DNA of 36,226 nucleotides. Origin: an uncultured marine group III euryarchaeote. Lineage in GTDB: Archaea; Thermoplasmatota; Poseidoniia; MGIII; CG-Epi1. The stretch lies in contig CACALG010000005.1 of assembly GCA_902533295.1 (NCBI GenBank), positions 1 through 36,226 of the forward strand. Direction: 5' to 3'. The notes below the pieces were generated by a model. It searched no databases. It was not told the origin of the DNA and saw only the letters and a list, made by a program, of their open reading frames with translations. Below are positions 1-36,226 of this stretch, one piece after another; positions within the stretch are counted from its first letter, which is position 1, and every line of letters begins with the position of its first letter. A program made the translations under genes and the position numbers.

Positions 1-3000
1 TGTATCTAATGGTATGCTTGTAAAATTCAGTGGATCTGAACCTTCTGAAATTTCAACCGTATCATTGTAACCATCTCCATCGTCATCTGTGTCTTCATTG
101 TTCCCAATCTCATCACCATCTGTATCTAACCATTCGTTAGCATCATCAGGGAATGCATCAAAAGCATCTGCAAATCCATCACCATCTCTATCTGCAACCT
201 CACAAATCAAGACGTCATTAATTGTGACATTAACAGGCCCATCACAATAACCATCATTATCTGTATCTGGATCTAAAGGATCTGTTTCGCCTTCATCAAC
301 AGTTCCATTACCATTAACATCTTCATCGATATCATCTAGTCCATCACCATCGTCATCTGTATCGGCATTGTTCCCAATACCATCGCCATCTGTATCTAAC
401 CATTCAGTACCGTCTAGTGGGAATGCGTCATCTGTATCATTGTAACCATCTCCATCATCATCTAAATCTGTACTATCTGGCTCTAAATCACCGTCTGTAT
501 CTACAGGTATGCTATCAAAATCTAAAGGATCTGAACCTTCTGCAATCTCAACTGTATCATTGTAACCATCACCATCATCATCTAGATCTGCATTGTTTCC
601 AATCTCATCACCATCTGTGTCTAACCATTCAGTTGGATCGAATGGGAAGTCATCAATAGTGTCCGGATAACCATCATTGTCTGAATCAAGATCTATAACA
701 CGTATTTTCATTATGTAAGAAGTTCCATTGAAACTGACATTATATTCAGTCCAACCCATTATCTCAGTCGGTTCTCCAGAGATTCTACCAGTAAATGGAT
801 TAAAATTTAGACCTGCAGGCAAACTAGGTGATATTGCCCAGTCAGGTCCACCGAATACAATATTCGTAGGATCAAAAGACCAAAGCTCAATATTGTTGTA
901 ATAAGACGCCGCTACGAATAAAATAGAATTACCAACTTTGTTGTATTGTTGACATTGGCAAGATTCAGTGCTACCAACACCAATTTCAAACATTACAGTT
1001 CCATTTGTAGTTCCATCACTTATCCAAAACTCATCACCATGATCTCCATCATCTGCTGTGAAAAATAAACGATCTCCAATTGGAGTCATTTGTTGTGGAT
1101 GACTAGACTCCCAACCAGGAGCAATGTCTTTAACGAGATAGGTTCCGTCTTCAGTTCCATCACTTCTCCATAATTCATGTCCAATGCTGCCATCAGTTGC
1201 TCGGAAATAAACTATGTTACCAATACTAACCATTTCAGTAATTGAAGAGCCTGCTGAGCTGATATCCTTAACTAAGACTGTACCATCTTCTGTACCATCA
1301 CTTTTCCATAATTCCTCTCCGTGAGTTCCATCATTAGCGTTAAAGAACAAAGTACCTCTGGCTACAGTTAATGCTTGTGGAGTACTACCTGAGTTTCCTG
1401 GATTAATGTCCTTGACACGAACGGTTCCAGCAGTTGTACCATCAGTCTTCCAAAGTTCTATATCATTACCTGAACTTCTTCCACGGAAATACAAAGCATC
1501 ACCCATTACTGTTAATTCTCGTATGTCGGATACACTAGACGATACTTGTATTGTTCCTTCATCAGTTCCATCTGTTTTCCATAATTCCGATGATATGTCA
1601 GCACCTACTGTGAAAAAGACCGTATCTCCAAATAATGTCAACTGACCTGGATTTGAGCTTCCATCTGAAACAATGTCCTTAACTCGAACTGTTCCATTGG
1701 TAGTTCCATCAGTCTTCCAAAGTTCTCTATCTGAACCATCGGAACCTGAAAAGTAAGCAAAGTCACCTGCATCTAAGAAACCCAAAGGATCACTGTCGCT
1801 ACTTTCGCCACCCTCATTCATATCCTTAATCATGACAGTTCCATTTTCAGTTCCATCACTAATCCATAATTCTTCTCCATTAGTACAGTCGTTAGCACTA
1901 AATATTATCAAATCGTTAAAAACCGTAAGTCCATGATAAATTTCACTGCCTGTACTGCCGGGACATATGTCCTTAACTAAATTTGTAGTTTCGTTAGTTC
2001 CGCCACTCCTCCATAATTCTCTGCCATGGTCTTCGTCTTGAGCTGTAAAATAGGCTATGTCTCCCATCACAACCATGTTTTGAGGGGAAGAATCATCAGC
2101 AGAACCGGGAAAAATTGGATCAAGTTGATAAACGTCTCCAGTTCCATTGTAACGGCGAGCCTCACCTTCTTCAAAGGTTATAGAATCCATCTCTTCTTCT
2201 GTGTACAATGTATAGGATGGTGTTGGGGAAAAACCAGAACTTATATTGTGTAAAATCCAGAACCCCACTTGGCAACCTGGATGGTGACTTCCTCCACCGC
2301 CACTACATGAGGTATATCCCTGAAAGACTAAATGATTTCCAAAAGGGAAGAAGGGGTAATTTTGCCAACCTACGTAATCTGTAGGGTTCGGGTAATCGGG
2401 TTTAGGGTAAGTCTGATTAATTTTGACTGTCCCCTCTACTGTACCATCTGTTTTCCATAGCACATTATAGTGTTCTTCGCAATGGCTACAATTCTCCCCA
2501 TCCCTTCCTCCAAAATAGAAAATATCACCTGAGCCTGCAACTGCACCATGAATATCAGAACCGGCAGCATTACCATTAGTATCATCTTCTGGATTAAGAT
2601 CTATAAGTAAATGTGTACCTTCTGTAGTACCATCTGATATCCATAATTCTTCACCATATGTCTCATTATCTACAACAAAAACCATTTTAGATTCTCCAAT
2701 TACAAATCCGATTCTTTGGTGCATTATACCTTGAGCACCGTTCCCATTGCTGTCCTCGTCAAAATCAGTAACTGCCACTGTACCTTCCTCTGTGCCGTCT
2801 GATTTCCAAAGATTCGCGCATCTTGAAGAACTACAGGATGATTTCGCTGTAAAGTAAAAATGATCTCCCATAATTCCAAATTTATCCAACGATGACTCAG
2901 CCAATGTCTCTAAACTAGATGGTACTATTGATTGGATGTTAGAATTCCAATCTGGCCAGATATTTTTAACTTGAGAAGTACCATTTGCTGTGCCATCAGA

Positions 3001-3936
3001 TTTCCATAATATACCATGTGAAGACTCATTATCAGCTGAAAAATACATATAATCATTGAAAACTGTAATATATTTTGGATTAGAAGGATAACCTTCACCG
3101 TTACCCATAGTTCCCGGCCGAAGATCTACGACTAGATTTGTACCATTCTCAGTACCATCTGTAGTCCAAAGCTCTGTACCATGTTCTTCATCTGTGGCTT
3201 GGAAGTAAAGTTTGTCATTGAATGCTGTAAAATATCGTGGCCAACTACTATCTTGAAAGCTGTCTCCAGGATAAATGTCCTTGAGTATGAACGTCCCGTT
3301 TTCAGTGCCGTCACTCTGCCACAATTCATAGCCGAGAGAGTTATTTCCATCAAAAGCGGTAAAGTAGAGGTGGTCTTCCCAAAGTGTTAAACCAGCAATA
3401 CCTGAACTTGTTGAACCTGGTCTAATATCTTTGACCATGTATGTGCCATTCTCAGTACCATCTGTTCTCCATAATTCTTGCCCGTGTTCATCAGTTCCAT
3501 CATCTAATGGAAAATACAAAACATCATTCCACCAAACATGACTCATCCCAGCTCCAAAGTTCGAACCAGGTAAATCTGCCTCACCTGGATTCAGATCCTT
3601 AAGCAAAGAAGTTCCAGTGAGGGTCCCATCTGACACATGTAATTCACGGCCCTTGTATTGACTTCCATAAGTACTATTAGCACTGTCTGCCATAAAAATC
3701 ATTATTTTCCCGTTCGTAATCGCATTTGTAGAAAGAGAGTTTGGTTGCAAAAGGTTAGTAAATGGAACTGAAATATTAGAAGGAGAAGTTCTAGCTCCAT
3801 CATACTCTGATAATTCTTCTAAAATTGAAGAATCTTCAACTACTACTGATGAGTAGGAATCTGTGTCTACTACGACAAGCGTTTGAGAAATAAAACTCAA
3901 TACGACAAGCAGAGAAATTACACGCCTTGAAAACAT
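1..3936 (-). CDS. Large secreted surface protein, 3'-partial at the left window edge: signal peptide, about 16 ELWxxDGTxxGTxxVKDI-type repeats, a putative Ig-like segment (LPAGLNFNPFTGRISGEPTE), then Asp-rich DxDxDGxxD (thrombospondin type 3-like) Ca-binding repeats
   Basis: Manual reverse translation from ATG at 3936 gives MFSRRVISLLVVLSFISQTLVVV..., then recurring ELWRTDGTENGTYMVKDIRPG, ELWQSDGTENGTFILKDIYPG and ELWTTDGTENGTNLVVDLRPG. The same frame (codons at positions 1 mod 3) was spot-checked open near 2250-2330, 660-720 and 1-60 (VIDLDSDNDGYPDT...; TVEISEGSDPLNFTSIPLDT). Not every codon was checked. Absent from the ORF track, presumably because it has no stop inside the window. Confidence 0.88.
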   Translation of the reverse strand, partial: MFSRRVISLLVVLSFISQTLVVVDTDSYSSVVVEDSSILEELSEYDGARTSPSNISVPFTNLLQPNSLSTNAITNGKIMIFMADSANSTYGSQYKGRELHVSDGTLTGTSLLKDLNPGEADLPGSNFGAGMSHVWWNDVLYFPLDDGTDEHGQELWRTDGTENGTYMVKDIRPGSTSSGIAGLTLWEDHLYFTAFDGNNSLGYELWQSDGTENGTFILKDIYPGDSFQDSSWPRYFTAFNDKLYFQATDEEHGTELWTTDGTENGTNLVVDLRPGTMGNGEGYPSNPKYITVFNDYMYFSADNESSHGILWKSDGTANGTSQVKNIWPDWNSNIQSIVPSSLETLAESSLDKFGIMGDHFYFTAKSSCSSSRCANLWKSDGTEEGTVAVTDFDEDSNGNGAQGIMHQRIGFVIGESKMVFVVDNETYGEELWISDGTTEGTHLLIDLNPEDDTNGNAAGSDIHGAVAGSGDIFYFGGRDGENCSHCEEHYNVLWKTDGTVEGTVKINQTYPKPDYPNPTDYVGWQNYPFFPFGNHLVFQGYTSCSGGGGSHHPGCQVGFWILHNISSGFSPTPSYTLYTEEEMDSITFEEGEARRYNGTGDVYQLDPIFPGSADDSSPQNMVVMGDIAYFTAQDEDHGRELWRSGGTNETTNLVKDICPGSTGSEIYHGLTVFNDLIIFSANDCTNGEELWISDGTENGTVMIKDMNEGGESSDSDPLGFLDAGDFAYFSGSDGSDRELWKTDGTTNGTVRVKDIVSDGSSNPGQLTLFGDTVFFTVGADISSELWKTDGTDEGTIQVSSSVSDIRELTVMGDALYFRGRSSGNDIELWKTDGTTAGTVRVKDINPGNSGSTPQALTVARGTLFFNANDGTHGEELWKSDGTEDGTVLVKDISSAGSSITEMVSIGNIVYFRATDGSIGHELWRSDGTEDGTYLVKDIAPGWESSHPQQMTPIGDRLFFTADDGDHGDEFWISDGTTNGTVMFEIGVGSTESCQCQQYNKVGNSILFVAASYYNNIELWSFDPTNIVFGGPDWAISPSLPAGLNFNPFTGRISGEPTEIMGWTEYNVSFNGTSYIMKIRVIDLDSDNDGYPDTIDDFPFDPTEWLDTDGDEIGNNADLDDDGDGYNDTVEIAEGSDPLDFDSIPVDTDGDLEPDSTDLDDDGDGYNDTDDAFPLDGTEWLDTDGDGIGNNADTDDDGDGLDDIDEDVNGNGTVDEGETDPLDPDTDNDGYCDGPVNVTINDVLICEVADRDGDGFADAFDAFPDDANEWLDTDGDEIGNNEDTDDDGDGYNDTVEISEGSDPLNFTSIPLDT

Positions 3937-3971
3937 AACTTTTTTCGTATGAACTCTCTATTAATAAAATT

Positions 3972-5138
3972 TTAATCGTTTTCTTCTAATCTAGCTATTA
4001 TCTTTTTCTTAGTTCCAGAAACTGGCAATCCTCTTTCCTTTGCTAATTCCACAAGTTCGGCCTTTGTCATAGAAACATAATCGTATTCTTCTTCTGGCTC
4101 CTCATCAACTACCTCTTCCTCGAATTCTTCTTCCGGCTCTTCTTCAACTACTTCTTCCTCAGGTTCTTCTTCCGGTTCCTCTTCTACTACCTCTTCTTCA
4201 GGTTCTTCTTCTGATTCTCTATTTTGTGTAGTTATACCAAATTCTTTCATTAATGTACGACTTTCCTCTAATTCTCTTTTTTGTTTTTCTAACTTTTCTC
4301 TAGATTCTTTTTCAGATTCAACTATTTCTCTTTCTTTATGCTGTAAAGATTCAACCATTTCAACTAACTGTGACTCATATTCTTTTCTAACCTCATCAAC
4401 TTGTTTTTTAGATTTTTCTTTTTCAATTGAAAATAATTCTTTCAGACCCATCTCTTTCGAACGATATTCATCCTCCAGAAGCTCTTGACGCTTTGACATA
4501 TCATAATCTAAATCTTTCTCTCTTTTGAGTAAATCTTCCTCACGAATTAGAAGCTGAGCAACTGTTCTAGGTGGAGCGAATTCATCTCTCTTGTGAATCA
4601 TTCTTTCCTTGAGAGTTTCTATTGATTCTACACGAACCATAGTCGAATATGTTCCGCCCAAAAATTTCATTTTAACTTCAGAAACGTGATTGCCTAGCTC
4701 CATAGGATAACCAGATATTATTCCTGTATTCGGATCTAAATCAAGACCTAAATCTAAATCAGGATACATTGAATAACGAACATTTACAATTTCTTTGGGA
4801 TTAATTAATCCTAATCTAACGACCCAAGGATCCAAGTATGGTTTCATTTCGATTATAGAATCGTTCCTATCTTTTACAAATAGAACATATTTAGGAGAAT
4901 ATTGAAGCGGATTACGATATTTTTGTATCGTAATTAATAAACCAAATAGAAATACAAATGTACTCCAAATATAGTATACTTCATGTACATAAGGTGCAGC
5001 TGAGTCTCTGCCAAAAATATCTTTTAAATCACTAATTGCAGTTAACGCTATAGAAATTAAAAATAATGGAAAGTTCTCACGTATCAAACCAAGGATAATT
5101 CTATAATATTTTTCAGTCGGTGTCATCCTTGTCCTCAT
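3972..5138 (-). CDS. Membrane-anchored coiled-coil protein with Glu-rich tandem repeats and a C-terminal SAP-like domain
   Basis: Two N-terminal hydrophobic segments, an Ig-like motif (LDPNTGIISGYPMELGNHVSEVKM), a long charged coiled coil, EEEPEEEVV repeats, and C-terminal YVSMTKAELVELAKERGLPVSGTKKKIIARLEEND matching the SAP motif. An alternative ATG start at 5125 (MTPTEKYYRI) would shorten the overlap with tatA. Confidence 0.8.
   Translation of the reverse strand: MRTRMTPTEKYYRIILGLIRENFPLFLISIALTAISDLKDIFGRDSAAPYVHEVYYIWSTFVFLFGLLITIQKYRNPLQYSPKYVLFVKDRNDSIIEMKPYLDPWVVRLGLINPKEIVNVRYSMYPDLDLGLDLDPNTGIISGYPMELGNHVSEVKMKFLGGTYSTMVRVESIETLKERMIHKRDEFAPPRTVAQLLIREEDLLKREKDLDYDMSKRQELLEDEYRSKEMGLKELFSIEKEKSKKQVDEVRKEYESQLVEMVESLQHKEREIVESEKESREKLEKQKRELEESRTLMKEFGITTQNRESEEEPEEEVVEEEPEEEPEEEVVEEEPEEEFEEEVVDEEPEEEYDYVSMTKAELVELAKERGLPVSGTKKKIIARLEEND
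4085..4213 (-). repeat. Glu/Pro/Val-rich tandem repeat of about 13 aa (39 bp) units inside the SAP-domain protein
   Basis: Translated EEEPEEEVV-EEEPEEEPEEEVV-EEEPEEEFEEEVV-DEEPEEEY; plus strand shows repeated cttcttc/ctacctcttcttc blocks. Confidence 0.8.
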
Positions 5139-5283
5139 CTTCTTCTGAGGATGGCCCTTCCTTCAGACCCTCATTGAAGGCTGCTTTTGATTTACCTAGA
5201 CTCTTGGCAAGTTCTGGTATCTTCTTGGCTCCAAAAAGAAGGAAGATTACTGCTGCAATTACTGCAATTTCGGGTGGACCCAT
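5113..5283 (-). CDS. tatA: TatA/E-family twin-arginine translocase subunit (56 aa)
   Basis: Reverse-strand translation MGPPEIAVIAAVIFLLFGAKKIPELAKSLGKSKAAFNEGLKEGPSSEEDEDKDDTD*, with the canonical TatA FGAKKIPELAKSLGKSKAAF amphipathic helix. Divergent from tatC. Missed by the ORF track, whose listed ORFs are all 60 aa or longer. Confidence 0.93.
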   Translation of the reverse strand: MGPPEIAVIAAVIFLLFGAKKIPELAKSLGKSKAAFNEGLKEGPSSEEDEDKDDTD

Positions 5284-5385
5284 TGAACTAAAGAATTTAG
5301 AGGTAGTTAATGTGTGTTTCGCTCTGAATCATTAAATTATTAAAAACTGACATAAGAGACAAAACCCCTCCTTGAATGAAGTTGT

Positions 5386-6090
5386 GTGGCAAAAAACTCT
5401 GCATACGAAGATATCGTAAATAATTTGAGAAGTAAAATGTGGTTTTATTTGGCAATCTCTTTTGCTACTTTCGTAATTATTTTCAATTATGCTCCAAATA
5501 TAATTGATTGGATTAAAGATGAAATTCTTCCTTCTAATGCTACTTTGATTTATCTTTCCCCGGCCGAATTTTTCCTTCTCAAATTAAGAATTGCAGGATA
5601 TTCTATGATTTCTTTGATTTTTATAATTGCTATAATCCAAGTTTGGTATACTGTAAGATCGCGCTCACTATTGCCTGATTTAGGTATTGGGAAATTAATC
5701 GGAATCTTAATTATTTCTTTGACTCTATTTTTGTTAGGCGTTACTTATTCCTTAGAGCTAATGTTGCCTACAGTTCTAGAATATCTACAGAATGATGCTG
5801 CTAATGCAGGACTTGGAACTACATACAGCCTCAGCTCTTTCTATCATTTCGTATTCCTTCTAACTTTTTCTCTAGGAATCGCTTTCCAACTTCCACTCAT
5901 AGTAATACTAATGCTAAAACTTGAATTAACTACTACTGATAAATTGGCTGAATATCGAAGTCACTTAGTTGTTGTATTTTTCATATTAGCTGCAATGATT
6001 ACTCCACCAGATGTAATATCTCAATTTTTACTTGCAATTCCATTAATGGTTCTATACGAACTTTCAATTATCGTAGGCAAAATTACTTAG
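5386..6090 (+). CDS. tatC: Twin-arginine translocase subunit TatC
   Basis: Six hydrophobic segments; TatC-like LSPAEFFLLKLRIA and FRS/YRSHLVVVFFILAAMITPPDVISQFLLAIPLMVLYELSI. GTG start. Confidence 0.93.
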   Translation: MAKNSAYEDIVNNLRSKMWFYLAISFATFVIIFNYAPNIIDWIKDEILPSNATLIYLSPAEFFLLKLRIAGYSMISLIFIIAIIQVWYTVRSRSLLPDLGIGKLIGILIISLTLFLLGVTYSLELMLPTVLEYLQNDAANAGLGTTYSLSSFYHFVFLLTFSLGIAFQLPLIVILMLKLELTTTDKLAEYRSHLVVVFFILAAMITPPDVISQFLLAIPLMVLYELSIIVGKIT

Positions 6091-6093
6091 AAT

Positions 6094-6513
6094 ATGACTA
6101 GAATTAATCTAGTGGATCCTTCTGAATTATCAGATCAACATTTAGTTGCTGAATATAGAGAAATATTCATGGTTGGTAGTTCATTACAGCGTTCCCTAAA
6201 ATCTAAAAATTGGGAAAAAACGCTTGCAAATATTCCTGTGAAATATACTTTGAACAAAGGACATGTAACTTTCTTTTACAATAAAGGGAAATATCTCTAC
6301 AAACGATATGAACTATTGATTGAAGAAATGAAAAATCGAGGAATGAATCCTGATTCTGAGAGGAAATTCAAAACTGAACAGTGGCCTGACGAATTGTTTA
6401 ATGATTGGGAACCTGAACCAGATGATTACAACGTTATAAGAGCAAGAATCAAAGAGAAAATTGAGATGAAACCTGATTGGTATAGATTTTCAGTAGTGAA
6501 ATCATTTGAGTGA
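6094..6513 (+). CDS. denV: Pyrimidine dimer DNA glycosylase, T4 endonuclease V family
   Basis: N-terminus [24 protein letters not shown] closely resembles T4 endonuclease V ([24 protein letters not shown]), conserving Thr2, Arg22 and Glu23; also [28 protein letters not shown] and a C-terminal KPDWYRF motif. Confidence 0.93.
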
Positions 6514-8535
6514 CGATAAGATAGTTTTCAAGTTTTTTGTATTAGTTATTGGCTCTTTACATGTATAATTTTTACAGATATAGGCTGTAGGTTTCTCGTC
6601 TAACATTTTCTTACCTTGCATTAACGGGATATCTATTCCTGATGCAGAAGAGGCTATAATTTTAAAAGGGAAAAAATAACTCCTTAAAATCTCAGTAAAA
6701 TCGTTTTCAACTTCTTCGGAAGCTAAGGCAATTTCTAATGGCCCTTTCTCTAAATAATGATGTACCAAAAGTGCTGTTGAATGAGCATAGGGATATTGAT
6801 TGATATATTGTCCTGCTTTTTCTATTGAAGACTCAACAATTGTTTTGTATTCTTTATTGTCATAATAATAATGAAGCCTAACCAACAGAAGACTGCACAT
6901 GAAATTGTAAGAGGGTGTAGCATTATCCATACTATTGCCACTTTTAATCACAATATTTTTTGAAAGAGATTGTTTGAATTGACCATTTTTGTAAAATTGA
7001 GCTATCAATATATCTGCATATTTCTTAGCTAATTCCAAATATTTTGGATTAAAACTAGCTTCATACATATCAATAAGAGAGTTACCAAAATAAGAATAAT
7101 CTTCTGCAAATGCATCAATATGAGATACGTTTTCTCTGTAAACTCTATTCAAAGTTCCATCATCTTTAGACATTCTTTCAACTATGAAAGTAACTGCTTT
7201 ATCTGCTAAATCAAAATATTCTTTCTTTCCAAGGGCATATGAAACCTTAGCGAGGGAACTAATCATTAGGGCATTCCAAGATACGATTACCTTATCATCC
7301 GTTCCAGGAGGAATTCGTGAAGCTCTATGTTTTTTCACTTTAAGTCTAGAATGTGCTAATGATTCAATCATTTCATCCTCTGGAATTTTCAAAACAGTTG
7401 ACAAAGATGATTTCTTCATCGTTATACGGGGTATTGAATTACCTTCCCAATTACCTTCTTCTGTAATATCAAAATATTGAGAGAAAATATTTGCATCCTC
7501 TTTTCCTAAAATCTTTTCAATCTCAGATTGTTTCCAAACATAATATTTGCCTTCAACTCCTTCTGAATCGGCATCCATAGAACAATAGAAACCCCCCTCT
7601 TGATCAACCATTTCATCATTTAACCACTCAAATATGTGGGAGATTACCTCTAAATATTCTGGTTTTTTTGTTATTTGATATCCAACCAAATATGCTTCCA
7701 TAAGTTGACCATTATCATAAAGCATTTTTTCAAAATGTGGAACTAACCATTTTTCATCGACTGAATATCTCGCAAAACCACCACCTATATGGTCGAAAAT
7801 TCCTCCTTGGTACATTGAATCTAGAGTTTTGACTGCTGAAGTCAGTGACTCTTCTGAACCATAGTTATGATAATCATTTAGAAGATGTAAAATCGCTCCA
7901 GTGTTAGGAAATTTAGGAGCTGGTCCGAAACCACCCCAGACCTTATCAAAATTCAAATTCCAATGCTCTATCGCTTTTTGATTAACATTAGTTTCTACAC
8001 TTGCATTTTGTATCTTAGCAGAATTTAAATGTTGGACTATCGAATCTGCTTGAGAAAGTAACTGATCCTTGTTGCTAGACCATACTTCGGCAAGTTTAGT
8101 CAGAATTGTAGGGAATCCCGGTCTGCCGTAAGCATCCTGAGGGGGAAAATAAGTTCCTGTAAAAAATGGTTTGAGATTCGGTGCCAAGAATACAGTCATT
8201 GGCCAACCTCCTTGTCCTTTGTTCATCACTTGAGTTGCTGACATGTATACCTCATCTAAATCAGGTCTTTCTTCTCTATCTACTTTGATATTCACAAAAT
8301 TCTTATTCATTATTTCAGCAGTTTTTTCATTTTCAAATGATTCTTTCTCCATAACATGGCACCAATGGCATGCTGAGTACCCAATGCTTAACAGAATGGG
8401 AATATCACGTTTTTTTGCTTCATCAAGTGCTTCTTTAGACCATTCATACCAATCAACTGGATTATGTGCATGTTGCAACAGATAAGGACTTGTAGAATCA
8501 ATCAAAGAATTGGTATGCTTTGGGTTCTTAGTCAT
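6502..8535 (-). CDS. DUF255 / YyaL-type protein: N-terminal thioredoxin-like domain plus (alpha/alpha)6-barrel-like C-terminus
   Basis: [29 protein letters not shown]...[18 protein letters not shown]...[14 protein letters not shown]...[11 protein letters not shown] is diagnostic of this family. Confidence 0.93.
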
Positions 8536-8621
8536 TCGTAACTATGTATCATAACTGCCGTATTAAATTAATCCTAAATATCAGGCACAACGACTAAAAA
8601 AGACCCGGTATTCCCTAATTC

Positions 8622-11183
8622 TTGTCAAGTCCAGTGATGCGTCAGTACTACGCCATAAAACGTGAAAATCCAGATTCTATTCTCCTCTTTCGGATGGGGG
8701 ATTTTTACGAAACATTCGGTGATGATGCTGTAACTGTGGCAAAAGATCTGGATATTACATTAACAGCTAGAGATAAGAATTCTGACAATCCCATTCCTTT
8801 AGCTGGCGTACCATATCATGCACTAGATAGCTATCTTGGTAAATTAATCAAAAAAGGGCATCGAGTTGCAATTTGTGAGCAACTTGAAGATGCGAAAAGC
8901 TCCAAGGGAATCGTAAGAAGAGGAGTAACTCGAGTAGTAAGTCCTGGAACTGTAGTTGAAGGAACTATGCTAAGTAACTCCAATAATTTCTTAGCATCTA
9001 TAAATGAAACTGATGATGGACTGGGCTTAGCAATCATGGATATTTCAACTGGTGAATTTTCTACAGCCCAGTTCAGAGATAGAGAATCATTAGAATCTGA
9101 AATGATGAGATATGCTCCTTCAGAAGTAATCGTTCCTGAAGGAAATGAAAGTGTAGAAAATTGGATGAAGGCTATAGGTGTCAATATCACTCCCTGTAAG
9201 GCAGACTCGTGGATGTATCCTGTTTCCAAGAAAACTTTAGAAGAAAGATTTGGAAATGTTGAAGAATTGAAAACATACCCTATGGCTGTAACGGCTGCAG
9301 GTGCAATTCTCTCCTACGCAACTGATACTCAATTTAGTGATTTACCACACTTAAGACCGCCATCACTAATGGTTAAAGCCAAAACAATGACCTTAGATGC
9401 TGTAACTCTAAGAAATCTAGAGATTGTACGCACGATAAGCGATTCATCCAAAGATACTTTATTTGCAGTTCTAAACAAGAGCTCAACTGCAGGAGGTTCA
9501 CGAAGATTAAAGGACTGGTTACTTCGGCCATTGCATGATTTAGAAAGAATAAATGAAAGACATGATGCAGTAGAAGAATTATTCAAAAATACATTAAGTC
9601 GCAGAGAGATTAGAGATATTTTGAAAGGTTTCCAAGATGTTGAAAGATTACTGTCTAGACTGGGGCACGGTTCTATTTCTCCAAGAGATTTAGACAGTCT
9701 CAAAACGAGTCTAAGTACAGTAAAAGATCTAAAACAATTTCTAAGTGAAGAACCACTAAAATCAAAATTAATGAAGAAACTTGTAAAATCTATTGATGTG
9801 CACAAACAAGTTTCCAAAAAATTACAAGAGGCTATCGTAGAGGATCCGCCTCTTGTTCTTAGAGATGGTGGAATATTCAAGAAAGGATACTCAAAAGAAT
9901 TAGATGATTTAAGATCAAAAGCCACTAGTGGAAGAGAATGGGTTGCTTCATTAGAAGCTGAAGAAAAAGAAAAAACTGGTATTCCAAAGCTAAAAATTGG
10001 ATACAATCGTGTTTTTGGATATTATATTGAAGTTCCAAAAACATATGCAAAGAAGGTCCCAGAAAGTTATCATCGAAAACAAACTGTTGCAGCTGGTGAC
10101 CGATACATTACACCTGAATTAAAAGAGAAAGAGACTACTATTCTAAGAGCAGATGAGCGATCTCAAGCTCTTGAAGTTGAATTGTTCAAAGAATTGAGAG
10201 AATGGATTTTAGAATTCTTAGGATCTTTACAAGCAACTACTATGGCAATTTCCAGAATAGATGCAATTAGTTCACTCGCTGAAGTTAGTCAGACAAACAA
10301 TTATGTTAGACCTGAAATGTCCAATGATGGAACATTATCCATTTCTGACGGAAGACATCCTGTAATAGAAGTCCTTAGAGAAGGGCAATATATTCCTAAT
10401 AATTTACAGTTGGACAATAAACAAAGACAATTGATGATTCTAACTGGACCTAATATGGGTGGTAAATCTACCTACATGCGTCAGACTGCACTAATTTGTG
10501 TGATGGCTCAGGCGGGTTGTTTCGTTCCTGCTTCATCAGCAAGACTAGGAATGGTCGATCGTGTATTCACTCGCGTAGGTGCACACGATGACCTAGTACA
10601 TGGCCACTCAACCTTCATGGTGGAAATGCTAGAACTAGCAAACATTTTGAGAAATGCAACACCTAATAGTCTTGTACTACTAGATGAAATTGGAAGGGGA
10701 ACTTCGACTTTTGATGGTTTGGCATTAGCATGGGCAGTTTCAGAAGAATTGCATGCTGGTAAAGGTGTGAAAACGTTGTTTGCAACACATTACCACCAAT
10801 TGACTGATGTTGCAAAGATATTGGACCGATCAGTTAATTGTCATATGCAAGCTAAAGAAGATGGCCATGAATTAACACTACTACACCGAATTGCTGAAGG
10901 TCCAACAGACGCCTCATTTGGTATTCATGTAGCTAAAATGGCTGGTGTCCCTGAGGAAGTATTGGTAAGGGCCCGTAAAGTTTTGAACAATTTAGAAGAA
11001 GGTTCAACAATTGAAGTATCTAAAACTGGACCGGTTCAATCTGTTTTCAGCACTGATTTCGGTGCTAGAAGTCAAACTAAAGAGAATCCAATTGTAGATG
11101 AAATTAGAAAAATGGATTTGATGAATTTAACTCCTTTACAGGCACTAGAAAAATTACACGATATCCAACAGAAATTGCTCTAA
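8622..11183 (+). CDS. mutS: DNA mismatch repair protein MutS
   Basis: N-terminal LLFRMGDFYETFGDDA mismatch-recognition motif, Walker A TGPNMGGKSTYMRQ, LLDEIGRGTSTFDGLALAWA and ATHYHQL. TTG at 8622, or ATG at 8637. Confidence 0.97.
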   Translation: MSSPVMRQYYAIKRENPDSILLFRMGDFYETFGDDAVTVAKDLDITLTARDKNSDNPIPLAGVPYHALDSYLGKLIKKGHRVAICEQLEDAKSSKGIVRRGVTRVVSPGTVVEGTMLSNSNNFLASINETDDGLGLAIMDISTGEFSTAQFRDRESLESEMMRYAPSEVIVPEGNESVENWMKAIGVNITPCKADSWMYPVSKKTLEERFGNVEELKTYPMAVTAAGAILSYATDTQFSDLPHLRPPSLMVKAKTMTLDAVTLRNLEIVRTISDSSKDTLFAVLNKSSTAGGSRRLKDWLLRPLHDLERINERHDAVEELFKNTLSRREIRDILKGFQDVERLLSRLGHGSISPRDLDSLKTSLSTVKDLKQFLSEEPLKSKLMKKLVKSIDVHKQVSKKLQEAIVEDPPLVLRDGGIFKKGYSKELDDLRSKATSGREWVASLEAEEKEKTGIPKLKIGYNRVFGYYIEVPKTYAKKVPESYHRKQTVAAGDRYITPELKEKETTILRADERSQALEVELFKELREWILEFLGSLQATTMAISRIDAISSLAEVSQTNNYVRPEMSNDGTLSISDGRHPVIEVLREGQYIPNNLQLDNKQRQLMILTGPNMGGKSTYMRQTALICVMAQAGCFVPASSARLGMVDRVFTRVGAHDDLVHGHSTFMVEMLELANILRNATPNSLVLLDEIGRGTSTFDGLALAWAVSEELHAGKGVKTLFATHYHQLTDVAKILDRSVNCHMQAKEDGHELTLLHRIAEGPTDASFGIHVAKMAGVPEEVLVRARKVLNNLEEGSTIEVSKTGPVQSVFSTDFGARSQTKENPIVDEIRKMDLMNLTPLQALEKLHDIQQKLL

Positions 11184-11863
11184 CCTATACTAACGCTAAT
11201 CTTTTTTGAATTTGAATTGCCTTCAGGATCTTCTGCATATATCGTAAATGAATAGGAATCACTTTTGAGACCATTTTCAAAGTAATGATGATAGAAACTA
11301 CTGTCTGTTATATTGTATACATTATTATCTTCCATTTTAATCATAGGCTGAGAATTGAGACCTGCTGCTCCAGACGTAATAGTAACTGTTTCAACTTCCC
11401 AATTGTCTTTGACAGAAATTGCTAGAACAAAAGGTGTGTTTGCATCTATTTCTAGAGTTTCATTCCAAGAACCATCCATTTCGACATACAGTTCTACTTG
11501 CTGAAACTTAGGTTTAGCGATATCATTGAAAGGAGGATTTGATAGCAAAATCATAAATCCTAACCAAGCCATAAAAGACATGAACATTGGTCCAATCCAA
11601 TTCTTTCTCTCAAATTCGCTAGTATCAAAGAGTTGTGGAAGAACTTTGATTAGGCCAAAAGGAGCTACAAAACCAATAATTGTTGCCCAACTGCCAATAC
11701 CGGCCATTCTTACTAAAGAATAACAAATTACTGCAACGGCAAAAGCATAGAATACTGCAAAGAGAGTTACTTTAGAATCTCTAATCTCTTTAGTTCGATA
11801 TTCTTCTTTATTAAATTCAGGAAACTTGAAGGTTTCTTCACGCTTACCTTTTTTCTTGGCCAT
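11180..11863 (-). CDS. Conserved membrane protein, unknown function, with a C-terminal Ig-like/extracellular segment
   Basis: Several hydrophobic helices, then ETLEIDANTPFVLAISVKDNWEVETVTI...YAEDPEGNSNSKKISVSIG. Confidence 0.75.
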   Translation of the reverse strand: MAKKKGKREETFKFPEFNKEEYRTKEIRDSKVTLFAVFYAFAVAVICYSLVRMAGIGSWATIIGFVAPFGLIKVLPQLFDTSEFERKNWIGPMFMSFMAWLGFMILLSNPPFNDIAKPKFQQVELYVEMDGSWNETLEIDANTPFVLAISVKDNWEVETVTITSGAAGLNSQPMIKMEDNNVYNITDSSFYHHYFENGLKSDSYSFTIYAEDPEGNSNSKKISVSIG

Positions 11864-11923
11864 TTTGCTCTATAATGGAGGTTAAATAAAGCCCCGCGTG
11901 GACTCTAATACAGTTAGGAACAC

Positions 11924-13996
11924 ATGGCAACAAAGGAGAAAGGGGCCGAAGCAGAGATTGCTGAGGAGGAAAAAGAAATATTACCTGAATTAACGGGTAT
12001 GCCTATTGAAGTGCATTTTCGTAGACATTTTCGGTTCATATTGTTTATACTTTTTTGTCTATACTTAGGTTGGTACACTTTTGCTTTGATGCTCATTGCT
12101 TGGGTTACAGGAGTTCGATGGGCAGAGAATCAAGGCCATTTACAAAAATACGATATGGATCTAGTATGGGGTCGCTCTTTCCTTATGTGGAGAACCGATT
12201 GGGGCAAAGGCTTCATAGAAAAAATATCACAAAACAAACCATTTTGGAGAAGAGTAGGAGATGTTTGGGTTGTAACTGTTTTTGTGATAATGATCCTAAT
12301 GTTTTCATTACTGCTTTGGCAAGCTACTTTAGCTTGGCAAATACCTAAAACTTCTGCAGTTTCTCCAAAGATGATGATTGGGTTGCCTGGTGTGAACCCT
12401 GTAATTCCTCTCTGGTATGGTATTTTAGCTCTAGTAATCGCAATGGTCGTTCACGAATTTAGTCACGGAATTTTAAGTCGTGTAGCAGATGTTAAAGTCA
12501 AAGCCTTAGGATTGTTACTTTTCATTTTCCCTGTTGGAGCTTTTGTTGAACCTGATGAAGAAGAAATGAAATCCATGAAAAAATGGGAAAGAATGAGACT
12601 CTATGCAGCAGGTCCTGGAAGCAATATGGTAATTGCTGTGATTTTCTCATTCCTATTTTCATCTGTAATGGTTGCTTCTCTAGAGCCTGCGGAAGATGGG
12701 TTGCTATTGTACTCTGTAAGTGCTGATTATGGAGGTGCAGAAGCGGGACTTGAACCTTGGATGCTTCTTACATCTATAGATGATGAAGAAATCAGAAATA
12801 TTGATGATTGGCAGAATATTATGAATAATACATATGCAGGTCAAAGCGTTAATGTTTCAGTTCTAAATGCAGGGGAACCTGAAACTTACTCCGTTACTTT
12901 GTCTGATAAAGGGAGTTATTATCTGAAATATTATCCTGATGCGTACGAACCTTGGATGTCTGGAAAGGGATTCATGGGTGTTGCTGCTGAAAATCCAAAA
13001 TTTGTAACTAATAACCTTGCAAATCCAACCGAAAATATTCTACTTTACATTTCTTTACCTTTTGCTAAGCTACAACCATTCCCGGATCATTTTACTTCAA
13101 TTTTCGAACCTAGCGGAATGGTGGGTGCAATACCTGACAATTTATTCTGGATTTTAGCTAATTGTTTCTATTGGATTTTCTGGCTTAATTTGATGGTTGG
13201 ATTGACAAATGCTCTTCCCTCAGTACCACTTGATGGAGGATTTATTTTTGCTGATGGCGTTACAGGAATTCTCGACAAAATCAAAACTGGTTTGACGGAA
13301 CAAAGAAAAGAAGAAATTGTCGATAATTTAGTTGCTGTTCTGGCTTTTACCGTCGTATTTTTAGTCGTCTGGCAACTAGTAGGGCCAAGAATCGTTGGTG
13401 TTGATCCTGTAATACTAGATGCAAACATAAATGCAAGTGAAACTAGTGGCTGGAATGGTGATGTTTTTAATTTTGATGCATCCATGTCTAATGGTGATTT
13501 CGTAACTTACGAATGGGATTTTGGTGACGGAACCACAATAACTGGGGAAAGTGTGGAGCATTCTTGGACAGAGGGTGGATTGTACTTTGTTGTATTGACA
13601 GCAAAAGATGCAGAAGATAGGCAAAGTGTTGCATTTGAACAAGTAAGTGTCAATCATTTTGCTGAAGGTGATGGAAGTGTAGGTGGAGGTTCTGATGATA
13701 ATGTAATTGCTACTGTTAATCCATACATAGAAAATGTAAGTATTTACATTAGTATAACGGGAGATAGTGGACTACCATTTGTGGAATCAGACGTCACTGT
13801 CACAATCAATAATCCCTCTGGAACTGTTTTTGAACAAGACTTACTTCTTAGTAATGGAGAAACACAAGAGCTCACTTTCGAAACAAGTGAGGGTGAAATG
13901 GTTGGCGATTGGGAAATTAGTCTAGAATCTAATGATCCTGCTTCTGATTTCACTTATGATTATGATTGGTTCAATTATTACCAAGATAGTTCCTAA
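11924..13996 (+). CDS. Site-2 protease (M50) family membrane metalloprotease with PDZ-like region and C-terminal PKD-like domain
   Basis: HExxH in VVHEFSHGILSR, second motif NALPSVPLDGG, and PKD-type NFDASMSNGDFVTYEWDFGDGTTITGESVEHSWTEGGLYFVVLTAKDAE. Confidence 0.93.
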   Translation: MATKEKGAEAEIAEEEKEILPELTGMPIEVHFRRHFRFILFILFCLYLGWYTFALMLIAWVTGVRWAENQGHLQKYDMDLVWGRSFLMWRTDWGKGFIEKISQNKPFWRRVGDVWVVTVFVIMILMFSLLLWQATLAWQIPKTSAVSPKMMIGLPGVNPVIPLWYGILALVIAMVVHEFSHGILSRVADVKVKALGLLLFIFPVGAFVEPDEEEMKSMKKWERMRLYAAGPGSNMVIAVIFSFLFSSVMVASLEPAEDGLLLYSVSADYGGAEAGLEPWMLLTSIDDEEIRNIDDWQNIMNNTYAGQSVNVSVLNAGEPETYSVTLSDKGSYYLKYYPDAYEPWMSGKGFMGVAAENPKFVTNNLANPTENILLYISLPFAKLQPFPDHFTSIFEPSGMVGAIPDNLFWILANCFYWIFWLNLMVGLTNALPSVPLDGGFIFADGVTGILDKIKTGLTEQRKEEIVDNLVAVLAFTVVFLVVWQLVGPRIVGVDPVILDANINASETSGWNGDVFNFDASMSNGDFVTYEWDFGDGTTITGESVEHSWTEGGLYFVVLTAKDAEDRQSVAFEQVSVNHFAEGDGSVGGGSDDNVIATVNPYIENVSIYISITGDSGLPFVESDVTVTINNPSGTVFEQDLLLSNGETQELTFETSEGEMVGDWEISLESNDPASDFTYDYDWFNYYQDSS

Positions 13997-14040
13997 ACGA
14001 GTCTTTAATAATGCATACCATTTTGCATCAGCGGACGTAA

Positions 14041-14058
14041 TAGGAAGCATCATTCCTA
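14041..14058. promoter_or_regulatory. Perfect inverted repeat TAGGAA-gcatca-TTCCTA upstream of the homogentisate operon; candidate operator or 5'-leader hairpin
   Basis: Read directly; ends 4 nt before the GTG start at 14063 and lies downstream of a candidate AT-rich TATA element (tttaataa, ~14003-14010). Confidence 0.4.
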
Positions 14059-14062
14059 GAGT

Positions 14063-15163
14063 GTGAAACAATTAATGAGTAAAGACCCTGTTCCACTAAA
14101 AGCAGTACACCACATTGAATTCTGGGTGGGTAATGCGAAGCAGGCTGCATATTTTTACAGAAAGGCATTTGGATTTGACCAAGTTGCATATTCTGGTTTA
14201 GAAACAGGAAACCGAGATCGTGCTAGCTATGTACTGGAACAAGGAAGAATTAGAATGGTTTTTTCAACTCCTTTAAACAGTAACAATGGAATTTCTGAAC
14301 ACATCAAAGCTCATGGTGATGGTGTAAAAGATATTGCATTTCACGTAGATGATGCAAAAGCATGTTATGAAGCATGCGTTGCACGTGGTGCTAAAAGTGC
14401 AAGGGAACCTGAAGTAGTTAGCGATGAAAACGGTAGCGTAACTAAGGCTGCAATTTTCACTTATGGAGAAACAATACACTCATTTATTTCTCATGATAGT
14501 TACGAAGGGCCTTTTCTACCTGGATTTATAGAAAGAAAAGTTGAAGGTGATAGTGTCGGATTAAGATTTATTGACCATGTTGTAGGAAATGTGGAACTAG
14601 GTAAGATGGAACATTGGGTTAATTTCTATGCAGATATAATGGGTTTTTCACAAATACAAGCATTTAGTGATGATGATATTTCAACCGAATATTCTGCCCT
14701 TATGTCCAAAGTTATGGAAAGTGATAATGGAAGAATTAAATTTCCAATTAATGAACCTGCTGAAGGAAGAAAAAAATCACAAATTGATGAATATTTAGAA
14801 TTCTATCAAGGCCCAGGTGTACAACACATTGCTCTTCTTACAGACGATATAATCAAGGCAATAAATCGATTGAAAGAAAATGGTGTGGAATTTCTAGAAG
14901 TTCCAGATACCTATTATGATGATTTAACAGAGAGAGTTGGAGCTATAGACGAAGATATTGAAGTCCTAAAAAAGCTAAAAATTCTAGTTGATCGAGATGA
15001 TGAAGGATATTTATTACAGTTATTTACAAAGCCTGTAGAAGACAGACCCACTGTTTTCTATGAGGTCATACAGAGAAAAGGTTCAAGAGGATTTGGAATT
15101 GGGAATTTCAAAGCATTGTTTGAAGCTATAGAAAGACATCAAGCTGAAAGAGGAAATTTATAA
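14063..15163 (+). CDS. hpd: 4-hydroxyphenylpyruvate dioxygenase
   Basis: [53 protein letters not shown]; second half [14 protein letters not shown] and C-terminal [36 protein letters not shown] are characteristic of HPPD. Confidence 0.97.
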
Positions 15164-16347
15164 TGCACAGATATCACAAACTAGGAAAAGTAGCTAAAAA
15201 AAGACATACTGTCTTTAGAGATGATAATGGAAAAATATACCATGAAGAATTGAAAGGAAACAAAGGTTTCGTAGGACCTTCTTCCCTTCTTTATCATATC
15301 TATCCACCAACTGAAGTCCTATCAACAAAATCTATTGGAAGTTTTGACATAGAAGAAGATGATGATAAATCTCTGAGAATGAGACATTTCTACTCTAATA
15401 GGGCAAAAAAAGGAGGAAGTGCAATAATGGATCGTACTCCTTTCCTTTTCAATGATGATGTTGTCATGATGATGGCTTATCCTGATAAGAATGATGATTA
15501 TTACTATAGAAATGCTCAGGGAGATGAAATTGTTTACGTTAGCCAAGGAAGTGGTGTTCTAGAGAGTGCTTTTGGAAATCTAAAATATTCGCAAGGTGAT
15601 TATCTTGTAATTCCAAGAGGAATTTTACATAAATATGTTATGAATGATGAAGAACATACACTTCTAATCGTTGAATCACCAAGTGAAGTAAGAACTCCAA
15701 GAAGATACAGAAATGAATATGGACAAATAATTGAAAGAAGCCCATACTCAGAAAGAGATTTTAGAGCTCCTGATGAACTAGTAACATATGATGAAAAAGG
15801 AGAATTCAAAGTTGTTGTTAAGCAAAGAAATCTGTTTACAGAAGTAACACTAGGCCACCACCCTTGTGATGTGGTTGGTTGGGATGGATTCTACTATCCT
15901 TATGCATTCAGTATTCATGATTTTGAACCAATCGTTGGTAGGATACATGAACCACCGCCCGTTCATCAAACATTTGCTGGAGATAGATTTGTTGTATGTT
16001 CATTCTGTCCAAGGCCATTTGATTTTGATGAAAATGCAATACCTGCACCATACAACCATTCAAATGTTATGTCTGACGAAGTGATTTATTATGATTCAAA
16101 AGAATTTATGTCTCGTAAAGGTGTTGAGTTTGGTTCAATGACGTTACATCCTGATGGATTAACACATGGCCCTCACCCTGGGAAATATGAAGGTTCCATA
16201 GGTGCAAAATGGACTGATGAATTGGCCGTCATGGTAGATACTCATTATCCTCTGAAAGTTGCCAAACCTGCACTAGGTGTTGAAGATCCGGATTACGCTA
16301 AATCCTGGTTAGACGGTGAAGGTTACAAAGAAGCACTAGGCGAATAA
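15163..16347 (+). CDS. hmgA: Homogentisate 1,2-dioxygenase
   Basis: HRYHKLGKVAKKRHTVFR...DEIVYVSQGSGVLESAFGNLKYSQGDYLVIPRGILHK...WDGFYYPYAFSIHDFEPIVGRIHEPPPVHQTF...SMTLHPDGLTHGPHPG. Overlaps the hpd stop in a TAATG. Confidence 0.96.
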   Translation: MHRYHKLGKVAKKRHTVFRDDNGKIYHEELKGNKGFVGPSSLLYHIYPPTEVLSTKSIGSFDIEEDDDKSLRMRHFYSNRAKKGGSAIMDRTPFLFNDDVVMMMAYPDKNDDYYYRNAQGDEIVYVSQGSGVLESAFGNLKYSQGDYLVIPRGILHKYVMNDEEHTLLIVESPSEVRTPRRYRNEYGQIIERSPYSERDFRAPDELVTYDEKGEFKVVVKQRNLFTEVTLGHHPCDVVGWDGFYYPYAFSIHDFEPIVGRIHEPPPVHQTFAGDRFVVCSFCPRPFDFDENAIPAPYNHSNVMSDEVIYYDSKEFMSRKGVEFGSMTLHPDGLTHGPHPGKYEGSIGAKWTDELAVMVDTHYPLKVAKPALGVEDPDYAKSWLDGEGYKEALGE

Positions 16348-16349
16348 AG

Positions 16350-17360
16350 TTGATGAAAGAAAGTCTTCGAACTTTCATGGATGGTCTGATTGATTACGCA
16401 GGTCTATTTCCTCCAGCTGATTTACCCTTGAATGAAGCCATAAACGAATATGTTACACAGGTAAAAAGTGATAATTCTCAAATGTTGAGTCGTTTCATAA
16501 TACATACTTCAAAATTGAATGAATTAGATGAATTTTTGCCTCTTTTCAAAGATATTGGGGCCCTGAAATTATCTGTTCTTGGTGGCGGCGGAAATAGTGA
16601 CGACGAGTATTTAAAGAAAATTGACCAAAATATTGCTGATATCCATGGTTATAGAGAAAAACATGGTGAAAAAATCGAAATTGACGTTATCGAATGTAAA
16701 ATGGCATCAAATTCGCCCTCAAAAAACACTATGGAGAAGGCCACCGATTCACTTAATAAAAATGGATTGACACATTATCACGAATTTGCTGAATTGCCAC
16801 CTGTTGGAATGAATTATTCAACCGAAATAGATGACAGTTCTTGGGATAAAGAAATTTTACCAACTGTAGAATTACTTTCCAAACTCGATAATGCAGGAAT
16901 AAAACTAAGATGTGGTGGAATAATCAAAGAAGCATTTCCCTCTGTAGAACAAGTAGCTGCTATGATACAAACTTGTGTTATTGTCGGTATTCCAATGAAA
17001 TTTACTGCTGGTTTACATCATCCAATACGCCATTTTGCAGACGAATATGATGAATATATGCATGGATTCATCAATACTTTTGGTGCTGGAGTCTTTGCAA
17101 CTACTTTCCCTAAGCCAAAAAATTCTCAAGAAAAGTATAAAATGTTTATTTTGTTATCCCATATGATTGATGATCAAAATGCCGAAAATTTTAGCTTTGC
17201 TAATGATTCTATGACTTGGAAAGTGGGAGATGACCGAGACACGCAATTCGAAATTGATGCGGAAACAATTGAAAACGCCCGCAGAAATGGTATGATTTCA
17301 TACGGCAGTTGCTCTTTTCAAGAGCCTATAGATGACTTAACACAATTAGGATGGATGTAA
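16350..17360 (+). CDS. Conserved protein of unknown function embedded in the homogentisate operon (possible enzyme)
   Basis: ORF in a tight operon between hmgA and fah; DYAGLFPPADLPLNEAI, IKLRCGGIIKEAFPSVEQVAAMI, IPMKFTAGLHHPIRH and SYGSCSFQEPIDDL look like conserved motif blocks. Confidence 0.85.
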   Translation: MMKESLRTFMDGLIDYAGLFPPADLPLNEAINEYVTQVKSDNSQMLSRFIIHTSKLNELDEFLPLFKDIGALKLSVLGGGGNSDDEYLKKIDQNIADIHGYREKHGEKIEIDVIECKMASNSPSKNTMEKATDSLNKNGLTHYHEFAELPPVGMNYSTEIDDSSWDKEILPTVELLSKLDNAGIKLRCGGIIKEAFPSVEQVAAMIQTCVIVGIPMKFTAGLHHPIRHFADEYDEYMHGFINTFGAGVFATTFPKPKNSQEKYKMFILLSHMIDDQNAENFSFANDSMTWKVGDDRDTQFEIDAETIENARRNGMISYGSCSFQEPIDDLTQLGWM

Positions 17361-18640
17361 TGGACGAAACACACGATTCAAAGTTAAAATCATGGGTAAA
17401 TGTTGCTGAAGATTCCGATTTCCCGATTCAAAACATTCCCTTTGGAGTGTATTCTCCAAAAGGTGGAGGAGACTTACATGTTGCTACAGCAATCGGAAAT
17501 TATGTTCTAGATTTGGCGTATTTAGATGAAGCAGGTTGTTTTGAAGGAACTGAAGTAGAAGGAACTGAAGTTTTCCATGAGCCTACTCTAAATGCCTTCA
17601 TGTCTTTAGGTCGTAAAGCTTGGAAAGAGGCTAGAAAAGTAATCAGTAATATTCTAAATGAAAATAATGATACACTAAGAGAGAATGATGAATTGAAGGA
17701 TTTGGCTTTGATCTCAATGGAAAATGCTGAAATGGAATTTCCCGTTGATATTGGAGATTATACAGATTTCTATTCTTCAAAAGAACACGCTTCTAATGTC
17801 GGCACTATTTTCAGGGGACCTGAGAATGCATTAATGCCTAATTGGTTACATTTACCTATTGCTTACCACGGCAGAGCGTCTTCGGTTATTCTAGATGGAG
17901 GAGATATTATACGTCCTAAAGGTCAAACAAAAACACCTGATGCTGCAGGACCTTCTTTCGGTGATAGTAAAAGAATGGATTTTGAACTTGAAATGGGATT
18001 GTTTATAGGTCCTGGAAATGGTTTAGGAGAACCTATCACTGTTAATGGTGCTGAAGAACATATCTTTGGTATGGCTCTTGTAAATGATTGGTCGGCTAGA
18101 GATATTCAAGCTTGGGAATATCAGCCACTGGGGCCTTTCTTAGCTAAGAATTTAGCCACTACAATTTCTCCTTGGATAATAACACTTGAAGCATTAGAGC
18201 CATTTAGATGTAGTGGGCCCAAACAAGACCCTGAACCTCTTGAATATTTGAGAAACAATAAGGATAGTACGTTTGATATTAACCTAGAAATTCATTTGAA
18301 AACTGAAAGGATGGATGCCTATGATTTGATTTCGTCAAGTAACTACAATTATCTCTACTGGGATATGAATCAACAAGTGGCACATCATACTACTACTGGT
18401 TGTAATCTGAGAACCGGAGACATGTTGGCTAGTGGAACTATTTCTGGGCCTGAGAAAAATAGTAGAGGGTCAATGCTCGAATTAACGTGGGGTTGGTCTG
18501 AACCAATTAAACTTTCAAATGGTGAAGAAAGAATTGCCCTTGAAGATGGAGATACTGTATTGTTGAAAGGCTGGTGTCAAGGTGAAGGATATCGGATTGG
18601 TTTTGGAAGCTGTACAGGCAAACTTCTACCCTCTGCTTAA
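17360..18640 (+). CDS. fahA: Fumarylacetoacetase
   Basis: FPIQNIPFGVYSPKGGGDLHVATAIGNYVLDL...DYTDFYSSKEHASNVGTIFRG...LPIAYHGRASSVI...VNDWSARDIQAWEYQPLGPFLAKN...GWCQGEGYRIGFGSCTGKLLP. ATG at 17360 overlaps the upstream TAA (TAATG); the ORF track start is 17351. Confidence 0.97.
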   Translation: MDETHDSKLKSWVNVAEDSDFPIQNIPFGVYSPKGGGDLHVATAIGNYVLDLAYLDEAGCFEGTEVEGTEVFHEPTLNAFMSLGRKAWKEARKVISNILNENNDTLRENDELKDLALISMENAEMEFPVDIGDYTDFYSSKEHASNVGTIFRGPENALMPNWLHLPIAYHGRASSVILDGGDIIRPKGQTKTPDAAGPSFGDSKRMDFELEMGLFIGPGNGLGEPITVNGAEEHIFGMALVNDWSARDIQAWEYQPLGPFLAKNLATTISPWIITLEALEPFRCSGPKQDPEPLEYLRNNKDSTFDINLEIHLKTERMDAYDLISSSNYNYLYWDMNQQVAHHTTTGCNLRTGDMLASGTISGPEKNSRGSMLELTWGWSEPIKLSNGEERIALEDGDTVLLKGWCQGEGYRIGFGSCTGKLLPSA

Positions 18641-18661
18641 TCCTGGTTTTTAGAGTAGACC

Positions 18662-18669
18662 TTATATAA
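18662..18669 (+). promoter_or_regulatory. Candidate archaeal TATA box (TTATATAA) for the STT3/AglB gene
   Basis: cTTATATAAc in the fahA-STT3 intergenic region, ~60 nt upstream of the ATG at 18729. Confidence 0.6.
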
Positions 18670-18691
18670 CCATCCGAGTGGCGCCCAGTCC

Positions 18692-18710
18692 GTCTCCTGT
18701 TAGAGGAGAC
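18692..18710 (+). promoter_or_regulatory. Perfect 7-bp inverted repeat GTCTCCT-gttag-AGGAGAC, candidate 5'-leader hairpin of the STT3 mRNA
   Basis: Read directly; about 25-30 nt downstream of the TATA-like element and 18 nt before the ATG at 18729. Confidence 0.5.
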
Positions 18711-18728
18711 AGAAAGGACACAACATCA

Positions 18729-21700
18729 ATGGCAAGACAAACACGTCGAAGACGTGACTCCAAGTCAAAAAATCGCTATCGCCCTCGCTTCCCTTCAGCT
18801 TCAGGTAGAGCAAGTTCTGAACAAACTGAAATAGCGCCACGCAAAGTTGAAAAAATTGATTGGAGAACTGTTTTTATTTTGTTTGCAATTTTCCTTTTTT
18901 CCCTTTATATTAGAACTGCTTGGACGTTAGAACCAGCCACAGAGGATGGATTTCAACTTACTGGAGGTAGTGACCCTTACTACCACAAGCATGTTGTTGA
19001 CCACGTAGCTGAAACTGGTGAGCATTTGAAAAGAGATCCAATGCTTAACTATCCTTATGGAGCAAATAACAATCGACCACCTTTATTTGATTGGTCTATT
19101 GCAATTATTGGTTTAGCACTTTCACCATTCTTTAGTTCAACAGAGGAATCTGTATGGTGGGCAATGGAAGTTTTGCCTGCAATTTATGGAGCTTTAATCA
19201 TATTCCCAATTTACGCAATAGGTCGAGCTCAGTTTGGAAGGGAAGCTGGAATAATTGGAGCTTTCTTTATTGGTGTAAATTCACAACATGTAGGTCACTC
19301 AAGTTTGGCTCTGGCTGACCACGATTCTTACATTATTCTGTTTGGAACAACTGCTTATTTCTTCTTCATGAGGGCATTAACTGTTGCTAACGATAAGAAA
19401 TGGGTGTCTGATTGGACTAATTGGGATGAAATAAAGAGTGGTGTAAGACAATTTGTAGATTCTGAAAGATTAGCTCTTGGTTATGCTGGTTTAGCTGGTA
19501 TGACAATAACTATGATTTCAATGAGTTGGAAAGGTTTCCCATACATTATGGCAATCATTGCAATTTATTTGGGATTACAGATGTTAATCAATGCTTTCCG
19601 TAGAGTAGATAGTTTGACCACGGCCGCCCTAGGATTGGTTACACTTTCAATGCCTGTAATTTTGTCTTATCCTTATTACAACACCATGGGATTCGTGAAT
19701 ACATGGTGGGAAGCTCCTGCATATATTTTGCTAGGTTACTTCCTAATTTCATTACTAATGGTTACAACCAGAGATTTACCATGGTTATTAGTGATTGGTG
19801 TGTCTACTGGTATTGCAGTAATTATTTACTTGCTTCTTACTTATGTTTTTGAAGATCTTGGATTTTTACTCTTTAGTGGTCAAGGATACTTTGTCAGAAC
19901 AAAATTGTTCAATACAATTGCAGAAGCTCAGCCCCCTCAATTTGCTGATTTCGTTTTTGCTTTTGGTCCTGTCTCAATTTGGTTAGCTATATTCGGCGTT
20001 ATATGGATGGCTTACCAACTATTCAATCAGAGTATTTGGAAGAAAGATTATTTGTTCGTTATGATTTGGGCTCTTGTTTCAATTTACATGGCTCAATCAG
20101 CTATTCGTTTTATTTTTAATGCAACTCCTGTTGTATCACTTATCAGTGGATGGATAACTTGGTTGATAATCCAACAAGCCGATTTCCCTGCTATAATGGT
20201 AACTTGGAAAGCATTCTGGGGGAAGAGAGGTGGAACATTCTATTGGTTATCACTAGCATCGGTTTTTGCAGGATTATTCTTGTTCTTTACTGTAAGTATT
20301 CTAATTGGTCTTCTTTCAACTTTAATTCTCCTTCTATTGGTAATGGTTATTGGACATATGGATGCTCAAAGCGAGGACCAATATCGTTTCCGTGATAGGA
20401 TAAGAGGATTAAGACAAGGATTTGCTATGAAAAGGCCATTAATTGCTCTATTTGTTGGTCTATTCATCTTCCTACCAAATACTTTCTATGGATATGATGC
20501 TGGGGTTCCATTTGAAGATAAGAAAAGTCATGATTCAGAAATTTACGAATTTCTAAGTTATGATTTTTTAAGACCTGAAGAATATGATTGGGACGAACGA
20601 AATAATCAAACCAAATATCCAGATGGTGTCCAAGGAATGTATACTACCTCTGATAATTCTAATCAATTATGGTACTTGGGCAATACTGGGCCTTCATTCC
20701 CTCAAGACTATTGGATTGATGGATTGGAATGGTTAGCTGAACAAGACACAAATGAGAAACCTGAGGATCGGCCTGGCTTCATCTCTTGGTGGGATTACGG
20801 TTTCTGGGCAATCGATATTGGGGAACACCCTACTGTAGCTGATAACTTCCAGTTTGGATACCAAATTGCAGGTAATTTCATTGCTTCTCAATCCGAACAT
20901 GAAGCAATGGCTTTGTTACTCTATAGACTAATAGAACCTGAAGTCAATCGAGATTCAGAAAGTTTTAGTGATGAACTCAGAGCTGAATTATTATTATATT
21001 TATCAGAAGATAATGTTACAGAATTGGAAACAATAATCTCCAATCCTGACGATTATATTCCAAAGAAAGCAGATGGTAGTGATCAAGAGGTGCACCCGAA
21101 AAATGCTGCAATAAGAGCTGGAAGGCCAATTCTAATGACTATCGAGAAGAATGATATTGCAGACCTTATGTGGGAAGTGGAACAAATAACTGGTCACTCT
21201 ATCCGTTACTTTGCTGCAGATACAAGGCTAATGCCTTACTCTGCAAGTAATACTGGTATTTTGTACGCTCCAGTTACTTTGGCTGACTATGATATCAGTA
21301 ATTATGTAGAAGTTCAAGCTGCTTTATCAAACGGACAAACGGTACCATTTGATGAAGCAATAGAAATATTGAAAGCTAATCCAGATGTTCAAGTTTCTTC
21401 ACAGCAACTAGTTTACAAAGATAAATTTTTGAATTCAATGTTCTTTAGATCCTTCCTTGGATGGTCTGCAACAGATATTGGTAGACCAATAGAAGATGGA
21501 ATTCCTGGCGTATCTGGAACAATAGCCCAGGATCAAACACTACCTCCGCTACCTGGATGGAATTTAACTCACTTCAAATTGGTGCAATATAATTCCGGAC
21601 TCAGAATACTGAAATATTACGATGGTGCGACGGTTTATGGTACCGTTTCTACTCCTGAAGGAGACCCTGTTGTTAATGCAAACATAACTGTACTTGATGA

Positions 21701-24700
21701 ATATCGAGTTCCTCATGGAAGAGCAACAACTGATGAAAATGGACAATATAGTGTCTTGGTTCCTGCAGGAAATCTAACTCTGGCTGTTTCAATGGGAACT
21801 CCTGGAGAAGATATTGAAAAGATATTCATGACTTCGAACAATTTGCTAGTTAGAAAAGAAAATGTAATTATTTCTGAAGAACAAGCAATGAGAAAAACTA
21901 GTGGAGCAATAAAAATAGATCTTGAAGTCGAACCTGCGTCCGTGTCAGGTAGATTGTTCTGGGATAACAACAAAGATGAAACCTTTGATTCTGGTGATGA
22001 TACTGTACCTCTAATCCCAGTAACGGCAACAAATATACGCTCCGAAATTACTAGAACAGTTACAACTGATTCAAATGGTAATTATGAATTTACCGGATTG
22101 GCACCTGGTGAATACAAAATCACTGCTGAAATGGATGGGCACTCATTAGAATTAGCTTCATACACAGGTGAAGCATCATTACGAGCAAACCAAGACGTTA
22201 CTGTTAAAGGTGCTCTAAAACCAAGTTATATTTGGGGCAGAATTACCTCTGGAGATAATATCGGCTCACAAATCGTCACTATTTCACTTCACGATGAAAC
22301 TAACAGTAATATTACAGAAAATTCATTCCTTAACACCTATTATTACGTATCCGATTGTACTGGAGACGCCATAGATTCCTCAATATCATTCTGTTTTGAT
22401 AAACTATTACCTGGAAACTATACGCTTCGGTTTGAATCAAACGATATCTACACTGGTTGGACTAATAATACCAAAGAAGTAGAAATTGTAGCAGGACAAT
22501 CAAAAAGCTTCAACACCACTTTATTGAGCGGATTCCGATTAGAAGGTGTATTGAATCACAATAATCAACCTATTGCTAATGAGCAAATTGTTGTGAGGAA
22601 TGTGAATGAACAATATAGTGACAATGTATTCACCACAGATACTGGATACTTTGCGACCGTCCTTCCTAAAGGAATTTACGATATTTACACGGTTCACAAT
22701 ACTGAACAAACGACCCTAGCATATCTTAACCGAATAGATAGTCAAACTTATTCAGGAATAATAGATGCTAAGATGGGGCCTGGATACACAATACAAGGTA
22801 CTTTGTTTGAAGATTTAGATGGTGACAATGTATTCAATCCAGATACTGGAGAGAAAACATATAATGGAAAAATGGTTAGGTTTATCTCAGATAGTGGTAG
22901 TACTTCTGTAACTTCTACATTTGGAGGAAATTACGAAATTATTGTGCCTGAGGGGGCTTATAGTGTATATTCTCATGTTCTAGCAGATGGTCAACAAAAT
23001 TTGGTTTCTTTACGCAATCTTGGTATTGTTAACGGAAATCAAGAAAATGTTAATTTATCTGCAAATATAGGATACGATGCTTGGATTATTTTATATGAAG
23101 AACATATGGATGAAGTAATCAGCTTGGAAGGTTTAGTTGAATTGAGCACTGCCCAAGGTGAAATCGATGTTTGGGCAACTGATCCATTCTCTAAATTTAG
23201 TCTGCCTGGTGGAGAATACCAAATTGATTTGAATAAATTTGGATATGAATTAGAGAAAATTTATTACGGTCCTGAAGAAGAAAAGGAAGAAACGGAAAAG
23301 GTAACGTTAACAAAAACAGAAGAATTAATTTTACAAGCTAAAAGAATTCCAACAAATATAGATGGAAGATTTGTATATGAAGGAAGTCCGATACCTAATG
23401 CTCACTTATCTTTCTCACCAATGAATAATCCATTGTATCACTTAAATTTTACAACTGACGACCAAGGTAATTTCGAAAATGTAATTTTACCTCCTGATCA
23501 ATACATGTACACTTTCTCTCTTGAGGATAGTGGAAGTAGATATCTGAATCATGGACAAATGAATATTCCTATCGGAACGACTGAAGTAGACATGGGAGAT
23601 ATTGCTTCTGATCTTAAGTATCAAGTTTCTGGTGAAGTCACATTAAATGATGTAAAAACAACAGGTATGGTTATTCTAAGGCCTGTTGATGATTTTGATA
23701 ACTTTACTGTGCTCGAAACTACAGTGTTCGAAGATTATTCTGGCTATATGCTACCTGGTGAATATTACGTTACTTTCCAAGATGGACAATATGGTAAGCA
23801 CTACAGTTATGGTGGTTTCTTAGATTTGACAGGTCCTACAACTTATGATCTTGAATTGAAAAATGAAGGATATGTAAGAGGAGATGTAAGATCTCAAGCT
23901 GATAATAACATAATTACAGACAGACCGATTAGAATTCAATTTGTATCTGAAACTGGTGTTGTATTTGTAGAAGATTCTGATCCTGAAGAGGGGTTATTCG
24001 GAGCAACTATGAATTATGGTAAATTTGATTTGCCTAATGGTAATTACGACGTGATTGTAAAAGAAAATGGATATCAAGATTTTGCAAGCACGATTACAAT
24101 TGATGGATCTACGGACTATTACAATGAAATTGTATTAATTCCTAAGACTGTGAATGTTACTTTGGAAATGACTTATGTTAATGCAACTGGAAATAGTGTT
24201 CCTTTAGCTAATGGATTAGTTACTTTTGAAGCTGTTACTGGTGAAACATTCGGCCATTATACTGATGAAAATGGAGTAATTAACATTCCTGATATGGTTC
24301 CAAAAACCTATGAAATAGAAATGGATGTTACTCTAAATGATGGTGCTGATGAATTCACAATGAGTAAGAGAAATATCTATGTAAGTGCTGGTAATGAACA
24401 ACAAACATTCAAGAAAGAGGCTGAATGGAAAGTTCGAGTATCTGGTACTATCTTCTATGACCGTGATTTTGATGGAACTCCTGATTCTAATGAATTGCTT
24501 GCAAATTCGCAAGTGGATATTTGGAATGTGGATGGTACACAAATTAGAGAAAGCACAACTGCGGATTCAAATGGAAATTACGAAGTTTATTTGGATACTG
24601 GAGTGTACAAGACATGGTTCTACACTACAGAAGGAACAAGTTACACTTCCATAGATTCACTTGAACTAGAGGGAGCTCTAGAATTAAGTCCTGCACTATC

Positions 24701-25757
24701 GCGTGGTGTTAACTACATTGTAGACTATCAATCATCAGAAACAAACTCCAATATTGATTTTGGTGATGTAGATATTGTAGGAACTAATGTTAGCTTCACA
24801 ATCGAAGCTGATAATGGGAACATGGAAATTTTGGTTCCAAATGGCGTCTATGAATTCAAAGGAAATTATGAAGATTTATCTGCAACTGAGGATTACGCTT
24901 ATGTATTAGATATATCAGTTAACATAACTGACGATATTGACGGTGTAGTTCAGGTAGAAAGTATTGATAAGCAATTAATGAGAGGGTTTGACGTTTCATT
25001 AGATACAAACGAGTTAGAAATACCTATTAGTCAAACAGCTATTTTCAATTTCAATGTTACATCATCTGGTTTCTTAGACATTGTTTTTGAAACAGGAATA
25101 GAAGAGATTCCTGAAGGATGGAGTGCCGAATTTGTACCAAATAAATTGAACATGAAAGAAGGCGAAGAAGATAATCTCCAACTGAAGATAACGCCTAATG
25201 AAAATGTAGTTCCTGGTGTTTGGGAAGTATTCTATGTCGAAATCTTCTGGACAGACTACGAAGATAATCAAATCGATGATTTAAGACGTAATTTTGCTGT
25301 AACTGTTGAACCTATTGAACAACCTGATCCTGACTTCACAATAGAAACTGGTGATTTTGTTTGGAATCCTGATGCACCTACTGTTGGAACTGAAGTGACA
25401 TTAAGTGCAACTGTGACGAACGCAGTTAATCACTCAGGTGCCCATTATGTTCCTGTTGTCTTTTATGTCGATGATGAACCAATAAAGATGATTACTGCTG
25501 AGTTTGATGGAAATAACAGTGAAGTCACTGTTAGTGCCACTTGGAATGCTACAAAGGGTACACACACACTTAAGGCACATATAGACCCTGAGAACGCCAT
25601 AGAAGAGACTAATAGCGATAATAACAAGGCATCAACTACTTTCTCAATAAGTGAATCTGAGGAAGAAGATAACAGTTCTACTATGAACATGATTGCTATA
25701 GCTGTAGTAGCTCTCGTAGCTGGTTTTGCATACGTAAGTTATCGTTCTAGGCGTTAG
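18729..25757 (+). CDS. aglB: STT3/AglB oligosaccharyltransferase with very long C-terminal extension of CarboxypepD_reg/SdrD B-like repeats, CARDB-like domain and C-terminal TM anchor
   Basis: STT3 signatures GGSDPYYHKHVVD, ALADHDSYIILFGTTAYF and WWDYGFW; then ~1375 aa with repeats such as GRLFWDNNKDETFDSGDD...TTDSNGNYEFTGLAPGEYKITAEM; CARDB-like DPDFTIETGDFVWNPDAPTVGTEVTLSATVTN...AIEETNSDNNKASTTF; terminal TM NMIAIAVVALVAGFAYVSYRSRR. Start set to ATG 18729 because the ORF-track GTG (18678) lies upstream of the predicted TSS. Confidence 0.92.
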   Translation: MARQTRRRRDSKSKNRYRPRFPSASGRASSEQTEIAPRKVEKIDWRTVFILFAIFLFSLYIRTAWTLEPATEDGFQLTGGSDPYYHKHVVDHVAETGEHLKRDPMLNYPYGANNNRPPLFDWSIAIIGLALSPFFSSTEESVWWAMEVLPAIYGALIIFPIYAIGRAQFGREAGIIGAFFIGVNSQHVGHSSLALADHDSYIILFGTTAYFFFMRALTVANDKKWVSDWTNWDEIKSGVRQFVDSERLALGYAGLAGMTITMISMSWKGFPYIMAIIAIYLGLQMLINAFRRVDSLTTAALGLVTLSMPVILSYPYYNTMGFVNTWWEAPAYILLGYFLISLLMVTTRDLPWLLVIGVSTGIAVIIYLLLTYVFEDLGFLLFSGQGYFVRTKLFNTIAEAQPPQFADFVFAFGPVSIWLAIFGVIWMAYQLFNQSIWKKDYLFVMIWALVSIYMAQSAIRFIFNATPVVSLISGWITWLIIQQADFPAIMVTWKAFWGKRGGTFYWLSLASVFAGLFLFFTVSILIGLLSTLILLLLVMVIGHMDAQSEDQYRFRDRIRGLRQGFAMKRPLIALFVGLFIFLPNTFYGYDAGVPFEDKKSHDSEIYEFLSYDFLRPEEYDWDERNNQTKYPDGVQGMYTTSDNSNQLWYLGNTGPSFPQDYWIDGLEWLAEQDTNEKPEDRPGFISWWDYGFWAIDIGEHPTVADNFQFGYQIAGNFIASQSEHEAMALLLYRLIEPEVNRDSESFSDELRAELLLYLSEDNVTELETIISNPDDYIPKKADGSDQEVHPKNAAIRAGRPILMTIEKNDIADLMWEVEQITGHSIRYFAADTRLMPYSASNTGILYAPVTLADYDISNYVEVQAALSNGQTVPFDEAIEILKANPDVQVSSQQLVYKDKFLNSMFFRSFLGWSATDIGRPIEDGIPGVSGTIAQDQTLPPLPGWNLTHFKLVQYNSGLRILKYYDGATVYGTVSTPEGDPVVNANITVLDEYRVPHGRATTDENGQYSVLVPAGNLTLAVSMGTPGEDIEKIFMTSNNLLVRKENVIISEEQAMRKTSGAIKIDLEVEPASVSGRLFWDNNKDETFDSGDDTVPLIPVTATNIRSEITRTVTTDSNGNYEFTGLAPGEYKITAEMDGHSLELASYTGEASLRANQDVTVKGALKPSYIWGRITSGDNIGSQIVTISLHDETNSNITENSFLNTYYYVSDCTGDAIDSSISFCFDKLLPGNYTLRFESNDIYTGWTNNTKEVEIVAGQSKSFNTTLLSGFRLEGVLNHNNQPIANEQIVVRNVNEQYSDNVFTTDTGYFATVLPKGIYDIYTVHNTEQTTLAYLNRIDSQTYSGIIDAKMGPGYTIQGTLFEDLDGDNVFNPDTGEKTYNGKMVRFISDSGSTSVTSTFGGNYEIIVPEGAYSVYSHVLADGQQNLVSLRNLGIVNGNQENVNLSANIGYDAWIILYEEHMDEVISLEGLVELSTAQGEIDVWATDPFSKFSLPGGEYQIDLNKFGYELEKIYYGPEEEKEETEKVTLTKTEELILQAKRIPTNIDGRFVYEGSPIPNAHLSFSPMNNPLYHLNFTTDDQGNFENVILPPDQYMYTFSLEDSGSRYLNHGQMNIPIGTTEVDMGDIASDLKYQVSGEVTLNDVKTTGMVILRPVDDFDNFTVLETTVFEDYSGYMLPGEYYVTFQDGQYGKHYSYGGFLDLTGPTTYDLELKNEGYVRGDVRSQADNNIITDRPIRIQFVSETGVVFVEDSDPEEGLFGATMNYGKFDLPNGNYDVIVKENGYQDFASTITIDGSTDYYNEIVLIPKTVNVTLEMTYVNATGNSVPLANGLVTFEAVTGETFGHYTDENGVINIPDMVPKTYEIEMDVTLNDGADEFTMSKRNIYVSAGNEQQTFKKEAEWKVRVSGTIFYDRDFDGTPDSNELLANSQVDIWNVDGTQIRESTTADSNGNYEVYLDTGVYKTWFYTTEGTSYTSIDSLELEGALELSPALSRGVNYIVDYQSSETNSNIDFGDVDIVGTNVSFTIEADNGNMEILVPNGVYEFKGNYEDLSATEDYAYVLDISVNITDDIDGVVQVESIDKQLMRGFDVSLDTNELEIPISQTAIFNFNVTSSGFLDIVFETGIEEIPEGWSAEFVPNKLNMKEGEEDNLQLKITPNENVVPGVWEVFYVEIFWTDYEDNQIDDLRRNFAVTVEPIEQPDPDFTIETGDFVWNPDAPTVGTEVTLSATVTNAVNHSGAHYVPVVFYVDDEPIKMITAEFDGNNSEVTVSATWNATKGTHTLKAHIDPENAIEETNSDNNKASTTFSISESEEEDNSSTMNMIAIAVVALVAGFAYVSYRSRR

Positions 25758-25785
25758 ATCTACTCAGGCTTCCTCATCCGGCTTG

Positions 25786-26061
25786 TTAAGCAAATAGTAA
25801 GACTAAGAATATGAAAGTAAGAATAATATTTATTAAAGACCATATCAAACAATTCTTTCCTACGTATTTGTAATGCTCTTCATCCTTTGAAATGTACATT
25901 GCTCCTACTATTATTCCTGCTAAAGGTACAAAAAAACTTCCAAAATAAAGCAAAATTACGGGAAAAGAATCTACCTTCTTTATCATATTCAGAGGTTTGC
26001 TTTTCTGAAACTCATCATATTTTTCGGCTAATTCATCAATTTTAGCCTTATCATATTTCAT
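25786..26061 (-). CDS. Small membrane protein of unknown function (91 aa)
   Basis: MKYDKAKIDELAEKYDEFQKSK... with two hydrophobic helices (FPVILLYFGSFFVPLAGIIVGAMYI and CLIWSLINIILTFIFLVLLFA). Confidence 0.7.
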   Translation of the reverse strand: MKYDKAKIDELAEKYDEFQKSKPLNMIKKVDSFPVILLYFGSFFVPLAGIIVGAMYISKDEEHYKYVGKNCLIWSLINIILTFIFLVLLFA

Positions 26062-26117
26062 ACACCCCTAACGCCTTTGTTTAATTTAAGACTTCAGGCT
26101 ACCTCATTCGGCTTGTC

Positions 26118-26642
26118 TTACTTTCCCAAGATTTCCTTCTTCATCTGCTTGAATTCGTCGTCGTCGATGATTCCTTTATCTTTCATTTCAGATATTTTTT
26201 CTATTTTAGTTACTTTATCGTCATTATCCCCTATATTAGAACGATTTAGAACGCTATCTTTGATTTCAGTTTTGGTTATTTGATCTCCTTGAACAACTGT
26301 TTGATCAACTTTTACTGCATTCTGTTCACCTTTTAGCTTCCTAACTCTGGCAGCTTCACCGATTTCTCCTAACCTTTCCCATATTTCAATTGCAGAGTCA
26401 TAATCTCGAGCCATTTCACGAACTTCAGCTTGTTCTTTCATAGAGTCACGTAGCTGCTGTTCCTTTTTTTCCAATCCTATTGTATGTCCAAATTTTAGTT
26501 TCCTTAAAACAAAAGTTAGAACAAACCCTACTATGAAAAAGAAAAGTTGACCAACTCCTGGATCTCCGGCCTCTGTAGCCGCCCATATAGCATAAACAAC
26601 AACCAGCCATATGCCGATAACTGCAGTATCATACAAGTGCAT
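26118..26642 (-). CDS. Membrane protein with C-terminal SHOCT-like domain
   Basis: N-terminal TM helices; C-terminus KISEMKDKGIIDDDEFKQMKKEILGK matches the SHOCT pattern. Confidence 0.8.
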   Translation of the reverse strand: MHLYDTAVIGIWLVVVYAIWAATEAGDPGVGQLFFFIVGFVLTFVLRKLKFGHTIGLEKKEQQLRDSMKEQAEVREMARDYDSAIEIWERLGEIGEAARVRKLKGEQNAVKVDQTVVQGDQITKTEIKDSVLNRSNIGDNDDKVTKIEKISEMKDKGIIDDDEFKQMKKEILGK

Positions 26643-26723
26643 AGCTTCCTGACGTCTTTGTTTAATTTAATACTGTGGTTGTTTTGTTCTTTGGTAGATC
26701 TACTGATTTTATAGACTGTCTTG

Positions 26724-26765
26724 AAAAATAAAAAAAAGATTAGTGAGACAGAAGCTTCGCTAATC
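26724..26765 (-). terminator. Candidate terminator downstream of the pilin gene: imperfect hairpin followed by a T-tract on the minus strand
   Basis: Minus strand GATTAGCGA...TCACTAATC (one C/A mismatch, 26738-26765) followed by TTTTTTT(ATTTTT). Confidence 0.4.
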
Positions 26766-26777
26766 AAATAAAAATCA

Positions 26778-26813
26778 CACAGCTCTTCACAACAGAAAGG
26801 CAGGGGAGCTGTG
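26778..26813. repeat. Perfect 8-bp inverted repeat CACAGCTC...GAGCTGTG (20-nt loop) 3' of the pilin gene
   Basis: Read directly at 26778-26785 and 26806-26813. Confidence 0.5.
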
Positions 26814-26862
26814 CCTACCCCTACCTAACGTTATTTTCTAAACTAATTAACTAACTAATTAC

Positions 26863-27444
26863 TTAGTTACCCATTAGCTTAGCGGAGCCAATTATGTCTC
26901 CACTTGCATCAAATTGGATATCGAGTTTCCATCCACTTTCTGCAGGACCACTAGCTGAATTACCTTGTCCGTAGACCGTGAATTGGTCTCCGGCTGATAA
27001 TTTACCATCGCGGTCGTTGTCAGAAAATTGTACTGGATACTCAGACCCGTCGTCTGCTGATACATTAGCTGATCTGCGCTCTAATTGTTCGTCGTCACCT
27101 TGGTAACTGACCTCAATTCCGTGCTCTTCTCCACCAACTATCTGCATGGCGACTTCTCCAAATCCATTACCGCCAACATGAGTTGAGCCAGTTTCATCTT
27201 TCAAGAAGTAACTGAATCCATCTAAGTTTTCTTGCTTACTGACTTTTATGACCTCTACGTGCCACTTGCCTCCACTATTCTTCTCTACGAAGAAAGTTGC
27301 TATAGGTGCGGATTCTCCTTGCTCTAAGAAACTGGCTGCCCAAACGTACAGCACAGCTGCCAAGACCACAGTAATTGCGACCATTAAAATGACCGCAATA
27401 ACGGGAGATACACCATCGTCGTTCTTTACTATTCTGTGTTCCAT
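26863..27444 (-). CDS. Archaeal type IV pilin-like protein
   Basis: Class III signal/pilin N-terminus KNDDGVSPVIAVILMVAITVVLAAVLYVWAASFL, typical of the archaeal pilin N-terminal domain (DUF1628-type). Confidence 0.92.
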   Translation of the reverse strand: MEHRIVKNDDGVSPVIAVILMVAITVVLAAVLYVWAASFLEQGESAPIATFFVEKNSGGKWHVEVIKVSKQENLDGFSYFLKDETGSTHVGGNGFGEVAMQIVGGEEHGIEVSYQGDDEQLERRSANVSADDGSEYPVQFSDNDRDGKLSAGDQFTVYGQGNSASGPAESGWKLDIQFDASGDIIGSAKLMGN

Positions 27445-27513
27445 GGTTGCGTCCTCTTTTTTTCTGGCAATTATATCTTAAAGACAAACTGCCGGACCAT
27501 TACATTGCACTGA

Positions 27514-27526
27514 CAGTATATAAAAA
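27514..27526 (-). promoter_or_regulatory. Candidate TATA box for the pilin gene (minus strand TTTTTATATACTG)
   Basis: Plus-strand cagtatataaaaa; lies between inverted repeats AAAGACAA (27480-27487) and TTGTCTTT (27533-27540). Confidence 0.5.
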
Positions 27527-27575
27527 CTAATGTTGTCTTTTAAACAATATAGTACAATCTTAGAAATGCATATAT

Positions 27576-29102
27576 CTAATATGTTCTTGCTAAATAAACT
27601 CTATTGTGTGTTGGTTTACCAGATATAACACAATTTTTAGGTTCAGGATAAGTACTTGTTGAATTTCCAAGGAAGGTTAAACCGGTACTTTTTTCAATCA
27701 TTTCAGCTTCTGCATCATTGCCTTCAAAAGCCATCTCGTAAACTTGATTTGAATTAATTGATTCATCAAAAACTAAAATATCTCCGTCTACTGAAAAACT
27801 AGGCAATTCTCTGATACAGGAATTGAAATATTCTTTACTTTTTTTACTCATTTCTTGACCAATCGAAGACAATTCATTATTGACTGTGTCTACAAGACTG
27901 GATAATGGGTGGCTCTCTTTTCCACCTGTTCTTCGAGCACACATGAACGAATCATTGGCTAAGTCACGTGGACCTATCTCTATTCTAAGAGGAACTCCCT
28001 TAATCTCCCAATCATAATATTTCTGGCCTGGCCGTATGTCTCTTGCATCCATTCTAGCTCTAATTCCTGATTCTTTTAATTTGGAAACTATTTTTTCAGC
28101 TTCAGACGCCATATCTTCTGAGGAATTTTTAGCCATTATTGGAATTACAATTACCTGAATAGGGGCGACACTAGGCGGCATAATCAATCCTTGATCATCT
28201 CCATGAGTTGCTACAATAGCACCCAGTAATCTCTCAGACATCCCATATGTTGTTTGATGTACAAATTTTTGTTCGCCTGATTCAGATTCATATGTTACAT
28301 CAAAGGCTCTTGCCCACTGATCTCTATAATGGTGACATGAAGCTACTTGTAAAGTGCGCCCATCTGGCATTATCACATCTATTGCGATTGTATACCAAGC
28401 GCCAGGAAAGGTGTCCCATACTGGTCTTTTAGTAACTATAACAGGTAGTTTTAATTCATCCATTAAATTTTGAACTATTTCTAAATCTTGTTCTATCTGT
28501 CTTGTTGCATCGTCTTCATCTATATGGGCTGTATGAGCTTCAAAGAAGTGAATCTCTCTTACTCTTATGAAAGATCGAGTTTGCTTTGTCTCATATCTAA
28601 ACGTATTAACTATCTGGTATGTTTTAAGTGGCAAATCTGCATGAGAACGAATCCATAATGGAAACATAGTGTACATTGCAGTTTCACTTGTTGGTCTCAA
28701 AAACATAGGTTTGTCTAGTTTGCTTTCACCAGCATGCCTTATCCAATAGACTTCTTTTGCAAATCCTCCAACTTCATCATCCATTCTAAGCTCGGAAGGA
28801 TCTACTCCTTGTTCTCTAGCAGCTTTCAGTAAAGAAACCAATCTGTTTTCTTTATCTAATAAATCTTCAGGAATTAATAGAGGAAAATTGACTTCATCAT
28901 GATCCGTTCTTTCCATTTCACTATGAGTTAAATCATCTATCAATCTCATAGTTTTCCAACCATATGGCCTCCAAACATCCATTCCCTTTATTGGATATCT
29001 TTTGTCCACCAACTCTGCAGCTTCAACAATGAATGGATACCATTCCTTGAAGTCTGCTTTAGAGGGAATTCCGCGTTTGGCTGCAGCCGGTGTATTACTC
29101 AT
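27576..29102 (-). CDS. proS: Prolyl-tRNA synthetase (archaeal/eukaryotic type)
   Basis: GMDVWRPYGWKTMRLID, FLRPTSETAMYTMFPLWIRSHADLPLKTYQIVNTFRYETKQTRSFIRVREIHFFEAHTAH and ASCHHYRDQWARAFDVTY. Confidence 0.97.
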   Translation of the reverse strand: MSNTPAAAKRGIPSKADFKEWYPFIVEAAELVDKRYPIKGMDVWRPYGWKTMRLIDDLTHSEMERTDHDEVNFPLLIPEDLLDKENRLVSLLKAAREQGVDPSELRMDDEVGGFAKEVYWIRHAGESKLDKPMFLRPTSETAMYTMFPLWIRSHADLPLKTYQIVNTFRYETKQTRSFIRVREIHFFEAHTAHIDEDDATRQIEQDLEIVQNLMDELKLPVIVTKRPVWDTFPGAWYTIAIDVIMPDGRTLQVASCHHYRDQWARAFDVTYESESGEQKFVHQTTYGMSERLLGAIVATHGDDQGLIMPPSVAPIQVIVIPIMAKNSSEDMASEAEKIVSKLKESGIRARMDARDIRPGQKYYDWEIKGVPLRIEIGPRDLANDSFMCARRTGGKESHPLSSLVDTVNNELSSIGQEMSKKSKEYFNSCIRELPSFSVDGDILVFDESINSNQVYEMAFEGNDAEAEMIEKSTGLTFLGNSTSTYPEPKNCVISGKPTHNRVYLARTY

Positions 29103-29137
29103 GTCCAGTTAGTGCTTTATTTTGCTGTAATTAACGC

Positions 29138-30082
29138 TTACTCTTCTTTTTTCCTATCTGATTTAGGCTTTTTTTCGGCTGCCCTTCTCTCTTGATAAGT
29201 GTCCCATACTTTGCCTGCCAAGACTGGGCCTGCTAATACAACCAACATAGAAATCCAAAGCATCGTTCTACATTCTGGAGGTGCATCGTAGTAATTATCT
29301 GGTTGAGTTACGCGTAATTTGATTAAACCAAACCAAGGCAATTCTCCTTTTGCCATACCCACTATCCAATCTGGATCGACAGGTTGAACACTAGAACCTG
29401 TTATATCGTAATGTGTTAATTGATCTGGATGGGGGTTGCCTGTAGAATCTCCTTTTGTTATGTATCCCGAATTTTGTAAATTCTGAATGCTAGCTCCACC
29501 ACCCAAACCTATTTCAGCTAATTGGATTTTTCCATAAAATGTTGTATTAATTTCAGGTATGTAATATGTTCCATTATCTTTATCTATTACTTCTACCCAA
29601 GCCATTGCTCTATGAATTACAGGAGTAACTGGTTGACCATTATAGGTCTCAATTCCATTTTTGTAATAAACAATAACGTCGCCATAATCTCCATATTTTT
29701 TGTAATCTGTTTTCTTACCTTCAAGATAAGTTACAATGTCTTTTTTCTCAGCTTGTTTAACTATTACTAAATCACCAGTGTCTATTATTCCTATGTGAGA
29801 ATAACTTGGCTCAGAATATAATGGATTGTTATCGTGCTCCATAGAACCTGATTCAATAACAACCATTGGGGGCCAATTTCCACTATATGCAAATGTTAAA
29901 AGAAAAACAATGATGACACTACCTACAGCTATACCAACGTCTTTTACAGTTTCAGGCAGTTCTAATCTTTTTGATGAATCAACTGTTTCTTCTTCTGATA
30001 TGTCGATTTGGGATTCTGCTTTTTTTGCACTCTTATTTTTCAAGTAAGAATCAATCTTGCTCTTCTTTGTTGCATCAGACAT
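29138..30082 (-). CDS. Archaeal signal peptidase I (S26 family)
   Basis: Catalytic region VVIESGSMEH, DTGDLVIVKQAEKKDI, YGDVIVYYKNG and PVIHRAMAWVEV; N- and C-terminal hydrophobic segments. Confidence 0.9.
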   Translation of the reverse strand: MSDATKKSKIDSYLKNKSAKKAESQIDISEEETVDSSKRLELPETVKDVGIAVGSVIIVFLLTFAYSGNWPPMVVIESGSMEHDNNPLYSEPSYSHIGIIDTGDLVIVKQAEKKDIVTYLEGKKTDYKKYGDYGDVIVYYKNGIETYNGQPVTPVIHRAMAWVEVIDKDNGTYYIPEINTTFYGKIQLAEIGLGGGASIQNLQNSGYITKGDSTGNPHPDQLTHYDITGSSVQPVDPDWIVGMAKGELPWFGLIKLRVTQPDNYYDAPPECRTMLWISMLVVLAGPVLAGKVWDTYQERRAAEKKPKSDRKKEE

Positions 30083-30093
30083 CTAGGTAAATC

Positions 30094-30720
30094 CTACTTG
30101 CGAGGCCTTTTAACTTTTTTAACTTTACGGACTTTACGATTACTGGAGCGTGATGCACCAAAATCAGGGCCTGAATCATCATTAACCATCCTAATGCCTG
30201 AATCTTCAGTGTCTTCTGATGAATCGGATGCAGGTGAATTGAAATCTCCAAGTAAATCATCTAAGGGATCTCCAGCACTTGGATTGGAAGGTGCTGAAGT
30301 TGGTTGGGGTGTTGGTGCTGGTTCAGGGGGAGCTTGGCTTTCAGCCTTTTTCATGTCTCCACCACAAGAAGGACATTTTCCCCATTTTTCTTGAAAATCC
30401 TTCCCGCATGCTTGACATACATATGCTGGAGAACCACTTGATGGGGCTGAAGGGGCTGCTATACTGCTTGTACCATCAGCAACTTCTTCTTTGTTAGCAT
30501 ATGGATTGAAATCACTATCTCCTAGCAAATCTCCTAAATCTTCTTCTTTAGGTCTCTCTTCTCTAGAAGTTTGCTGATTGGCTAATTCAGGATTGGTCTC
30601 TCCTCCTCCTAATTTACGGCGCTGTTCCGCATAAAATGCGTCTCTTTCAGCAAATAATTCTTTCGTGTCATCTGAATAATCAAATTTCTTCTTTTCTTCT
30701 TTCTTCCTGAAGAATCCCAT
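30094..30720 (-). CDS. Low-complexity protein with a zinc ribbon
   Basis: YVCQACGKDFQEKWGKCPSCGGDMKKAE (CxxC...CxxC) in a Pro/Ser/Asp-rich, Lys/Arg-tailed protein. Confidence 0.75.
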   Translation of the reverse strand: MGFFRKKEEKKKFDYSDDTKELFAERDAFYAEQRRKLGGGETNPELANQQTSREERPKEEDLGDLLGDSDFNPYANKEEVADGTSSIAAPSAPSSGSPAYVCQACGKDFQEKWGKCPSCGGDMKKAESQAPPEPAPTPQPTSAPSNPSAGDPLDDLLGDFNSPASDSSEDTEDSGIRMVNDDSGPDFGASRSSNRKVRKVKKVKRPRK

Positions 30721-30758
30721 GTATTACTCAGAACCCCATGATAAATAAAGAATTGGGT

Positions 30759-31112
30759 TTAGAAAAGTGAACAATTGCCTGTAACTGTATCAATTACTGA
30801 ATCAGAGGCAGGACCTATTCCCAAACACGTAACTGTACCGGGAGGAACTTCCGTCAAACCTGCATCCGTAATTAAACTAGAAATTAAACCTACTTCTCGA
30901 GCATGCTGTTGAAGTTTACGAAGTTCAGATTCTCCAGACACTTTGACAACGACTTTTTTCTGACCGTCGCCGAACCATTTAGTAAAATTTGAAGAGTTCG
31001 ATTTTTTAGATTTCAGAGCGCAATTAACTGCAGCGTGGGAAACTTGAGCTGCCATTTTACCTTTTGAAAGACCTAAATCGGTCCGGACCACAATTACTAA
31101 TTTGTATTCCAA
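30759..31112 (-). CDS. pth2: Peptidyl-tRNA hydrolase 2
   Basis: KLVIVVRTDLGLSKGKMAAQVSHAAV...LITDAGLTEVPPGTVTCLGIGPASDSVIDTVTG. Confidence 0.97.
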   Translation of the reverse strand: MEYKLVIVVRTDLGLSKGKMAAQVSHAAVNCALKSKKSNSSNFTKWFGDGQKKVVVKVSGESELRKLQQHAREVGLISSLITDAGLTEVPPGTVTCLGIGPASDSVIDTVTGNCSLF

Positions 31113-31115
31113 AAA

Positions 31116-31823
31116 CTAATCCTCTGTATCGCTATCTCCGCCTGGATCTGTTGCTTCATCTTGAACAACGTCTGAAGACAAACCTTCTCCTTCATCTCCA
31201 GAATGATTGAGGAGTTGATCTAATTCGGCCATTCTAGAATCAATATCTGATAAATCTGCAAGTAATGTTTTCTCTCTCCTCTCATAATACTTTTTCATTG
31301 TTGAGCTCCCTGAACGTTTTCTCAATTCAGCTTCCTTAAGTTTTTCCTTAACATTTGTTCTATCGTGTTTCAAGCCTTGTAGTTCTAACAGTTCTGCTGG
31401 AATATATTTTCCAGCTACTGCTAATTCTGATTCAATACGGATACCTGGTGGTGCCCTAGCTAAAGAAGGATGTAAATTAGCCATCCAAGGATAGGCTCCT
31501 CTATACCATCCTGCAATGAAAAACAAGAGAGTAACTGCAATTAACGAACTCGTAACAAAAAATGTTTGAAAATAACCTTTGTCCCCATCGGAAATCCCAT
31601 CCCAATCTGGGGCATTACCAAGTGAAGGATTACCTAATACAAATCCTATCAGAATAACTACGCATATTGACATTGCCATTCCTAAAGTAACTCTGTAAAG
31701 AACATCGAATTCCTCATCTAATTCACCTTTTCTAGGAAACATAGCTTGAATTAATGTATAACCTGGAAGGAACAAAACTAGCACAAGGCCAGCAATCACT
31801 CTCAAATAATTAATCTCTTCCAT
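31116..31823 (-). CDS. DUF1616-like membrane protein
   Basis: N-terminal NYLRVIAGLVLVLFLPGYTLIQAMFPRKGELDEEFDVLYRVTLGMAMSICVVILIGFVLG resembles DUF1616 proteins; further TM helix and coiled-coil tail. Confidence 0.75.
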   Translation of the reverse strand: MEEINYLRVIAGLVLVLFLPGYTLIQAMFPRKGELDEEFDVLYRVTLGMAMSICVVILIGFVLGNPSLGNAPDWDGISDGDKGYFQTFFVTSSLIAVTLLFFIAGWYRGAYPWMANLHPSLARAPPGIRIESELAVAGKYIPAELLELQGLKHDRTNVKEKLKEAELRKRSGSSTMKKYYERREKTLLADLSDIDSRMAELDQLLNHSGDEGEGLSSDVVQDEATDPGGDSDTED

Positions 31824-31844
31824 TATAGCTCCAAGTTAAACCCG

Positions 31845-32897
31845 TTAAAAACGTCTACCGCTAGTAAAACCATTACGATATCCATGTGGTTCAGAACCAT
31901 TTCTTCTTAATGATGATTGTCTTTTCATGACTTCCCATCGTGATTTACAATCGCATATCAAATCAGCCAAATCGCCTTTGCCCAATCTATGCTTTTTCAA
32001 TCCTTCTAATATTTTCTTATTACAATTATAACAGTTGTGTGCACCTCTACGGGTGCCACCTCCTGTTGGATCTGAATAAACTCTAACTGGTAAATCTTTA
32101 CATCTTTCTAAAACTTCCACAACAGACCAAAGCCAAGGTGCCGTCCATTCATTTCTCATCCATAACTTTTCGACAACTGTATTTTTTTGAACATTTACAG
32201 GATTGATTGAAATTTTATCCACATGGGGGGCTGCATCAATTGCAGACTGAACTGCATCTTCTATCGCATCTTTTTCATTAAGATACGGTGGTTTTAGAAG
32301 AATATATGCTTTTACTTCAGCACCATTATCTCTTGCACTTTTACAAACTTTTACGAAATGTGGCCAACGTAAGCGTTTATTGACGCATTTATCTAAAACC
32401 AATGAACTTGATGATTCTAAACCAATTGCTATCTCTAATTTTGGAGCATTAGTATAATTGAAATTTTTAGGATTAACAAATTCGGGAAGTGATTCAATCA
32501 AAACTTTTTCAATTCCCATATCTTTCATATCAGACATTACTTCATCTGCAAAATCAAGAGGTACTTCTGTAGGATCAATAAACGAGCCTGATGTGTAAAT
32601 CTTAGCATATCTTTTACCTTTCAATGATGGTCTAATCTTTTTCCATTGTTCACGAAGCATTTCATCGCTAACGCCTCCTGGAACTGTATCGTTGAAATAT
32701 CCACACATAGAACAGCCTTCTTTGATTGACCAATAACAACCTCTTGTTCTAAGAATGGCTACTCCTGCCTCTACAATTTCACCGTCTAAAAGTTCTTCTT
32801 CAGTCCATTTTGCTACTGGTTGATCTAAAGAATGTTCCTTAGGAATTGATTTGGCCTCATTGACAAAATCGGTTAGTGGAACAAACGCTTCAGGCAT
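31845..32897 (-). CDS. raSEA: Radical SAM archaeosine biosynthesis protein RaSEA
   Basis: ILRTRGCYWSIKEGCSMCGYFNDT radical-SAM cluster, KIYTSGSFIDPTEV, KVLIESLPEFV; overlaps arcS by 8 bp. Confidence 0.9.
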   Translation of the reverse strand: MPEAFVPLTDFVNEAKSIPKEHSLDQPVAKWTEEELLDGEIVEAGVAILRTRGCYWSIKEGCSMCGYFNDTVPGGVSDEMLREQWKKIRPSLKGKRYAKIYTSGSFIDPTEVPLDFADEVMSDMKDMGIEKVLIESLPEFVNPKNFNYTNAPKLEIAIGLESSSSLVLDKCVNKRLRWPHFVKVCKSARDNGAEVKAYILLKPPYLNEKDAIEDAVQSAIDAAPHVDKISINPVNVQKNTVVEKLWMRNEWTAPWLWSVVEVLERCKDLPVRVYSDPTGGGTRRGAHNCYNCNKKILEGLKKHRLGKGDLADLICDCKSRWEVMKRQSSLRRNGSEPHGYRNGFTSGRRF

Positions 32898-34458
32898 GAT
32901 GTCTTACCTCCACTGCGATTCCTCTTTTCATAGATACCATTTCTTCAGGGTTCATTTTAGCAATTCCTACTGCCGTTATCTCGTCTTTTTGCTCAATAAC
33001 TACTTGGTCACCTATTTGCCAATCTCCTTTGTGACCATTTACACCAACTGCGAATAAATCTCCAACTAACTTGAAATTTTCTGCTTTGACTACTCCACCT
33101 CCATTAGAAGAATACGCCTTACCGCCACTCAACGTCAAACCAAAACCACCGACAACTGGTGAAATTGCAGCTAAGTCTCCACATCTTAGTTTGTAAGGCA
33201 TCCTTCCACTTATTTCAGAAGTTGTTAAGAAATCAGAATTTGGATATTGAAAATTCGCAAGGCCTATCGCCTCTCCCTGTGCTCTCTGTTTGGAATTTAC
33301 GGGTTCACTTCCATTCAAACTCATTCTAGCCACATTTTGTAGAACTTCCAGCCCTTCAAAAGAAGAAGGTCTTTCAACTTTAGTATCTATTGTTTCCAAA
33401 CCTCTTTCCTTGAGTAAAGTAGTCATTATTTCAGATGAGGAACCAGCATGTACAATAGCTTTACAATAATGTTTTTCAGGTTCTATTCTTGATAATTGTG
33501 TTCTTAGCATTTCGACTTCTGTTGGACTCCAGACTCCTGTTACAGCAATATCATAGTGAGCTGCAGGATAGCAAAATTCTAATTCTCGAGGAACAAGTCC
33601 TAAAGGAGAAGTTACAGAAATTATGTGTAATGAAAGATAATTGTCCACTTCTCTTATTGTATTAAAAAATCTTTTGTGACTACTACTTTTGAAATATGGT
33701 TTCCTAGCTGAACATGGCAGTACTAGCAGAACCATATTATCAACTGGCGGTGTAAATCTAGACAATCTCTCTTGGAAATCAATCACCGAAGGATGCTTTA
33801 AACTCAAATTATTGGCCCTTATGAGATAATGATTCTTAGCTCCTTTTTCCACTAATAATTGTGTAGAATGGTGTAAGATTTGAGAAACGCGAGGATTGTG
33901 TAAACTAGTTCTTTCAACAAATTCTCGTAATGTACCATTAGAAATTGAATTGCGGATTTTTGAAACCCAACGATTAAGTTCTTCTCTATTGGCTGAAAAG
34001 ATATCAACTTTTGAAGAGGATTTAATCCATGAACCATCCTCTAAAAGCCATCCTGTTGAACTTCTTAATTCAACATTCAAATCATCAAAAACATCTACTC
34101 CCAGATATGCGAGAATTGGCATATCGCTCGGTTCTACTGCTGGTGCATAAACCAATCTTGAATAACCTGCTTCTTCCCTAAATTTAGAGGCTATTTCTAC
34201 TATCTTTTGAGGCCTAAGTGAAGATGTATTGTCTAAAACTGCAATATTCTCTGATAAATGAAGATATGGTTCTTTGTCAGAATCTAAACCAAGTGGTTTT
34301 GGCGGTAAATCGAACGATTTACCAATCTTTATGGAACCTCCAGATTCTAAATCTGTAGCTTCGGTTAAGTCGTTATGACTGAATACAATATGAGGGGTGC
34401 TAAGATTTTCTCCTAAGTCTAGAAGTCGACCTAAGCCCTCATGACCTATAGGTTCCAT
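32890..34458 (-). CDS. arcS: Archaeosine synthase ArcS (TGT-like core with C-terminal PUA domain)
   Basis: LVLPCSARKPYFKSSSHKRFFNTI motif, SPLGLVPRELEFCYPAAHYDIAVTG, and C-terminal PUA-like domain (VVKAENFKLVGDLFAVGVNGHKGDWQIGDQVVIEQKDEITAVGIAKMNPEEM). Confidence 0.92.
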   Translation of the reverse strand: MEPIGHEGLGRLLDLGENLSTPHIVFSHNDLTEATDLESGGSIKIGKSFDLPPKPLGLDSDKEPYLHLSENIAVLDNTSSLRPQKIVEIASKFREEAGYSRLVYAPAVEPSDMPILAYLGVDVFDDLNVELRSSTGWLLEDGSWIKSSSKVDIFSANREELNRWVSKIRNSISNGTLREFVERTSLHNPRVSQILHHSTQLLVEKGAKNHYLIRANNLSLKHPSVIDFQERLSRFTPPVDNMVLLVLPCSARKPYFKSSSHKRFFNTIREVDNYLSLHIISVTSPLGLVPRELEFCYPAAHYDIAVTGVWSPTEVEMLRTQLSRIEPEKHYCKAIVHAGSSSEIMTTLLKERGLETIDTKVERPSSFEGLEVLQNVARMSLNGSEPVNSKQRAQGEAIGLANFQYPNSDFLTTSEISGRMPYKLRCGDLAAISPVVGGFGLTLSGGKAYSSNGGGVVKAENFKLVGDLFAVGVNGHKGDWQIGDQVVIEQKDEITAVGIAKMNPEEMVSMKRGIAVEVRHHA

Positions 34459-34498
34459 TATATGTGGCCAAATTAGCGCCTATATATTGCAATCCTTT

Positions 34499-35803
34499 CT
34501 ATGCATCAGGTTCTTTCAATTCTTTAGGAGGTTCAGATGAAGTCATCTGATCCTTAATTCCATCATCAACAACTTGCTGGAGTGCTTCATCTGCTTCTTC
34601 TTTAATTGCATCTAATTCAGCTTGCATTTCGTCTGATGTAGGAATTGTTCCAAGTACGTCCTCTGATTTGCCAAGTGCTTTCTCCATATCTTTAACATCA
34701 GATAACTGTCTGTCTGGAGCTTTGCGCGAATAACCTACATAATCTGCTGCACCTTCGAATAATTTTGTCAATTCGAATGGAAGGACAAATTTCGTAGATT
34801 CTCCTTCACCAATATCTTTCAAAGCATCAAGGCTCAATACTGTTAGAGCTTTTGAATCTAAAGCTGAGGCACCCATAGCTGTAATTCTTAGACCTTGAGC
34901 TTCCCCTTGTTTCTCTAATATAGTCTGTGAACGCTGACCTTGTGCCTCCAAGACTTTGGCTTGTCTGACACCTTCTGCTGCTAGAATTCGAGATTGTTTG
35001 TCTCCTTCTGCAGTCAAAATTCGAGATTGTTTGTCTCCTTCTGCTGATAGAATTGCTGATCTCTTTTCACCGTCTGCTTTCAAAATAGCTGCACGTCTTT
35101 CACGTTCTGCTGAGGTCTGTTCCTCCATTGCAGCTTTAACATTTGGTGAAGGATCGACTTCTCTGATTTCTACGTTGTCAACCTTAACGCCCCAAGGGTC
35201 TGTTTCAATATCTAATTTTTCTCTTAGAATTGCATTAATTTTATCTCTACTGGAGAAAATTTCATCCAATTCCATGTCACCTACAACACCTCTTAAGGTT
35301 GTTTGAGCCATGTTGACTATTGCAGCTCTATAATTTGCTACAGCCAATACTGCTTTCTTAGCATCTGCCACTTTGTAGTATACGACTGCGTCAACCATTG
35401 TTGGTGAGTTATCTTTTGTAATAACTTCTTGACGTGGAACATCAAGAACTTGTATACGGAGATCTACCTTGAAGACCTGAGTTATAAGTGGAATCACAAA
35501 GTTCCATCCTGGATTAAGCATCGAATGGTACTTACCCAATCTTAATGCTACACCTGATTCATATTGTTCTATCTGTACAATGGTTGTCATTAATATGACA
35601 ACGAGGATTGCACCGATAATCAACAATAATATTATCAAAGGGCCAATGACGCTTTCATCAGTGTCGTCTGCAGATACTCCACCATCGTCATCTCCACTTT
35701 CTTCGTGTTCATCTGCTCCTACATTATATGTTGGAACTGTAACGAAAGCGCTCATGACCATCATGAAAAATACTGCTAGTGTAGCTAGTCGGCTTAAGTT
35801 CAT
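34499..35803 (-). CDS. SPFH/band-7 (stomatin/slipin-like) membrane protein
   Basis: YESGVALRLGKYHSMLNPGWNFVIPLITQVFKVDLRIQVLDVPRQEVITKDNSPTMVDAVVYYKV, then alanine/glutamate-rich coiled-coil repeats. Confidence 0.95.
   Translation of the reverse strand: MNLSRLATLAVFFMMVMSAFVTVPTYNVGADEHEESGDDDGGVSADDTDESVIGPLIILLLIIGAILVVILMTTIVQIEQYESGVALRLGKYHSMLNPGWNFVIPLITQVFKVDLRIQVLDVPRQEVITKDNSPTMVDAVVYYKVADAKKAVLAVANYRAAIVNMAQTTLRGVVGDMELDEIFSSRDKINAILREKLDIETDPWGVKVDNVEIREVDPSPNVKAAMEEQTSAERERRAAILKADGEKRSAILSAEGDKQSRILTAEGDKQSRILAAEGVRQAKVLEAQGQRSQTILEKQGEAQGLRITAMGASALDSKALTVLSLDALKDIGEGESTKFVLPFELTKLFEGAADYVGYSRKAPDRQLSDVKDMEKALGKSEDVLGTIPTSDEMQAELDAIKEEADEALQQVVDDGIKDQMTSSEPPKELKEPDA
34895..35092 (-). 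repeat. Six 11-aa (33-bp) tandem coiled-coil repeats in the SPFH protein
   Basis: AAILKADGEKR / SAILSAEGDKQ / SRILTAEGDKQ / SRILAAEGVRQ / AKVLEAQGQRS / QTILEKQGEAQ; a 27-bp exact nucleotide repeat at 34985-35011 and 35018-35044. Confidence 0.85.
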
Positions 35804-35828
35804 AGTTTATTTTTTTTCTCCTTTTTTA

Positions 35829-36226
35829 TTATTCGGGTACCACTGTAAGAGTGATTCCTTCTGCATGTGTAACTTTTACCTTAATTCCTTTTTCAATATT
35901 AGATTCTGATGTAGCTCTGAATTCTTCTCTACCAATTTTTGCTTTTCCAGTCATATCATTAGCAACTACTTCTTTAGTTACAATACCTGATTTTCCAACC
36001 ATTGATTCGATACTCATCTCACTAGGTGTATCTGGTGGTGCTAAGGATTGATACATTGTCATTGTTCCATACAAAGATCCAATACCCACTATTAACCCTA
36101 TTACAAGCAAAGCCCCAGGACTTAAGTTCAACGTCGATTCAAAAGTCATTAGAATGCCTAAGACTATGAATACAGTGCCTGGTACTGCAATCAAAAATCC
36201 TGGCTGAAATACTTCTACAACAAATA
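35829..36226 (-). CDS. NfeD-like membrane protein, 5'-partial at the right window edge
   Basis: Reading frame continues past the ORF-track start: FVVEVFQPGFLIAVPGTVFIVLGIL matches NfeD N-terminal topology; C-terminal OB-like GKSGIVTKEVVANDMTGKAKIGREEFRATSESNIEKGIKVKVTHAEGITLTVVPE. Adjacent to the SPFH partner. Confidence 0.88.
   Translation of the reverse strand, partial: FVVEVFQPGFLIAVPGTVFIVLGILMTFESTLNLSPGALLVIGLIVGIGSLYGTMTMYQSLAPPDTPSEMSIESMVGKSGIVTKEVVANDMTGKAKIGREEFRATSESNIEKGIKVKVTHAEGITLTVVPE

Follow-up and report, generated by a model that had tools for sequence, protein, structure and literature searches.

A candidate GST-unrelated maleylacetoacetate isomerase encoded beside fumarylacetoacetase in Marine Group III archaea and in bacteria

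The operon and the absence of the usual isomerases

Analysis of the window, a 36,226-nucleotide stretch of DNA from a Marine Group III (MGIII) archaeal MAG, revealed four genes in the order HPPD-HGD-X-FAH, all on the + strand, where X denotes the third gene and its product:

14063..15163, + strand: HPPD, 4-hydroxyphenylpyruvate dioxygenase (TIGR01263, 467 bits against a cut-off of 277)
15163..16347, + strand: HGD, divergent homogentisate 1,2-dioxygenase (Pfam HgmA_N and HgmA_C above the gathering score)
16353..17360, + strand: X, candidate GST-unrelated maleylacetoacetate isomerase (no family match; homologues beside fahA in five phyla)
17360..18640 (alternative start 17351), + strand: FAH, fumarylacetoacetase (TIGR01266, 603 bits against a cut-off of 375)

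Open reading frames, profile matches and junction sequences bore out the gene order given in the first-pass annotation, together with its TAATG stop/start overlaps at HPPD/HGD and X/FAH; the junction sequence leaves a gap of 2-5 nt between HGD and X. The length of 336 aa that had been given for X holds if translation starts at TTG 16350, but ATG 16353, which yields 335 aa, is the more plausible start. HPPD and FAH exceed their NCBIfam equivalog cut-offs. In contrast, HGD scores 72 bits against the cut-off of 511 for the hmgA equivalog TIGR01015 despite matching both Pfam HgmA domains, indicating that it is a divergent member. Upstream of the operon lie two divergently oriented genes, for an EMC6_arch family membrane protein (11180-11863) and for a Site-2 (M50) protease that carries PDZ and PKD domains (11924-13996). 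Downstream, positions 18678-25757 encode a 2359-aa STT3/AglB-like oligosaccharyltransferase whose C terminus is greatly extended by CarboxypepD_reg, SdrD_B-like, PEGA and CARDB repeats.

HGD produces maleylacetoacetate, FAH requires fumarylacetoacetate, and the isomerisation between them is carried out by MaiA using glutathione (PMC10950700). The earlier remark that no GST-like gene is visible in the window could be extended from the window to the genome that contains it, which is 65% complete and has no MaiA-family match, and to 20 other genomes of its family, giving 0/21 MGIII-family genomes with MaiA. Incompleteness of a single MAG does not fully account for the missing MaiA, since two X-bearing sister genomes in this family reach 92% and 97% completeness. 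The MaiA family was also missing from all 346 Bacteroidota genomes and from every X-bearing genome tested whole, and MaiA had no match in three X-bearing bacterial plasmids (Priestia, Streptomyces and Rhodococcus); a Kovacikia plasmid carries GST-like genes, all of which score under the MaiA cut-off. As for MDMPI-type isomerases, which the first-pass annotation had named alongside MaiA, the MDMPI_N domain was found in 0/39 archaeal relatives.

Distribution of X and its linkage to fahA

The closest relatives of the window are MGIII/Poseidoniia MAGs. X is present in 17 of the 39 relatives, all from one family. FAH is present in 18, including one genome with just a fragment at a contig end. Full-length FAH is confined to five of 246 Thermoplasmatota genomes, each of which has X. 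The MGIII sequences fall at three positions in the X tree, and this weakly supported placement suggests several transfers. An apparent bacterial relative with an X 62% identical to that of the window (NHFW02000028.1, "Flavobacteriaceae bacterium TMED121") was rejected as such: it carries the archaeal HPPD-HGD-X-FAH operon, its X branches within the MGIII clade, and X is absent from 60/60 other members of its nominal family, indicating that it is likely a misbinned archaeal contig.

With the genome bin of this contig left out, the Bacteroidota set comprised 346 genomes, of which 345 were counted for FAH. X matched in 51 of the 346, comprising 43 genomes with an intact X, seven with degenerate copies only and one with a broken copy. 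FAH exceeded the cut-off in 128/345 genomes overall, and a full-length FAH was found in 43/43 genomes with intact X (hypergeometric P 1.6e-21, with kinship ignored); these co-occurrence counts come from an even genome sample and are uncorrected for phylogeny. The genes are also physically linked: 36 of the 43 intact X genes lie immediately upstream of fahA in the same orientation (35 from fetched loci and one, in G246, by coordinates), and of the rest five lie one gene away from fahA, one adjoins HPPD-HGD and one (in G168) stands alone. HGD is often not within 5 kb of these X-fahA pairs. Approximately 85 of the 128 FAH-bearing Bacteroidota have neither intact X nor MaiA, making X one of several solutions; isomerisation in these genomes may be served otherwise, or may need no enzyme.

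Bacterial phyla apart from Bacteroidota were sampled through plasmids only. A tblastn search of plasmid records returned 24 convincing X records, from Streptomyces, Priestia, Rhodococcus, Pseudonocardia, Nonomuraea, Tsukamurella and the cyanobacterium Kovacikia. In all nine plasmid loci inspected X directly precedes fahA, mostly after HGD or HPPD, and wherever it is annotated there it is a 'hypothetical protein'. Over the whole analysis the order HGD-X-FAH or X-FAH is found in Thermoplasmatota, Bacillota, Actinomycetota, Cyanobacteriota and Bacteroidota. Several X operons also hold the standard genes for handling acetoacetate (CoA transferase, AACS-like synthetase). On proteobacterial plasmids it is MaiA that adjoins FAH, in two opened loci and in several more by coordinates. 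One Streptomyces plasmid (sp. NBC_00525) has a gene with an MDMPI_N (maleylpyruvate isomerase) domain, at 2985-3641 of locus L030, about 4 kb upstream of X-fahA. The first-pass annotation had stated that its proposal would be refuted if X co-occurred freely with MaiA or lay mostly outside tyrosine-catabolism loci. Neither pattern emerged, as X tracks FAH, with MaiA at 0/21 and 0/346 in the MGIII family and Bacteroidota, and lies overwhelmingly beside fahA/hmgA.

No substitute gene is common to all FAH loci that lack X, and the only recurrent candidate, found in some of them, is a flavin-reductase-like protein (PF01613) of about 300 aa. It abuts fahA in 13 of the 28 examined loci without X beside FAH (the Bacteroidota loci being L174-L180, L154, L157, L159, L160, L165 and L054) and in 0/40 loci showing X and FAH together. 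This exclusion has a Fisher p of 8e-7, calculated for 0/42 against 13/28 with slightly different denominators and kinship ignored. Although unrelated to X by family, the PF01613 protein takes the same fahA-adjacent place, suggesting that it may do the same job as an independent solution to the isomerisation step, which we regard as a lead and not a result.

Predicted fold, conserved residues and degenerate copies

Searches for a known family gave no match for X in Pfam or among PDB sequences and no meaningful match in NCBIfam, and the X family profile and 15 diverse homologues were equally without match in the family and PDB sequence searches. X does not match the MaiA/GST zeta profile TIGR01262, and the fold predicted for it is that of a barrel and not of a GST; neither X nor any of the 15 homologues has a Pfam match to an MDMPI_N or DinB domain. 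A scan of viral contigs found no X relatives. The literature searched, mostly outside subscription journals so that an earlier description is possible, held no account of X or of a glutathione-independent maleylacetoacetate isomerase. A fusion of X suggested by an 810-aa frame in one genome (G332) was dropped because the extra frame appears non-coding.

The suggestion in the first-pass annotation that X is a barrel-type enzyme agrees with its AlphaFold model, which was built from 11 close sequences and shows strands and helices alternating as in a (beta/alpha)8 barrel (pLDDT 77, pTM 0.83). In a Foldseek comparison of this model with the PDB, DERA-type class I aldolases dominated the matches (E 6e-5 to 1e-3, TM 0.45-0.48), with an rmsd of 7-9 A and approximately 8% identity; for a second, poorer model (pLDDT 68), DERA was still among mixed barrel matches, more weakly. 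The prediction for X is a TIM barrel whose nearest structural neighbours, at a loose level of similarity, are class I aldolases of the DERA type. Profile comparison gave no significant sequence homology between the two (hhalign probability 2%), so a reading of X as a DERA homologue by sequence was rejected and membership of that family is not claimed.

The residues conserved in X lie on strands or strand ends of the AlphaFold model. An alignment of 67 FAH-linked or otherwise intact X proteins with eight degenerate Bacteroidota copies showed that the three motif blocks quoted in the first-pass annotation are indeed conserved and contain the most conserved residues of the family, which in the window are encoded as follows:

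16902..16913, + strand: codons of Lys185-Leu-Arg187-Cys (K-x-R-[CT]-G-G motif, predicted strand 6; alignment conservation)
16998..17018, + strand: codons of Lys217 to His223 (K-x-T-A-G-L-H motif, predicted strand 7 and next loop; alignment conservation)
17310..17312, + strand: codon of Cys321, candidate nucleophile (G-[ST]-C-S motif, end of predicted strand 8; alignment conservation)

Invariant in 67/67 are D15, A17, P21, P22, E115, K185, R187, G189, G190, P197, K217, T219, A220, G221, L222, H223, G239, N242, G319, C321, S322 and P326. In DERA a Schiff-base lysine lies on strand 6 and a helper lysine on strand 7. K185 and K217 of X fall on predicted strands 6 and 7, K185 being within predicted strand 182-188, and may correspond to these lysines; the nearest solved structures in the Foldseek comparison of the better model are those of DERA. 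The K185-K217 spacing is 32 in 66/66 X proteins and 35-36 in DERA, a similarity judged by predicted strand. X differs from DERA in adding R187, H223 and C321 and in its place in tyrosine-catabolism operons.

The degenerate copies separate these residues into two sets. All eight retain K185 and K217, as well as E115, G239 and N242, whereas R187, H223 and C321, invariant in the 67 FAH-linked or intact proteins, are retained in 0/8. In the tree all eight branch from within the FAH-linked clade, and seven of the eight occupy a slot, marked by hemW-like and HU-like genes, that is shared with the intact X of relatives (L135-L141 compared with L107, L110, L111, L113 and L116). Six genomes with degenerate X have FAH, in each case in a separate HGD-FAH operon with a flavin-reductase-like gene, and in G168 the old slot is still occupied by an intact X while the new operon is also present, as expected of an intermediate. 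The degenerate copies are possibly decaying or repurposed. The loss of R187, H223 and C321 in genomes whose FAH has relocated to a different operon ties these three residues to the job of X beside FAH.

Proposed function of X

The location of X beside FAH across phyla, together with the failure to find the usual glutathione-dependent isomerase, suggests that X is probably an unrecognised replacement of that enzyme: a non-GST, glutathione-independent maleylacetoacetate isomerase that supplies the step from HGD to FAH where MaiA is missing. We assign this step from gene context and the residue roles from conservation and predicted position, and we infer the reaction and its independence of glutathione. 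MaiA shares with X the proposed step and the neighbourhood of fahA but has a thioredoxin/GST fold and a need for glutathione, whereas X is a predicted barrel with no sequence match to it. The mycothiol-dependent maleylpyruvate isomerase MDMPI is a known non-GST enzyme that catalyses a very similar cis-trans conversion in glutathione-free organisms; it has a DinB helical-bundle fold, however, and Pfam scans detected no sequence relation to X.

One possible mechanism would begin with binding of the dicarboxylate 4-maleylacetoacetate in a basic pocket of the barrel formed by Lys185, Arg187, Lys217, His223 and Arg227. Lys185, whose predicted position resembles that of the Schiff-base lysine in DERA-type enzymes, would form an iminium with the keto group and so polarise it, assisted by Lys217. 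Cys321, taking the part that the glutathione thiol plays in MaiA, would add to the C=C bond. Rotation about the C2-C3 bond and elimination would then free fumarylacetoacetate for FAH. It is conceivable, though doubtful, that X founds a new barrel isomerase family with such dual covalent catalysis, by lysine iminium and internal cysteine Michael nucleophile, and that the PF01613 protein is a further independent solution in other Bacteroidota.

Three other readings of the same data were considered. An accessory role, with X a non-catalytic partner of FAH or HGD in assembly, stability or metabolite sensing while isomerisation is non-enzymatic or due to an unlinked enzyme, would fit the many FAH genomes without X and MaiA, the MDMPI_N-type gene near one Streptomyces X and the glutathione-dependent non-enzymatic bypass in mice, as described in a title cited in PMC11457941. 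We nevertheless consider it unlikely, because Lys, Arg, His, Cys and Asp residues conserved in 67/67 proteins on or near barrel strands are typical of an active site and not of a scaffold. The tightest linkage of X is to fahA, often with no HGD within 5 kb in Bacteroidota, so that X could instead serve a step later than FAH, using Schiff-base chemistry like that of class I aldolases on acetoacetate or on a different beta-keto acid that derives from the FAH reaction. The predicted barrel is nearest to lysine-dependent aldolases and its two lysines are invariant, and an aldolase-like fold could equally well point to C-C chemistry. This role is quite improbable, however, given that several X operons already contain a CoA transferase and an AACS-like synthetase, that it would leave the MaiA-less archaea with no candidate for maleylacetoacetate isomerisation and that the residues lost in degenerate copies are not the lysines.

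The remaining alternative concerns the thiol. X-bearing lineages use differing thiols or have no glutathione, so X might be an isomerase that draws on mycothiol, bacillithiol, CoA or a similar low-molecular-weight thiol in place of its own cysteine, much as MaiA itself uses glutathione (PMC10950700). Such dependence seems very unlikely for one family that spans lineages with differing thiols and whose invariant cysteine could act as an internal nucleophile.

If the assignment of X as a glutathione-independent maleylacetoacetate isomerase is correct, X would close a gap in tyrosine/phenylalanine breakdown in various MaiA-less organisms, add a glutathione-independent route to a classical reaction and give a name to a family that is now a 'hypothetical protein' in the bacterial records inspected. 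The X copies that coexist with FAH in another operon would then amount to a natural experiment, in which the residues lost should be catalytic.

A sixth X-bearing Thermoplasmatota genome (G507), from another family than the MGIII genomes, places X directly downstream of a different FAA-hydrolase-family gene. At this locus (L173) X is divergent and may act on a related substrate, and the neighbouring FAA hydrolase has an N-terminal domain of type 2 (PF18288) and is not a fumarylacetoacetase.

Follow-up and report, generated by a model that had tools for sequence, protein, structure and literature searches.

The window analysed here is the whole 36,226-nt stretch. Its forward strand carries one uninterrupted frame of 2359 codons (18678-25757), and residues are numbered throughout from the GTG at 18678. 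Met18 (ATG at 18729) was invariant across 21 homologues and is therefore the probable start of a protein of 2342 aa, which confirms the single long ORF reported in a preliminary description of this DNA. By public names (94% identity to an ALOHA MGIII genome) the host belongs to Marine Group III (MGIII), not to the Poseidoniales implied by the comparison suggested in that description. A tyrosine/homogentisate degradation cluster (14063-18640; HPPD-like, homogentisate dioxygenase-like, unknown ORF and fumarylacetoacetase) ends 37 bp before the frame. The fumarylacetoacetase gene also directly precedes STT3 at two other loci (L109 and L121), and at both it lies beside a counterpart of a 336-aa ORF with no Pfam match that is found inside the cluster in the window (16350-17360). 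Further upstream (11180-13996), a reverse-strand gene encoding an EMC6_arch-like membrane protein adjoins a forward-strand gene for an M50 site-2-type protease with PKD and MG2 domains.

The product of the long gene begins with a motif-complete AglB/STT3 oligosaccharyltransferase (OST), continues through 12 transthyretin-like beta domains into CARDB, and ends with a membrane anchor (Table 1). Pfam models for STT3, AglB_core-like, CarboxypepD_reg (four stretches), SdrD_B, SpaA, PEGA and CARDB matched the protein, and hydropathy placed the anchor at residues 2335-2353. This agrees with the domain order proposed earlier, in which an STT3 with WWDYG was followed by prealbumin/CarboxypepD_reg, SdrD_B and CARDB domains and a second membrane anchor.

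Table 1. Features of the giant STT3 gene (residues counted from the GTG at 18678)
Feature	Residues	Position in window	Strand	Basis
Whole gene		18729..25757	+	Probable start ATG = Met18 of longest frame; 2342 aa + stop; single open frame
STT3/AglB transmembrane (TM) region	48-600	18819..20477	+	PF02516 above cut-off; AF2 pLDDT 84, Z 36 to A. fulgidus AglB 3waj
First acidic motif, GSDPYYH	97-103	18966..18986	+	Asp99 invariant
Second acidic motif, ADHDS	213-217	19314..19328	+	Asp214 and Asp216 invariant (31-row set)
TIAE (TIxE motif)	413-416	19914..19925	+	Thr413, Ile414 and Glu416 invariant
Soluble AglB core after TM region, DK/DM-type motif near D848	600-974	20475..21599	+	PF22627 AglB_core-like above cut-off; VIA alignment
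WWDYG catalytic signature	704-708	20787..20801	+	Invariant in 31 homologues
Transthyretin-like domain 1, counterpart of A. fulgidus AglB-L P1 unit	975-1082	21600..21923	+	Structural alignment to AglB-L
Transthyretin/CnaB-like domains 2-12 (extra chain)	1085-2103	21930..24986	+	CarboxypepD_reg and related models in all 34 relatives; AF2 pLDDT 86
Further beta domain	2104-2217	24987..25328	+	Weakly like partner's first domain
CARDB domain	2218-2319	25329..25634	+	PF07705 47.1 bits, cut-off 22.7; partner profile match
C-terminal TM anchor and short basic tail	2335-2359	25680..25754	+	Hydropathy; found in long forms phylum-wide

In the catalytic part, PF02516 scored 33.0 bits (curated cut-off 24.5) and the AglB core model 29.5 bits (cut-off 27), and the acidic motifs, TIxE and WWDYG showed little or no variation among 31 relatives. 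An AlphaFold2 (AF2) model of residues 48-1190 (pLDDT 84, pTM 0.75) aligned with the solved A. fulgidus AglB (3waj) with a Z score of 36.1 and an rmsd of 4.2 over 652 residues. Against TIGR04154, the archaeosortase-associated STT3 subfamily, the protein scored 228.6 bits, under the curated cut-off of 450, and it was not assigned to that subfamily. The window enzyme is a complete, probably active OST.

The start of the extension had been placed at 21630, which is the exact start of the first CarboxypepD_reg match. When the window protein was compared with AglB/STT3 proteins, including the 868-aa AglB-L of Archaeoglobus fulgidus (PDB 3waj/7e9s), the TM fold, the motifs, the soluble core and a P1-like terminal beta domain all aligned, over window residues ~66-1082. 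Residue 1035 of the AF2 model (window residue 1082) paired with AglB-L residue 868, the last of that protein. Because the domain at ~975-1082 lies opposite the C-terminus of AglB-L, it corresponds to that protein's published P1 unit (PMC3703281), and the non-AglB part begins near 21930. AglB-L stops at P1, whereas ~1,270 further residues of the window protein supply another 11 beta domains, CARDB and a second anchor, and residues 1085-2359 have no counterpart in any solved AglB. HMM scanning and AF2 prediction of the extension bore out the string of domains read earlier from the sequence, giving Pfam matches and a chain of beta domains at pLDDT 86. Single domains matched transthyretin-like, CnaB and SdrD B domains with Z scores of 10-11. 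In single-domain fold (Z ~10) and in its matches to Pfam SdrD_B and SpaA, the window protein resembles the CnaB/SdrD_B pilins and MSCRAMM adhesins of Gram-positive bacteria; unlike these, it is archaeal, OST-fused and membrane-anchored.

Searching the PDB with a profile of the extension returned NOMO2 of the BOS complex (9c7v) as the best match (E 1.9e-37), followed by SdrD (1.9e-11), and a full-length profile found NOMO2 at E 1.2e-33, ahead of solved AglB. NOMO consists of 12 Ig/prealbumin-like domains with a single TM and a short tail (PMC12262048, PMC11186639), and has been proposed to tether parts of the translocon (PMC11169918). The window extension has a similar build, with ~12 transthyretin-like domains in the AF2 model, one C-terminal TM and a short tail. 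It shares with NOMO, a component of the BOS complex of the eukaryotic multipass translocon, a common domain family, an approximately equal number of tandem lumenal or extracellular domains and a single C-terminal anchor. NOMO is a separate protein, whereas the window chain is not a stand-alone protein with an N-terminal signal peptide, being fused in one frame to the catalytic OST subunit. The Pfam model NOMO_5th scored 24.8 bits with the full protein and 30.3 bits with the extension alone (cut-off 27) and matched 28 of 34 extensions (E 0.01), and the Pfam EMC7 beta-sandwich matched 12 of the 34. Since the NOMO profile match falls in several different registers and CarboxypepD_reg fits better than the NOMO model in Pfam, we claim from these comparisons a common domain family and a similar build only. 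Orthology to NOMO is not claimed for the same reasons, and because a single-sequence phmmer search with the extension found no NOMO. Among the matches listed by Foldseek/VIA NOMO was likewise absent, an absence that says little.

The preliminary description implied that such an extension was rare. Our surveys of the order, class and phylum indicated that it is routine in Thermoplasmatota, the phylum covered here, for which A. fulgidus AglB (lengths 868, 591 and 593 aa; PMC3703281) and a Halocatena plasmid STT3 (912 aa) were the only outside comparators. In the window's order, an STT3 match was found in 18 of 21 genomes, and nearly all frames were 2,290-2,375 aa long. The class yielded matches in 230 of 243 genomes, with frames of ~2,300-2,375 aa in MGIII and mostly ~3,120-3,280 aa in its two other families. 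Most families sampled across the phylum had frames of 1,850-2,740 aa. Shorter frames of ~1,170-1,430 aa occurred in families f5, f14, f27 and f32, where the four that were fully read had no C-terminal anchor; short frames were checked one by one only at two loci (L122 and L123; N run, contig end). Relatives outside MGIII were mainly Methanomassiliicoccales, DHVE2 and other Thermoplasmata. A search of the open-access literature found no description of this architecture.

These surveys also produced observations on individual groups and genomes. In STT3 proteins of Poseidoniales (L124-L134; ~3,120-3,250 aa), WWDYG lies near residue 930-1000, not 700, and 13-20 hydrophobic segments were predicted versus 8-13; these proteins seem to have an extra N-terminal membrane region ahead of STT3. 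A public record titled Flavobacteriaceae bacterium TMED121 (L171) holds an MGIII STT3 gene with 66% identity to that of the window, and the bin looks mislabelled or mixed. One draft carries an identical 2375-aa STT3 frame on two contigs (G004:C9 and G004:C30), probably an assembly duplicate.

The extension was co-linear between the window and families f8, f35, f16, f24, f7 and f29 (E 1e-41 to 1e-51), and the best co-linear pairs in other families spanned roughly 1,050-1,350 residues. The long form is under purifying selection: comparison of the window with locus L120 gave a dN/dS of 0.07 for STT3 and 0.08 for the extension. In a tree built on the STT3 part, with the 912-aa haloarchaeal STT3 as outgroup, the long forms grouped almost together and mid-length forms adjoined them; the L077 row of this tree, with a branch of 9.4, is artefactual, and two second copies from f19/f21 sit on long branches. 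The long form may have been gained once, or it may have been lost in the mid-length group; both histories are possible.

In most long-form lineages except Poseidoniia, a gene directly 3' of STT3, most often with a 4-bp overlap, encodes a partner protein of ~255-270 aa with a signal peptide, an Ig-like domain, CARDB, an anchor and a basic tail. By position and length we recognised 45 such ORFs, with spacings mostly of -4 to 0 bp. A downstream partner was present in 50 of 98 long forms, 45 of which had no partner-like C-terminal module. The other 48 had no downstream partner, and 39 of these carry the CARDB-anchor module of the partner as their own C-terminus. The window belongs to this second set, with the partner profile matching residues 2240-2359 (E 2.3e-14). 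Within the window genome the STT3 C-terminus was the top partner match (E 4.9e-14; next 3.8e-8), and it was the genome-wide best match in G000, G001 and G013; in G273 it was outscored by other CARDB proteins. In locus L111, the region equivalent to window residues 2104-2217 gave a weak match to positions 30-130 of the partner profile (i-E 0.037). It is on balance likely, on this evidence, that the partner has been fused to the arm in the window's lineage; we do not treat the fusion as certain, because CARDB-anchor modules are common in these genomes.

Profile searches of the PDB and Pfam with the partner gave CARDB proteins and generic Ig matches only, and we rejected its identification as TRAP or another known OST subunit. 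Reports of OST1 and OST3/6, which are likewise anchored, non-catalytic partners of STT3, are confined to eukaryotes, TACK and Asgard (PMC11417166); unlike these subunits, the Thermoplasmatota partner is a CARDB protein, and no similarity to them was detected. Since those subunits are reported elsewhere only, this small anchored protein would be a new candidate OST accessory subunit. In the Poseidoniales loci L124-L134, STT3 is followed by a conserved gene (~390-430 aa) whose C-terminal HDxxxGYGxL(N/D)A motif resembles the terminal part of a subtilisin-type protease.

The preliminary description counted 19-20 sequons after WWDYG and suggested that the enzyme may carry its own acceptor. There are 20 in the window, and the count in the extension showed no excess over chance (17 observed versus 16.8 expected from composition-shuffled sequences). 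We therefore set aside sequon abundance in the window as evidence, and replaced it with conservation and comparison across lineages. Across MGIII, sequon Asn residues were kept in 73% of cases versus 41% for other Asn (p 1e-4, a value inflated, as are the z values, by the relatedness of sequences within each group). The observed/expected ratio in the extension was 2.40 in Poseidoniales, 2.19 in family f25, 2.09 in other long forms and 1.41 in MGIII, and it was 2.77 in the partner; a reversed-motif control gave 0.5-1.2. In the motif-less family f15 described below the ratios were 1.21 and 1.09. The suggestion of a self-carried acceptor thus gains indirect support from conserved sequon positions in MGIII, from an enrichment of 1.4-2.4-fold where the active site is intact and from the loss of the excess in the motif-less family. 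This supports glycosylation of the arm and the partner in lineages with an active enzyme, most likely, for the arm, by its own enzyme. At L148, L150 and L249-L255 the second acidic motif (DHD) is replaced, by GRMHT in f25 and ANYLS in f6, with WWDYG and a TIxE-like motif kept. Since sequons stay enriched in f25, the enzyme of that family probably works with an altered site.

Family f15, which probably lies within Methanomassiliicoccales, includes 12 loci (genera g45, g70 and g81) from which the catalytic motifs are almost wholly gone; for example, WWDYG has become WIDYV or WYGYT, ADHD has become GNEY, and TIxE is absent. One f15 genome (G333) retains the catalytic motifs. The motif-less frames are ~1,820-2,010 aa long and keep the C-terminal anchor, and a partner-matching gene comes next in every locus with a readable downstream frame. 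Values of dN/dS in the STT3 region were 0.10-0.12 in g70 pairs, within an overall f15 range of 0.10-0.14. Searching the f15 genomes with PF02516 revealed no further strong STT3. The retention of extension and partner gene supports a role for both that is independent of catalysis, and is consistent with the scaffold role offered earlier as an alternative to the acceptor.

The reading that we favour, with a probability of roughly 0.58, is that of an active single-polypeptide OST bearing a glycosylated, doubly anchored accessory arm with a scaffold role beyond catalysis. The catalytic part would be an ordinary AglB, and the C-terminal half a covalently attached accessory arm that leaves P1, extends outside the cell through ~11 further transthyretin-like domains and CARDB, and returns to the membrane via its own anchor. 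The enzyme bearing this arm would most likely glycosylate it. As has been proposed for NOMO with its 12 domains, the arm probably serves as a holder or scaffold at the secretion/OST site, and its two anchors would keep secretory clients or translocon partners beside the active site. The partner protein is predicted to bind the arm: in most other Thermoplasmatota the arm would be paired with the downstream-encoded Ig-CARDB protein, and in the window's lineage the module is probably fused.

The main rival, which we regard as unlikely, is a structural surface element (an S-layer substitute or stalk) anchored via the OST, with catalysis and stalk merely physically linked. In its favour, pilins, adhesins and MSCRAMM B domains resemble the single domains in fold, and SlaB, the stalk protein of the Sulfolobus S-layer, aligns with one multi-domain stretch (Z 10, rmsd 14.5). 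The S-layer is absent in most cultured Thermoplasmatales, and Cuniculiplasma has no S-layer and keeps AglB (PMC5155288); the retention of the arm in motif-less f15 would fit a structural element as well. However, one protein per OST seems too few for a coat, and the linkage to the OST is kept phylum-wide. We consider it less probable still that the extension is mainly a cis acceptor, glycosylated to protect the OST and holding no partners. Enrichment of sequons where catalytic motifs are present, with none in motif-less f15, and conserved sequon positions in MGIII would follow from this; but sequons may be general to secreted proteins, and f15 keeps both extension and partner under purifying selection without the motifs. 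Lengths that range from ~1,170 to 3,280 aa over the phylum might reflect a generic repeat array lengthened by drift and serving no particular function, but this is very improbable given co-linear homology, dN/dS values under 0.1 between MGIII pairs, and conservation of both the C-terminal anchor and the linked partner. Lastly, an assembly artefact or frameshift joining two genes, which the preliminary description had raised and to which a 65% complete draft of 59 contigs might seem open, was refuted by the order, class and phylum surveys, in which a similar frame occurs independently in most genomes, including single-contig ones.

Beyond the accessory-arm reading that we favour, a broader proposal is more tentative. 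Thermoplasmatota may possess a two-component OST, consisting of a giant STT3 with a NOMO-like arm and a genetically coupled Ig-CARDB partner in the membrane, that evolved separately from the TACK, Asgard and eukaryotic subunits; in one methanogen-related family arm and partner together might serve secretion or the envelope in a role that has outlived glycosylation, leaving STT3 as a pseudoenzyme.

If true, candidate OST accessory machinery would for the first time be placed outside the TACK/Asgard/eukaryote line, and it would be made by fusion and not from separate subunits. It would physically link an OST to NOMO-type domains; in eukaryotes these domains belong to a translocon variant other than the one that contains the OST. 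The motif-less f15 proteins would represent a natural separation of catalysis from scaffold, and their comparison with active relatives could reveal non-catalytic roles. Marine Groups II and III are widespread ocean archaea, and in sea water the enzyme may therefore commonly take the giant form.
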